In this document: positions 1 to 64,000 of the stretch, piece by piece
Position numbering within the stretch: the first letter of the stretch is position 1
Layout: each line of letters starts with the position of its first letter
Source of the DNA: Candidatus Absconditabacterales bacterium
Lineage (GTDB): Bacteria; Patescibacteriota; Gracilibacteria; Absconditabacterales; Absconditicoccaceae
NCBI GenBank assembly: GCA_025057375.1
Contig: JANWWO010000001.1
Coordinates: 1 to 64,000 of the forward strand
Reading direction: 5' to 3'
Length of the DNA: 64,000 nucleotides
Made by a program: the position numbers and the translations under genes
The notes under the pieces: model-generated
Database searches by the model: none
The model's input: only the letters and a program-made list of their open reading frames with translations
What the model was told of the DNA's origin: nothing

Positions 1-19
1 CCTCCGATAAATACGCCTT

Positions 20-381
20 GCCAAGAAACCATAGTAAATTTCTACTATTGTAGATCCTGTACCACTATCTCAGTAAATAAGGACGCCAAGAAACCATAGT
101 AAATTTCTACTATTGTAGATATTACGATATCAGGCGTAATTTGAAGAATTGCCAAGAAACCATAGTAAATTTCTACTATTGTAGATTGTTATTTTCCCGG
201 TGTTGTCTCATCAAAGCCAAGAAACCATAGTAAATTTCTACTATTGTAGATTCTATTATGGTGTATTTTTTGGCATAGTAGGCAATAAACCATAGTAAAT
301 TTCTACTATTGTAGATTTTTATTGTGCGTTTATTGCCTTTTTTTTGGCAAGAAACCATAGTACATTTCTACGATTGTAGAT
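20..381 (+). CRISPR. Type V-A (Cas12a) CRISPR array, leader-distal end
   Basis: Six 36-nt direct repeats start at 20, 85, 151, 216, 281 and 346, separated by 29-30 nt. The first four are identical and end in AATTTCTACTATTGTAGAT, the conserved Cas12a crRNA handle with a TCTAC/GTAGA stem. The array is therefore read on the plus strand and its leader and cas genes lie left of the window; bases 1-19 are a partial spacer. The fifth repeat has two changes in its first six bases. The sixth has several changes, including a loop change (TATT to GATT) with the stem intact, as expected of the old distal end. Spacers 56-84, 121-150 and 187-215 look normal. The interval 317-345 looks like a terminator arm rather than a spacer. 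Family assignment rests on the repeat alone; no effector gene is present. Confidence 0.95.
281..345 (+). terminator. Rho-independent terminator built from a mutated CRISPR repeat
   Basis: GGCAATAAAC at 281-290 (start of the fifth repeat) is the exact reverse complement of GTTTATTGCC at 328-337, which is followed directly by eight T at 338-345. The two bases that differ from the consensus repeat (GCCAAGAAAC) are the ones needed for full pairing. The 37-nt loop contains the normal TCTAC/GTAGA hairpin. This should stop transcription of the array before the last degenerate repeat. Confidence 0.6.
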
Positions 382-576
382 ATGGTTGTGCCTATGCAGT
401 CATATCCTGAAACAAAAAAACATACCACACATCTGCGCTGCCGCAAGGGATATAGAATACACATTGCTTTCACCTCCGTTTCCCCTTGCATTTCGCCATC
501 CAAATCCCTACACTCAACAAATACAAACTGACGATATTCCTGTCGGTCACAGTTTTTTTTTGTTTTTTGTAGTATC

Positions 577-1764
577 ATGGGACATTTTTCACACTCAAAA
601 CTTGCGATGTATGAAACCTGCCAACTCAAATTCCGCTTTGCCCATGTCGACAAACTTGATATGCCTTTTGAACAAACAGTAAGTCTTGCAATAGGAAAGA
701 CATGTCATCATACACTTGAACATCTCTATAAACAAACAGCCAAAGGGCATACTATCACACTCGACATGCTTCTTGCCTATGCACAAACAAAGCGATCAAG
801 CGAAACAATAGCACTGACTGATGTCACGGATGACGATTGGGCACTGGTTGTCAGACATGTGACACGATACTATGAAACATATGCTCCATTTACTCAAGAC
901 ACCACAATTGGGACAGAAGTGCGATTTACGCTTCCCCTCGAGAATGGACACACATGTACAGGCATTATCGACAGAGTCGCTCTTTCTGGACGTATCCTCA
1001 AACTCATTGATTACAAAACGTCACACAGCATCAAAACAACAGCAGACAACGAATACACAAGTCAACTCAAAACCTATGCACTCGCAGCACACCATCTCTA
1101 TCCCGGACTCTTTGATACCGTGCAATGTATCATTGTGTATCTTTCTGCCCAGGTCGAACAAGTGTTTGAATTTGATCATGAAACAATGACAAAACACAAA
1201 CAGCATATTCTCGATCGTACCCAAGAAATCTGACAAAAAATGGCAGAATACAGTTTTTTTCCTGACAACGTCATCTTTACACACTCCCCTGGAAAACATT
1301 GTCAATCATGTCCTTTCCTTACGCTCTGTCCTGCGTGGAAGCACAAAGATATGATCGATGAAGAAGTCAGTGTCGCAGATCTTGCACCGACAACAATCAA
1401 ACGTTTGGTCGATGAGTATGTCATCGCAAAAAAACATCTCAAAGAACAAGAAAAAAAGGTCGAGATGATGGCCGACCTCCTCAAAAAATACGCACACCAC
1501 CACAATCTCCTAGCCCTCTATGGACAGTCTGCAATTGTGGGTTTTCGTGCAACGTACAAACTCACCATCCATGACAAAGATACACTCTCTACATTCCTCA
1601 AACAAGAAGGAATATTTGATCAACTCGCAAGCATCAACCACGCAACCCTCACCTCATTTATCAAAAAAAATCCCGACATTCTCCGTCGTATTGACAAACA
1701 AATAGCATCATGGGATCCAGTATTGATGTTTGGAAAAATTACACATACAGAGGAGGACGAATAA
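577..1764 (+). CDS. PD-(D/E)XK nuclease with Fe-S cluster cysteines (RecB/Cas4-like)
   Basis: A 395-residue protein with one in-frame UGA at 1231. Residues 1-150 carry the RecB/Cas4-type nuclease core: GKxxHHxLE near residues 40-48, E114 in EVRF, D132 in GIIDRV and D145-Y-K147-T. Four cysteines fit the 4Fe-4S pattern of Cas4, AddB and related nucleases: C15, then C242-x2-C245-x5-C251. It therefore probably acts as a metal-dependent DNA exo- or endonuclease. The C-terminal 140 residues are helical and charged, which makes it about twice the length of a typical Cas4, so a stand-alone RecB-like nuclease is at least as likely. It is the first gene after the CRISPR array, but the array terminator separates them and no cas1 or cas2 is beside it. 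The next gene, glyA, is convergent. Confidence 0.8.
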
Positions 1765-1780
1765 ACACATGCCCTCCATT

Positions 1781-3073
1781 CTACGGAAGTGGAAACTGAG
1801 CACACCATTCTCTGACCTCCTCACGTAATCAGCCAAGATCTTTTGCTTCTGCACGCAAAGCACGATCGATCATCTGGACAATCCATCTGACATCATCCTG
1901 TCTGACTCACCTCGTCGTCATCGCTTGAATCCCAATTCTCAAACCAGAAGGATTGAAAGCAGGAGCATCATCATCAGGAACAGGAGACTTTGAGGTAGAA
2001 ATTCCTACCTCATCAAGTTTTTTTTGGGCATCTCACCCGCTTAGCGCCTGCGGACGCAGATCAAGCACAACCATATGATTGTCTGTCCCTCCTGTGACCA
2101 ACGTATATCACAACGACAAAAACTCATCAGCCATCACACGAGCATTGTCCACCACCTGTCTGGCATACATCGCAAAAGACGGCTGTTGAGCTTCCCAAAG
2201 GGCAATAGCAAGGGCTGCAATCGTATTCATATGCGGTCATCATTGAGTTCACGGAAAGACAGATCTATCAATCAATGTTGGGATATGATCGATCGTTTTG
2301 GGTGGTGCTTTGAGTGGATTGGAGACAATCCCCTTGCTAGCAATAATCGCTCCCCTCGGTCATCTGAGGGATTTGTGAGACGTCGTCATCATTACATGAA
2401 ACCCATGATCAAGAGGATTGTCAAGCACTCATCAGGCAATTAGACCACCAATATGCGACACATCAGCAAAGGCAATCGCTCCAACGTCCTGTGCTATCTG
2501 TGCAAAACGAGCATAATCAAGAGTCCTAGGATAAGAAGAAAATCAGGCAAGAATCATTTTTGGGCGATGCGTACGAGCAAGATCAGCCAGTGCATCATAA
2601 TCAATACTCCCATCAGGACGAGTTTTGTAACGAACAAAATTGTACATGCGTGCGCCGAGCGTAACGGGAGATCCATGCGTCAGATGTCAACCATGAGAAA
2701 GATCCATCCCAAGAATTGTATCCCCAAGCTCAAGCAATCAAGCATAAATCGCTGTATTGGCAGCCGCACCGGACAGGGATTGGACATTAGCATGATCGGA
2801 ATGAAACAAAGAACATGCTCTCTGGATGGCCAATGACTCAATCCTATCCGTCCATTCCTGTCAGCCATAATATCTTTTCCCTGGATATCACTCTGCATAT
2901 TTATTTGCAAAGGCAGAAGCTTGAGCAAGCAAGACAGCTGGTGACTGATAATTTTCGGACGCAATCAGTTCCATTCCCTCTGCTTGTCTACGATATTCTG
3001 CATGAATTGCTTCGACAAGAGCGGTGTCAGGATGAGAAAACAATGACGAAAGAGGAGGGAGCGAAGACATCAA
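1781..3073 (-). CDS. glyA: Serine hydroxymethyltransferase
   Basis: A 430-residue PLP enzyme that interconverts serine and glycine and charges tetrahydrofolate with one-carbon units. The N-terminus ([16 protein letters not shown]) is the classic SHMT start. The PLP-lysine motif [13 protein letters not shown] is readable near 2370. The C-terminus reads [12 protein letters not shown], the G being UGA, and ends at a TAG. Length is normal. It is convergent with the nuclease (16 bp apart) and follows trxB in the same direction, but a terminator sits between them, so it is probably transcribed separately. Its folate partner enzyme folA lies elsewhere in the window. Confidence 0.95.
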
Positions 3074-3085
3074 AAAACCAAAACT

Positions 3086-3119
3086 AAAAAAAAACCACCA
3101 TCAGTATGTAACGATGATG
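3086..3119 (-). terminator. Rho-independent terminator downstream of trxB
   Basis: On the minus strand, CGATGATG (plus 3112-3119 as written) pairs with the arm at 3096-3103 in an eight-pair stem with two G-U pairs and an 8-nt loop. A run of T follows (A-run at 3086-3094 on the plus strand). It lies 70 bp beyond the trxB stop and just before the glyA start. Confidence 0.6.
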
Positions 3120-3186
3120 AAGAAAAAAGCAAGAGATGATACAAACTTTCTTTAGCAACATACAATATAGACCACAAGAGAGTTTT

Positions 3187-4134
3187 CTACGTATTTTGCA
3201 ATCGTCTTTCTGCTTCCAAGGCAGCCATACATCACGTACCTGCTGACGTAATTGCTTGACGATATTTTTTGTCCTGGACATCACCAGCTGCAAAGATTCA
3301 GGGAACAGATGTTTGTGTTGTTCCTGGCTGAGTCACGATATAACCAGCATCATCAAGCTGTACTTGTCATTTCAAAAATCATGTATTAGGCGTATGTCAA
3401 ATAGCGAAAAAAAGCCCTCAAACCTCTATATCAGTCACCACTGCAGATTGATGATTGATAATACGCAATCACGTAATTTTTTTCCCATCTCCAAGGACTT
3501 CTTGAACCTCAGTATGTCGGAGGAATTCAATTTTTGGATTTTTAAATGCCTTCTCTTGCATCGCTTTAGAGGCTCTCAATTTGTCTGTACGAACAAGCAC
3601 AAGAACTTTGGACCCAAAATGAGACATATGAATTGCTTCTTCCATAGCAACATCACCTCATCCTACAACGGCAATAATTTTGTTACGAAACATAGGTAAT
3701 GCTCCATCACAAATTGCACACCCAGAAATCCCCTTCATCCAATACGTATCTACCCCGGGAACAGAAAGCTTTTTTGCTGTTGCTCAAGTTGCGACAATCA
3801 CCGCATCAGCTGTCCATGTCTCTTGTCAGACTGTCAACACAAAAGGACGCACTGATGTATCGATTGCATCGACTGTTTTGGTAATAATCGTGCATCATGA
3901 CTCAATCGATTGCTCTCTCATACGACGCATCAGTTCTGGTCATTGGATACCACCAGGAAATCAGGGAAAATTCTCAACAGTCGTCGTCGTTGTCAACTGT
4001 CATCACGCAGCAATTCATCACGCCATAAATCACTCAAACATCACAGGAGCAAGATTTGCTCTTCAGGCATAAATCGCAGCAGTATGACCAGCTGGTCATG
4101 AACCGATAATGATAAGTTTACGATGATTTGTCAT
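3187..4134 (-). CDS. trxB: Thioredoxin reductase
   Basis: A 315-residue FAD/NADPH enzyme that reduces thioredoxin in the cytoplasm. The N-terminus reads KLIIIGSGPAG, where the second Gly is UGA, the FAD-binding motif. The redox pair is CAIC followed by DG, and [10 protein letters not shown] is the NADPH-binding motif. The C-terminus [12 protein letters not shown] is typical of the family. At least six glycines are encoded by UGA, including one inside the FAD motif, which is some of the strongest evidence in the window for code 25. A promoter lies 25-55 bp upstream and a terminator downstream, so it looks monocistronic. Confidence 0.96.
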
Positions 4135-4162
4135 GATAGCAAAAAAAATAAAACACAAAAGG

Positions 4163-4190
4163 ACTATAGTGATTTTTTTTCTATTTGCAA
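4163..4190 (-). promoter_or_regulatory. Sigma-70-like promoter of trxB
   Basis: Read on the minus strand: TTGCAA (plus 4185-4190), 16 nt, then TATAGT (plus 4163-4168). Transcription would start about 20 bp before the trxB ATG at 4134. Confidence 0.5.
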
Positions 4191-4314
4191 GACAATTTCC
4201 GACCATGTTCGTAAATTAAAAGAAACTAGTGATAACGAAGCACATGATGATGCTCTTGCTTTTTAGAAAAAAAATGATATTCTCTCAGCACGATTTTATC
4301 TATTGTTTGATGCA

Positions 4315-5157
4315 ATGTTCGCACTATGACCATGGCTCCAATCCCAATGATTGGCAAGAAGAAAAATTATTGACTGACTTGCAACACAGAATTTATGGCT
4401 CAATGGCAACCATGCTCACAATTTTCGTCAACCTATACAACCCTGAGACATTATTCGCCTTGGGAGTGGCGATACCCAAAGAGTATGGGAAGTAGGAACC
4501 GAAGTTGTTGCACACAAACTTATTCTTTTCCATAAACCAGAAGGAGTCATCGTCTCACATAGCGATGGTCACAACAACACGATATTTTCACTCCTGCCTG
4601 ACCAGTATCGTCAGTGACGATTTTTTGTCTGAAGATTGGATAAAGATAGCCGTGGACTCGTTATTTTAACAAACAAAAGTGACTTGGTTCATAAATGGGA
4701 ACATCCAAGTTTCCATATCCCAAAAAGATATGTGGTTAGAATCAGTAAACCACTGAGCAAAGAAGATGCAGAAACAATGAAAAAAGGCATCTATGTCGAT
4801 GATTTTTGAAGATTTGCAAAAAAAGGAGAAGGAGAATTTCTCAAACTTCCCCATCTCATCTATCGTGAAGTTGATGGCCAACATATCCTCGACATTATCT
4901 TGACTGAAGGAAAAAAAAGACATATTCGTCGTGTATGTCGTGGATTAAACTACAAAATCTTAGATCTCGTCAGGACACATATTGGACCATATGCACTTTG
5001 AAATCTCAAACCATGAGCATTCCAGATTATGGATATTCCAGCCAACATTGACAATCTTTCTCTGCCACCTAGTATCCAAAAAATCCATACACCACCAGAA
5101 AAAAAGACTACATCACGTAGCCGTGTATGATGGGCAAAACCCAAATGGAAAAGATAG
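4315..5157 (+). CDS. 16S/23S rRNA pseudouridine synthase (RsuA/RluB/RluE/RluF family)
   Basis: A 280-residue protein that isomerises a specific uridine in rRNA. An N-terminal S4-type RNA-binding segment (ARRKIIDGLATQNLWLNG, then PGD) occupies about residues 10-60. HKPEGVIVSH begins the catalytic domain, and GRLDKDSRGLVILTN carries the catalytic aspartate, with its first Gly coded by UGA. GKKRHIRR is the conserved C-terminal motif. The ATG at 4315 was chosen because a TAG lies in frame at 4264 and the S4 domain begins directly after it; TTG at 4303 is an alternative. It is divergent from trxB and convergent with the VanW gene. The exact target uridine cannot be told from the sequence. Confidence 0.9.
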
Positions 5158-5207
5158 AGCTCAGCAACACCTCTCGTTCCCGACTTTTGCATCAAAAATC
5201 TCTCCTG

Positions 5208-6374
5208 TTAGGGATGTATTTCTTTGTAGCAAGAAACAATTTTTTGATCAGTATTACGAAGCCATTCATAGCAGGGCAAAGACGTGACAGGATCACGAAA
5301 CGATCTCTGAAATACAATAGATCAACGTTGATCATCTCTCGCAAGCGTAAACAACGACTCAATCATTCATCATGATGCATGAGGATAGTAATGAATGATG
5401 GAAATAATGGGATATGTAGACGTATTTTGGATACGAAAATCAATGAGCCCTTCATAAACACTCGCATCAAGTCAAGGCGTCGTAATCAACTGGCCATCGA
5501 TCGATGCATCGTAGAGTTTATGAAACCACTTAGTATGATTACGTTGTTCAAGAAACGCAATCGCACGATTGGTCAGAAACGCCTGCATCAACGCCGTTGA
5601 CGCACCACAAATTCCTCCTGCATACACAGAGACAATATCTGATCATACAATACCATTCCCCATAAGATAACGTTGTCTGACCAGAGGATCATAGCCAATA
5701 TTTGCAAAAAATGACAAACTTCCCGTCGCATTGATAACCCTCACATATCCAAACTCACGAAACGCTGTAGCAATATTCCTCACTCTTACGCCAACATCAT
5801 GAGCGATTCTTTCACGACGAGAGACCACCTGATATCACAATGCACGTAAATCCTTCTCATCACGAAATAGATAGACATACTCAAGAGCCAATAGATCAGA
5901 CAAAGGGATATGGATATCGTACCCACGCTTCACTGTACGCCCAAGATATCTATCCAGATGATCATCAGTATCCAAACGTGATCACGACCATACCCAATCA
6001 TCTCATGAATCATCAAGCCAAATCGGACTAGGCTTATCTCACCATGGTTTTCTCACAAAATTGACATACCCATGTTCCATCATCACCTGCAACAAAGCGA
6101 CTCTCAAGACATCCTGACGACGAAGTTTATGATAAAAAGATATATACTGACGAGACAAAACAATCCCCTCTTCATCAAAAGACAGGTCATAACTTGGCAA
6201 AGGACGAAAAAAATGATCTTTTTTAAGAGCCAAAGGACGCTGATGACTCACATCATCATACACTATTCGTTGTTCACGAACACGATCAATCACCTTCTGC
6301 GGAACCAGTATTGCCACAGCAAATCACAAAATCCCTCAAACAAGCAAAAAACACAGATTCGATATATAGTTCAT
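5208..6374 (-). CDS. VanW family protein, membrane anchored
   Basis: A 388-residue protein with an N-terminal hydrophobic segment (residues 3-22), so probably exported or membrane bound. The C-terminal half has the VanW signature: VINATGSLSFFANIGYDP, then a glycine-rich YAGGICGASTALMQAFL. VanW proteins are linked to cell-wall or vancomycin-resistance loci and often sit in surface proteins, but their biochemical activity is not established. The start ATG at 6374 precedes the hydrophobic segment, which has two UGA glycines. It is the last gene of a minus-strand run behind a prepilin and secreted proteins, consistent with an envelope role. Confidence 0.8.
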
Positions 6375-6508
6375 CAAAAAGCATCTATAATAAAAAGAAA
6401 AAAAGCTAACTGACTGGAATCGCAGTACCTCTACCAAACACGGCTATCTCCTCATCACATCTACGCCCTGATCACCTATAGACACATACCAAGAAAAACA
6501 ACATGATA

Positions 6509-7705
6509 CTAGCGAACGGGGAAAGTAATATCTTGTGGCTCACTAAACTGTGATATCGCAAAAGACGTTTGAACAGTCAACGCATAATTATCAATACTTT
6601 TCTTTCCCAATGACGTAAACCAAAAATCACCATAGAGCTTTGTTTGCATGGTCAAACGAATAAAAGGAGCAATTTGGACATTTTCATCAGCAAACGCATA
6701 GAGAGGTGAAATAGCAGGAGAAATCTCCATCGACCAATTACTCACAGTAATATTGTTGCTAAACATGTTTACCCATCAATCATTACGATCACGAGGAAGA
6801 CGGAAAGCAGCATAGGGTCACCCTACCTCATCCCCTTGACAAAAAAATCATTGCGTCGTGTCACATGCCCACGTATCAATCAATCAATCATACTGTCATG
6901 ATCATAGCGTTGCCAATGAATGACTATCACCCACATCAAATCCTTGCAATCTCAACATTTGGATAGTATACAGACGTTCATAATCAGCAAACTGACCGTC
7001 GTTATCAATATCATTCTCTCACACACGCGCCCTTCTTAGCATCAATCTTTTGTCATTTGTCTTAGAAATAAGATAGAGCTCTTGGACTCATGTATTAGCA
7101 CCAATAGCAAGAGGTCAACGTCACAATTCTCTGTCATCATCATCACCAAATGATCACACCACCGTATCAACGTCTCCCATCACATCAAGAAATTGCGCAC
7201 GATATTGTCCAAATGACTGTATTCTTACATTCGCCGTTTCAAAACATCCACGTGCATTAAGCACATCAGTTCATCAAGGATAAATACGAGGATTATTTTC
7301 TTGTGCAAGCAAGGCAGAACTACAAAAATACAGTTGATGATTGTCTGCTTGCGATCATCCCAAAAATCCATTTTTATTCCCATAGCCAGTATCACGTGAG
7401 CAATATCCCTCAGTACCGACATCCCAACGAAAATCATTTGCTGCAGGATTGAGCGGCTGAGAGGAACATCACACAAGTCTTCTATTGAAGTACTCTTCAT
7501 AATCAATAGTATAATCTTTTATTTCAGTCTGCATTTTTTCCAACATAGCATAACTTGTTTCGATCAACAATTGTTTCCCTTCCAATCAACGTTTGACTCT
7601 CACAAGTGATAAATAAAATTCGATAACAACAATCATTACGACAGAAAAAATTGTCATTGCAATAAGCAACTCAACAAGAGTAAATCAACGACGATATGAC
7701 ATCAT
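6509..7705 (-). CDS. Type IV prepilin-like protein (PilW/GspJ-like)
   Basis: A 398-residue protein starting MMSYRR, then GFTLVELLIAMTIFSVVM. This is a class III signal peptide: prepilin peptidase would cut after the Gly (coded by UGA), leaving a Phe with Glu at position +5 and a hydrophobic helix. The long C-terminal domain (about 370 residues) is larger than that of a major pilin and fits a minor pilin or pseudopilin of the PilW/GspJ kind. The middle (for example ENNPRIYPGGTD) gives no further family hint. It lies between two secreted or envelope genes on the same strand, with 86 and 134 bp gaps. No pilus motor or secretin gene is in the window. Confidence 0.8.
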
Positions 7706-7791
7706 ACCACACAAAGAAACAAAATATTACACAGTATCACTATACACAAACGGACGATCAATTGCAAATTTCTTGATACACTAGTATCACA

Positions 7792-9504
7792 TTATTCTCC
7801 AATTAATTCATCAAGAGCACGAATAAGCTCGGTGAGCAATACTCTTTGAGTAACAGAAAGAGACGTATCAGCAAGTCTTGTTTGTGTATTCGTACGAACG
7901 GTTTTCGCAGCGACTCTTCTTTGCGACAAATCAGGGAATCTTTGTGCAAGCGTATCAAGCTGCGCAGCAATTGTTTGACGGATCGTATCTTGCTCTGCTT
8001 GAGAAAGAGACTGGAGTGATGGAACCAATGATCATGAAGCAGAAGAGTCAGAAGAAAGCGACTGGGGAGTAGACGAAGATTCTTGAGAAACAGGCTGAGG
8101 ATTTTGAGATCATGACATGATTGTTTGACTTACTTCGAGAATTCTTCTTGCACGATCACGAATCGAACGAACATTTGTTGTCTCTGCAAGACTGGTTGCC
8201 AAAGGAATAATCTCTGCAATCAATGCTTGCTGACGACTGACATTGTCTGTTGACCGTACTGACGTATTGAGTTCCTCAAGCGTAGCCATACGCTCAAAAT
8301 CTGACTGTGACTGATTATACAAACGAACGAGCAAAGATCTTGCATCACGCTCTCCTTGACCAATAAGCTGTCTGTATTGAGCAAAGAAAAAATCTTTGTA
8401 TAATCTACGCAAATCATTGGATGTTGCTAGACTACTCATTGTCGCTCAAGTAAGACGAAAAAGATGACTACGTCATTCATCAATCAAACTAGCAAGCAAT
8501 GTCTTATCAGCATCAGATACCATTGCCAACCCATCACACTTGATCGTTCATGATCCTCCATACCTAAAGATCATACCACGTGCTGCATTGAACCAACTTT
8601 CTAATCAGCCTCTCGACAACAATCAACCAAATGTTTTATCAACAAAAGCAAGATAAGCAAGCTGATAATGAAAATTGATGTTTTCAAGAATAGTTGCTGC
8701 TTCACGTTCAGCATTGAGATAAGGAGAGCGAGCCAAGATACGATCGATTCTTTTTTTTGCTTCTCTACGAATGATAGCATAGACAGCATCTGACAACCTC
8801 TTTTCCATCGTAATGAAACGATCCCATGCCAACCCAAATGTCTGTGCTGATCACGACGTAACATTCAACTCACGAACAATACGGTCAAGTTCGACTACAC
8901 CACTCGCAAACATTGCTCTTCCATCCTGACCAAGAAATGCATGCAGTCACGACAAGTGTTGATCGATTGATTGGGCATGCAGCGAGGCAGTTTGGAGAAT
9001 TAAATCTTGGTACATATCACCAAATGTGATGATCTGATTAAGAAGAACCGCATCAGCAACTCTGATCGCATTGGTAATAGACTTGCCATCATTTTGGATT
9101 TTGGCAACATAAATAGCAGCAAGAAGTCTACGATATTCTGTATCAAGCAAGGAACGTAATTCATCATAAGACTGATCCCATACAACAACAGATCACCCAG
9201 GAAGACGGCACTGATCAAACAATTGAGGAGAAATACCAGCAACAACAGTCAGTCATCCTTTTCTTTCTTGTAAGCGACGATCTTCTTCGTCTAAAAGTCT
9301 TTCGATTGCTTGTTTTTGAAATTCGAGCTGTACGATCATTTCGTCATAACGGCTCTTAAGAGACTGTCCTGTATGGATACTTTGTCCACTTTGGACGAGT
9401 GTTCATGTAGAAACAGTAAGTACAGCACCTGATGACATATCTCATGACTGGGCGAAAACAGAAAGAGAAGACAAAAGAAGAACAAAAAGAATCATGACAA
9501 TCAT
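7792..9504 (-). CDS. Secreted helical coiled-coil protein, unknown function
   Basis: A 570-residue protein not recognised as a named family. The N-terminus (MIVMILFVLLLSSLSVFAQSG) is a clear signal peptide with a likely cut after FAQ. The rest is strongly helical and rich in Arg, Glu, Gln and Leu (for example RRLLAAIYVAKIQNDGKSITNAIRVADAV, EREAATILENI), with several similar 100-residue blocks. Low-complexity Ser/Gln linkers occur near 8030-8110. Four open segments joined by UGA keep one frame to a TAA. It sits between an F1-gamma-like gene and a prepilin. A periplasmic or surface structural role is inference. Confidence 0.75.
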
Positions 9505-9546
9505 AGCAAAAAGAAAAGAATAATAAATAATAAAAAATGTATCCTT

Positions 9547-9564
9547 CTCGTTACACATAACGAG
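9547..9564. terminator. Intergenic hairpin, possible terminator
   Basis: CTCGTTA and TAACGAG form a perfect 7-bp stem with a 4-nt loop between the F1-gamma-like gene and the coiled-coil gene. T-rich sequence follows on both strands but is not immediate on the minus strand, so terminator function is uncertain. Confidence 0.4.
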
Positions 9565-9584
9565 TTTTGAATAAAAAATATAAA

Positions 9585-10460
9585 CTAAACCACGACACAA
9601 TGCATATCAGGAAACTCGTTTTTCACACGTCATTGACAAACCTTATTATATTGACGTTGAGAATCTGCGATCATCATTCTTGGCATTTCATGTACATTGT
9701 TTTCTAGGACTAGGTCAGCTGTAAGCTCTGATAATGTTGTTTGCACAATAGCACCATAGACAAGAAAGCATGCATACTGTCTTGTCACTTCTTTCATATA
9801 GTAATCAGCAGTAGGTAGACAACAAACAGCATCAAGATCCATAGCATTCCTCTCATAAGAAACAGCACCATTGGTAATAATAAATAATGCATCATTGATC
9901 GTATCATACGAAGAAGGCAAGAGTGAAATACAATAAGACTTTGCATTCACACAGGAACCATGTCATGAATAAACGAGCGAAATATGTTGATATTTTGCAC
10001 TATGGAGGTATTTTTGCAAAAAAAGGTACAATACATCAATATCACTATCAGAAAAGTCGTCATTCAGCGTAAAATCAGCAATAACTGTATATCACATCGC
10101 GATACAATAATCTTTTCATATTTTCCCAATTACGAGAACATCAAGACTCTTTTTTTTTGATTCATAATGAGATTCAAAAGTCCTCAGGGTCTCCGTATCA
10201 CAAGATCCACATACTCCTTTTTCTGTTGTAATCAAAACAGCAAGTTCCCTTCATGACGACAACTTCTCCTCAACAACAGATGGGAAAACAACTGTCTTCG
10301 CAACAATCCCAATATATTGTTTAAGAAATACAAGAAAAGAGGACACTCTTGCCTGTGCTACCTGAAGCTTTGTTCAAGAAGACGTCCCCACAGCGTCAAT
10401 TATATTTGTGACTGAGTATACAGACGAAAAAGGCGATAGACTAGCTTGTGCATAAACCAT
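9585..10460 (-). CDS. Divergent homologue of ATP synthase F1 gamma subunit
   Basis: About 291 residues. The centre matches F1-gamma: LAVLITTEKGVCGS (compare the family's ITSDKGLCGGFN), then VLVIGKIGKDYC and GYTVIADF. The C-terminal helix aligns with YxxxxYxALLES...YNxARQxxITxEI as YACFLVYGAIVQTTLSE...YNKVCQGRVKNEF. The usually conserved EHAARMxAMxxA stretch is lost (it reads ELTADLVLENNV), and the N-terminal helix is divergent. No other ATP synthase gene is nearby. Upstream of the ATG at 10460 the frame stays open to a TAG at 10506-10508. A TTG at 10505 would add a signal-peptide-like segment (FVCCFFFMVYAQA), so the protein may be exported. A rotary ATPase role is doubtful; a repurposed paralogue is more likely. 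Confidence 0.65.
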
Positions 10461-10505
10461 GAAGAAAAAGCAACAGACAAAATAAAGCAACCTATAATGA
10501 GACAA

Positions 10506-10941
10506 CTATATTTTCGCTATGAATACAGAAAACACAAGACACAAAAACTAACTAACACCATCATATAATAAAAGACAAAGCAATCAAAAACAAACAACTA
10601 CAAATCTACACCAAACAACCTTTTTTCACACATTTTTTCACACATATAGTGTTTATTTATTATACTATTTACAACACAATATGTAGGAGATTTTGCACGA
10701 AATGCAAGACATAATGAAAGATTGGACGTGACAGGACACCTCATTATGGACATAAACAAGACATAAAACAACAAAAAGAGAAGAAAAAAAACACTTGATC
10801 TTGCAAAATACACGAAAATACATAGACTACATAACCAACACACTCACATCATCAAAAAAAATATACAAACATCATCAAAAAAAATATACAAACATCATCA
10901 AAAAAAATATACAATAAAAATATTTTATCACCTATACTTTG
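10506..10941. other. AT-rich intergenic region between divergent genes
   Basis: About 435 bp between the divergent F1-gamma-like gene and the AbiEi-like gene. It is very A/T rich and holds the three-copy tandem repeat at 10846-10914. Promoters for both flanking genes should lie here, but I see no convincing matched pair of boxes. A short open frame on the minus strand (10598-10843) has no recognisable features and is probably not a gene. Confidence 0.5.
10846..10914. repeat. Three tandem 23-bp repeats
   Basis: Unit ACATCATC, eight A, then TATACAA, repeated three times without change (10846-10868, 10869-10891, 10892-10914). The last copy ends 27 bp before the ATG at 10942. Each copy carries an 8-base A-tract in phase every 23 bp (about two helical turns), so bent DNA or repeated operators for the downstream gene are possible. 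Confidence 0.95.
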
Positions 10942-11721
10942 ATGAGTAATTTGTTTGAAAAATTTGTAAAAAAATTGAGAAAAAATAGTTGATCAGTAAT
11001 CGATATTGTAAAACTCAAATGAATTGGTCATCTCATTTATGATGAAGATTACACAGACAGAAAACTCTATACGATGATCACAAGACTAAAGAAACACAAG
11101 CATCTTTTCTCTCTCAAAAAAGATCTCTATTACATCCCCTCGTCGCATAGCCCATATGACGACAAAGACAAACTCATACATACGATTTATCGACCTTTAG
11201 TAAAAAAATATTGTCCCAAACATAGCAACCGATGTATTGGATGAATAACAAGCCTTGATATCCATCTCTCAAGACTAAACCCGCCCACCATACTCACGAT
11301 TCTGTCACCTATAAAACATGCAACAGAGACAATTATTACCAACCATACGCTTTACTACAAATGTATATCCAAAAAAAATCCCCCACTCTGGGACTACATC
11401 AAATCCCTTATACATCCCTGTATCCTCTGATGAATCATGTTCCCTGTTGTATGCCCTGAAATTGCACTCCTAGAAGCTCTTTCTGCCCCACCAGATGGAA
11501 CAGACCGTGCGTATCTCTACCAGTCAGTCATCTTTTTTCTCAAAAAAAACTGGAAAAAAATCACTACAGCACATCGATCTACCCTCCTTCACATGGGCAA
11601 ATACAATACAGCCACCAATAGACTTCTTCATCTTGCTCGTACAGTTGACCCATCACGAGCTGAGACCATTCATACGATTATCAAAACCTCCTGAACACTC
11701 CTTCCCCAATCAGCGCTCTAG
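10942..11721 (+). CDS. AbiEi-like winged-helix protein (putative antitoxin/regulator)
   Basis: 259 residues. Residues 15-70 (VIDIVKLKGIGHLIYDEDYTDRKLYTMITRLKKHKHLFSLKKDLYYIP) look like the winged-helix start of AbiEi-type antitoxins, where a short linker-rich helix pair ends in a strand before the variable body. A middle part (SLDIHLSRLNPPTILTILSP) and a helical C-terminus (PEIALLEAL...) are compatible with the same family. The assignment is from pattern only. No AbiEii nucleotidyltransferase toxin follows; the next gene, 25 bp on, is a PHP-domain protein. Three in-phase repeats lie just before the start and may be its operators. It could also be an ordinary DNA-binding regulator. Confidence 0.45.
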
Positions 11722-11746
11722 GTAGTATTTTTATTCTTATACGTTC

Positions 11747-12652
11747 ATGATTCATACCCGTTGATATAGTTCCTTTTCTTTTCTTGATGGGATCGGTCAT
11801 CCCAAAAAGATTGTTGATCGTGTCAAATCCCTAGGGATGACATCATATGCCTTGACCGAAAAATGGTATATGGCATGATGCATCCCTACAATCCAAGCAT
11901 GCCAAAAAAGCGATCCTCGTCTCATACCACTCGTATGAGTAGAACTAGGACGATGTACTGACACTACTCCCAAATCCAAACCCTATGGAACAATAACATT
12001 TTTGGCATATTCTTTGGATGGACTCAAGGCATGTATGAAACTGTGTACACTCGCACACCACCATCTCATCGAAGGAATCCCTCACCTGACGACAGCAAAT
12101 CTAACCCATACCCATACACATCCTGATCTTATTGTTCTTCTTGGATGACACAATACCCAACTGCTCCATATCCAATGACAAGACATCGCATCACATATCG
12201 AACCACTCATCAACACCTTTGGTCATGACTCACTCATCATCGATTTTTGTAGTGGTGGAAAAAAAAGCATGACTGACCCTATCAATGCAAAATTGCGAGA
12301 AATCAAGAAACGCTACAATTTCTCGCATGTCATCAATAATGGATTTTGTTATCCACAACGTGACGATCACGAAATCTTTTGTATTGGACAAGCAATCAAA
12401 CAAGGGCTCAACATCAGAGATATCGATAAAGAACAGTACCACAATCGCCATCTCCTTTCTCCTGAAGAACGAGAAACTCTTGCACGCGACTATGGATTTG
12501 ACACAACAACGATTACACAAGCACGCGCGACATCACTACTAATTGGTTCCAAAAGCACCTTATCACTTGATTTTGGGAAAACCAAATTTCCTATCTACGA
12601 ATCTCCACCACATATACAAAATCTGTACACACAGTATATGAAACACGTATAG
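11747..12652 (+). CDS. Stand-alone DnaE-type PHP domain, metal ligands lost
   Basis: 301 residues that align with the N-terminal PHP domain of DNA polymerase III alpha: HTRGYSSFSFLDGIGHPKKIVDRVKSLGMTSYALTEKW for the usual HxHxxYSxLDG...LVxRAKELGMxALALTDHG. DHEIFCIGQAIKQGLNI and LSPEERETLARDY match the end of that domain, and the protein stops where the polymerase palm would begin. The metal-binding residues are replaced: HxH is HTR, TDHG is TEKW, and the later TNDxHY region reads INNGFCYP. It therefore cannot be a normal polymerase or an active PHP phosphoesterase. It may be a truncated dnaE paralogue kept as a binding or regulatory protein. It follows the AbiEi-like gene by 25 bp, probably as one operon. 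Confidence 0.75.
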
Positions 12653-12762
12653 CTATACAACAAAAACAAGAATAAAAACAAAACAGATCACAATACTCTT
12701 GTTTTTTTTGCAAAAAACCCTACGATCAAAAAACAATGATTTTTATTTTTTTTTCATATCCT

Positions 12763-13632
12763 ATGTCAATTGTCACAATCATCACTATTGCATGATTTAT
12801 TCTCGCTATCATGGGGATAAAAATTTTGAATCCCAGAAAATCAGGTGTTGTGCTTTTTTTGGGGAAAGTATCAAGAGTTATTAGAGAATGATTCAATATG
12901 ACGATTCCTTTTTTGGAAACAGTTGTCTACCAAACATTGGCCATGATCAATCTCAATGTCTCCGTCGATGGTATCACAAACGATAATGTCAAGACCACAG
13001 TGACAATAAACGTCATCTATTTTGTGCGTGATGATGATCAATCAATTATTGATTCGTTATTCAAAAACCAAAATGTCGTCCAAACAATCAAATCAATGGT
13101 CGAGGAACAACTCAGAGCAAAAATATACACCTTCAATCATGAGGAAATCTTTGGGAAAAGATCTGAGATTGGTGACGAAATCAAAGCAACACTCGAAGAA
13201 AAACTTGGTGAATTTGGTATGAAACTTGATTCAGTTCAAGTAGTCGATATCCAACTTGATCACAACGTTATCGAAGCAATGAATAGAGTAGTTGCATCAC
13301 AAAAAAACAGAATCGCCGCCATCGAAGATGCTGAAGCAAAAAAGAAAGCACAAATTCTTAGTGCTGAAGCGGACAAAGAAATGAAAAGACTCCTTGGTGA
13401 GTGAATGGCTGCCCAAAGAGAAGCAATCGCAGCATGATTCAAAGACTCAATCGAACAAATCAAAGGCACAGATACAGGCCTGACAGCAAAAGAAATTTTG
13501 GACTTTTTATTGACTGCAAGTAGAATAGAAACATTGGAAAAAATCGGAATGAATAATGCAAAAATTATCTATGTCAACGAAAATCTCGAAGCAAAAACCG
13601 CATCAATGATCCAGCAAACTGGATCCAACTAA
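12763..13632 (+). CDS. SPFH/band 7 (stomatin-like) membrane protein
   Basis: 289 residues. A short N-terminal membrane segment (about residues 3-20, with a UGA Gly) is followed by NPRKSGVVLFLGKVSRVIREGFN, typical of stomatin/HflC-type proteins. The SPFH domain continues with VSVDGITNDNVKTTVTINVIYFVRD and ends near VVDIQLDHNVIEAMNRVVASQKNRIAAIEDAEAKKKAQILSAEADKEM, a classic band-7 coiled coil. Such proteins form ring or raft assemblies and often regulate membrane proteases. No NfeD or FtsH gene is adjacent. ATG 12763 was chosen because it places the membrane helix directly at the N-terminus; ATG 12736 is also in frame. A strong terminator follows. Confidence 0.88.
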
Positions 13633-13710
13633 GAATATCTTATGAAAACAGCAATGCAAAACGATCTTCTATACAATCGACCAGGCACTATTCCTCCACG
13701 TATCTCATAT

Positions 13711-13739
13711 CTGACGTCACCATACGTCAGTTTTTTTTT
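13711..13739 (+). terminator. Rho-independent terminator after the SPFH gene
   Basis: CTGACGT and ACGTCAG form a perfect 7-bp stem around a CACCAT loop, followed by nine T. It lies 79 bp after the SPFH stop. Confidence 0.85.
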
Positions 13740-13837
13740 CTTTTGCATTGATTTTTTGAAGAAAATAACTATATTGTATCATAGTTTTCATATTGCATGT
13801 TGCCGTACAATCCTCTCTTTATCTTCACATACTCATT

Positions 13838-14866
13838 ATGAACTATTTTGAAAAAACTGTTCTGATCACATGAGGATTGTGATTTTCATGATCTCATCTT
13901 GCTGTTCATTATGTACAATCATGACGGAACGTTTTTATTGTCGATAACCTCTCAGACTCTTCACTCACTGTCCTCAGCGATATCCATAATCTTGTCTGAG
14001 AAAAAAATGTCGTTTTTGATGAACTCGATATCAAACAATATCCAGCAGTCCTTGCCTATATAAAAAATCATCCATCGATTGACCTTGTTATCCATTGCGC
14101 ACATCTCAAATCGTTGGATGAAAGCAAACAAGATTCATTTTCTTATTATACCAACAATATCAATGGCACCATCAATGTCCTCAAAGCGATGAAAGAAGGA
14201 GGAATCAAACATTTTGTATATCATTCGACGGCAGCACTGTATGATGTCAGTAAATCTATTCCTCCCTATCATGAAAATGATGCCATTAAACCATTCAATG
14301 CCTATGGGACATCAAAATATGTCTGTGAACAACTCATCAATGACATGTCTGCACGCGAATGATTTTCGAGCATTATTATAAGAACATCAAAAATCGTCTG
14401 AATGCATCCGTCAGGAGAATTGGGCAAATTATCTATCTATCTCAAAAATGATCTGGTAGGAAGTATGTATGGATCAGCATGTTGATTTTGGAAGTCAATT
14501 TCATTGATGGGTTCAAAGTCAAGCCATGATGGCACCTACGAAACTGACTTTATTCATATCATGGATACTGTACAGGGAACGTACCAAGCATGACTGTGGA
14601 GTGAGAAACATCATACCGCTTGATCGCAGGTTTTTAATCTAGGAACCTGACAGGCCTATTCGTACAAAACAATTTTGTGATTTGCCGAACAAGCAACAGG
14701 CTGTAAAATTCCCTATGAAATACACAATACCCTCGATACGCATCCTCTCATCCTCTCTATCGCCAAAGCCCAAAAACTACTTAATCGATCTCCTCAATAT
14801 ACGATCCAACAAGCGATTGCCGACGGATGGAGATACATAAAAAGACATCATCTTGCCATCCAATAA
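13838..14866 (+). CDS. NAD-dependent nucleotide-sugar epimerase (GalE-like)
   Basis: 342 residues of an extended short-chain dehydrogenase. The N-terminus VLITGGLGFSGSHLAVHYVQSG is the Rossmann NAD motif, with three glycines coded by UGA. IVDNLSDSS, a helix with IDLVIHCAHLKSLDESK, and HSTAALYD follow, and YGTSK (in NAYGTSKYVCEQ) gives the catalytic YxxxK. Near the end, VFNLGTGQAYS is the conserved UDP-sugar epimerase motif. It probably converts UDP-glucose and UDP-galactose or a related sugar for surface glycans. The substrate cannot be fixed from sequence; the CA(x)LKS motif matches GalE. comF follows 34 bp downstream. Confidence 0.9.
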
Positions 14867-14900
14867 TTAGCAAACCTCGCTATTTTAGTGTTTATTTTCA

Positions 14901-15593
14901 ATGCTTGATCGACTATTGCCAGATATATGCGTAGGATGTAAACAGCAAGGTTCCATCATTTGCAAACAATGCACCAGCAACCTTCTTCCTCACCCAGAAA
15001 TATGTCTGGCAACCAAGCACGAAAGCCCTTATGGGAAAATTACCCGATGAGCGAGACAGGATGGTCGAGCACTAGCATGATGTATGATCTGTTTTCGTTT
15101 TGACCCATTGATCAATACCTGTATTCGTGCACTCAAATATCATCATCGCCGTCATCTCGCGACATTCCTTTCGTCCAAACTATCTCTCCTCATCCAATGC
15201 AATCCTCTCATAGAAAAAGATACAACACTCCTTACACGAGTCCCCTCTCATCGATGGAGAAGATATATCACCAAAGGCTACAACCAATCACAGCTCCTCG
15301 CCAATAGGACAAGCATTAACCTATCAATCCCATCAGTCCATCTTTTATCCAAAAATCGCCATACTCTATCGCAGGTCTGATTAAACAGAAAAGACCGTGT
15401 GACCAATCTAGCCAATGCATATACGCTCACCAATCAAGGAAAAAAAACGATCACAGACAACAAAATCACGACAGTTATTATTATTGACGATGTAGTTACA
15501 ACAGGTACAACACTCAATGAATGTGCAAAAGCATTGACTATTCACTTCCCTCATCTCAACGTATGGGGATGCTGTCTTGCAAGACATGGCTAA
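14901..15593 (+). CDS. comF: ComF family phosphoribosyltransferase-like protein
   Basis: 230 residues. It has an N-terminal zinc-finger (C-V-G-C near residue 10 and C-K-Q-C near 23). RALKYHHRRHLA, then PSHRWRRYITKGYNQSQLLA, and the PRPP-type motif TTVIIIDDVVTTGTTLNE follow, all standard ComF features. ComF proteins take part in DNA uptake or recombination at the cytoplasmic face, although the biochemical role is unclear. Natural transformation would fit the type IV prepilin-like genes in the window, but no comEC is seen. Two UGA glycines occur. Confidence 0.9.
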
Positions 15594-15680
15594 CAAAAAA
15601 CGACATCACCAACAGCTAAAAAAGCAACCTCACGCTCAAAAAGAGAACAGGCCCATTTATTTCATTGATACATACAAACA

Positions 15681-16826
15681 ATGCCAGTCATTCTCAGTAT
15701 CATAGGAATATTACTCTGATGACTCTATATCATCTGGTCAAAAACACTTGCTGTCTTTCCCGACCAACGAGGATACAATCCCCATGATTTCCCCCGACAT
15801 TTTGACCAAAGATTTTTTACCATCATGCCAACGCAAAACGCACTTGATGCTTCCATGCTAATTCAATTTCGTGAATCATGTCATGCAAAATCACGCCCCT
15901 GTGTTCTCCTCCCCCATCAAGAAACGATTGCAAATCTCATGCGACTCCGTCATATCCAATATATCGCAAGAACCATCGGTGCAGAAACAGTCCCGTACTT
16001 TTTTACCATCCTGCGTAGTATTTCAGCTCTCTCTCCCTACTGGTCAGATCCATATCGTATAGCTCTTCTCATCTGACCCATCAACAAATCATCACAAACA
16101 GATGAAACAATCAAAGCACAAACACGACGAGATAGCTACACGTATGCCATATCATGAACGCAATTTCTCTGTAATACAACCAAACTCAATGCTATACGTT
16201 CTATCACACTCTCAGAGCTTGATGAAGCACTTGCGTCCAGACACGAAACAAACCTAATCAATCCCTGCCTTGATAAGACCATCCCCTATTATTTGGGGTT
16301 CAATGCCTTTCATTTTTTGGGCAACCCACAAGAAGCATCACAGTGGTATAGCATCTCTGCATTTGATGAAAATCCTATTCCTATGGCAGGGAGTATGGCA
16401 AGCACCGTTCTCACCCAGACGAACAATCGTCGTGCCAATCTAAGTGTGTGGCTTGCAAGATTGAATAGCGAAATGCTCAACGACCCTCGTCTTACAAATA
16501 CTCAAAATGCTCTCATTTTCGGTCATATTGCTCACAATACGATACTTTTCCTCATCGAAGAAACAGCATCACGTCTAGGTCAGACATGTTTTCAAGATAT
16601 TACCTGTATGCGAGAAACATGAGCAATCGACGAAACTATCAACAAACAAAAAAATATTTGTATCACTGACCCCGATGATGTCTGTATCGGTCTTGATCTT
16701 TCTCTGCGTCTGTGACGAATTGATACAAACAACAATCATTTTACCTATCCCTTTCGTGATCAAACATGACTGGAAACATACGGACGAGATAGTAACAGAA
16801 ACCAACGATGACCGCTCAAAAAATAA
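15681..16826 (+). CDS. Membrane-anchored protein of unknown function
   Basis: 381 residues, family not recognised. The N-terminus MPVILSIIGILLGGLYIIWSK is one membrane helix, and the rest is likely outside. A central part (PYYLGFNAFHFLGNPQEASQWYSISAFDENP) resembles a tetratricopeptide-type helix pair. Residues around 310-340 carry four to six cysteines (TCFQDITCMRET, NICITDPDDVCIG) that could form disulphides outside the membrane. No catalytic motif was found. It starts 87 bp after comF on the same strand. Confidence 0.7.
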
Positions 16827-16872
16827 AAAAACGACCTCACAGAAGAGAATATCTATAAGATGATTGAACATA

Positions 16873-17994
16873 CTATGTAAGATCAGGAGATGCATATGCA
16901 TATGCTTTGAGAATTGGATGAAACCTTTGGTATATTGCCAAGGGAATAGGATCTTGTGTGAGTTGCATTCTTCACTCTTTCATCACTTTTCTATAAGGAT
17001 CCAACACATATCGATTCCCCTCTATCTTAATAGCACACGCCCTATGTCATCGTCTAGAGCTAACCTGAGGAGGATAACGTCACACATACAAATCAAGGAC
17101 ATTTGCACCAGATGACAGAAAAGATTGAGAAAAATCAATATTTGACCACGAATCCTGTGGTCTCTCATGTTCACGTCAGAGCGGAAGACATCAACGATAG
17201 TTTTTTTTATCTACCAATGAATTGAGTGATGCTTCAAACGCATCACCACGCTGGAAGCGAATACCAAACCTTTCTGCATTCAGGCGTGCTGTCTGAGAAC
17301 ATAGTGTAACGCCTCTCCTACTTCTTTCACAAGGTCTTGATTGATAACGAGAAGCGAGAGACGCCTCCAACCATGTTGTATTCTGTATATCTGTCTGCAA
17401 GCTTTCTACAAGCTGTTGCTTTCTGTCATCAAATGATTGCTGGATGTGCATTATCTTATTGTGTTGGGAATTATTCTGATATTCCTGATAAGCTTTTGCA
17501 AAATTCTCATCTCTCGCACTCATCATCGCCACATACCTGTCTTTTGCTTGCATAATTTTCATAAACATCTGTTCACTCACACTGGCAATCCACGCATCTC
17601 ATCCCTTTCCCAACGCAATATTTGCAAGAAAAAGGAGCATATCATCTTTCATGTGTTCTCTTATTGTTCCTGTTTTTTCATCAATCAAAGGTTGATCGAA
17701 CAACGTCTGTCGTTCCTCACGTTGTGATGCACGTATTACATATTGTGGATCTTTGGGATTCCAAATTTTTTTCCATTCCTGATTATCAAAACCAAACCAT
17801 CTATCAATCTCACGTCTCTGTTTTTTTTCTAAGTCAGTATAATTTTTTTTCTCATGATCACCTATCTGGTGATTATGTATGTTCTGCCCTTCCACAACCT
17901 GTTTTGCCAACATTCCTAGCTGTTTGGTGGTAGCTTGCATATATAAGTCTCTCTCCTCTGGCTGCATGAGGTTTCTTGGAGTTTCTATACTCAT
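16873..17994 (-). CDS. Cytoplasmic charged protein of unknown function
   Basis: 373 residues, family not recognised. It is rich in charged and Gln residues, has no signal peptide, and starts MSIETPRNLMQPEERDLYMQATTKQLGMLAKQ. Predicted mostly helical, with a long coiled part (QHNKIMHIQQSFDDRKQQLVESLQTDIQ). The C-terminal third has more strand-forming sequence (AIKIEGNRYVLDPYRKV). Two open pieces join through UGA in ALGKGGDAWIAS. It is convergent with the preceding gene (46 bp apart). A strong terminator of the giant gene lies just upstream of its start. Confidence 0.65.
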
Positions 17995-18004
17995 AAGAAC
18001 ATAG

Positions 18005-18039
18005 AAAAAATAAAAAAACGCTATACCAAAAGTATAGCG
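18005..18039 (-). terminator. Rho-independent terminator of the DUF11 giant gene
   Basis: CGCTATAC and GTATAGCG form a perfect 8-bp stem around CAAAA (18019-18039). Read on the minus strand it is followed by a long T-rich run, about 40 bp after the stop of the giant gene at 18080. Confidence 0.85.
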
Positions 18040-18079
18040 ATATTTTCCTTGATTGCAAATTTCTCACATGAAAAAAAGA

Positions 18080-21000
18080 TTATCTAAATGTTTCCAATTC
18101 TCTTCCAATTTCATTTGCAATCGGAGGCAGACTTCTCCACAATCACGGATTATATTTAATCGAGACCGCTCATCCATTATAGATCAAGTCTGCTCTTGTT
18201 TGATTGATTGGTCTGGTTCCTTCTGCTGTAAACCAACGATTGAGTTGGGATCTCTTAGATTGCACGAGTGCATCAAGTCACTGACCAATCATCGCTCATT
18301 CTACAGTCACTCAGCCATCGATACATCGTTCTTTGGTAAGATCAGTATTACGTCTTGGGATTGCGTCCGGTGCAAATCATCACAATGCAACGACAATACC
18401 ATTGATCAATTGTCTACTACAATCATTTTTGGTGAAGCTGATACGTCCTTGTGCAACAATCATAGTCGCTTGACGAATATCTCCCTCAATTGTCAAATCT
18501 CCTTGGGCGATAATAGCCAATGGTCATCTCAATCAACTTACTTCACGATACGTCGCTCCAGCAGGAAGCACATAGATATCTCTTCCTCTAACCTTACTCA
18601 ATGTTTGTCATCAAATCGTTGTTGTCGCAAGAAGAGATGGCGACGTGTATTGTCTGACCAACGCTTCCACACGTGTACGGAACGCAGCAGTAGGATTGAT
18701 AATGCCTGCATTAGCACGTTGTACATTGGCAAGAGCAACACCTGACAATGTTCTCGTTCCATCCATATTCCAGAATCTATCAAGGATTGCGTCAGTTCTC
18801 ATACTTGTAATTCCCTGTTGAACAAAATAAGGAGGCACAATAGTAAAGTTTGACTGGCAAACCCTTGCGGTACTTGTTGCTCTTTGGGCACCATTATCAC
18901 AATAATCATATTCGACACGATCAAGACTGAGTTTATATTCTCAGAAATCACTAATTGCTGTTCCTAGTTGCATCGATGTTTTTCCATCAGCAAATTGAAC
19001 AGTCGATGAATACAGCGGATCACGAGCAAATAATTGGAAAAGTGTTGATGATCATCGTCTATCCTCAGTACAGTTGGTCACAATTTGCTGTTCAAAACTC
19101 ACTGGTTCACGACCTTGATGATAAATCCTAAAAGTACAACGAAGTGATCCACGAACAATTCTTCCATTACTTCCTGCATCGGCACAAGATGCTACAGCAG
19201 CATTATCATCATATCCAATATCCCATCGTAATGGCAAGATTTCTCCTGGCATGACGGACAATGGTACATCAGAATACGTACACAACTGAGCAGGTGCAAC
19301 AGGTCTATCATTCTCATCAACGAGGTCACATTGTGCAGTACAAATACGTCCTACCATTGTTATATCTCTCACCGTTTGTGCAGTATCAAGCCATCAAGCT
19401 GATCAGACAGTTCCTCTTCCTCACAAATCGCATTTTTCTCATGCATCCACACGACCATTCCCACAGACACCAAAGGGTTGGTTGGTAACAAGGGTTGTTG
19501 CTTGACATTGCGTTGATGTTTGATCATTGACAAAACAACGAGGAGAATAGGTTCATCCAGATGCAAAAGTACAAGAAGCCGTCAACACAGAACCATCCAC
19601 GACCACATCTGCTCATCCAAGACCACAATTAAAACGAATACGAGGATTGATTATACCAGGTGCTGCTGTACATGTATATGTCACTGTTTGTGATTGTCCA
19701 TTGGTAACATTGATTCTTGTCTCACGAGGCGTCAATGCCTGACACGTCTCACCAAGTGGACGAATAGTAAAGGGAGCAACAGCTTCACGTGTTTGATTTA
19801 CACCATTCAGGACAAAGCTTGCACGTGCAAGATTTTGACGAGAAGTATCTTGACTGACTCTGACACGTCAGACCAACTCAACTTCAAGTGATCATCATTG
19901 GGTCAACGTCACAGGTAGAGAACTAAACAGTGTTGTTCCACTCATTGCTCATGAGAGAAGAGATCCAGAAACAACACGTCGTGACAGAAATGAAAGAACA
20001 TCATCTGGTCGCACATCTGTCAACACTATATTTTCAACTGTTCATGATGTTTGATTGGCAAGTCTCACACGAAATGTAATCATATCACCTGACGAAACTG
20101 TTGCTGGCGTTGCTGTTTTGGTAATAACAATATCCCCAGTTCTTGGAGGTTGAGGGACTGCCTCACAATTCACACACGTCTCCACATTTGCACACAATCT
20201 TGGTCCATCTCCTTGGACACAGGCAGTATTAAGAATGAGAGATTTTGAAGAAACAGTAATACGTCCACGCAAAATAAGATTTGCTGTTTGGTTGGGTGCA
20301 AGGGAAGAAATCACTCATTGGAATGGTGTGGATCCTGAAGAGAACGTAAACACCTCTGCAGGAGAAGGTTGGAGAGAAAGCAATTCTACACCAGCAGGCC
20401 ATGTATCAGTCACCAAAACATTGGTTGCAGTCACTGATCCAGTATTGGTAATACGGACAAGATATTCGATGATATCTCCTTGATTTCGTGTGCCTGATGC
20501 TGTCGCACAACGCCCTTGGAAACAGGTCACCGTTTTGGATACACTCAAGAATGGTTGTGGTTGCTGAATAACAGCATTATCACATGCACGAGTACAAAAA
20601 CCATCACTACAAATCTCTGCACAGTTGACGATACGCTCAGTAACAATTTGACAGTTACGACAGACTTGTCACTCAAACAATTGTACACCACTCGCAACAA
20701 GCACTCATCATCATGCAAGTAACTCACATTGTTCTCCTCTACTCAAAATAAGATCACTACAACGAGCAGGTGGTTCTGACACAGTTACGGTTGCAACCAA
20801 TGGCTGGAGTGATCATGAAAGGAAGGCACGTGCTTCATTCACAATCGTTCCAAAATCTCTTCTCGTCATCTGCCCATTGAGAATCCATACTTGTTCTTGT
20901 CATGGAGCAAGAACAAATCATGTTGCCAATGTCGGAATCTGCGTTCATGAAGCCCAAATAAAACCACCAGCACTTGTCAAGGTATCAATCACCTGAGTAA

Positions 21001-24000
21001 ATGGCAAAGGAATCAGTCACGTATTACGAAGCGTAATTGTAAATCACAGCGATGCATTGATCAGATCAAGTCCTCATGCTGGATTGATCGATCCAAGCCA
21101 TGATGGCTGTGCTGTTTTGGTAAATGAGATACCAACTGGTGATGCAATACAAGTTGATATTGCTGATGTATTGTCACCAGTAAATAAATCATTGAACACG
21201 TCTACAAATCATGTATTAATCACACAAAATCCTGTCAATGGTTGATAATTGAGACGGCCACGCACACGAATCGATACACGTTCTCCGCCGTCAAGAGAAA
21301 ATAACGAAGAATCAATACGATTGGCACCTGTACTATAGCTACATGAAATATCAGGACGAGATGGAACACACAGTGGCGATCATCACACAAATCACTGAGG
21401 GAGGAAATCATAGACCACCACCCCTGTTGCTCTCCCTGTTCACGGACGAGCATTATTGACGATATCGATATTCCACTCCATTTCTTGCCCCATCACTCAT
21501 GAAAAGCTCGAAACGAGTGTCTTGACAAGCCTTACACCAGGAACATCTCCTACTTCAATCGTGTCAGTATCGATATTATTTCCAAAGCTATATTCAAGAG
21601 GTTGCTGAGCAACACGTCAGGTATTGATTAGTAGCGTGCCACCAGACAATTGCGACAACATTGTCACCTGAAATGAGAGACGATACCCTTCTCCTACTGC
21701 AAGATTGCCAGGAATAGACCATGACCATTGTCATCACGTCAATACAGGCGTAACTGCCGTCATGATCGTTCCATCACGCCTGTGCAAACGAGTTGATCAT
21801 TGAACAAATCAAAGCTGTGGTGGAAGCTGATCAAAAACCACGATTGGTCATGTTGCAGACGTGGTGCCTTGATTGCTTACATCAAGGATAAATGTAACGA
21901 TATCCCCACTACGTGCGAAAAATCATGTATGAGATTTCTCTATCACCAAATCAGGAGCTCATCACACGATAGAAATGACAGTTCATGAGTTATTGGTGAG
22001 CGGAAAAAATTCACATCATAAAGCAAATCACTGTTGATATGATCATCTATCATAACATTCTCATCTAAGAGTATTTTGTAACACCGATCATATAGGCTGA
22101 GTAGAAACCAGTCTTCATGACATAATAATCTGTCATTGCTGTCATGGAGCAAGACCTCATGTAAAATCTGTTGTATTAACAGGATTTGATTGTGTATATC
22201 AAGACCAATCACCAAATTTCCAAAAGTATGCATTTCCTATAGTTGCTGAAGGAGGCAGAGAAAAGCTTATTCCTGTTAATGTTGGTAAAGAACTATTTCA
22301 TGACCACAAAAGAGAATCATACAAAGCAAATCAGGACAAATGTGCCGTTCCCGAATTCCCAAACGTTATACGGTAAGAAACAATATCTCCTGACTGAAGC
22401 ACTGTTTGTCCTTGGAGAATTTCTTTTCTGACCCACAAATCAGGGGATCATTGAGAACACACCCTTGCTCACGAAATATTGTTTATTGTTCTGTCACGTT
22501 CAAGGAAACTCTGAGCACCAAGTAATACAATGGATCATGTATTGATAAAACAAGTACCTTGTGGGACATTGGCATTCATACGAAAACTAAGATTCAGTGT
22601 CGTTTGTTCTCATGGACTAAATACTCATCATGTCCAGACGACAATCGTTCATCACGTTACAACAACTGGTCAAAACCCAAAAGATGTTCAAGTAATATAA
22701 GTCAACTGAGACGGAAATAGATCACGAATCTCAAATCATGATATGGTCATTGATCATGAATTACCAACAGTCAATGCAAACTCTACAAGATCACCACTGA
22801 TACGTGGCTCAATACTTGTCAATCTTTTGCCAATATACACATCTGGAATACCAAGCATTTCTCGAGTCACAAGAGACGTATTGCCCACATTATCACCCAA
22901 CAATCACGCACGACCCACTCATGCATGATAAGCACCAGTAAACTCAACCGAGTCAGTAATGACGGCAGGATTGAGAAAAAATTGTGTCCCGACAGGAAAT
23001 TGCTGACGGGTACGTCCACGAATACAAAGGTTTCTGCTCTGTCCTCATGCGAGCGCCATCACTCAATCAACCTGAACAAAAGAGGATGTTCATACATAGG
23101 TCCTCACATGGGCAGGTGCATGAGCAGGAAGAATAACTGGAACGACAGATCTTGTCCATGTTGTCCACGATCCATTATCAAGTCTATACTCACGGAAATC
23201 AATCTCATGATCAAGAATTGATGATGGCAAAAACACACGAGCATCATTGACCCCAAGTCATCAGATATTGGAAACCACAAAACAAACCTCAACCACATCA
23301 CCAGACACCTGAGGAGCAAATCATGTCAAAGATGAACTGAGAACCAAATCACCCATCGGATTGATAGTTACTGAACGTGTCACTTGTGGCGCGCCAACTC
23401 CATTGAAAGGGAATGCTGTATAAAAAAGTTCTCCACGCACAGCTTGTGGTGTTGCTATCGCAGCAGCAGTCAGTGGCGTCACAACAAGTCTTCTTGATGG
23501 TCATCATGCGGTAAACATCGATGGTGTCAAAAACCATGACACACGATTGAGATCATCACGCGTAAATCATGGTGTCGTTCCCTCTGGAACCAAAGCAAAT
23601 CATGAAGGAATCGTCGCAACGAGCAACACATTTCCTGCAGCTCATCATGATAATTGCAAATCGACAGTAACCAACGAACCTGATACTGCAAATTGTTGAG
23701 CTGGCGTCATAAGCAAATCATAGAGAGAAAATGGAGCTAAAGCACCAGTTACCAATGAAACATTATTGGTAGCAGGAGCAAATTGAGTAATCACTTCTCT
23801 AGATTCTTGTCCCAACGGCATCAAAATTCTTGCAGTATTGGAAAAAATAGCTCCTGACTGATATCACGTTCTTACCAGTGCATTGAGAACAAAACTGTGT
23901 TGCTGTCATGGCGAGAGACTAATCCCAGTCACCGACAATATTCTGGTTGCTTGATTGTATGTTTGACCTACAAAAAGCGTCTGCCCAAGTGTATGAGATG

Positions 24001-27000
24001 CAAATACAAAATGCTCTGACAAAACATCCTCAAAACGGATACCTGTGACGAGTCTAGCACCACTATTTCCTAAAGTAATCTGAAACTGAGCATCAAAACC
24101 AGACATGGCTTGTGGTTGATTGAGTAGTTGTTTACGAATCCAGAGATCAGGGAGTGGTTGGACATCGACAACAGCATCATCACAGACTTCCATACTTGCA
24201 GCAGCAGGACTTGGTCTGACACAAACACGATTGGTCATAACGGTACCAATTGTTGATGCAGTATCATTAAGAAATCATGTGATCACCAAACGAATTGATC
24301 ATTGAGGAGGAATAGTAGGAACCATTGCCGACCCACTCCGCAATAAGGCATTCACAAACGATAGTGGAATCAAAGGATTTTGTCATCATGCTGGCGAAAA
24401 GGATGTTTGGACAGTTGTGTTTGCAATAACTTCTGGTGGAAAACTATCCAAAATCCACACATTAGTTGCTGATGCAGATCAGGAGTTGGTAATAAGAATT
24501 TCGAACGACACAGGATCTCATACACGCTGTGGTGGAAGTCAAATATGATTTTTTTCGACACGAAGGACAACATTTGCACAGACGGCATCTTCTGATTGAC
24601 GTGTAAGTTGTCATTGAAAAAGTGGCTGATTCCTATTCGCATCCTCAAATGCTATACGAGCAATATTGGTAATACACGTATAAGATGGAGCATTCACACG
24701 CCCAACAAGCAAAGCACAACCACGATCTCACGGTTGAAGAACAGGAAGATCATCTTTAAACCATGCAACACGTCTTTCGGTGGAGCTAAATTCTCATGGA
24801 TACACCGTTCCTCATCCACATGGTTCATCAGGTCACGCAACACCAACAAAAAGATTTGCACTGACAAAATCAAGTTCTGCTGGCCAGATATCGAGCACAT
24901 CAAAATTAATAGCAACATTCCCCGTATTACGGAAATCAAGACGAAATGTTACCTCATCACCAAGTGATGCTCACGTCACCAAGGCACGTTTTCTAAAACT
25001 CATACCCATTCCAGGTTCGATACGACCTGTTGCAATCGCTACACGAGTAAACTGGTTGTTAAGTCCAAAACGGATTTCTCCAGTATTGATAAATCCCGAA
25101 CCAACACGAGTAGGCAAAATACCCTGACGAACTACTCCCGTAAAGATAATATCAAGTCCTGTTGCAGGCACAACGAGATTGTTTCGAATCATTGTTTGTC
25201 ACGCTTGGGATGAGAAAGCGCCAATTGACGCAGAAACAAAATCAATAAGATCACTAGGCCATGTATCACGGAATTGGACCGTTGCTGGTCATGCTCCATT
25301 ATTGTCGATACGAACACGAAAAACAACCTCATCTCATGGGATATACGGATTTGGTGTCAAACGTACTTTGGACATTTGCAAACGTGGCTCTCCAATAACT
25401 CATGTTGCTATCACAGTTGCAAGAATCAGTCAATTTTGACCTGTCATAATATCAGCAGTATTTTGGAATTCATCACCATAGGTCCATCACGCAGTATTGA
25501 GACGTCCTGTCAAGAAAAATGACAAACTCGACTGTCATGGAATACTTGCGTTGGGAATTGATCGTGTCACAACTTCAGATGCTCATGCCGTAGGTGTTGC
25601 TGCTGGTGACGTAGAGATAATCGTAAATGCAGGATCAAAAGTATCTACAATATACAAAGGCCCATTTCGTGTACTAAATCCTGTATTCGTCACACGAATC
25701 TCAAACCCTACAAGATCTCCTGCTTCATTTGGATTTTGGGTAAGACGACGTTTTGAAAATACAAGACGTGAACGAGACGCAAGATCGGCAGACGCTTGAA
25801 CCTGTCCACGAAACGAATTGGTTGCTCATTGAAAACGTCTTCGATCATCATCATATCGAAGTCTGACCGTATTGGTAACTGTGCCAAAAGTATCACTCGT
25901 CACTCTGGTTTGTAATAAAGGAATCGATCCACGACTATTGACAGGCAAAAAGCGAGCTGGTGCATGGTATCGTCTCACACGATTTGCATCATTTTGTCCT
26001 TGAAAATTTGCAGTCGGAACATGGTCATCCCCAACAACCGTTCCGATTGCAGCAAATCCATTAGGATAGTTCCATCATGGAGTATTATTGGGCACCACAA
26101 CACTTGCTAATCATGCCTCAAAACGAAGAACAGAGGGCAAAGTATCTTCAACAAAAAAGAACATCCCAGTATTTCCGATATTTTCCCGTTCGAGTGAAAA
26201 ATTTGCTTGATCTCACGATAACGCTCATACTATTGATGCGGGAGGCAACAACGTTTTACTAATACGTCCTTGCATATACTCACTGATCACAAAGGACGAA
26301 CGAGACGACGCACGAGGATTACCGGGTGTTCATCATACGATAACCACTCATGACTGTGTAAAAGGATCAAACACAATCCCAGTATTGACATGAGTCCTAT
26401 TTACATCAATTCCTGTCGCACCCATCCATATCCCTGTCACAATGACATCCACAAATCATCATGCTGGGATATCAACGAGATTCCAGGTAGCAGTCTGATC
26501 ATTTCCTTGATTCATTCACACAACTGTATTCCCGACCTGATGAAGTCTCAACCCTGGCATTGTCGCAAACGCTGAATGTTGGACAAAAGCAGAAAAAACA
26601 TCACTGACACGAAGTCAGGTTGCAACTCTCGTTCCTGTATTGGTCAGACGAAGACGGAACCCAAGCAGATCTCATGGTAATGCAGGACCAGTCAAAGCAA
26701 TGCTAGGATTACGTGCATCAAAACGTGTCGGAAATGGCGTCAGTGTTGTTTTTTCTATTCAGACATATGCCATACCAAGAATGTGTCAAGTAGCGAGTGC
26801 TGTTGGCGTGACGACAATCAAACACAAAGGACGACCAGCAACTCATGCACCAAAAGGATGGACACAATTGGTCGCAGGAACAAACGATGCTGTGTTCGTA
26901 AAAGATTGTGGGATTTGTGTCGTCAAACGTCAGGTAATAAAGAACGACACGGTTTGATCACGAGGCACTGTCAACGTCCACTCTAAAGGAATTACACTCG

Positions 27001-28465
27001 AAGGAACGATCGAAGAAGATACATACGCAATCGACGGAGGCAAAACATCACGAACAATCACTCCTGTCATCGTTGTGTTTCAGGTATTGGTAACATTGAC
27101 ACGAAATCATACTTCTTGCCATGTACCATATCGTTGACCAAACGGATCACGCCCATTTCCATCCATCCCCAAATACTGTTTAGTAATACTCATTTCTGTC
27201 CTCGGATAAATTGTCCAAGAAGCAGATGAAATATCATTGAGAAATAAAACTCATGGATGAGGTGATGTCACGACTCATGTATTAAGAAATGATTGGCCTA
27301 CCCCATCTCCTTTCGTTCCCAAAAGACGTGCAGTAAGGGTCACATTTAGTATTTGTCATGTATTGACACTGTAGACAAAAGACAAGGCATTTGCAGAAAT
27401 TGATCAAGCACTAAGATTGTCGACAACCGCAGACTCAAAAGCAAGATTTGATGGAAGTGTATCGACAAACAATCATGTGCCCAATCTAGTTCATTGGGAA
27501 TTATCAAATCTCAGACGGAATTGGATAGTATCATTTGGATAGTATGGTCATTGATTGAGCTGATTATTGAGTGTTGTTTTTGAGAATGTCACAATTGATC
27601 TTCCGAGAGTGAATCATGTCACCTGAGATGCCCCACGAATTGTTGCTCATTCGCGAATTGTTGCTGTATTGGTTCGCGATGTGAGCGTGTTGGTAAAAAG
27701 GATATGAACAATATCACGTGTAATCGTTTCGCCTGGATTGATAGTAACATTTTGGTTACAAGAAGAAACAGGATCACACACAAAAGATCACCCTGCCATG
27801 ACATGTTGAAGATTGATCGTAGCAACAGTATTCCCTGTATTTCTCATCGTTACACGAAATGTTAGTCTATCACCAGACCCAAATGCTTGACAACTTGATC
27901 AAACACAGGATGTCCCATTGAGATAATCAATACGAGTGAGTTGATTGATGACAGACAAGATTGTATAAGGCTGAAGAGAAAAAGATGCGACTGACTGGCC
28001 AGTAACGAAAGCAGGGATAGTAGCACCAACAAGTCAGGTATTGAGAACACTATCACCTGGTGCACTTGCATTGATCAATACCCCTGTCATAACCAAACGA
28101 ACAGTACATCATGTACCAATATACCCAATCTGTCAGGTAAGAATACCTGCTGTTGCGGTAAATAGCGATGGATTCAATGCTTGATCGGTCACAACCGATG
28201 GACATCATGCAAGACGAGTTCCTTGCACACCTCAAAATTGAAAACGGCTAGTATCATAAAAATCAGAAAACACAAGACCACTATAACCAATTCCCACAGA
28301 AACAATATCAATTTGATAGGATATCGTATCACCAGAACGAATTGGATTTGTCAATGTATTTGCTGTGGTGAGTGTCTTGGTAATACTGAGGTTTGCAAAT
28401 CACAACAAAGGACATACTACACTAATCAACGCAATACAAACCAAAAAACGAGTAATCAATGCCAT
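18080..28465 (-). CDS. Giant DUF11-repeat surface protein (3,461 residues)
   Basis: One frame of 10,386 bp runs from ATG 28465 to TAA 18080. I scanned this frame line by line and found no TAA or TAG, while UGA occurs very often. The N-terminus MALITRFLVCIALISVVCPLLGFA is a signal peptide, followed by NLSITKTLTTANTLTNPIRSGDTISYQIDIVSVG. That is the DUF11 pattern (SITKT...GDTItY.I...N.G), and many similar blocks follow (for example SVSKTVTCFQGRC...GDIIEYLVRITNTGSVTATNVLVTDTWPAGVELLS, and DIVITKTATPATVSSGDMITFRVRLANQ). The C-terminal 200 residues are different and may be an anchor or folding domain. Such DUF11 arrays form long beta-sandwich filaments on cell surfaces. Expected role: adhesion or attachment to a host cell. 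gatA lies 111 bp upstream on the same strand; a strong terminator follows. Confidence 0.92.
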
Positions 28466-28576
28466 ACGTAAAAAGCAGTAAGGTAAAAAATATCCATGAT
28501 ATTCGAGATAAGTATAGTGAGACATCAAAAAAAAGCAAATTTTTTGGTACAAAACAAGAACAAATATTGACAAAAT

Positions 28577-29983
28577 TTATATTCAATACAATCACTGAAT
28601 ATGTTTTGCTACCGTTACCAGTGTACCTTCATCCCATGCTCATCCCATCAAATGACAAGAAAATGGAAAAACAGAAGAAGCAAAATACCCAACAGGAAAA
28701 GATATCGCTGGCAATCACGTCAAATTTGCTGGAATCGTAAAAATATCAGCCAATCGCATACGTATTGGATCATCACTTTTGGATCCTAAAACCCAAGGAT
28801 ATTCTGGACTTGTAGGACTCAAAATCACATCATAGTCCGTCAAGATTTTGTTTACTTCGATCTTCATATCTTCTTGCATCGCTTGTGCATGACGAAAATA
28901 CAATTCCATATTTTCTGAACGCAACATATCAGCTCACAAAGCAATTCTTCTTTTGACTTCTGGTCAAAATCAACTATCTCTGACTCTCGTCATATATTGA
29001 TGGAGTGTTTCTTGGTCATGAAGAGGTAAACGCAAACCATATTTGATACCATCAAAACGTGCCATATTTGAAGAAACTTCTGCAGGACACAAGACATAAT
29101 ACACAGCAACACCTTGCTGAACAGACGGGAGCGACACATAATCAACACGTGCTCATGCCTGACGTATATGGTCAATTACAGTGAGAAAATCATGACGAAT
29201 ATCGTCTGCCACCCCATCATTAAAAGCAAAATCAGGAACAGCAATACGAAATGAAGAAAGTGGACGATCAGGACAAATAATTTTTGTTCTAGGAAGAGAC
29301 ATCATATCACGAGCATCATACTCAATCAGCGTATTGAGAGTCAAGACAGCATCATCAAGTGTTTTGGTCAATGTTCCTACTTGGTCAAGAGAATTCGCCA
29401 TTGGTTGAATACCAAAACGAGAAATACTCCCATACGTTGGTTTGGTTCAAACAATACCACACATCGCAGCAGGCTGACGACAACTTCATCCTGTATCTGT
29501 CCCAAGTGCTACCAAACAATGATCTGCGGCAACAGCAGCAGCTGATCACGACGATGATCATCAAGGAACTTTGGTAATATCAAGGGGATTTTTTGTCGGG
29601 CCAAACGCTGATGTCTCACCACTGCTTCCCATAGCAAATTCATCCATATTTGTCTTGCCCAAAATGAAAAAACCAGCATCACGACAAAGTGTAACAGCAG
29701 TTGCATCATAAGGAGGAATATATCCATCAAGCATACGAGAAGCACATGTTGTAGGCATATCCATCGTCATAAAATTATCTTTGAGTCCCAGAGGAGCAGC
29801 AGCAAATGGCAAATCGATCGCTTTCACAAGCATGTCTTCATCAAGCATATCAGGAACGTAAATCCATGCATTGAGAGAAGATGTATCCTTATGGGCACGG
29901 AAAAAATAGTCACTGACAACATCACGTGGATGGATCGATCACGAACGGACTCACGCAAGATATGATGTCAAAGTATAAGACAT
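28577..29983 (-). CDS. gatA: Glutamyl-tRNA(Gln) amidotransferase subunit A (amidase signature family)
   Basis: 468 residues. LGLKDNF gives the catalytic lysine, GGSSSGSAAAVAA (both glycines UGA) and GTDTGGSCRQPA give the Ser-Ser pair of the amidase-signature triad, and YGSISRFG plus MANSLDQVG are typical GatA stretches. The C-terminal region [13 protein letters not shown]...[19 protein letters not shown] also fits. It converts Glu-tRNA(Gln) to Gln-tRNA(Gln) with GatB and GatC, neither of which is in this window. The last 40 residues (from about 28700) are less well conserved. The start at 29983 gives the expected [16 protein letters not shown]-terminus. Confidence 0.92.
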
Positions 29984-30113
29984 GAATATACAAAAAAATA
30001 AAAACAATACTACACCACGATCATGTAGCAACTATCATAATAAAAGTATCTAGTGTTTTTTTGTGCAAAAGCAAGGAAAAAATGACACATTCAACGAAAA
30101 GAAGAAGAAAAAT

Positions 30114-30142
30114 TTGACAAATAAAAAATAAATGACTATATA
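30114..30142 (+). promoter_or_regulatory. Sigma-70-like promoter
   Basis: TTGACA (30114-30119), 17 nt, TATATA (30137-30142), 70 bp before the ATG of the secreted protein at 30212. Confidence 0.6.
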
Positions 30143-30211
30143 TAGAATATATACCCCATAGCATCACACAGAACAACAATCATTTTTTACTTTATATCTC
30201 TTCTCTTTATC

Positions 30212-31795
30212 ATGCACGTTCCATCTCTCTTCTACTCTCTCATCAGTCTTTTCCTAAGCATGGCAATATTCATTCCTTTCGTAAGAGCAAATGTTGTTAC
30301 CTTTCCTGGTATTACAAGTGAAAGAGTAAAACAATTCTTTTCTCCTATCCATTTTGTGTGAGGAGGAAATGATTTTGGATGATGATTCTTTGGTATTTGA
30401 ACAAAAGATAGAACACAAACAATCTCGCTCAATGGAGAAACAATCACCTGTAAAAGACAAATTATTTGATTCTACTTCAATTCTCAAAGAGGAAATAGAT
30501 TATGGCCCCTTGATCAAGAAACCCTCAATCAACTCAAGGGGAGCGACCAAAGCTATGCAAGACTGACACTCGAGTGATGAATTTTTACCAACTGTGAATG
30601 ACCATGAATCAAAAATGTGTATGGAAGATATGGTATCATAACATACAATCAAGGATGATCAAGATCTCAACTCATTGCATGAACAAAGATCAATCGTGCC
30701 TTAAATACGATTACACCAACCTTTGCACATTCACTAGAAAACTTTGACAACAAATCTCTCATATGATGGTTGTATGACAGTATCTGAGGACGATGAATGG
30801 TAGGAGGTCCTCTAACAGCGTCTTGCTATGATACTATGATCACAGCAATCAATGATAATCAAACAATTAATCAGATATTTACCCTTGATAATAATGGCAT
30901 CATCACAATGACAAACAATCAAGCATGTAGACTTGATGAAGCAGCAAAAGAAACAGCACTATGACAAATTTTGTGATCCATTAGCGTCAATGGGAACATC
31001 GCACTCACAAGATCAATAAGTGCAACCGATAGAGCCTCCATCCAAGGAAATAATAATCAAAGAACAATTGTACAAAACACAACTGTATCAATTGCAAATG
31101 TATTAGGTTCTACAAGAAGAACATCAGAATGACTATGTAGAGGGAAACGAAGAAATAGCGCTCCTCTTTTGGGAACCAATAATGAAAACACTATTTGTGT
31201 AGATTTTTGATCATATCAAGAAACAAATAGAGTCATGCTCAATGCAAGCGATCTAAGCACTATATCAAAAAGAACATTGATTATTAAAAATTGAAATCTT
31301 GTCATTAATGGCATCATTCCACAAAATAGTGAGCTCAACGTGTTTATCGACAATGGCAATCTCCTTCTTGCACCAGCATGATGAAACACATTACAGTTCT
31401 TTGACCACAATGGATATCTCCTTGCAAACAGCAACAATCATACAGCAAGATGACAAGCATTGAGATGAAATTTTATTATCAATGGACTTTTTTTATGATA
31501 TAATACAAATACCAATACAATCCAGTCATTTCCACACAAAGTATATATTTATGGAAAACTTGCATCACTCAATACACCGGTTGCTCCCACTCCTGAAAGA
31601 ATCCAACAAGTCGAAAGACTGACAGCAACAAAAAATCATACCAACAAGATTAATTTTTCGGATGCATTTACCTGGAGCTGTAATCCTTGAACATCACAAG
31701 GAAGTGATGGCACACCATGCTGATCATCAAACGATAAACATACATTTTCACCTCTCATTGTTATTGATAGCCTCTTTGAATCACCACGATTTTAA
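30212..31795 (+). CDS. Secreted glycine-rich protein of unknown function
   Basis: 527 residues with a good signal peptide (MHVPSLFYSLISLFLSMAIFIPFVRA) and no recognised domain. The body is rich in Gly, Asn and Thr, with a high density of UGA-coded glycines (for example the GGG and FGGFFG runs near residues 50-62). The centre (ISKRTLIIKNGNLVINGIIPQNSELNVFIDNGNLLLAP) looks like a beta-helix or polymer-type repeat, where strands alternate with NG turns. There are pairs of Cys near the N- and C-terminal parts. It has its own promoter and terminator, so it is expressed alone. A structural surface or secreted adhesin-like protein is a reasonable guess. Confidence 0.75.
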
Positions 31796-31803
31796 CAACA
31801 GAT

Positions 31804-31825
31804 GGGACTGTGTCCCTTTTTTTTT
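31804..31825 (+). terminator. Rho-independent terminator
   Basis: GGGAC-TGT-GTCCC followed by nine T, 8 bp after the stop of the secreted protein. Confidence 0.8.
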
Positions 31826-31839
31826 ATAGGAGAAAAGAG

Positions 31840-32823
31840 CTAAAAAACAATAATAGGCATAGGAAGACGAAAACGGAGATACGTACTGACTGTTGTCATT
31901 GATGACTGCACAGTAGAAACAGCAATACCCAAAGGGGATGACCAAAAGACATCATTGTCACTGCTTGATTCTCCACGAAGACAAAAGCGAAACGAGGGCG
32001 TAGTACAAACGGATTGCTCACTACATCAGGGAACCCCAATATAAAGGTATCCCAAACGGTCAGAAAAAGAGCCGACTGACGAAGAACGCAAAAAATCTAG
32101 GAATGTAAAGCCTGAACCAACATTCCCGTCAGTGATATTATTTTCCTGCAGTATGGGAGCAAGAGGCTGCTCTAAAAATGTCATAAGAAGATTCGTATTA
32201 TCTACAGGATTCATATCACCACTAAAGATCAATACAGAAGGAATATAAGGTAATAATTGATCATTATATGGCAGGAATCCAACACTAAGAACATAATCAG
32301 TCGAAAGACGACTTGACATATCTGTCACTGGTTCGATGAGAAGACGACGATCCTGGGTAAGAAGAAAACTTAAGGATTCAGACTCCTGAGAAAAAAGCCC
32401 AAAAAATGTACGTACATCACGAAAAAGGGGGATAATAAGCTCATCTCATGGATTGAGTACAAATGCATTGAGAAGCGAACAATCATCCACATGAAGAGGA
32501 TTATGGGTCAAACGTGGCGAAAAAGATTTTGCAAACAAAAGATGAGATGATGAATGACGGTCTAAAAATCAAGAAAGCAATCAATCAAGAAATCAAACAT
32601 ATTCATCACGAAATCAATGGTTGGTGACAGACACATAGGACAAGGCATATTCTATTCATCATTGAGACAACGACCTAGAACGTAAATAATCAGTAGTAAA
32701 ATCCAAACGACGAATCAATCAGCCAAGACCAGTCATACTCACAAAAATTAACAAAGATGAAACGGTCATAATATACAAAACAAGCACCATCATTGATCAG
32801 GCTTTCTTCCTCATACCAAGCAT
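31840..32823 (-). CDS. Membrane-anchored protein with PilX-like N-terminus
   Basis: 327 residues. The N-terminus (MLGMRKKAGSMMVLVLYIMTVSSLLIFVSMTG) has basic residues, a Gly (UGA) and a hydrophobic helix, as in PilX or GspK-type minor pilins (which keep a short basic lead, then GSxxxVxLYxMTxxSL). The rest is a single soluble domain with segments such as SVLIFSGDMNPVDNTNLLMTFLEQP and no catalytic motif. It could be a minor pilin or any single-pass protein. It is divergent from the M23 gene and convergent with the secreted protein. Confidence 0.6.
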
Positions 32824-32856
32824 ATGCCCCAAAAGATAAAATACTTAATAAAAAAT

Positions 32857-32885
32857 TTGACAAGAAAATTATTTTAAGGTATAAT
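32857..32885 (+). promoter_or_regulatory. Consensus sigma-70 promoter of the M23 peptidase gene
   Basis: TTGACA (32857-32862), exactly 17 nt, TATAAT (32880-32885). Both hexamers are perfect consensus. Transcription should start near 32892, leaving a leader of about 30 nt before the ATG at 32923. Confidence 0.85.
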
Positions 32886-32922
32886 CAAAATATGAATATA
32901 CAACTCTTTTATTTTTATTGAT

Positions 32923-34269
32923 ATGATGCAAACTTGCAAGCCCAAATTACAAAAAAACATCTTTATCGCTGACTATGGTAAATGGTGGTCTCACGATACG
33001 TCTCGTAACATTCTTGGCTATACATCAATGATAGTTCTTAGCTTGTTTGGGATTATTGGACGATATTCCACAGCGAATACAAATACTCCAAACAATACAA
33101 ATCTTGAATATCCACTTCGTCAAGTATCTAAATTGGAATGTAGAACAACACATTGGAATGATCATAGCACTGATTGTAAGATATGACTCCCCCGTATTGC
33201 AGGAGCCAATTTCGATGCAGTAAAAAACAATAAAACAGTAAGAGACATCTATTCTGTCTTATATAAAGATGCCTATACCAAAACATGGCAATTTGTAGGA
33301 TCTCACATGGGAATTGATTTTTCAACTGCAAGAGGAACTCCAACCTATGCAATTGCAGATGGAATTGTCGACTTTGCTGGAACCCAAGGATGATATGGGA
33401 ATGTCATCAAAATAAGATTTAGATACAATAGTAAAGAATATCTTGCTGTATATGCCCATCTTGATACCATCGAAGTCAAGCAAGGAGACTCAGTAAAAAA
33501 ATGACAGAGAATCGGAACAGTAGGGAATACAGGAGTAGCATGAGGACAAATGGGCTGATTTCATCTCCACTTCGAAATAAATATCCCTGACCCAAAATCA
33601 AAAAGATTTGTCTATGGATTCTGGGAATGTCCAGAATGGAACATGGGGAAAAATGAATTTCAAGTCGTAGAACAATGACACTGTAGATCATTTATGGATC
33701 AAAGAACTCTTGACCCAATCGCCTTTCTTGAACAAGCATGAGCAGCCATCGTCGCACCATCACCATGATGACAAGACACAGTTGTCCAACAACCAACACC
33801 ATCTCAACCCACCCAGGCAGTAGCAAAATGACCAGCAACTATTCGTATTACTGAACCTCAAGGAATAAATGTTTCTACAACAGCAAGAGAACTAATAAAT
33901 ACACATACACTCGCCATCGATGCCCCCATTAACAATCTTGCTATCAACGAAGAAGGAAATATCTCTCTCAAACTTATTAACAAAACAACCAATAAAGCAA
34001 TGGTATGACTATTGACAGACGCATTAGAAATTGTTTCATCCGATCGTTCTCTTACTATTAATCCTACCTCTATTTCTCTCCTTTCTGATCCAGCTATTGT
34101 ACGTATCAAAGCATCCACTGCTGGCGAAAAAACAGTAACAGTAAGAATCAATTGACAAACACGATGAACAATCACATTCACCATCTGATGAGGAACGCAT
34201 GCAAGTGCGCAACCAACAAGATTTGTCTGCCTTTATAAAGCAGCTGATAGAATGAAATACTTTTTCTAA
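32923..34269 (+). CDS. M23 family metallopeptidase
   Basis: 448 residues. An N-terminal membrane segment (about residues 30-48, YTSMIVLSLFGIIGRY) anchors it outside. The peptidase domain has the zinc ligands of M23: H128 and D131 in SHMGIDF, H179 in VYAHLD, and H214-x-H216 in GFHLHFEI. GDSVKKGQRIGTVGNTG is the usual inner motif. It should cut cross-bridges in peptidoglycan. The C-terminal 150 residues (after a Pro/Gln/Ser linker) form a beta-rich domain (IRITEPQGINVSTTA...AGEKTVTVRING) that resembles an Ig-like or wall-binding fold. ATG 32923 was used; an earlier ATG at 32892 is out of frame. Transcribed from the consensus promoter and closed by a terminator. Confidence 0.92.
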
Positions 34270-34295
34270 ATATCACTAAATACAAAGAATAAAAA

Positions 34296-34330
34296 AACCA
34301 TCACTGACTATTCCGTGGTGGTTTTGCTTG
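34296..34330 (+). terminator. Rho-independent terminator of the M23 gene
   Basis: AACCATCAC pairs with GTGGTGGTT (nine pairs, one G-U) around a 10-nt loop, followed by TT. Confidence 0.75.
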
Positions 34331-34399
34331 TAATTTTTAAAAAAAAAACTACTCTCAAAAACAATATAACCATCATTTTATTTCTCTCTTACTCATTCT

Positions 34400-34933
34400 A
34401 TGATAACGATCATAGCAGCTATTGCGGCCAATGGGGTAATTGGAAACCATAATCGTTTACCATGGCCTCACCTGCCTTGAGATATGAAACATTTTCAGTC
34501 ATGTATTACCGATCAACGTATTGTCATGTGATCAAAGACTGCCCAATCATTTCGCAATCATCCCAAATTACAAAAAAACCAGATAGCTCAACGATGATGA
34601 CATCCATCAGCCAAACATAGCATTATTATGTCTCAGACACAAAAACCATCAATCAATCAATGTATTAAGACAAAAAAAATTGTTGAAACAAGCAATCAAA
34701 CAATAGAAGAAATAATTCAATCATACCCACATGACAATCTCTGGATTATATGATGAGCAAAAATCTATGAAGCACGACTCTCTTATGCAAACAGAATGAT
34801 CATTACCCACATAGACAAAGACTACGAATGAGATAGCTTCTTTCCCAATTGGAATCAACACGACTGGATTCTCATACAAGAGAAAGCATGAGAAGACGAA
34901 GGAACAAAAATTTGTTTCTATCAAAAAAAATAG
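34400..34933 (+). CDS. folA: Dihydrofolate reductase
   Basis: 177 residues. ITIIAAIAANGVIGNHNRLPWPHLPGDMKHF matches the standard N-terminus (ANGVIGxxNxLPWxLPxDxxxF). VMGSKT (Gly coded by UGA) and LWIIGGAKIYE are the NADPH-binding motifs, and ITHIDKDYEGDSFFP is also typical. It reduces dihydrofolate to tetrahydrofolate. No thymidylate synthase is adjacent. glyA elsewhere in this window supplies the one-carbon unit. Confidence 0.95.
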
Positions 34934-34935
34934 AA

Positions 34936-36405
34936 TTAACCTATCCGCTTTCATTCATCTTTTCGGCATGGATCAAAGACTGTACTCAAACTTATAAAGG
35001 CATGAAAAACATGTTTCTCACATGAAAACCAGGAAATGGCAAAATATATCTTCTCAATCAATCCACCAATCGAGTCAAAGAAGATTAAAATCCTCTTGCT
35101 CTAATAGCGTCCACAGGTATTGTGCATCCAGGCACATCTAACGATACAATACACGATCGATCATGATTAGATATCAAAGAAAAAATTACCGATGACGATC
35201 TTAATGATTTGATAACGAAACCATCGCTTATTCAAAACATCACAAAAGCAAAAGTTTTTATCATCAATCAATATCAATACTAAGTTTGACAAATTTTGAC
35301 AATATAGACAATATGTACTAGTCTATCAAAAAAGATAAAAAAGATGTTAGATCGTTGCACATGATTCTAGTCGATGTTTTTCACCTACCTTCTGTCTTTG
35401 ATGTCATCCTGTCTCTGATGTCATATTACCCCGATTACTAAACATCCTCACTGTGCATGCGAAACTCATGCATGATGATCTGGCAATTTTACTATTTGCT
35501 ATCTAAACCAACAACAAAAAAAATGATCCACCATTTCACCATACTCAACGAAATACGATTACGTATTGTTTCTTCTACTACAACTAAAATGTTCAATCAT
35601 ATAACACCAAAAATCATACCAAATAACTGCACCAATCCTTTTACTCATAATACCAATGTTGATTATCTCAATACTCAAGATCTCGATGCGATTGATGAAC
35701 CAATACAATCATTTACTGCCACACCTGAAAGAGAGAAATTTGCCTACAACATAATACTCAAAAGAATTATCAATCAGACTTCTATCCTTCTCAAAGTCTG
35801 AGAGAGAAATATGTATATCAAAAATAATCACACCGCATGACATAACAATAGCATCACAGAAATAGAAATCTCGTTTGATCACGATACAAACAATGCCACC
35901 ATCCAACAAGACAATGAGATAACAAATAAAATTGAACAAAGGTATGAACGAGAGAAAATTATAATGATCTCATAGGACTCGTGAGTCATATTACACTCAA
36001 ACTGACACAAACAATCACTATACATAATATCAAAGGAATAAGAATTGATACGGCCTGCTGTGATTTGACCAATCTCTTGAATTAAAATTAAAATATAACA
36101 AACATATGTTCCCCTTTCCCGTCTCAAAAGTTCTTGACGGTCTCTATCTTTTAGAACAAAACCACTCATCGATCAAAGCACACTCCACTATTTTCGAATA
36201 TAACAAACTTTTTTTGAAACAATCATGAGAAAATACAGCAAAACTATTGCTTCTTAATGACAAAAGTAGACAAATATTGACAGACACATATCTAAAAATA
36301 CTGAAAATCGATCTGAAAAACCACACAGCATCAAAACTTGTCTTCTGACTATTATGAAAAAACGAAAACAAAAACTTATGTTATGTCCCAAAAAAATATT
36401 TCTAA
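34936..36405 (+). pseudogene. Decayed Pif1-type helicase
   Basis: Pieces of a Pif1/RecD-like helicase appear in order but in changing frames. The N-terminal part reads GMKNMFLTGKPGNGKIYLLNQ (Walker A, with the final Ser/Thr replaced by Ile) and ALIASTGIVHPGTSNDTIH. The last of these lies behind an in-frame TAA at 35086. A third piece reads LSKPTTKKMIHHFTILNEIRLRIVSS, then VDYLNTQDLDAI and LLKVGERNMYIKNNHTAG. The end reads LKLTQTITIHNIKGIRIDTA (Pif1's LxxAxAITIHKSQG) and TYVPLSRLK, and a further shift leads into VLDGLYLLEQN. At least one TAA, one TAG (35973) and one frameshift interrupt it; TAA and TAG remain stops in code 25. The Walker B DE is also gone (VFIINQYQY). It lies between folA and the HIT gene. 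Confidence 0.8.
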
Positions 36406-36470
36406 CGAAATTAATAGCTTGATTGAATTAAAATAAAACGCACTGTCAACACAAACATTAAGCAATGATC

Positions 36471-36498
36471 TTGTATTTTGGGAAAAAAAACGTATTAT
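36471..36498 (+). promoter_or_regulatory. Sigma-70-like promoter of the HIT gene
   Basis: TTGTAT (36471-36476), 16 nt, TATTAT (36493-36498), 40 bp before the ATG at 36539. A TATAAT also lies at 36510. Confidence 0.4.
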
Positions 36499-36538
36499 GA
36501 AGTCCTGAGTATAATTTGTTTTATCATAATTCATCCAC

Positions 36539-36970
36539 ATGATCATTTCCAGAGAAGAATATGAAAAAATCAAATGAAACAAAAGCATGTTTGGGAAAGA
36601 TGACTGTCCTTTTTGCACCACAGATCTAAGTAATGTTACCCTTCGAAAAGGAAAATATCGAGCCATTATCATTAATATTTGATCTTACACCGGTACATCA
36701 GAACACATCATGGCAATTCCCAAAGCACACAAGATATTAATGACCGATTTGGATACAAACGAAATTATGGAACTTCCCCTTGTATTTCAAGCCGTCAAAC
36801 ACATTATGAATGAGAAAGAATATTTTTCTTTTACAAGAGAAACCGTACACAATTCTGGAAGAAGTGTAGAACATCTTCACATTCACTATTGTCCAGGACA
36901 ATTACAAGGAGAATACCTTCGTCATATGCTTATGAAGCAATGATTCCCTATTGTTCAACATCTGAACTAA
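36539..36970 (+). CDS. HIT family nucleotide-binding protein
   Basis: 143 residues. CPFC near residue 24 and the histidine-triad motif VEHLHIHYCPG fit the HIT fold. IIINIGSYTGTSEHIMAIPKAHK is the usual strand-and-loop before the triad. HIT proteins cleave phosphoramidates or phosphoanhydrides of nucleosides such as AMP-lysine or Ap4A. A weak promoter lies upstream. It stands directly after the decayed helicase. Confidence 0.88.
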
Positions 36971-37005
36971 TTATTCTTTTTATCTTTCTTATCATTAATA
37001 AAATA

Positions 37006-38997
37006 ATGAAAGAAACCCTTCTGACGTTACTTCTTGTTCTCATTATCGATGTTGTATGAGCTCAAAATGTCATTATGAGAGATGATTTTGTACTTGATTT
37101 AGATAGTGGAGCTATCATCCCAAGAGCAGAGTGGGATGCAAAACAATCATCAAGTTGAACAAATATCATAACACAAACAGGAACTACACAACCAACTACG
37201 ACACAAAATACAGCAACAACCCAAAGCATAGAAATCACACACGCTCAAACAACGGGATTAATACAATCATGAAATAATTCTATCACTAGAACTGTCCAAA
37301 CTAGCGAAACAATACAGACCATCCAAAGCACAAACCAAACAGGAACCACACAGTCAACAACTGGATTGATACAATCATCACAATCTCTACAAACAACCAT
37401 ACCAAACATGCAAACGGGAACAAGACCTCTCTTTACTCCTGATCCCAATCGTAGCGAACTAGACAATGCAATCGCATGGATGTACAGCAATGATCTGACC
37501 AAATTTCCAACCAAAGAATCATTTATGCCAGACAATATCATCACCAGAGAACAAATGGCAAAAATGATTTCTCAAGCATATACTGTATTATGATATCCAG
37601 AAAAAAGAGGGAGTAATCCATGTCAATTTGGAGATTTTGACACAGCAGACCCAACGCTACAGCCATTTATTACGCAAAGCTGCCAAAGAGATATCATTGG
37701 GTGATGGTGAGGAAATTTTCATCCTTTTGTCACCTTAACAAGAGCGCAAGCAATCGCGATGATTATAAGAATATTTGAAGGACAAAAATCCGATGAGTCA
37801 TGAGACCCTCGATATCGTAATTATATCGTTAAAGCACAAGCAATGTGACTTACCACACAAGATCACACTGCAAATTTTGATGTCCCTATACCTAGATGAG
37901 ATGTGGCAATTCTTCTCTATCGTTTCAAACAAGCATCAGAAAACACCCTCGCAAGAGATGCCTTAGTTCAAAGACTCAGAACAATTTCTGTACCTGGCAA
38001 CCAAAAAATCGATGCACTGCGTCTGTCTGATAATATTGGACTCCTCACACAAAACGTTGGAATCGGGAATGATCCAGAATTGAGAGAGGCAACATTTCGA
38101 ATGTTCCAACAATGACTCACGACCTATGCACAAGCGGAAGAATTTAGAGCATTTGATCAACTCCAAAGACAAGAGGCAGCAAGGTTTCTCGGTCAATTTC
38201 ATCAACAATTTTTATTGTCATGATGATTGGATACTGTACCAAACTCCCCACAGTGTAGATTTTCTGATCTTGCTGCTGCGAGAGAAGAATTGAGATCGTT
38301 TATTATCTATTCTTGTAATGTGTGAATTTTGAGAGGACAACAATGATTTTTTTCACCAACTCATTCAATGACCAAAGCAGAATTTCTTGCTGCCATGATT
38401 CGTATGCTTGGAGACGCCTTCCCAGAACCAACAATAAGAGCATGACAAGTATGGCGAGAACCATACTTTGAAATATGATTGCAGCTATGACTTGTGAATC
38501 CTATGGATAGGGTAGCATTTGTGAGAAACTACCCAATCACAAGATATGAAGTTGCTGTCATCTTGTATAGATTTCGTATCAAATATAGAATGCTAACCAA
38601 TCTAAATGCAGGCATACTCGAAAATCAACTCCTTGCTCTTGTCGATGAAAATCCCATCACTGTTAATGGTCGTAGAGAAGCCAAAGTCTATATCACGACG
38701 ACCAAACTCGCTGACCAAAATTTTACGGTCTGATTTATTGATCTCATGGACAAAAGATATAAAATCACAAGAGAAAAAGTGGATAGATTTTTTCATAATA
38801 ATTTTGTCTGGTATGGTACAATTATCGACCTAGATACTGACCAACCAATTGGAACAGCAAGTTTTGTGGTCTCCAATAATATCGTCGTCGAAGGAAATAT
38901 AAGACCTCATGGAAATCAAGCAACCTATTATATGATCCGTAGAGCAGAAGGAACGAATGCGTTCTACCTCATGACCGAGTTTACTGACAATCAATAG
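37006..38997 (+). CDS. SLH (S-layer homology) domain protein
   Basis: 663 residues with a signal peptide (MKETLLTLLLVLIIDVVGAQ). After a Thr/Gln-rich linker (residues 40-140) come at least five SLH-like blocks. Examples are ELDNAIAWMYSNDL...NIITREQMAKMISQAY, CQRDIIGW...TLTRAQAIAMIIRIFEG, KAQAMGLTT...PIPRGDVAILLYRFKQ, SCNVGILRG...SMTKAEFLAAMIRMLG, and LQLGLVNP...PITRYEVAVILYRF. SLH domains bind peptidoglycan-linked polymers, so the protein should be held at the cell wall. The C-terminal part has no known domain. It precedes the amidase gene by 55 bp on the same strand. Confidence 0.88.
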
Positions 38998-39052
38998 TCA
39001 TCTGGAGCACGATACAGGTCAGATTCTCTTTTTATCTTTATCGTTATGACCA

Positions 39053-41047
39053 ATGGTTCGTTATCTTGTTGGAATCATCACCATTTTTTTGTGGTCATAT
39101 ACTTTTGCATCAACCATCAATCAAACGTGGGATCTTCCATGAATCACGCTCATAACTCGTGCAGAATGGTGAGCCGATGAACGTTCAAGACTCAGATCAC
39201 ATGCCATTTTTCAAGGTATTATTCGTGCATATGAAGAACGTGAACGTCAACATGCACTCCTAAGACAGACCAATTTTGATGCATGGCTACAAGAAGAGCA
39301 AAAACGTCATGAAGCAAGAAAACGCGAAGATGATAGAAATGCATGGTTACTTCAAAGCTTTAGTGAAAAATTTTCTATCAACAATCGTATTAACAATATC
39401 TTCTGAGAGCCTCTCCGATGGCCCCAAACCTACCATTTCAATAAAACAGAAATCATCATTCATCATACAGCTTGAGAAGTTCCCACAGACCAATCAATTA
39501 CAGATGAAATAGCAGAAATCCAAAGAATTTATCGCTTTCATACACATTCTCGCGCACGATGAGATATTGGATATAACTTTATTATCGGACCAAGTGGAAG
39601 AATTTATGAAGGAAGAGCATGAGGACCAGGTGTCATTTGAGCTCATGCACAATATAATAACACAACAAGTATCGGCATATCGTTGATGGGAAATTTTGAG
39701 GTTCAATCTGTTCCTCAAGCACAATATGATGCATTAGTTCAACTAACGACAGCCCTTGCTCGTTACTACAATATCAATCCCAACGATCAAACAACATATT
39801 TCAAAGCAATAAATAATGCCCCTTTTATCCAACAAAATCGCCATTTTCGTATTGCATGACATCGTGATGCGTGATGGACATCATGCCCAGGGAAATTTTT
39901 GTACGAAAAACTTCCTACACTAAGATCACAAGTTTTAGCAAATCTGGCGGGCCTAGGAGAACCAAGCTGATCAACACATCCCTTACAATGAACGATCAAC
40001 CCACTGACCCTATCGCTCAAACAAAAAAGAGAATTACTCCAAAAAACTGTTCGCCATGTCACACAACAACAGCCACTGACACCGTCAACAGCTCAAATCC
40101 AAAGAAACTCAACAGCACCGCTCATTACATCCCTCCCTGATCTCATAAAAAAACCAGTCTCCGTTCTCCTTCTGGAAGCAAGTACCAGTCTTAATAATAC
40201 ACGGAATATTTCCTGTTCTTCATGCACACTCACGATTAATCAATCCACACTCCCCGCGCCTCGTTCATTCACCATCAGATATAATCCTCAACGTCAACGT
40301 TTTCTCATTAGTCAATGATCAAGACAAAGAGAAATATCATCGCTGACGATTACGACAAATACACAAAAAGAACGCATCATTATAAGTAACTATGGGAGAA
40401 CATCATTCCAATGAATTCCGCGACATTCCTTTTGGGGCTCAATGACTTTTACTATAGGACAACTCCCATCAAACCAACCATCTGGTCAACAGCCTCTCGT
40501 CATCAATACTCTAGATCTTGATCGTTATCTCCTTGGTATTGTAGAAGCAAATGATCAACATGGCTTTGAGTACAATAAGATTATGGCAATCCTAGCCAGA
40601 TCTTATATGCTATATTATCTTGATGATCGCAATCGTCATCCATCCATCCCGGCTAATGCTCCTTACAACGCCATCGATGATCCTGATTATTTCCAGAAAT
40701 TTGTTTGAGCCGGTGTTGTTGATACACTAAAACTTCGACCAAGAGCAGTAGCAGATACCCAATATACAATCATGCACATCAACAATCGTATTGTTCTTTT
40801 CCCCTACTTCTCGTGCACCCCATGATTTACACTGCCCGCATCGTTCAAATGGTGATGGACCGATGCACCGTATCTCAAAATGGTTCTTGATCCAGCACCA
40901 TGTAACGAATTTGTCTGACATGGAGTGTGACTATCATGACAAGGAGCTCGTGCATTATTGAGAATGGGAGTAAACTATCGTGATGTCCTCAGATACTTTT
41001 ATCATGGTGTCCAATTTACTACAACAAATCTCGCAATGAGTCAATAA
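39053..41047 (+). CDS. N-acetylmuramoyl-L-alanine amidase fused to SpoIID/LytB domain
   Basis: 664 residues. A signal peptide (residues 1-21) is followed by a helical, charged region. An Amidase_2/PGRP domain (about residues 130-290) then shows the zinc ligands IIIHHTAG, and GHRDAGWTSCPGK with the final His and Cys, plus GYNFIIGPSGRIYEGR. A SpoIID/LytB domain follows (about residues 480-660): LDRYLLGIVEANDQHGFEYNKIMAILARSY and HGVGLSGQGARALLRMG. Fusing a peptide-stem amidase to SpoIID-type glycan processing gives one protein that can open the wall at two bonds. It is exported. The neighbouring M23, SLH and VanW genes support a wall-remodelling role. Confidence 0.9.
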
Positions 41048-41082
41048 TCCTGACTCGTTTTTGTATTGTCCCCCAAACAGTC

Positions 41083-41835
41083 ATGTTTATCCAATGCAAC
41101 TCACACGGTCGCAGAGCCCATCTCTTTTTACCAAAAACTGAAACAATTACCTGAGTCGTCCTCCATGCACCAGATATGCTTTGATATCCCAAATCATCAG
41201 AACTATACTCATTCTACCATGATCAATGATATGCCGTCCTCAGACCTATGCGATCTGGATCAGGAGAAAGCGAGGGTGTCTTCTCGACTCAGCAATGTTT
41301 CACCGACCTACGCGACCGATATAACTATATCCAACAGTGAAATTACAAAACCCTTATCAATCCTGATGGAAGCTTTGAAACAATCACACTCCCACCCACC
41401 GAAACCATCCTCATAGGAACAAGTTTTGGTGAATGGATAGTAGGACTCATGGCATATCATTCACACTTTTCTGCAATCTTAACTATCCATATCCTCTCCC
41501 CCATGCGATCACCGCACAGATACACGAACAACAAGCCACGAATCCAGCAAGCCCATATCCATCGCCACATTCTCACCCACGCCTTCCCCCGCTCACGAAC
41601 AGTCGATCCAAGTTTTTGGGATGAAATACTTGGAAATGTCATCTATGAACCAGAACCACACATATGACAAAAAAAATCACTGACCGTCATTCATGGTCGT
41701 GATGATGACGTGTGTCCACTCTCAATGGGCGAACGATGTGCTCGTGATCTAAATGCTCGTTTAGTAGTGGTGAATGGCTGACATACGAGCAACATGGATA
41801 GAAAGCAGGTTTATGAGGCATTGAGCATAAAATAA
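41083..41835 (+). CDS. Alpha/beta hydrolase
   Basis: 250 residues. The nucleophile elbow is GTSFGE, the acid is in VIHGRDDDVCP, and the base is in GGHTSNMD, a full Ser-Asp-His set. HDQGYAVLRPMRSGSGES (UGA Gly) matches the strand before the oxyanion hole. Substrate unknown; an esterase or thioesterase is possible. The sequence upstream of ATG 41083 is in frame back to a stop only a few codons earlier. Confidence 0.8.
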
Positions 41836-42693
41836 AAGACATATGCACAAAAGTCTCCCTATAGAGAAACACAAAACACTATTTCTATCGTTTATCTCCC
41901 AGTAAAACTTCCAAAACAAACATGAGCTATGGACAGAAATAATAAAACTCATCACCTTTTGCAAAAAACAACTAATCCCCCAATCTATCTCAATGAACCA
42001 GACTACAAAACTATAATGATATGTATTACAATCTCAATTGATCCAACATACAACAGATGTCTTGACGATACTCAGGGGAAAACAACTAACTGACTTTTGG
42101 AATAATGACCTGAACTGCTAATGCGATAATGCATTCGAATATAAGTAAGTAAACGACAACACGAAGTATGTGAAACAACAAACAATACAGAGCACTTTAT
42201 AGATACAAATAGAGTAGATACAAAGAAAACGATTTATACAGCGTTTGATCACTGTCGTTTGATGAATGAATACGTATCAGTTGCTGCTTTTTTTTATAGT
42301 TTGATGCCAACATCGTACATCTGACAGACATTGAATTAGCAAAAATGCTCAATACCTACTTTTGATGGACAACCATAATTAAGGAAAACATCTACACAAA
42401 GGAACAGAAACATTTACAAACAATCAACAAGAACAACACCACATCACACAAACCAACGTTTTGTGAATCCAACGTTGAGCATACAATAAACAAAACGCAT
42501 AGATACCAGCCACAAAGGAAAATCAAAACGTGAAATGGTCTCCCCACACCTCCACTCCCAGCCAGTGAGGTTTTTTTCTTGCAAAAATAAATAAAAATCA
42601 TATACTGACGACACGTTATCATCAACATCACCCCATGTCCAGATCCATTGGCATACACTGAAATAATTCTTTGTTACGTTGTAAATACATACC
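41836..42693 (+). other. Gene-poor region with short open frames, probably decayed
   Basis: About 860 bp with no clear gene. Short fragments such as TISIVYLPVKLPKQTGAMDRNNKTHH (frame at 41876-42090) look translated but stop at TAA codons and do not join to a family I recognise. It ends in a good terminator hairpin (42548-42577), so something is transcribed here on the plus strand: a small RNA or the remains of a gene. Confidence 0.5.
42548..42577 (+). terminator. Rho-independent terminator in gene-poor region
   Basis: ACCT-C-CACT pairs with AGTG-AGGT (one bulged C, 7-nt loop), followed by T-rich sequence. Confidence 0.65.
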
Positions 42694-43182
42694 ATGATAA
42701 CTTACAAAATGCCATCCATGTCAAACTCACCAGCATACGTATCTATAAACGAATACTGCACAAAAATCTTACGTATCTACTCGACACCAAAAATTGCTTA
42801 CCTCAATGAAATCAAAAAATACATGTCTACAAAATATACAAACCACCACACTCCAATCTATACTGGCAAAAATATAATCCGTGAATGGCTAGTTCAGATA
42901 ACTCCCCCATCTAATGAAAATCTAGCAATACATCTTGTTAATATTTTACATTTTTCATCACTATCTGATGAACGCTATCGCCATCATCGCAAACTTTGTC
43001 CATGAAGATATAGAAGCTGTCTGCACCGCTCACGATTTTGCTCATATCCAAAGAGTCGTCCGCAATGCACAAAAAATCATCCAATGAGAAAACAATCCAC
43101 AATCTGCACCCATCAACGAATTGGTAACAATTGCATCCTGCCTACCTACATGAATACTTTGATGAAAAATTTTGGAGTGTAG
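42694..43182 (+). CDS. Uncertain open frame overlapping the HD gene
   Basis: Read through UGA at 43003 this frame is open from 42694 to a TAG at 43180-43182 (162 codons). Its end overlaps the start of the HD gene (42968) in another frame. The part before 42968 (STPKIAYLNEIKKYMSTKYTNHHTPIY...) has normal composition, and I cannot assign it. It is either a small gene whose C-terminus is disrupted, or remnant sequence in this decaying stretch. Confidence 0.35.
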
Positions 43183-43634
43183 ATCAGATAGAAGAAAGAT
43201 CTGCAAAATTACAAGAACTTCTCACTAACAACAGTATTTCTCAAACAGATCAAGATCACATTATCTTCATCATCAAACATGTCTGATATGGAAAAAGTCT
43301 GGAAAGATGAACAGATTTTCCATACACACCCGAATTTCAGATCGTAGAAGATGCTGACAGATTGGATGCTATTGGAGCAATTGGTATTGCAAGAACTTTT
43401 GCATATTGAGGGAAAAAATGAAGACCCTTGTATGATCCAGACATCGCAGTAAGAAATCTACATAATGACAAACAATATAGAAAAGAAAAAAACACCTCTC
43501 TCAATCATTTCTACGAAAAACTGCTCTTACTCAAAGATCTCATGCATACCCAAACGGGAAAAATACTCGCACAACCAAGGCACGAGTATATGCAGCAGTT
43601 TGTCACACAATTTTTGAACGAATGGAATGAATAA
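42968..43634 (+). pseudogene. HD-domain phosphohydrolase with a frameshift
   Basis: The N-terminal part in frame 2 (NFVHEDIEAVCTAHDFAHIQRVVRNAQKII) is a typical HD-family start (HDxxHxxRVxxxA). In frame 3 from about 43145 the reading continues AYLHEYFDEKFWSVDQIEERSAKLQELLTNNSISQTDQDHIIFIIKHVGYGKS, then [24 protein letters not shown] to a TAA. Joining them needs a +1 shift near 43138-43147, right before the HD motif; that motif itself now reads LHE in place of LHD. It may be a true pseudogene, or an assembly error at one base. Intact members are nucleotide or nucleoside phosphohydrolases of the YedJ type. Confidence 0.75.
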
Positions 43635-43781
43635 TCTTACATCAAAGACAATCTTCTCAATCCTCGGACATCGTCATCAATCTCATGGATCGTTCAACGT
43701 CATAGTTCAAAATCAACGTCAAAAGATTATTTTCTCAGTCAGTTTCCTATTCACCAAAAAATCATTTATTTCACACAGTTG

Positions 43782-45014
43782 ATGACATACATAGCCAAAT
43801 TTTGACACTATATCGACAACACTCTCAAAGCTATTGCTCGCTTTCTGATTACATTCTATCAAAAAACACTCTCTCCTGATACTGGTCTGTTGTCTCTCTT
43901 TTTTCGCCATCGTATCTGTGCTCATCATCCTAGTTGTAGCAATTATTGACTCTTATGTTTCAAAGATTTTACTTTTCTCAAAGCAATAATCATGACAATA
44001 GAAAGAATAACACGCTGTGGCCCAGCAAACACCATATCATATGATCCTCATCGCTTTCGTGTTGCATTTGCTTCATCTGCACCAATTGGTATTCCATTTT
44101 TAGATGCAATTGCAAATCATGAACGTTGCGAACTAATATGTGTAGTCACAATGCCTGACGCACCACAAGGTAGATGAATGACTATCAAACCAAATATTAT
44201 TGCTAGCCATGCAACACAATATATCGATTCCAAACATATCCTGAAACCATCAAAAATCGATCCTGACAAATCATCTGAATGATCAAACTTTGCACAAACA
44301 TTAAAAAACTATGAAATAGATTATCTTATCGTTATTGCTTATGGAAAAATTATTCCTCAAAGCATTCTTGATATACCTAAAATTCTTTCTATTAATGTTC
44401 ATGGATCAATCCTCCCACATTATCGTGGCGCTTCTCCTATCCAACAAGCACTTTTGGATTGATGCAATGAAACAGGAATCACTATTATGAAAATGGAAGC
44501 AGGTCTTGATACCTGACCAATAATGAAAATAAAAAACATCAAACTTACCCCTGTCACGACAGCATTGGATTTGATCAATGAGATGACCAAACATGGACCA
44601 CAGCTACTTATTGATGCAATGATTGAATATCCACGTGGCCATTGTCCTCTCAAAGAACAGGATCATACACAAGCCACATATACTACCAAAATATCCAAAA
44701 AAGAAGGCATTATCAATCCTTTTGCGGACACAATCCAAACAATAATCAGAAAACACAATGCCTACTATCTTTGGCCTAAAATTCGTTTTGAGTATAAAAA
44801 CATATGGCATACGATCGAGACAATAGTTTTTGATGATGAGCTAAGAAACAACAAAAATCATCCTTGATGGCACAATATACTGATAGACCAAAAATGTCGA
44901 AGTTTGTCTTCTTATATCAAACACATCATCATTAAACCAGAAAACAAAAAAGGAATGGCGCGAACAGAATGGACACAATGGATAGAGAGACAATAAAACA
45001 CACACATACAATAG
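43782..45014 (+). CDS. fmt: YidD-Fmt fusion: membrane insertion factor plus methionyl-tRNA formyltransferase
   Basis: 410 residues. Residues about 15-85 are a YidD domain: [27 protein letters not shown], and [15 protein letters not shown] (the family's RCxPxxxGGxDPV end). Directly after, with no stop, [18 protein letters not shown] begins Fmt. It continues with [56 protein letters not shown] (SLLPxYRGAxPI catalytic loop) and [15 protein letters not shown]. Fmt formylates initiator Met-tRNA. The C-terminus is displaced at about 44940: one base less would give [20 protein letters not shown] and a TAA, the expected Fmt end. In the present frame it reads [12 protein letters not shown] and stops at the TAG at 45012. 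Fusion and terminal shift are read directly from the sequence. Confidence 0.8.
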
Positions 45015-45217
45015 CATTGTGTACATATTACACATATTATACACAATCCTCAATACAACAATATTCTCATGTCCTTGGGCTAAAAGGCAAAACAAAGAAA
45101 AACAATTAACGTCATAAACCGCATCGGGAAGATGCTCTTGTCCCATGGAATTACACTTTTTATTGATACAACTTTATGACCAATCCATCAATTGTCATTT
45201 TTTTGGAAACACAAAAA

Positions 45218-45291
45218 TGGGCCTAGTTGGACTTGAACCAACGACCAATCGGTTATGAGCCGACTGCTCTAACCAACTGAGCTATAGGCCC
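45218..45291 (-). tRNA. tRNA-Ile(CAU), likely lysidine-modified (tRNA-Ile2)
   Basis: Cloverleaf on the minus strand: acceptor GGGCCTA/TAGGCCC, D arm with AGCTCAGTTGGTTAGAGC, anticodon loop CTCATAA (CAU), and T arm GGTTCAAGTCC. The anticodon CAU could be Met, but the TTGGTCGTTGG variable and T-arm sequence is that of bacterial tRNA-Ile(CAU), whose C34 is changed to lysidine by TilS so that it reads AUA. The 3' CCA is not encoded. Confidence 0.9.
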
Positions 45292-45327
45292 ATCACACAA
45301 ACAAAATACAATGCATGAAGTATTCTG

Positions 45328-45355
45328 TGTATATATTTTTTTTCTTTTTTTGCAA
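45328..45355 (-). promoter_or_regulatory. Promoter of the tRNA gene
   Basis: Read on the minus strand: TTGCAA (plus 45350-45355), 16 nt of A-rich spacer, TATACA (plus 45328-45333), about 36 bp before the tRNA 5' end. Confidence 0.55.
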
Positions 45356-45447
45356 GATAAAATTACGACACAAACAATGCTCTATCGCAGTCAGTGATAT
45401 TTTTAACAAAAATGCAAGACGAAATAACCCAAAAACAATAAAAAAAC

Positions 45448-45477
45448 TTGCTTTTCGTATGAGAATACCCATATACT
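45448..45477 (+). promoter_or_regulatory. Possible promoter of the 4,880-residue gene
   Basis: TTGCTT (45448-45453), 18 nt, TATACT (45472-45477), 34 bp before the ATG at 45512. Confidence 0.45.
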
Positions 45478-45511
45478 AGAGAGGTAATATTTTTGTCTTA
45501 ATTAGTACTGT

Positions 45512-48500
45512 ATGCGTTCGACGATCACATTATGGATCAATGCTCAATTCTCTCGTATCACCAGACCTCAAATCTGGGCACTAATCGTTGCGTACTTCCT
45601 TTCCCTCATGCTACAATTTTTTTATCCTATTTATTCCCAACGTGGAAAACAAGAAGGACAGATACCACAAACATCAATTATTGCCGTCATTATCGAACAA
45701 GAACTCTATAATCGTCTTCGTAGACAAGTTGATCGATATACATCCTCCTATATCCAAAGTCGTCTGCCCCATACACGTGCTCTCATCCTTCCTATGGCAT
45801 CATCAGTAATGTCTCGAGAAATCCTTGGTATCATCGAAAATCTCTGGACAGAAAATACCCAAAACACATCATCTCGTCTTGATGGAATCGTCCTGATTGG
45901 TGATATCCCCCTCCCCGTTGTAAATGATAACTGATACATCTTTCCAACTGTCTATCCATACACTGATCTTCTCAAACCAGCATATATCTGGGATAAAAAT
46001 ACACAATTCTTTGAAAAAAATGAACTAACTGACCACACTCCCGAACTATGGCATGGTCGTATCTGATTTGCCAATGACGAAGAGTATGTACGTTATTTTC
46101 GCAAATTGAGACATCATCAAGAAACACCATACCAATGGACTGATCATAGATTCTGGTATGATAATTTTATCCAACTCAAAGAAACGTTTTCTACTCCCTC
46201 ATTTCTGGGGTATATCAATTCCCTCTTCCTCGCAGAAGATATCGCCTATCATAGATTCTCTAATCTCATGATCACTATGCTCATGGGAAGCGTCGAATCA
46301 CAAGTCGATCAAATGTTTTGAAAAGCCCAGGAAAATGCACAAAGAAACAGTGACCGTGTCAGTGCAGAATGATGAGTATTTTGAGAAATTGATGGAGGAG
46401 AACAAGAACAACTATGAGCATTTTGGAAGTTTTTGCAAAGAATTTTGGGAGAAAGAAAAAAAGCACAAACAGAGGCTGCACAAATTGTTGCACAAACACA
46501 AGGAAATAACCCACAATCTGCCTCTTCAGCTGATCAACAAACCAAATCACCCACACTCTTTCTTCCCAAAGCCGTCCAAGAGCTTACCAAAGCATATAAT
46601 GCTGTTGTTTGAGAATGATACCAAACAGCACCACTTGCTGATGTCAGAGCAATGGGGTATCGAACAGGATTTGATTCCCATCGACAAAAAATAATTCATC
46701 AAGATAGTCTCGTTACCAAATCAGCACTCCAAAAGAATCCTCCCCTCCTCACCATGTACAATACAATCCTCGAAAACAGTGTTCTCAGCTATGTCAATGA
46801 CCAAAAGTTTGCTATGAAAATACCAGTCAATCAAAGTTATAGAACAATTAGACACCAAAATATGAATGAAAGAATCTGAATCTGTCCTCTCTGTATCCCA
46901 AGAAACCGATGTGAAAAAACAGAAGACGATCTCTATGAAACGCATTTCTTTGGAACCAAAACTGATGCTCTAACAGGCATAGAATCAATGAGTATCTATC
47001 GTGGACAATTTGTGAACATAACAGGACGAAATACTGCCCAAACCTTTGCTTATGCAACACACCAAAAAAATCTTGCCTGACCAAGTTTGACGACCGATCC
47101 AGCACAGTGAAGTGTTTGAAGAAGTTTGAGTATTTTTTCTACCCAAACACAATCACAAAGGTGATTCAATTATGACCTCGCAGCTCGTGATGCAAAGCAG
47201 TGGGATGAAGAAAGACAATTTACCGCAACAAGAATTTTTTGTGACGACTATTTTTCTATCCTCGGGATTAAAATTTTTTGTAAAAAAAGAGGACGAGAAT
47301 TTATCGAAGAAACCCAAAAAAAAAGAAGAAGAAATAGACAAGCTGATAATCAAGATGGTGACAACAAAGAGTCTCCTGATGAGTTTGCCCAGAGAATTCG
47401 ATGATGATTCTCGCTCATCAATCTCAAATCATGAACAATGCAGATGCAAAATCTCATTCCACAAAATGCACTCTCCCCCCTCCGAGATAGCAAAGGAACA
47501 AGAGCCATTGAGACTGCAAAAACAGGTGCAGACTCGTTTCTCTCCCAACAATATTTTTTGTGAGCAATCCAGAAAACAGATCGTTTCTGAGACTTGACCT
47601 ATAACAAAACATTGATTTTTGATGATATCAAAAAACTAGGAAGAGATACAAAAGGTGAAAATATTGCAAGAGACTATGAAGAACAATATCTCAAACCAAA
47701 TATCAGCATCCTCGCTCCCTACCTCGAAGATTATCTTGCTCCATGACAACCTTATTATACACGCCAGGGCAACAAGATCTTCTTCCCCTTCTCAATAAAA
47801 AACTTTCTCCCACGAGGGTCAGTCGATTTCTTTTCTATTTTTGATGGACAAGTCTATCACAATGACGGTGGAGACAAAAGGCATGTCCCTTTTAGACCTA
47901 CAGAGAGAAGAAATATCTTTGTCAATGACCAAATTGTGCAAAGAAAATGATGAGCACCTGCTGTAGGCAAATGTCTTCTAGAAGGAATCAAACGACAGCA
48001 TGAAACTACCTATCGCTATAAGCTCCTAGACTCTCGTCAATACAATCTTGCTCCTACACCGTCACTTCTCGACCAATTCAGCGTCACAACAGATGATAGA
48101 CCAATAGATAGTATAAGAAATCTCACGTTTCAAGGCATTTGATGAGATATGATTCGTCTCACGATGCCAAACGTCTATGCAATCCCTGTATACAAAAAAG
48201 AAGGCAACTGACTCGTTTTGATGACACGCGAAGAAATCGAACAAAGCATCAGATCAACCCTCATCAACCAAGTCAAAGCATATAATGAACTCCTTGCCTG
48301 ACAACAGGCAAAAGCACCTACATTTTTTTCACAACACAGTCAAGCGTTTACTGAACTTGGAAGAATTGATCCACTTGCAAAACCAAGCCTTGATAATCGT
48401 CCCTATCAACTCTTTCCCGAAACATATCTTATCGACCAACTCAATAGCATCATATGATCATGAGATGTATCCAATACTGATCCTATCAAGACACTTGCTG

Positions 48501-51500
48501 CTATTCTCTATCATCATAACGCACTACGACCTACCAAAATGCAAACAGCAACTATCGAACAAGAACTCGACGCACTCTGGTCACAAAACTTTCTCCCTCA
48601 CAAAATCAAAACAAATCTTGCATACTATCTAACGCAAGATATGACCAACCCAGACAATCCCGACGCAATCCCTGCTCGTGGACTTCCCTGATATCATTCA
48701 GGTGGCTATGAAGCAGCATTTTTAGTAAGTGATGGACTGCTTCGTTTTCCCCAAGTTAAAGAACCACCTCTAATCACGAGAATCCAAAGACAACTTCGTC
48801 TCCCACAACCTTCTATCCCTACCATGACAGCAACCGATCGAGAAGACGAACAACCAAGCTGTGGTAGCCTTGATGAAGCATATGATCTTTTTATCCTAAG
48901 AAAAAGAAGACCATGAGAAATGGATTGGTTCCAAGCCTTCCGTTGTTGGTTAGAAGAAATAAAAAAAAATCCACTCAAGCTCGAATTTAGTTATCAAGAT
49001 GCAGAGGGACCGGTTATTCCTATTTTTGGGAACAATCTACAATCATGGTTTGATAAGTTTAGTCAAATGTATGTCTTTGACGAAACAAACAAAGCAAGCG
49101 AACAATGGAAAAGATACAGTGACCAACGAAGAATTATGATTTTGAGCAATAGACGTGATAGATATATGACTAATCGTCGTCGTCTCGAAGAAGCTAGACA
49201 AAAACAACAAGCATGATCACCACGTCATACCACACAAACAGAGCAAATCAATGACTTGACCACCAAGATCAATCGTATCGAAGAAGAACTTGCACTCCTT
49301 GGTGTAGGGAAAAAAAATCCTGCAACTGACTCACGTCTCACACGTCTTGAACAAAGCGTTTCTGTCTCCATTCAAGGACCAGGCTGACAATGGCTTGTAG
49401 GCAAACCTTTCGGATTCGCAGATCAAGCATATATTCAAATTCAGTCACAATGATCACAAACAGGTGAATTTGAAATACGTATTGCTTCATCAGGAGATAA
49501 CTGTCTGGTAATTGATGGAAATAATTCTTGCACCCGTCCTGTATCTATCGGTCGTTTCCCGCTCCAAGCAGCCAATGTTATTCTTGACAACCAATTACGT
49601 CTTGCAACAAATAAAGCATGATTGATGGGAATTTTTGTGGATATTTGTCTTCCTGGAACAACGCAATGTATCACAACAACCAAACCCATGACGATTGTCC
49701 CTACCGAAGTTGCACGTATCGAATTTCGTTTCCCTCTCCCTTATATAATTGCTGGTGTCACAACGCCTTTTGTGCTAAAGGCATTTGATCCCTATGATAA
49801 TCCCGTCAACCAAACACTGACACAGTGGACTATTCGTGTCAATGAAGGAGACATTGATGGGGTCGCTTTGAGAGAATTTAGGTCATTTGATGAAATTTTT
49901 TCGTATGCATTCGACCCAACCAAAGAACAGGAGGATAAACTTCTCAGTTTCATCGTCCAAGACCAAAATAATCCAAACAAAGCATTCCGTTTTCAAATCC
50001 CACTCTACTACCCTATCATCACAACAACATTCTCAGAAACAACCTACAAGCTTCCCGAATCAATGAATAGTGTCATAAGTGGATGAATGATTGTCCAAAC
50101 CTGATGACGACCCTCCGTTTCTCTTTCTGCTCGTTCCTCTCGCGGGCTTCCCATCCAAGTACCACTGTCACTCACCGCCTGACCTATCCTCAAAGTAGGT
50201 ACTATCATACCCAAATGATCCTGATCACAACTCAAACCTCAATCATCATTAATTCTCTCTGGAGATCAAACACTATATCTCTGGAGTGAATGAATGAAAA
50301 AACTTGATGAAAACCTCGTTATATCCTGGCCCAATAACCAATCACGTACTCAACGTATCATCTTTGAACCAGCATCAGCATATCGTCTTAGCTTTGATCG
50401 TGACACACAAGCAACAGATTTAGGACAATCCTATCATTTCAGTGGGACAGTTCGTGATAGATGGGATAATATCGTCACGACTCCTGTCACACTCACCCTA
50501 GGAACATTAGGCACAGCAAAACTCACACAATCTGACATATCAGACAATTCTGTATCCACCCTCCACCATGCAGCTGTCCCTGATCAATGACACACACAAC
50601 AAATCCAGTCAGTCAATGGATCTTTTTCTACGAAAGTAACAATGACCAACTTATGACCTGCCTATCTATATGCTCTCATACCCAACAAATCGCTCGATGA
50701 CCAAGTTCCTGCTCTTGTATCCCTTCTGTGATCTGCTGATGTTATCCCAAGAATGGGGCTCAATGTCATGTATCTTACCTTGGCAGGAAGCGATCGAGCA
50801 AATTGGCATAATCCTAACTCCACAACCTACAAAGCAACACAGACAATGCTTGCAACATCGTCCAAATTACTGACTATTACAAGCCAATTGACAGATCCAC
50901 GCAACATTCATCAAGCACAAATCCAAATCTTCGATGATGGAAGATATGTTGGTCCAGATCCAATACTAACAGCATGATCAAGCTGACTAATCATGACTAT
51001 TGGGACAAATCAATGGAGGCTCCCACCACTCGCTATAAATAATGAGAAAAATTCGGTCTGACGACAATTCGAACTCAATCCTAGTGATGATCGTCTCCGT
51101 TTGGAAATCACAAATAATGCGCTCCGTATCAATGGTACAGTAGCTTTTGATCCTAGTCAAAATATCATTGATCCACAACTCTCATTTTCGTTTGGAACAA
51201 AAAATCGCTTAGAATGGTTTGTTTCATTTAATAACACAAGAATTTGATCTGTCCGTTTAGTACCATGAACAATGGAACGATGACCACAATGGCAAAGAAC
51301 ACGAGGAGCATGATCAACCAATGTTATATGATGATGGATTCTTCCTGATACATCAACCACTTATCAACACGATTTTCACAACGGACTAGAAGCCATTGCA
51401 GAAAATCCAACACAAGGGAACGCATTCCGTATTGGAGGACAACATCTTTCATCATGGGCTGCAGGAAGCAATGTCTGAGAAGCAACCAAATTTGGGATGA

Positions 51501-54500
51501 CCCCCTTTATGATCAACGACGGAGATCCTACAACAACAAAACATACTAACACAACAAGGCTATTAACCCAACTTGATCAAGATAAACTTCCTCCGTCTAC
51601 ATCACAAGCCAAATCTAATGCAATACAAACAAATACGCAAACATGAAAAAGACAAACACCAACTCCTACCAAACCTATCCCTTTTGATCAAACAGCAGGA
51701 ACAATCTCCTGGAAAAACAGCGAATCTCCTATCATCACGACTCTCATCTGAGATATCAACAACGATGATATTCCTGACCAACTCATTGTGTATCGTAATG
51801 GAAGGGTCCAATGGCTCAAGCAATACAATAATTGACGGACAGATCTTGGTGACCTTATGTTTCTTGCTGACCAAGTCCAAAAAGCATGGCTTGGGGATAT
51901 CAATAGTGACTGATATGCTGATATTATCATCCATACCCAGAGCAATGATCTCAGAGCATACACGAATAAGCGTGGTATTTTTGATGTTGATGGATTTCCG
52001 ATCTGTCTTGATTTGCCTGGACATGAGATTTCTCGTAGACCACAAAATGTCGCCAATGCAAGACAGCTGGAAGTTCGTGATATGGACCTTGATGGCAACC
52101 TAGACATCATTGCACTTGATAGTGAAGGAAGTATAACTATTTGGTATGGAGGAGAAAGAGATGGACACCCAACATATCTTTCTTCCCAATCAACACAATG
52201 TGCTCCCTGACGACAAGAATACTTGATCAAAGAAAAACTCCCGATAACCCAATTTGCTACCGTCATTAACCCAACGCAAAAAGTAGTCGATGAAAGTTTG
52301 ATTCGTTGGACAGGGCTTAGTGAAGAAGAATGATTTGAGGAAGAAGTTAACATCGATCCATGAGCCTTTGAGAATACGTTCACTGATAATACACAGGATA
52401 TGGAAGTCTTTAATTATATCCCTAGACGTGAGGAATCCCTAGTATGGATAATGTATAACCACCCGAAACGATGAAGAATGTTCAGAAAACCGAATGCTTT
52501 AGAATTAACACAGTCTTCTCGTTTACTTCAAGCCTGATTATTAGCAGAATTGCCTTGACTAATGTATTTTTACAGAAGAGCAATAAAATTATTTAGAAAA
52601 TACCATGATCACAAAATTACTCCAGTGGAAAATACTGTTCCAAATCTCAGCAAATTTCCAACCAATGATCTCATCAACCAATCGATGACAACAACAAAAA
52701 GATTTGTACCTGACCCAAGCACGGACATCTATCCCATCGGCGAAACACTTGCTTTTGGAGATATCAGATATAGAGAAATATGATTTGGGTCAAATCAAGA
52801 TCCTGTCCTCGTACACAAAACATATACCGACCTCAATGGATGAGCAATCGCACGAGGCGATAATATTCGCATTACCGTCACAATCGAAGGGAAAACAACC
52901 AAACGTCTCACCTATATCAATCAAGATAAATGACCACGAGCTCCTGATCAATGATCAGGTGTCCAATGACGACATACAGGGAATCTGAATACTGATAGTC
53001 GTCTGATCAAACTTAGCAATCGCGATGATGACTATTCGTTTGTGATAGACAATATCAATATTGGTGATCAACCAGTAACCTTTTCATATACACGTACCTG
53101 GTGGGGCGATATACCCATTGCAAGTTTTACGCTACAAGATAGGAATCGTGACACCTATCCCGACATCGTCGTCTATCCCAAAGATGGTTGTCTTGGCTAT
53201 ATCAATGATTATCTCAATATTGAACAATCACTTCATGGCAAACCAAGAAGAGGCTATAAAAAAGTCCAGCGCGCTGTTGCTGATCCCAAAAATCAAGCAA
53301 TGACAGACCTCCAATCAAATCTTGATTCTTTCCTAGGCAAAACAACCGAAACAATTCAATCTATTATGCAAAGTGGCTCATTGGATATGTTGCCTTGACG
53401 AGATCATATCAAAGAACAGTTCTCACTCCAAACACTCTTTGATAATAATTTTTCGATCATTCAAGGATTTGATACCACTAGCATCGTCGATTCAGTTCTG
53501 TCCCGTGTATGAGTAGACACACAAGACGTAGAAAGAGCCATCCAAAGCGTTCTTGATGGCATGTGTCAATGATTCCGCCTTGGGTCAAAACAGGCAGCCT
53601 GTAAATGACCACCTATCCCATTCAATATGGCATTTCTCAGTCCCGGAAGATACCAAATCTTTGGATGTGCGCTCCCCACTATTATTCCCTGAGTGATAGG
53701 TAACGATAACGGGTTTCCTATTCTTGCGTTTCCTGCAACATTACCAACACCTGTCTGACCTATGCTAGCACCGTTTCCATGGGGAGGAATCCTCAAAATG
53801 CCAGGAATTGATCAGTATGGCTATTTTGGATTTCCTGCACCATCAGGTACGTATCCGTCGATGATTAGAATCTATCTCTCACCAACACTCACAATGGGAC
53901 TAGGGATTGCATTCTGCTTCTGACCACAAAGACCAATGAGCATGATCCCAAGTCCTCTCAGAGATATTGCAGGCAATTGTATCGTTTTTGCCATTCCCTT
54001 TTCCAATACCTGCGATCAATGAGGAGGAGATAACTGACTGCTTGATGAGATTGCACTTGATACCAATACGATTGATGCTTCAAAAGTCCAATGTACCAAT
54101 CAACCACGCCGTCCCAATCGTGTTCCTTTCCCATGAGCAAGGAGTGATGTTTCTTCTAGTCCGACAGTATTGATCGAGGATAAAGAAAAAACACTAGTCA
54201 GGATATTCGGTACTGACTATAGCTTCAAAGATCTGACCAAATGGAATGTTGCCAATGATACTATCTGATTTGATCAAGCTCCAATGGGTGATGGTGGTAT
54301 ATATGGTCCATTTGGTATTGGATTGGTCGAATTTGAGAGAAAACCACTTGCCAGAGCGCAAATCACCGACCCTCTTGCTACGACTCAAGATGTACTTCTT
54401 CGCCCTTGAATTGATATCAAAACAAGAATCGAAGGCTGAATGATGAAAGCAAAAGGCCTTTTTGCCTGTGTTCTCAATAACTGGCTTGATAGGCAAAGTC

Positions 54501-57500
54501 GCTATATCATCAATAATTTGACCAATATGACAATTGGTGTCTATCTTCCAGATATTACGACACTCTTCCAATGATTTGATCAGCTAACTCTCGACAAACT
54601 CAGAACATACCAAAAAGTCGCCAACAATACTCACACCTTTGATCTCAGACGTGAAATAAGTCAAGAATGATGATTTGTGGGCACAATTGACAGCAATGCT
54701 CGTCGTTTTCTCCCTCAAAAAGCTCATTTTGATCATCTTGCCTCATCAATCTCCAATCCTTTTGAGGCAATCCAAAGTCTTTTTTCTGCAGTCCCTCTCA
54801 TTGATGTAGCGACCAAAGATATTGTACTTCAGGTACCCATGCTCACCGCAGATGAAGTCACTAGATACTCATCCTACCTAGAATCCTGGTATAAAAGAAA
54901 TCTTGATATTCTCAACCAATGGAATAGTAAACTTGGTGAAGTATTTGGATTTTGTGGTTATGCATTCCCAGCACTCGAAAGAACACAATTCCCAACTGGC
55001 ATAAAGCCATCGGCATCAGACAATAAAGAAAGTTACAAAAAACTCAAAAAGAGAGCTGCTATCTCTGCTCATGTCTCTGCTCATGCAACCGAAGGACAAA
55101 TTATTTTACTTAATGCAAAAACTCGCATCCAGCTCACCGAACAAGGTGGTAGAGCAAATGCTGGACGCGTCGATAATCTCATTACTCAAGCCAAAAAACA
55201 AGCAACCAAAATCATCAACCAATACCAAAAAGATGAAGAACTCCTGACCGCTATGACAGGACAACTTTCGCAATTGATGAAAATTCTTTGACAACTTGAG
55301 CTTCTTGCCCAACGTTTTGCATGAAATGAAGAAGGAATAACCACACAACTCAGACAAATTTCTGATCAAATGGCAGATCTTGATCAAACTATCCAAACCA
55401 AAACAGCAGAAAAAAGAATACTTCAAAATCAACAGCGTATTACATCCACTCCCTCACAAACTCAACAAACCAGACGAACAGAAAAAATCACACAACTAAC
55501 CAATGAAATTAATAATGCTCAAGCAAAATATGACCAACTCGCACAACAAAGACAAATATTGAGACAAGACCTTGAACTGGATACAATGCTTGCACAACTA
55601 GACGAGAGTATAGCCCTCTTTGAAGGACTAAGAGAAACAGGCACGATGCCACCACAGTGTTTGGATCTTGTGTTTGGATGAGGATTTGGAAAAGAACTTG
55701 GTGCAATACTCAAAGCAGCTCTCGAAGCAGCAGTCATAGGATGATTTGCAGCAGTTTTCAGTCTTCCTCCAATAGAAGGCCTAGATAGTATCCTCGAAAT
55801 GCTTTCCAATGCAGAACTTGCCGTGACAAGAGTCAGAGAAAATATTTTGGTTCTCCAACAATACAAAAAATTCCCGCTTGAACTCGCAAAATGGCTCAAT
55901 ATCACCGATCGTTATCTCAGCGAAGTTGCCGGGATTATCCAAACATTTTTGGGCACCATTGCTCAATGGATGATGAAAAACAGTAGGAGATTTTCGCTCT
56001 GGGTGGATGCCATCGTCATTCTTATCCTCACACTTAAAACACGACAAGTCATTATTAATGTCAGTGTCAATCGACAAAAACAATGCAGCACCTGTTCAAA
56101 TGACAACTATACCTTTTATGGATGTGGATTTTGATTTATCTGTAATTTTATCAATCTCCCCATTTTACCGATCCCACCTCTCAGAATACCAAGCATTTAT
56201 ATCGACCTGTCTCATATTGATGCAAACATTATGGTGATGCTTCCCACCTTCCGTCTCGCTCCAGTAATGCTCTCCCTGCCACAACTTCCAGATCTTCCTC
56301 GTCTTCCACCAGTACTGGCTGGTATCGACATCAATGGAGTCAAAGATCTTGTACTTCTCGCACTTGAACAATTTCTCCAAACAATTGGATTCACTCTTTG
56401 AGCACAATTTGCACAAGATCTCCAACAACTCATCAATGATGCTCTGAGACTTGGGTGAGTTATCAATGAAAATGGAGAACTTGCACTCGACTTTGGTAGT
56501 TTAGGGGGCGTACTTGCTCAATGACTAGAATTTCTCAGAGATATTGACTTGACAAACATTCCTGTCATTCCTGCACCTCCCGTGCTTCCTCCACTCCCCT
56601 CCTTTATCCCATCTGTCACACTCAAACTTCCTGACCTTCCTCCTGCACCCAAAATCCCAAGACTTATTCCCCAGATTGATCTGATTCTTGATATTCTTGA
56701 TTTGGTTGGGAAAATCTATTGCATCATCAAAGGATGAGGAATTTGATTAGTTGCAGAAAAATGAGTCAAATCAAAAATTGAACAAATGACACAAAGAACA
56801 CGGCCAGTCCCTTTCTTTGATTATATGGATCTAACCCGTATCTCATTTTTTCAAGGTGACGTACTCAGAGGATTTGATTACCGTATTGATGCCTATACGC
56901 AATTCAAATTCAACTTTTCGTATATTTATGATATTGTATCATTCTTTGCTGATTATGTCAATGAATTTACCAATGAGCAAATTATGAAACCAGTTAATCA
57001 AACAATTGATTCGTTTTCACAAACGCTCAATAAGCAAGCTCAACAAATCACGGAACCACTCAATCGCAACCTGCAAATAAACATCGTTCCCGAACATATC
57101 ATGAACCAACTCAACCAACAGCAACAACAAAATCAAAATCAAACGGAAACAACACCACAGCCCTCAAGCAATAAATCACCACAGCAGTCTATACCCACGC
57201 CACAGCCAAATGCTCCCCAGTGATTCCTTCACAACCAGTGACTTTCTCCAGCACATCGTGAGACACTTGCATCAACACTGTATGGTGACAGACGAATCGC
57301 AGATAATATGGATATCCCTGATGCACAGAACTTCCTTCGTCGTGGACTTACCACACTTCTCAATCACCACCAAGTCAGAGGCAAGGTCCGTGATACCGTC
57401 AGCACCCTTCTTTCTCTTGCAACCAAAAACTGGTGAGCACAAGGGAATTTCACCGGACTCGCAACAATGGAAACACTCATGAATGACGTCATCAATCAAC

Positions 57501-60154
57501 ACAAAAAAATCGTCACTGACTTGCGTGAACGTGTAGAACATGACTATGACGGACTGATTGAGGAATTGAGAATCAATAACGAACTTGTATTGGTTGCTGA
57601 TACACCACATCTCAAGTCTCAACTTTCAATCCCACTGTGGACAGTCGATGACCAATTTCATAGCCTCACCACATCAATGCGTCATCCCACTCGTGAATTT
57701 GTGGATATACATAAACGTGTTATAGACATCATGCAAGAACCAATCAAAGCAATGAACAATACACCAAGCTTTGATCCCGTTCTCGCACAGGAAATCAACG
57801 AAGAAATGGCTTTTGTATCCTCAGGTATCCAAACAATCAAAAATATTTTTGACTGACAGGCAACACAAGCTGATCGAGATTTTCTCGCACAGATAGACGA
57901 ACCACGCAAATCCAGACCATGAGACCAACCAGCATTATGTAGAATAGACAATGAAGAGTGGGATTGGTTGAGACAAGAGGCAGGATCTGATTCATTCGAT
58001 CGTTCGCAATCTCTCCGTGTGGAAAAATCAGAAATCCCAATCAATGGTTCGCTCCCAAGCAATACTGATATACCAATGTCTCATGAAACATGACACATCC
58101 AAAATACATGAAATCCCCCAGCATCACTACAACAAATCCACTCACATACCAATCCACTCAACACCACGAATCATAGACTTCTTGCCCAAAACATCAATCC
58201 ATCATCAATTGCAACCAATATTGTATCCAATCCTTTGATAACAAATTATATGGACAATGTTGATCTTGCAACATATGTCCAAGGCATCTGGTATCGTGAT
58301 CGTGACCAAGCTACCAATGTCGTCTCATCCATAGACCAAATCAATGCCATCAAAGACAACTATTCCTTTGTCCATCTTGATGAACCAATTTCTCAAGGTA
58401 TTGATTATGCACGTCAAGATCTTCTGATGCACGATGATAAAAGGATATGGCACAAAAAAGCATTAGACGTGACAACACGCAAACCATTCTCAAACACTCG
58501 TCCACAGGATTTCTTTCGTGGTGAGAGATTTGCGATTAATGAAACTGCATGATCACAAGGAAATGCAACACGCTATCGATGGCAAAAAACGCAAAAAAAT
58601 GACTGACACGTTCGTGTATGAGGAGAGAATCTCCGTATTGCATCGAGACACTATATGGTCAAGAATTTTAGGACAATTGGACAACGTTTTGATGAAATTA
58701 CTGTCTGATTTACTGCAAGTACCAAACAAAATGATAATGTTGCAGGCTATCTCATCAGAACAACCAGAAGAGCAGATATTTTTGATACCAAAAAGCAAGT
58801 TTACTCATTCTTTGATCGTCAACGACGTGATCAAACAACACCTATTCAATATGTCCTTATGCTTCCCCTTGAAACGCAACGAGAAAACGGTCGTGTAATT
58901 GTTCCTAATGAACTCAACGTTCGTATTCCAGACGCAATGACAGGAACTATTATCAAAGTCGAATATTTTGATCCAGAGTCTCCAGATCTTACAACATCAC
59001 TCACCAATATGGAAAGAACACGATACTATATGCAAATTGCGTCCCTCATCAACGAAGGAACAGATGAAAAACCCATCTATATCAAAGCATCCAACTGGTC
59101 AAATCAAATTGTCGCTGGACAGCAGATTCTTGCTGATAAAGAACCCCCTATTCCTCAAGTCGTCCTCCATAGAGTAAAAACCAATACTGATATCATGGAA
59201 TGATTCAACCTGGAAGGAACCATCAATACCCACTACCAGATCCGCATCAAACGAGACGATCAATCGGGAATTCTAGAAAACCGAGTTATCGCCACTGGAG
59301 ACCAAAGACAACGATCTGGATCACTCCAAGGTGACACTTTTATTATTGATAGTCCAAGGTTATTTTGGGATGAAGAAATAACAAGAAATTTCCAGATAGG
59401 CGCACTCGATACCCAAGGCAATGTGTGAATAGCAAGCATTAAACTTGAGCTCACTGTTCCCACGATTGATATCGACGATGTATCCGCTACCTGAATGCAA
59501 TCTCGTATTGTCTCCATAATCAGCACCGATATGGATGAAGGAAGTGTCCAATACCAAAGAAAGCGTCGCAATACACGAGAAGTGATGCAAGGAACCAACG
59601 CCCTCCCAAATACACCTTCCCTCTTCCCCCTCACCACACTCCAAACCATCAATACCGGTCAGTGGTTTTCTCTTTCCGACGCAATAGAGTTTTTTGACTC
59701 CCAAGAAAATATCATTGCCAGAATGGATAGCACATATGGAAAAATTGATCTGACTAGTTCGGGTGTCTTCCTTGATCTTGATCTCAGCAGACGTATTCCC
59801 GTCCTCGTAATGAAAAAGCAAGAAACACAACAAGCAATCTTTGATATTTATCTTCAACCCAAAACTATCATAAACGAACCACGTGCAAACAATCCTCGTG
59901 TCTCTATTACCACAATCAACGAACCCAAACTTGCATCATTCCATAATGGTCGATGTGTCAAGATCAATTCCCAACGTTGCGACTTTTTTGTCGCTCCCAG
60001 TGGTCTTATCTATGCTGCTGACAATGCCAATATGCTATTTGAGGGAAGATATAACTTTGACGAGACAAACAACGCAGTTGTCTATACCATCACCAACCGT
60101 GCATGACAAGACCAATTTACAGTGAGTTTTGTGATTGAGGGTATTTTGCAATAA
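45512..60154 (+). CDS. Giant multidomain surface protein (4,880 residues)
   Basis: One open frame of 14,643 bp to TAA 60152; scanning the frame found no earlier TAA or TAG. A membrane helix lies near residues 22-42. Residues 125-210 (RLDGIVLIGDIPLPVV, YPYTDLLKPAY, ELWHGRIGF) look like the C25/gingipain-type protease fold, but I do not see its GHG...C catalytic pair. Long charged and Gln-rich coiled stretches follow. Calcium-binding FG-GAP/VCBS-type repeats appear at residues about 2075-2200 (GDINNDDIPD, GDINSDGYADI, DMDLDGNLDI) and once more near 2545 (DRNRDTYPDI). A hydrophobic, helix-rich zone with a membrane-like segment (WVDAIVILILTL) is near 3500, a Pro-rich segment near 3685-3720, and Gln/Asn-rich tracts near 3865-3905. 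The C-terminus is beta-rich. Expected role: surface attachment or interaction with a host. Function inferred from architecture only. Confidence 0.9.
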
Positions 60155-60432
60155 AATCGTATCAATGAATGCAGTCATTTGTTTTGTGATATAAGACGGA
60201 TAGTTCCAACGGTGCCAATATACCCACAAATAAAAAAAAGACCAAAAATGCAACACATGATGCGATCTGCATCTGCCTTATCACCTAAGAGATTTCTCTC
60301 AAAGGATGAGCATTCAAACGTCAGAGACAGGTTGTTTTTTTGCTGATCGTAGATCATTTCTACGATCTTGGGTGGCGAAGAATACTCCGCACATCCCATA
60401 AGGAAAAGGAATAAAATCAAAATTCTCATCAT
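60082..60432 (-). CDS. Small lipoprotein
   Basis: 116 residues if UGA at 60175 is read through to the TAG at 60082. The N-terminus MMRILILFLFLMGCAEYSSPP is a lipoprotein signal peptide with the lipobox LMGC. A second hydrophobic segment (CCIFGLFFICGYIGTVGTI) lies near residues 60-78. It overlaps the end of the giant gene by 73 bp, which weakens confidence in the last part. A 9-bp inverted repeat (60345-60367) lies inside the coding region. Confidence 0.55.
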
Positions 60433-60513
60433 AGCTATTGGGGTTACAAGACCATAAACCTTCTATAGCATTCCTACCATAATATCAAGCACAATTAAGA
60501 AAATCTTTTAGTT

Positions 60514-62136
60514 TTACTTTTTCTTTACTCTCACCCTGACTCAAATCTCCTCCCCAGGATTTTTTATCACCGCATGCCACAAAACACCATGAGCAAACGG
60601 TGCCTCAAACCTCGACCAACGACGCATATCCCCCACTACATCAACTATCTCTCGACCCAAAGGTACATACACTTGTGATTTCGTACTCCACCATCTCTCT
60701 TCACCCGTCTCATGAGCACGTGTAGGAGCCAATGCCAAAATCCCCAATTCTCTCTCCGTCATCTGTATCCCAAAACGGCGTTCCAATCCACGAATATAGT
60801 CCGTATACCAATCTGGCACCTCCAAACGTCGACGTATCCTGATATCATACTCCCCTGCTGGTACTCAACGAACATCAACAATATCGCCATCACTTTGAGA
60901 AACAATCCTTCACTGACTGTCAGTGATGGTTATTTTTTTTGTCACAAAGGTATCGATTTTGTTTTCCGAATCATTGGTATCCCGAGCATACAAAAATCAT
61001 GAGGAATACACCGTTTGCATCTGCCAACGATCCAAAGTCTGAGCCAACGCTGGCGTCATCACCGATGGATCAAGATAGACTTGAACAAACTTGGAAGTAA
61101 GTAAGCGAGGTGCCTGATCAAGCAAAGCACGAAACAACGCACCACGATTAGCAAGAAAAAAACGCTCAACATCAGCAAGATATAGAGATTTTTTGTCAGA
61201 AAAACGCTCACCTGTCAATCAAGCTTCTTGTTGTTTAATCAAAGTACTTGATGCATTGACAAACTGTCGTTCCCAAAGTTTTGCTTGCAATCAAGGCAAC
61301 AATTCAGCAATCTTATCACTATGAACAAAAATCACTCAATCGATTTTTTTATCAAATACCACGGGAATCAGACTTTGATCGATGACACGAGCCTTTTGGT
61401 CAGGTGTTGCTCCAGCAAAAATATGATCAAAAAGATTTTTGATATTGGCACCATCTTTGTCGGTAAACCCAAATTTATTGGCGGCAATAAATCCGATACG
61501 CCCATCTGGAATAAAGGGACGTGTCCAGGCAGGAGCGGTAATAACCGTCTGCGGACTGAGCCAATTGGGAAAATAACTATCAATCACACGCAGATGAACC
61601 AAACGCCCTTGATCAACTTCAATAAATGCAAATGACCCAAAAAATCATCAATTGGGTCTTTTTTCTGCACTGTTTTGAAGCAATACAATATAACGTTTAG
61701 GACCATCTGCACCAAGAAGCGTCTCAATCTCAGAGCGTACAGCAACCATATCATCAAAAAGATTGTTGATGACTGGATCCACAGACACCAATCATAACTG
61801 ACCAGTATCAAGCACAGATGCAAGATGATCGAGAACGTTAGAAATGTCATCACGATGAAGATCAAAAATAGGTCTTCACGCAAGATATGTTTTGGTAATA
61901 CGATGAAGGGTAAAGAGTGTCTCAGAAAGCTGAGGATCAATGACTCTGGTATACAGACTTAAAGGAACAAGGTTATCCATGACATAAGTCAGTGATTTTT
62001 TTTCGACCAACAACAAAATACGGTGAGCAAACAGCAAACTCACATACATGCCTATACAAACCACGACAACCAAACCCCATGCTACCCACTGTCGTGGTCA
62101 TGTTGTGGGTGCCTGTCGTCATCGAGACGGAGACAT
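60514..62136 (-). CDS. DUF4012 domain membrane protein
   Basis: 540 residues. An N-terminal membrane helix (about residues 20-42, WVAWGLVVVVCIGMYVSLLF) is followed by the DUF4012 motif LLGADGPKRYIVLLQNSAEKRPNGGFFGSFAFI. Long charged regions follow (for example FSDKKSLYLADVERFFLANRGALFRALLD), and the C-terminus carries DVRGVPAGEYDIRIRRRLEVPDWY. DUF4012 proteins are common in CPR and other bacteria near polysaccharide or surface-protein genes, and their biochemical role is not known. It lies just after the giant protein on the opposite strand. Confidence 0.85.
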
Positions 62137-62230
62137 ACACAAAAATAAATAAAAAGTACGTACCTACCCTACTGTTTTTTTGGCAAACTTCAAGAGCTAT
62201 TACTCATAATCACACAAACATTGCAAAAAT

Positions 62231-62258
62231 TTGCAAAAAAGAAAAAAAAGACTATACT
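62231..62258 (+). promoter_or_regulatory. Promoter of the small protein gene
   Basis: TTGCAA (62231-62236), 16 nt of A-rich spacer, TATACT (62253-62258), 45 bp before the ATG at 62303. Confidence 0.55.
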
Positions 62259-62302
62259 TAGATCATATTTAGACTAATATATTTTACTATTTATGATAGA
62301 TC

Positions 62303-62578
62303 ATGTGGACTAAACCGATGCTTATCAATCTCATGCAACCAATACAAACAATTGACTTACTACTCTATAACAAACTGATTGACCTTGTTGATGAACATGC
62401 GACTGAACGTAACGCAGATATTGCCCAAATAGTCATGCAGGCATATGAAATCACCATAACAGATCATACGCGCCAAAAAAATGCTCGTTTTGCACAACAA
62501 CTAGAAAAGCTTCATTCTATTGCAAACGCATCTGATGATGAATCTCTCAACGCGGATCAGATACTAACTTGACTATAA
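62303..62578 (+). CDS. Small acidic protein of unknown function
   Basis: 91 residues, no recognised family, no signal peptide. Predicted mostly helical (LLLYNKLIDLVDEHATERNADIAQIVMQAYEIT). One UGA Gly occurs near the end (LTGL). It has its own promoter and precedes the coiled-coil gene by 46 bp. Confidence 0.6.
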
Positions 62579-62624
62579 TTCACACAATACAGAGCTACTT
62601 TTATTTCCTAACACAATCAACACT

Positions 62625-63851
62625 ATGACATATAATGAATTGCGTGAGATAAATGATATACAAGATCAAAAAAACGAAATCAACAACCTGATTGACCAGA
62701 AAAAAGAAGCAATAAAACAAGAAACTGATCAAAATAAAAAAAGTATATTAAAAGAAGAAATCAAGGAACTTGAAAAAGCTCAAACACTCCTGGAAAAAAT
62801 GAGCAAAATCATTACCAATGAAAAAATTACTGAAAAAACAAAGACAACATTTATCCTCGCTCTCAAAAACGGATTGAACTATATCAAAACTAAATATAAG
62901 ATCACGCTACCAGATGATATTGACAGAGTGATTACATCTAATGCATCAACATCATCAGTACAAAAATCAGAATATTCTGAACATACACAAAACAAACTCA
63001 ATCCACAATCCGTGGAATATGATAAATATTACAAAGTAAGACAAGCAGATGGAAGTGTACCACACGTTGCCAAAAAAATGGATCAACATCAACAAGAGCA
63101 ATTCTCAAGAGCAGTATGATGAGCCATGCATTTTGATCAAAATCCTTTAACTCCTCAATTTAGACAATGAAGAGATGCTCTCTTACGTCTATGAATTACC
63201 AAAGAGTGAAAAAGAGGACTTGACAATACTCTTGACCTATTCAGTGAAGGCAAGTATCTAGCAAACAAAATGAAACCTCTTCTCAACTACCTTATAACAT
63301 ATTGATTAAACCCTGCATCAGCATCCTATACCGACAAAAACACTAATATACAACATGAGCTCAAAGTACAACAAGCACTAAAGACACTAAGAGACTATCT
63401 CGAGAAAGATGTCAAAGAGATAAAAGAAATTTCTGAAAAAAAAATTCGTGAAACACAACAACAACTACAAACGGCAGAAAAAGAATTACAAAAAACAAAA
63501 CAAGATATAACAAATGCACAAACAGAAAAAGCCAAATTAGATCGTAATCAAAAAGCAAAAAATGAAAGATTATATAACCAAATAATAGCATTAAATCAAA
63601 CAAAAGGTGCACTTGAAAGACAAATCAAATCTCTTGAAAACAAACTTACATCTCAAAAAACAGATCATCAACTACTTCTAGATCAAATACAACTATTTGA
63701 GAATGATCTAAATACTGCTGAAAAATTGCTACAAATAGGAGATAGGGAAAAACGAACATCCCTACAACAAAACACCTGACCACAAGCTCTAGATGATGCA
63801 TTTACGATAGGAACACAAATCGACCAATTATTGAATCAAACAGACAACTAA
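62625..63851 (+). CDS. Coiled-coil protein of unknown function
   Basis: 408 residues without a signal peptide. Coiled-coil regions lie near residues 10-70 (KNEINNLIDQKKEAIKQETDQNKKSILKEEIKELEKAQTLLEKM) and 250-360 (long Lys/Glu/Gln heptads). A shorter globular part sits between (KYYKVRQADGSVPHVAKKM, then GGAMHFDQNPLTPQF). UGA glycines occur in the linker and globular part but not in the heptads, as expected. Family not recognised; a scaffold role is a guess. Confidence 0.7.
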
Positions 63852-64000
63852 GATAACTGGTATCTCTATGGCCTCACAAATCTGTATTTCGTATTGGGAT
63901 AGACATAGTACATTCTATAGAGTGCGTGATAATCCTGAACAGATATAAAGTTAAAAAAATTAGAAAGAAAAGTTTCTGCCTTTCTTTGTATCATCAATCG
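63852..64000. other. Non-coding end of window
   Basis: No gene seen. AGAAAG (63962) and CTTTCT (63980) could form a weak 6-bp hairpin followed by TTTG, a possible terminator for the coiled-coil gene. Confidence 0.3.

Follow-up and report, generated by a model that had tools for sequence, protein, structure and literature searches.

In bacteria, genes such as those of IF2 and CheA contain an in-frame internal start from which a short isoform is produced. Isoforms made from an in-frame internal start are also known for the endolysin of phage phi2638A, according to the accessible part of PMC12203907. In E. coli, yidD lies within the gene order rpmH-rnpA-yidD-yidC, as given in the available text of PMC10502375. 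Moreover, the scarcity of Shine-Dalgarno (SD) sequences and the missing CCUCC core of the anti-SD have already been published for candidate division SR1, two genomes of which appear in a table of PMC10783764 (accessible portion). The families of YidD and of methionyl-tRNA formyltransferase (Fmt) are known individually; what appears to be new, as far as our searches reach, is their combination in one gene, its fixation and a putative internal start within it. No account of a YidD-Fmt fusion was found in the literature searched, which largely left out subscription papers; the author of the first-pass annotation of this DNA was likewise aware of none. By term search, the main text of the Vampirococcus lugosii paper (PMC8080830) contains no YidD, YidC, formyltransferase or fusion; in the available text of PMC6851277, the same kind of search returned neither formyltransferase nor YidD, and leaderless, Shine-Dalgarno and translation initiation occurred in its reference list only.

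The window analysed here is a stretch of 64,000 nucleotides from Candidatus Absconditabacterales bacterium (GenBank assembly GCA_025057375.1, contig JANWWO010000001.1). It contains a single gene in which yidD and fmt are joined, with the following parts:

43782..44996, plus strand: fused yidD-fmt open reading frame, 404 residues, 46.1 kDa, translated with table 25, stop TAA at 44994-44996.
43830..44048, plus strand: YidD domain, residues 17-89, with predicted helices at 2-29, 52-62 and 65-77, cysteines 46, 52 and 79, and the closing Asp88-Pro89.
44043..44060, plus strand: junction, residues 88-93, consisting of the YidD Asp-Pro and then 4 residues up to the first Fmt strand.
44055..44993, plus strand: Fmt domain, residues 92-404, with invariant Asn205, His207, Asp243, Arg131 and Gly132.

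The first-pass annotation had proposed that the two genes are joined in frame, and the frame is indeed open for 404 codons from the ATG at 43782 under table 25. Profile searches with this table place YidD (residues 17-89) and Fmt (from residue 92) in one frame with zero stops between them. The end had been set at 45014, which was wrong, being the second in-frame stop, 18 bases beyond the first. The further statement that neither a stop nor a start separates the two parts is correct for the stop, and for a start within the few junction codons, but an in-frame ATG is present at 43992. Whether other copies of yidD or fmt exist in the genome was also checked: the whole window genome has one YidD match and one Formyl_trans_N match, both at 43782-44996, which rules out a separate yidD or fmt elsewhere in it. 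The predicted structure of the full fusion, computed from an alignment in which 9 fusions were combined with 21 unfused Fmts, has a mean pLDDT of 93.6 and a pTM of 0.90. As for the neighbouring coding sequences, a protein of 712 codons that carries Amidase_2 and SpoIID domains is encoded at 38909-41047, and a giant predicted protein, a single frame of 4880 codons under table 25, lies downstream at 45512-60154.

With the standard code, seven TGA codons break the fused frame, and hence the finding of a fusion depends on the genetic code. Two of these codons, at residues 132 and 245, fall in columns with invariant Gly in 23 aligned fusions. The window genome also has a tRNA with anticodon UCA (C18:22343-22416, L208; labelled SeC by ARAGORN), which would fit the decoding of UGA and is a candidate UGA-reading glycine tRNA. 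Together, the invariant Gly columns and this tRNA support the reading of TGA as Gly in this genome. The tRNA survey gave 38 matches, 30 of which were scanned with ARAGORN; among these 30, three CAU tRNAs were found, one of them with a GGG/CCC anticodon stem, which we take to be the mark of an initiator tRNA. A CAU tRNA (45217-45292, minus strand) adjoins the fused gene; it was rejected as an initiator tRNA, its acceptor stem being fully paired and its body resembling an elongator or tRNA-Ile2, and its position beside the fused gene is therefore regarded as chance. Peptide deformylase was detected in 57 of 59 genomes, including the window genome, where it is located on another contig. The deformylase and the initiator-like CAU tRNA form the genomic context of a putative formylation of Met-tRNA(fMet) in this organism.

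The YidD part of the window protein scores 58.1 bits with PF01809 (cut-off 27) and 56.3 bits with TIGR00278 (cut-off 40). Residues C46, P50, C52, S53, R75, C79, D88 and P89 are invariant in all 23 aligned fusions, and the pattern from C46 to P89 was judged to be a mark of the YidD family from the unfused YidDs of sister families. In 11 of 13 close pairs, the dN/dS of the YidD core (residues 13-69) ranges from 0.01 to 0.17, the remaining 2 pairs being synonymously saturated; values of 0.04-0.15 were obtained for Fmt in all 13 pairs. The YidD part is under strong purifying selection. The long N-terminal helix predicted at residues 2-29 may serve as a membrane anchor.

The Fmt part is matched by TIGR00460 over residues 92-342, corresponding to model positions 1 to 244 of 315, with a score of 176.5 bits, which is below the equivalog cut-off of 201.5; this cut-off is reached in 3 of 36 genomes of the order (G018, G022 and G031). 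Formyl_trans_N (PF00551) is found with 112 bits against a cut-off of 26.1. The Fmt core is intact: N205, H207 and D243, which correspond to the Asn-x-His and Asp of this domain that we take to be catalytic, are invariant in 23 of 23 fusions and align with E. coli Fmt. The C-terminal tRNA-binding domain (PF02911) scores 16.0 bits against a cut-off of 21.1 in the window protein, and exceeds the cut-off in 5 of 7 scanned insert-bearing relatives. A fold comparison restricted to residues 89-404 of the predicted model gave a Z of 30.1 and an rmsd of 3.1 over 297 residues with 2fmt, E. coli Fmt bound to tRNA.

Extra sequence inside Fmt was observed in seven genomes of the order, always at one site after about residue 146 (loci L068, L073, L076, L086, L088, L091 and L214). 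The insert is an alpha/beta serine hydrolase in five of them (G007, G016, G030, G033 and G060), a DUF559 domain in G012 and a stretch without domain assignment in G027. Such inserts differ even within one genus code (g13: G012, G060 and G022).

The same architecture, seen at first in the window alone, recurs in its relatives. A YidD match was obtained in 42 of 49 genomes of the order Absconditabacterales (all one family), and an in-frame run from YidD to Fmt is present in 41 of these 42, the other (G002) being cut by a contig end. All 26 genomes with at least 90% completeness and at most 5% contamination carry the fusion. The Fmt catalytic motif is reached in 39 of the 41 fusions, including all 26 good genomes; of the two others, G001 runs into a contig end, and in G016 (65% complete) the frame closes inside the inserted domain. 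Before counting, G002 was left out of the 42, and G001 and G016, having a partial Fmt, were left out of the trees. A small stand-alone YidD with its own stop was seen in none of the 41 genomes (the 42nd is the one cut by a contig end). From the YidD Asp-Pro to the first Fmt strand, the gap is 4 residues in 39 of the 41 genomes and 14 in G010; in G063, where Asn replaces the Asp, the pattern misread the gap as 113 and the real value is 4. The window genome is the only member of its genus in the list of this order. No YidD match was obtained in 7 of the 49 genomes (G015, G019, G028, G034, G061, G065 and G066), which are 65-89% complete. Two of these, G019 and G028, belong to one genus and are 88-89% complete; they have a deformylase and match neither YidD nor Fmt, and a joint loss of both is possible there.

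At least 11 of the 80 named loci listed (L096-L105 and L107) span the fusion. Some of these fusion-bearing records are titled candidate division SR1, Absconditabacterales or Gracilibacteria, and the rest of them have unspecific or apparently mistaken titles. No fusion outside the order was found among the matches listed for 242 genomes of the class (46 from this order and 196 others) and 379 genomes of the phylum, the latter set including only the window genome from this order. Each match listed there either starts at model position 61 or later, YidD occupying approximately positions 10-84, or passes through a stop. Two loci with an early match start outside the order, L142 and L158, were ruled out as fusions and are plain Fmts. 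In the sister families of the class, 19 of 23 genomes have both genes, always apart: 13 pairs lie on different contigs and 6 on one contig at a distance of at least 30 kb (read by eye). In a quick tree, the 39 fused and 19 unfused Fmts form the two sides of one branch with an SH-aLRT of 100. A genuine and old yidD-fmt fusion, fixed in one order, is well supported because there are no separate copies in the window genome, the junction spacing is constant and the YidD part is under strong purifying selection.

From the fused frame, the first-pass annotation had expected a single protein of 45 kDa. The start signals of the order, however, point to an additional free Fmt. Three features in the window are relevant here:

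43765..43768, plus strand: TTTA box of the main start, 17 bases before the first ATG.
43967..43971, plus strand: TTTTA box preceding the internal ATG, within the YidD-coding segment.
43992..43994, plus strand: internal in-frame ATG (Met71), at which a free Fmt (334 residues, 38.0 kDa) is proposed to begin.

Across 12 genomes of the order (the window and L225-L264), TTTA was found at positions -24 to -13 in 210 of 326 starts versus 198 of 4291 in-gene ATGs. A start was counted when an in-frame stop occurred no more than 10 codons before it; the control ATGs lie 30 or more codons into the same mechanically called genes. Motifs resembling SD were not enriched before starts in these 12 genomes, and where the 16S tail was read, in five members of the order (L265-L269), CCTCT, CCTTT or CCACC takes the place of CCTCC. 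The box is weaker in the sister families; in f14, with three genomes counted, it precedes 17 of 46 starts. It is a testable candidate for start marking in bacteria with a decayed anti-SD, and it could improve gene calling in genomes that use code 25.

The internal ATG of the window lies inside the C-terminal part of YidD, 23 codons before the first Fmt strand. An ATG is present within residues 71-87 in 40 of 41 fusions, and the best single column of this stretch has Met in 16 of them; the distance to the first Fmt strand is 8 to 23 codons, and 31 in one genome. Elsewhere, 279 windows of 17 columns contain no majority-Met column; Met occurs there in a median of 4 of 41 genomes and in 20 at best. 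The windows that cover the near-invariant Met236 and Met238 come to 39. When Met was mapped on the Fmt tree, its position class changed at least 10 times and its presence only once, in G059, which is the sole fusion without an internal ATG and also lacks the box. In the matching stretch of unfused sister YidDs, Met occurs in 7 of 20 (1 of the 20 has no motif and was not scored). In tree simulations, the observed 38 of 39 tips were reached in 24 of 4000 runs with pooled Met rates and in 626 of 4000 runs with per-column rates; by the latter value, the ATG's persistence does not reach significance when taken alone. In 40 of 41 genomes, an in-frame start codon has been kept at the domain boundary of the fused gene.

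TTTA precedes 27 of the 40 internal ATGs at -24 to -13, versus 198 of 4291 control ATGs, and 22 of 40 main starts of the fused gene, whose choice is uncertain. Inspection by eye of the 13 internal ATGs without a box in this interval showed TTTA further upstream, at -28 to -25, in 8 cases, and no TTTA in the 30 bases before the other 5. The median start score is -0.8 for internal ATGs, 1.05 for the main starts of the gene, 4.4 for bounded starts and -4.5 for control ATGs. Two positions of the box could be distinguished: before a late ATG, it falls on the codons for residues 76-77, a conserved Val/Ile-Leu pair, and before an early ATG, as in the window, on codons around residues 62-67. Late ATG and late box occur together in 24 genomes (other cells of the cross-count: 4, 1 and 12), early ATG and early box in 9 (other cells: 5, 3 and 24). 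This count uses a fixed frame, in which the window genome is scored as an early ATG without a box; measured from its own ATG, the box is present. Because the genomes are related, correction leaves 3-4 independent contrasts, which are too few to test the association between ATG and box.

At the late box, Leu77 is encoded by TTA in all 25 genomes with Leu at this position, whereas TTA accounts for 27% of Leu codons overall and for 55% in the next best Leu column. On the tree, this codon has changed 0 times, versus 6-16 changes for 21 other Leu columns counted in the same genomes. For 100 columns whose residue is invariant in those genomes, the median is 7 codon changes, with Phe106 likewise at 0 and four Arg/Lys columns at 1. 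The Val/Ile-Leu pair behind the late box is also found in unfused sister YidDs, where the Leu has varied codons. The frozen TTA of Leu77 is the strongest single result for the internal start, although it is not quite unique among the columns. The start signal of the organism stands at the internal codon more often than expected by chance. The expectation of a single 45-kDa product is therefore not well supported, as the internal ATG and a start box at a synonymously frozen codon point to a free Fmt in addition. On the whole, the earlier observation is partly confirmed and its interpretation partly supported.

It is probable, with appreciable room for doubt, that this one gene has two products, the YidD-Fmt fusion and a free Fmt. 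In the ancestor of Absconditabacterales, the stop of yidD would have been lost and the gene joined in frame to fmt, an arrangement that would have been kept ever since. Initiation at the first ATG would give the YidD-Fmt fusion, presumably the sole form in which YidD can be made. Fmt may have retained a start of its own, namely the ATG inside the end of yidD, with a TTTA box before it in most genomes, and this internal ATG would yield a free soluble Fmt able to carry out ordinary cytosolic formylation. Through its YidD part, the full-length form would be located at the membrane, where it may carry out formylation. We infer that translation begins at both ATGs, that each product is stable, and that YidD, anchored through its N-terminal helix, is functional in fused form. 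Formylation at the membrane by an anchored Fmt, as put forward in the first-pass annotation, is a possibility that the sequences neither support nor exclude. The broader proposal of an order-wide dual-product housekeeping gene, with TTTA as a general start signal and an anchored form that would formylate initiator tRNA at insertion sites, is unlikely in our judgement, even if far from negligible.

Several other explanations should be weighed against the two-product reading. Only the full-length protein might be made, YidD anchoring Fmt so that initiator tRNA is formylated beside the insertion machinery. The 4-residue junction in 39 of 41 genomes, the purifying selection on YidD, the confident single structure model with its long helix 2-29, the retention of the fusion without an internal ATG in G059 and the non-significant simulation with per-column Met rates would all be in keeping with this. 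It leaves unexplained, however, the in-frame ATG in 40 of 41 genomes, the start box of the order before 27 of 40 of these ATGs and the Leu codon in the box that shows no synonymous change in 25 genomes. Since constraint on the protein alone does not explain a frozen synonymous codon, an exclusively full-length product is disfavoured, and we consider it rather improbable. The box and ATG could instead represent an internal promoter, so that a separate fmt mRNA with a short leader begins inside yidD. As the products would be the same, this is a variant of the two-product reading, and one that we would expect to hold only with low probability. A box about 20 bases before the ATG could be placed as a -10 element for a short-leader mRNA, and TTTA is frequent at gaps longer than 60 bases, both between divergent genes (70 of 99) and on the same strand (59 of 96). 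On the other hand, it is commonest at same-strand gaps of 11-60 (58 of 67), between genes that likely share a transcript, even though a promoter for each gene is still conceivable, and it is found in 11 of 34 same-strand gaps of at most 10 and in 1 of 7 divergent gaps of at most 60.

An artefact might also be suspected (a misassigned genetic code, a stop lost through sequencing error, or a chimeric contig), given that the frame is open only with TGA as an amino acid and that metagenome assemblies carry errors. This is ruled out by the recurrence of the fusion in 41 of 42 YidD-bearing genomes, single-contig ones (G005, G009 and G026) among them, and in records whose titles name candidate division SR1 or Absconditabacterales; the probability of an artefact is practically nil. 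The fusion may, finally, be functionally neutral, with Fmt as a passenger and no event at the membrane because free Fmt suffices. This is compatible with the two-product reading, in which an internal start would uncouple Fmt from YidD, and it deserves serious consideration, although we lean against it. Neutrality fits poorly with the constant junction length and with the lack of an unfused pair in 42 YidD-bearing genomes (G002 being undecidable). An order-wide fusion, with no unfused pair in the genomes surveyed, is suggestive of a link between the insertion of membrane proteins and the formylation of start tRNA, and the internal start, if used, would illustrate how the cell could tolerate it.

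Compared with the known YidD family (PF01809/TIGR00278), the window domain is alike in scoring above both cut-offs and in keeping the Cys, Pro-x-Cys-Ser, Arg, Cys and Asp-Pro pattern. It differs in having no stop of its own, being found solely as the N-terminal portion of a longer frame, and in its location, as yidC is not beside it but on another contig (C14) of the same genome. Similarly, the Fmt part resembles known Fmts (TIGR00460; E. coli 1fmt/2fmt) in being matched from model position 1, in its 2fmt fold and in the invariant Asn205, His207 and Asp243, whereas it is fused behind YidD and scores below the TIGR00460 and PF02911 cut-offs. Like the SD-scarce bacteria of PMC10783764, this order has no CCTCC in five 16S tails and no enrichment of SD; a TTTA box does not appear in the accessible portion of that account. 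With respect to known internal-start genes, including IF2, CheA and, within the available description, the phi2638A endolysin, yidD-fmt would share the use of one frame with two starts and a shorter product that is a complete domain. It would differ from them in that its start signal is a TTTA box rather than an SD sequence, and in that its long product joins two otherwise separate housekeeping proteins.

What the first reader, a model, noticed from the sequence alone, without database searches (positions are those of the whole stretch)
45512..60154. 4,880-residue multidomain protein
A frame of 14.6 kb without TAA or TAG, starting with a membrane helix and a C25/gingipain-like domain that seems to lack its catalytic His-Cys, then coiled-coil, FG-GAP/VCBS-type calcium repeats, a hydrophobic zone and beta-rich ends. 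The domain order does not match any surface protein family I know, and it takes nearly a quarter of the window.
Basis: partly seen in the sequence, partly recalled or inferred. Interest (0 to 1): 0.65.

Follow-up and report, generated by a model that had tools for sequence, protein, structure and literature searches.

The report
Class-wide giant secreted surface protein
The 4,880-residue protein is real and is the local version of a very large secreted protein that one class of tiny host-dependent bacteria has kept, in one piece and usually as a single copy, probably to build the surface that touches the host cell.

Summary
Confirmed. With code 25 (TGA=Gly), window 45512-60154(+) is one open frame of 4,880 codons, 111 of them TGA. 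Homologues are unbroken frames of 3,630-5,270 aa (one 7,874) in dozens of independent assemblies, some single-contig, and in relatives where TGA is still stop. TGA codons fall on Gly columns of those standard-code homologues 5.6 times more often than background. Both end domains occur in nearly all families sampled of its class (Absconditabacteria/SR1, BD1-5, Peregrinibacteria), are absent from families f5/f8, and were found in 0 of 343 genomes from other classes of the phylum. The gene tree follows genera.

The 'membrane helix' is probably a Sec signal peptide. The C25/caspase-like fold is only weakly supported, but a catalytic His-Cys pair is absent family-wide. The calcium repeats are three FG-GAP loops. 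Two of the most conserved regions, a Cys/Pro/Gly domain and a 'proline comb', match nothing in Pfam or by PDB sequence profile.

A secreted Cys protein (B), and often a VirB2-like pilin (C), are encoded just downstream in relatives; here both are kept but unlinked. Best reading: a Sec-secreted host-contact surface protein. Function is inferred, not shown.

The parts
45512..60154 (+). Giant gene (A): 4,880-aa secreted multidomain protein, table 25
45512..45640 (+). aa 1-43: positively charged start plus hydrophobic stretch (aa 21-39); probable Sec signal peptide, cleavage not certain in this copy
   Evidence: Hydropathy; relatives carry AxA-type cleavage motifs
45665..46297 (+). aa 52-262: conserved alpha/beta domain, C25/caspase-like (clan CD-like) fold, no conserved catalytic His-Cys pair
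   Evidence: Pfam C25 E=0.037; AF2 model well predicted here, Foldseek top hits caspases at E=0.14-0.3; alignment A10; His/Cys columns
46661..47611 (+). aa 384-700: conserved block of predicted helices and long beta-hairpins, partly conserved Cys 467/577/590
48002..49036 (+). aa 831-1175: conserved block with near-invariant Cys1117 and Cys1145
49439..51556 (+). aa 1310-2015: beta-rich region, at least one bacterial Ig-like (Big_1/S-layer-like) module near aa 1620-1715
   Evidence: Profile vs PDB: S-layer protein 4uid E=0.009, attaching/effacing protein 4e9l E=0.027; Pfam Big_1 E=0.01 in one of 10 members
51752..52105 (+). aa 2081-2198: three FG-GAP calcium-binding loops (2081-2089, 2129-2137, 2190-2198)
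   Evidence: FG-GAP_3 in 10 of 10 members, best 8e-11; invariant Asp columns; PDB profile hits secreted esterase 2e-11, integrin alpha-IIb 0.009
53558..54031 (+). aa 2683-2840: Cys/Pro/Gly domain (PFN-x-AFL-x-PG ... RxYxxPTLT ... GNC), no match in Pfam or PDB profile search
   Evidence: Alignment A1; PDB profile best E=0.73; class-specific
54965..55780 (+). aa 3152-3423: helical/coiled-coil-rich stretch mostly absent from relatives
   Evidence: Insertion analysis; AF2 helices
55781..57091 (+). aa 3424-3860: most conserved core with a 'proline comb' (LP-x-LP repeats, CxxC, Cys3737), alternating predicted helices and strands
   Evidence: Alignment A11: 32 invariant columns across standard-code and code-25 lineages; no PDB match
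58109..60151 (+). aa 4200-4880: beta-rich C-terminal region; no LPXTG, SLH or C-terminal membrane anchor
   Evidence: Alignment A9; C-termini; Pfam

Best explanation
The gene encodes one giant Sec-secreted envelope protein that is an ancestral, vertically inherited component of its bacterial class. Most likely it is a long, disulphide- and Ca2+-stabilised surface structure that reaches from the cell envelope to the host or prey cell. An inactive caspase/C25-like domain and Ig-like modules would form the membrane-near and stalk parts, the FG-GAP loops a calcium-stabilised beta module, the Cys/Pro domain and proline comb the conserved core, and the beta-rich C-terminus an outer part. It would work with a small secreted Cys protein (B) and probably a VirB2-like pilin (C). 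Shown here: single gene, conservation, secretion signal in relatives, no conserved catalytic dyad, partner genes. Inferred: surface location, shape, host contact, physical binding of B and C.
For: Giant frame in 34 of 36 genomes of the family by sequence match and in most other families of the class. Every multi-member genus and the one multi-member outgroup family is monophyletic in the gene tree, support 0.996-1.0. Signal-peptide-like N-termini, no other anchor. Family-wide Cys columns and Asp calcium loops typical of extracytoplasmic proteins. Gene B, also with a signal peptide, sits within about 120 nt downstream in 19 genomes, is single-copy in 34 of 36 family genomes, and persists where unlinked, as in the window's genome at G000:C15. 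Gene C, which passes the Pfam T4SS_pilin cut-off in the example tested (6.3e-7), follows in 13 genomes and is kept unlinked at G000:C2 here. Literature: the longest proteins of Vampirococcus lugosii (1,392-4,163 aa) are inferred to be membrane-located and responsible for its fibrous surface (PMC8080830); large proteins of Strigamonas carry integrin and fibronectin domains (PMC13059738).
Against: No experiment shows location or function. Host-contact roles in the cited papers are themselves inferences. Conservation of the core over such divergence is more like a structural or machine part than a fast-evolving receptor-binding adhesin. Families f5 and f8 of the same class lack it, so it is not needed by every member. 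Fold predictions were poor (mean pLDDT 52 and 62).
Confidence: 0.5

Rival explanations
1. A structural envelope component (a wall- or S-layer-associated scaffold) rather than a host-binding protein.
For: Strong conservation of core domains over the class; Ig-like match to an S-layer protein; the window's neighbours include peptidoglycan-active and SLH genes; no recognisable binding domain at the C-terminus.
Against: No SLH domain or wall anchor in the protein itself; absent from f5 and f8 of the same class and from all other Patescibacteria sampled, which also have envelopes.
Confidence: 0.25
2. Part of a secretion or conjugation-like machine (type IV secretion related) that delivers or takes up material at the host contact, with C as its pilin.
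For: Gene C is a VirB2/TrbC-like pilin in the same gene row in 13 genomes; the genome has a VirB4/TraG-like ATPase; a Patescibacteria T4SS with VirB2-like pilins is described (PMC12102498).
Against: The ATPase match lies on another contig (C16), not near A, B or C in this genome; only the pilin-like gene is linked; no T4SS domain in A; C is elsewhere in many genomes.
Confidence: 0.15
3. An active giant peptidase of the C25 type.
For: Weak Pfam C25 match at aa 108-209 and caspase-like Foldseek neighbours.
Against: No His-Cys pair conserved in aa 40-700: the only near-invariant His is H181 in an E-x-W-H-G motif, and no Cys column exceeds 24 of 34; the C25 match covers only the first half of the profile.
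Confidence: 0.03
4. Artefact: two or more genes joined by misassembly or by reading TGA through.
For: Only the choice of code 25 keeps it open.
Against: Standard-code relatives have the same giant as one frame; TGA sites match Gly; many independent assemblies agree.
Confidence: 0.01

Closest known systems
Giant surface proteins of Absconditabacteria (Vampirococcus lugosii, Strigamonas methylophilicida), PMC8080830 and PMC13059738
   Same: Same lineage, very large, secreted or membrane-targeted, integrin-like (FG-GAP) domains, no known enzyme
   Different: Those papers list large proteins by size and domain; the passages read describe no orthologous family, gene row or class-wide distribution. 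Whether the 4,163-aa Vampirococcus protein is this orthologue could not be checked (supplementary tables not available).
Integrin-alpha type FG-GAP proteins
   Same: Three calcium-binding FG-GAP loops
   Different: Only three loops recognised; the rest of the 4,880 aa is unrelated
Clan CD peptidases (C25/gingipain, caspases)
   Same: Probable alpha/beta fold of aa 52-262
   Different: No conserved catalytic His-Cys pair; fold similarity not significant
Large Cys-rich extracellular proteins of Peribacteria (PMC4736985)
   Same: Related class-level lineage, large, extracellular, two annotated FG-GAP
   Different: Described as about 1,655 aa on average with 7.2% Cys; the window protein has 33 Cys in 4,880 residues

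Membership tests
Peptidase family C25 / clan CD | Catalytic His-Cys dyad | tested here: not met
   No conserved His-Cys pair across 34 members
Peptidase family C25 / clan CD | Caspase-haemoglobinase fold | tested here: inconclusive
   Pfam E=0.037, below cut-off; Foldseek caspases E at least 0.14
FG-GAP (integrin-type) repeat proteins | D-x-D/N-x-D-x-x-x-D calcium loops | tested here: met
   Three loops, invariant Asp; FG-GAP_3 in 10 of 10 members
FG-GAP (integrin-type) repeat proteins | Complete seven-bladed propeller | not tested
   That region was not folded; only three loops recognised by sequence
RTX/type I-secreted giant adhesins | RTX repeats and secretion without an N-terminal signal peptide | tested here: not met
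   No RTX family in Pfam; N-terminal signal-peptide-like segment
Sortase-anchored adhesins | C-terminal LPXTG, hydrophobic tail, charged end | tested here: not met
   C-termini of 34 members and hydropathy
SLH-type S-layer proteins | SLH domains | tested here: not met
   None in 10 members
Giant surface proteins of Patescibacteria | Very large, exported, adhesion-type domains | tested here: met
   Length, signal peptide in relatives, FG-GAP, Ig-like
Giant surface proteins of Patescibacteria | Located on the cell surface and used in host attachment | not testable with these tools
   Needs microscopy or proteomics

The most novel reading that the evidence does not exclude
The giant protein with secreted partner B and pilin-like C is a previously undescribed, class-specific host-contact apparatus of Absconditabacteria, BD1-5 and Peregrinibacteria. 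It is built around two new domain types (Cys/Pro/Gly domain and proline comb) and was inherited since the origin of the class.
Probability: 0.25. Interest if true: 0.75.

Novelty: new variant of a known kind. Interest (0 to 1): 0.52.

Why it matters
How these minute, host-dependent bacteria hold on to and exploit other cells is an open question. A gene of about 14 kb kept intact in roughly 1-Mb genomes across a whole class, and usually single-copy, must be worth its cost. It gives a concrete, testable candidate, with partner genes, for the conserved part of the host-contact surface, and a clean marker of the class. Orthologues exist on both sides of the TGA recoding, so the giant spans it.

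Tried and rejected
Whole-protein search of genome contigs found nothing; a domain alignment then gave 32 loci. No relatives in viral contigs. PDB profile searches for the Cys/Pro domain, aa 2660-3858 and aa 40-1185 gave only weak or coiled-coil/helix-type matches; matches of the C-terminal region to antibody heavy chains are weak fold-level noise. The fold model of aa 2660-3858 was low confidence and matched nothing. Gene 1 downstream in standard-code relatives versus B: marginal profile match over 67 columns (E=1.6e-4, probability 50%), so common descent is suggested, not shown. The shorter open-frame lengths in the search tables proved to be limits of the query or contig ends where checked.

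Full report
Observation. With table 25 the window holds one frame, 45512-60154 on the + strand, 4,880 codons with 111 TGA. With table 11 nothing longer than about 204 aa survives there. A TAG lies three codons upstream of the ATG and there is no other start between.

It is one real gene. Searching relatives with the first 2,963 residues and with the last 2,017 gave matches in 49 and 48 of 59 genomes; in the window's own family, 34 of 36. I fetched 40 stretches. Where a fetched homologue lies inside one contig it is one frame of 3,630-5,038 aa, and one of 7,874 aa; further members of 3,762-5,270 aa appear in a phylum-wide sample. Several genomes are single contigs. In eight aligned relatives of other families TGA is a stop and the giant is still one frame. 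The window's TGA codons align with Gly there in 117 of 434 cells (27%), against 4.8% at non-Gly positions and 37% at GGN positions. Thirty-four full-length proteins align from end to end.

Distribution. Profiles of the proline comb and of the N-terminal domain each hit only genomes of the same class: 21 and 20 of 380 phylum genomes, all from the 37 class members in the sample, none of the 343 others. Within the class, family f5 (15 genomes) and f8 lack it in that sample; in the single-sequence search, single genomes of f10 and f13 also gave no match. Named records among the hits are SR1/Absconditabacteria, Gracilibacteria, Peregrinibacteria and one labelled Peribacteria. In a tree of 2,983 columns all five multi-member genera and the one multi-member outgroup family are monophyletic, support 0.996-1.0: vertical inheritance.

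Anatomy. The hydrophobic stretch at aa 21-39 is followed in most relatives by a signal-peptidase-like A-x-A or V-x-A motif (21 of 34 by a strict pattern; others fit by eye), and no member shows a C-terminal anchor. Pfam C25 matches weakly and only in the window protein. The AlphaFold model (mean pLDDT 62 overall, good in this domain) has caspases as its top structural neighbours, but at E of 0.14 or worse. The only near-invariant His between 40 and 700 is H181, and no Cys column exceeds 24 of 34, so no peptidase dyad. Residues 1310-2015 are beta-rich with an Ig-like module (S-layer protein 4uid E=0.009). Residues 2081-2198 carry three FG-GAP loops, present in 10 of 10 scanned members. Residues 2683-2840 and 3424-3860 are the most distinctive: near-invariant Cys, Pro and Gly, and a comb of LP-x-LP motifs conserved across standard-code and code-25 lineages. 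They match nothing useful in Pfam or the PDB. The fold model covering aa 2660-3858 was poor (pLDDT 52.5) and gave no PDB match, so no fold claim is made. Insertions at about 3152-3423 and elsewhere explain why the window copy is longer than most.

Context. In 19 relatives the next gene downstream, within about 120 nt or overlapping, encodes a secreted protein of roughly 265-340 aa with an invariant CC pair (B), and in 13 a small two-helix protein (C) follows that passes the Pfam cut-off for T4SS_pilin in one of two examples tested. B is single-copy in 34 of 36 family genomes and C-like genes occur in 35 of 36. In the window's genome the pair is gone from behind the giant (a DUF4012 gene on the other strand lies there), but B is on contig C15 and C on contig C2. 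In G003 and G021 B and C stay together on another contig. Retention despite broken linkage suggests a functional set. In standard-code relatives the next gene often overlaps by 4-8 nt and encodes another small secreted Cys protein; its relation to B is marginal. A VirB4/TraG-type ATPase exists on C16, unlinked.

Function. The most likely role is a secreted, calcium- and disulphide-stabilised surface structure for contact with the host cell, with B and perhaps C as partners. Secretion signals in relatives, conservation, absence of a catalytic dyad and the gene set are shown; surface position, shape and host contact are inferred. A structural envelope scaffold (0.25) and a part of a secretion machine (0.15) remain open.

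Comparison. The literature found here reports giant surface proteins in Vampirococcus (1,392-4,163 aa) and Strigamonas and large Cys-rich extracellular proteins in Peribacteria. None of the passages read describes this orthologous family, its class-wide distribution or its partners; supplementary tables could not be checked. I therefore call it a new variant of a known kind: the kind is giant patescibacterial surface proteins; what appears new is the conserved orthologue, its two unmatched domains and the gene set.

Noticed in passing
window 18080-28573 (-): A second giant frame, 3,497 aa with 149 TGA, made of DUF11-type repeats (Pfam E=6.7e-91, 11 stretches): another large surface-type protein in the same window.
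   Followed up: partly
window 30212-41835: A stretch rich in envelope genes: M23 peptidase (32923-34269), SLH protein (36679-38997), Amidase_2 plus SpoIID protein (38909-41047).
   Followed up: no
window 60082-60432 (-): A small frame with a lipoprotein-like start (LFLMGC) that overlaps the 3' end of the giant gene by 73 nt on the opposite strand.
   Followed up: no
G037:C6 (L042/L043): The same family reaches 7,874 aa in one standard-code relative, nearly twice the usual length.
   Followed up: no
families f5 and f8 of the same class: These lack both end domains of the giant, while f8 genomes still have VirB2-like genes: a natural comparison for lifestyle.
   Followed up: no
L023, L055 (G021, G003) and G000: The B-C pair has moved away from the giant gene in some genera, and in the window's genome all three are on different contigs.
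   Followed up: partly
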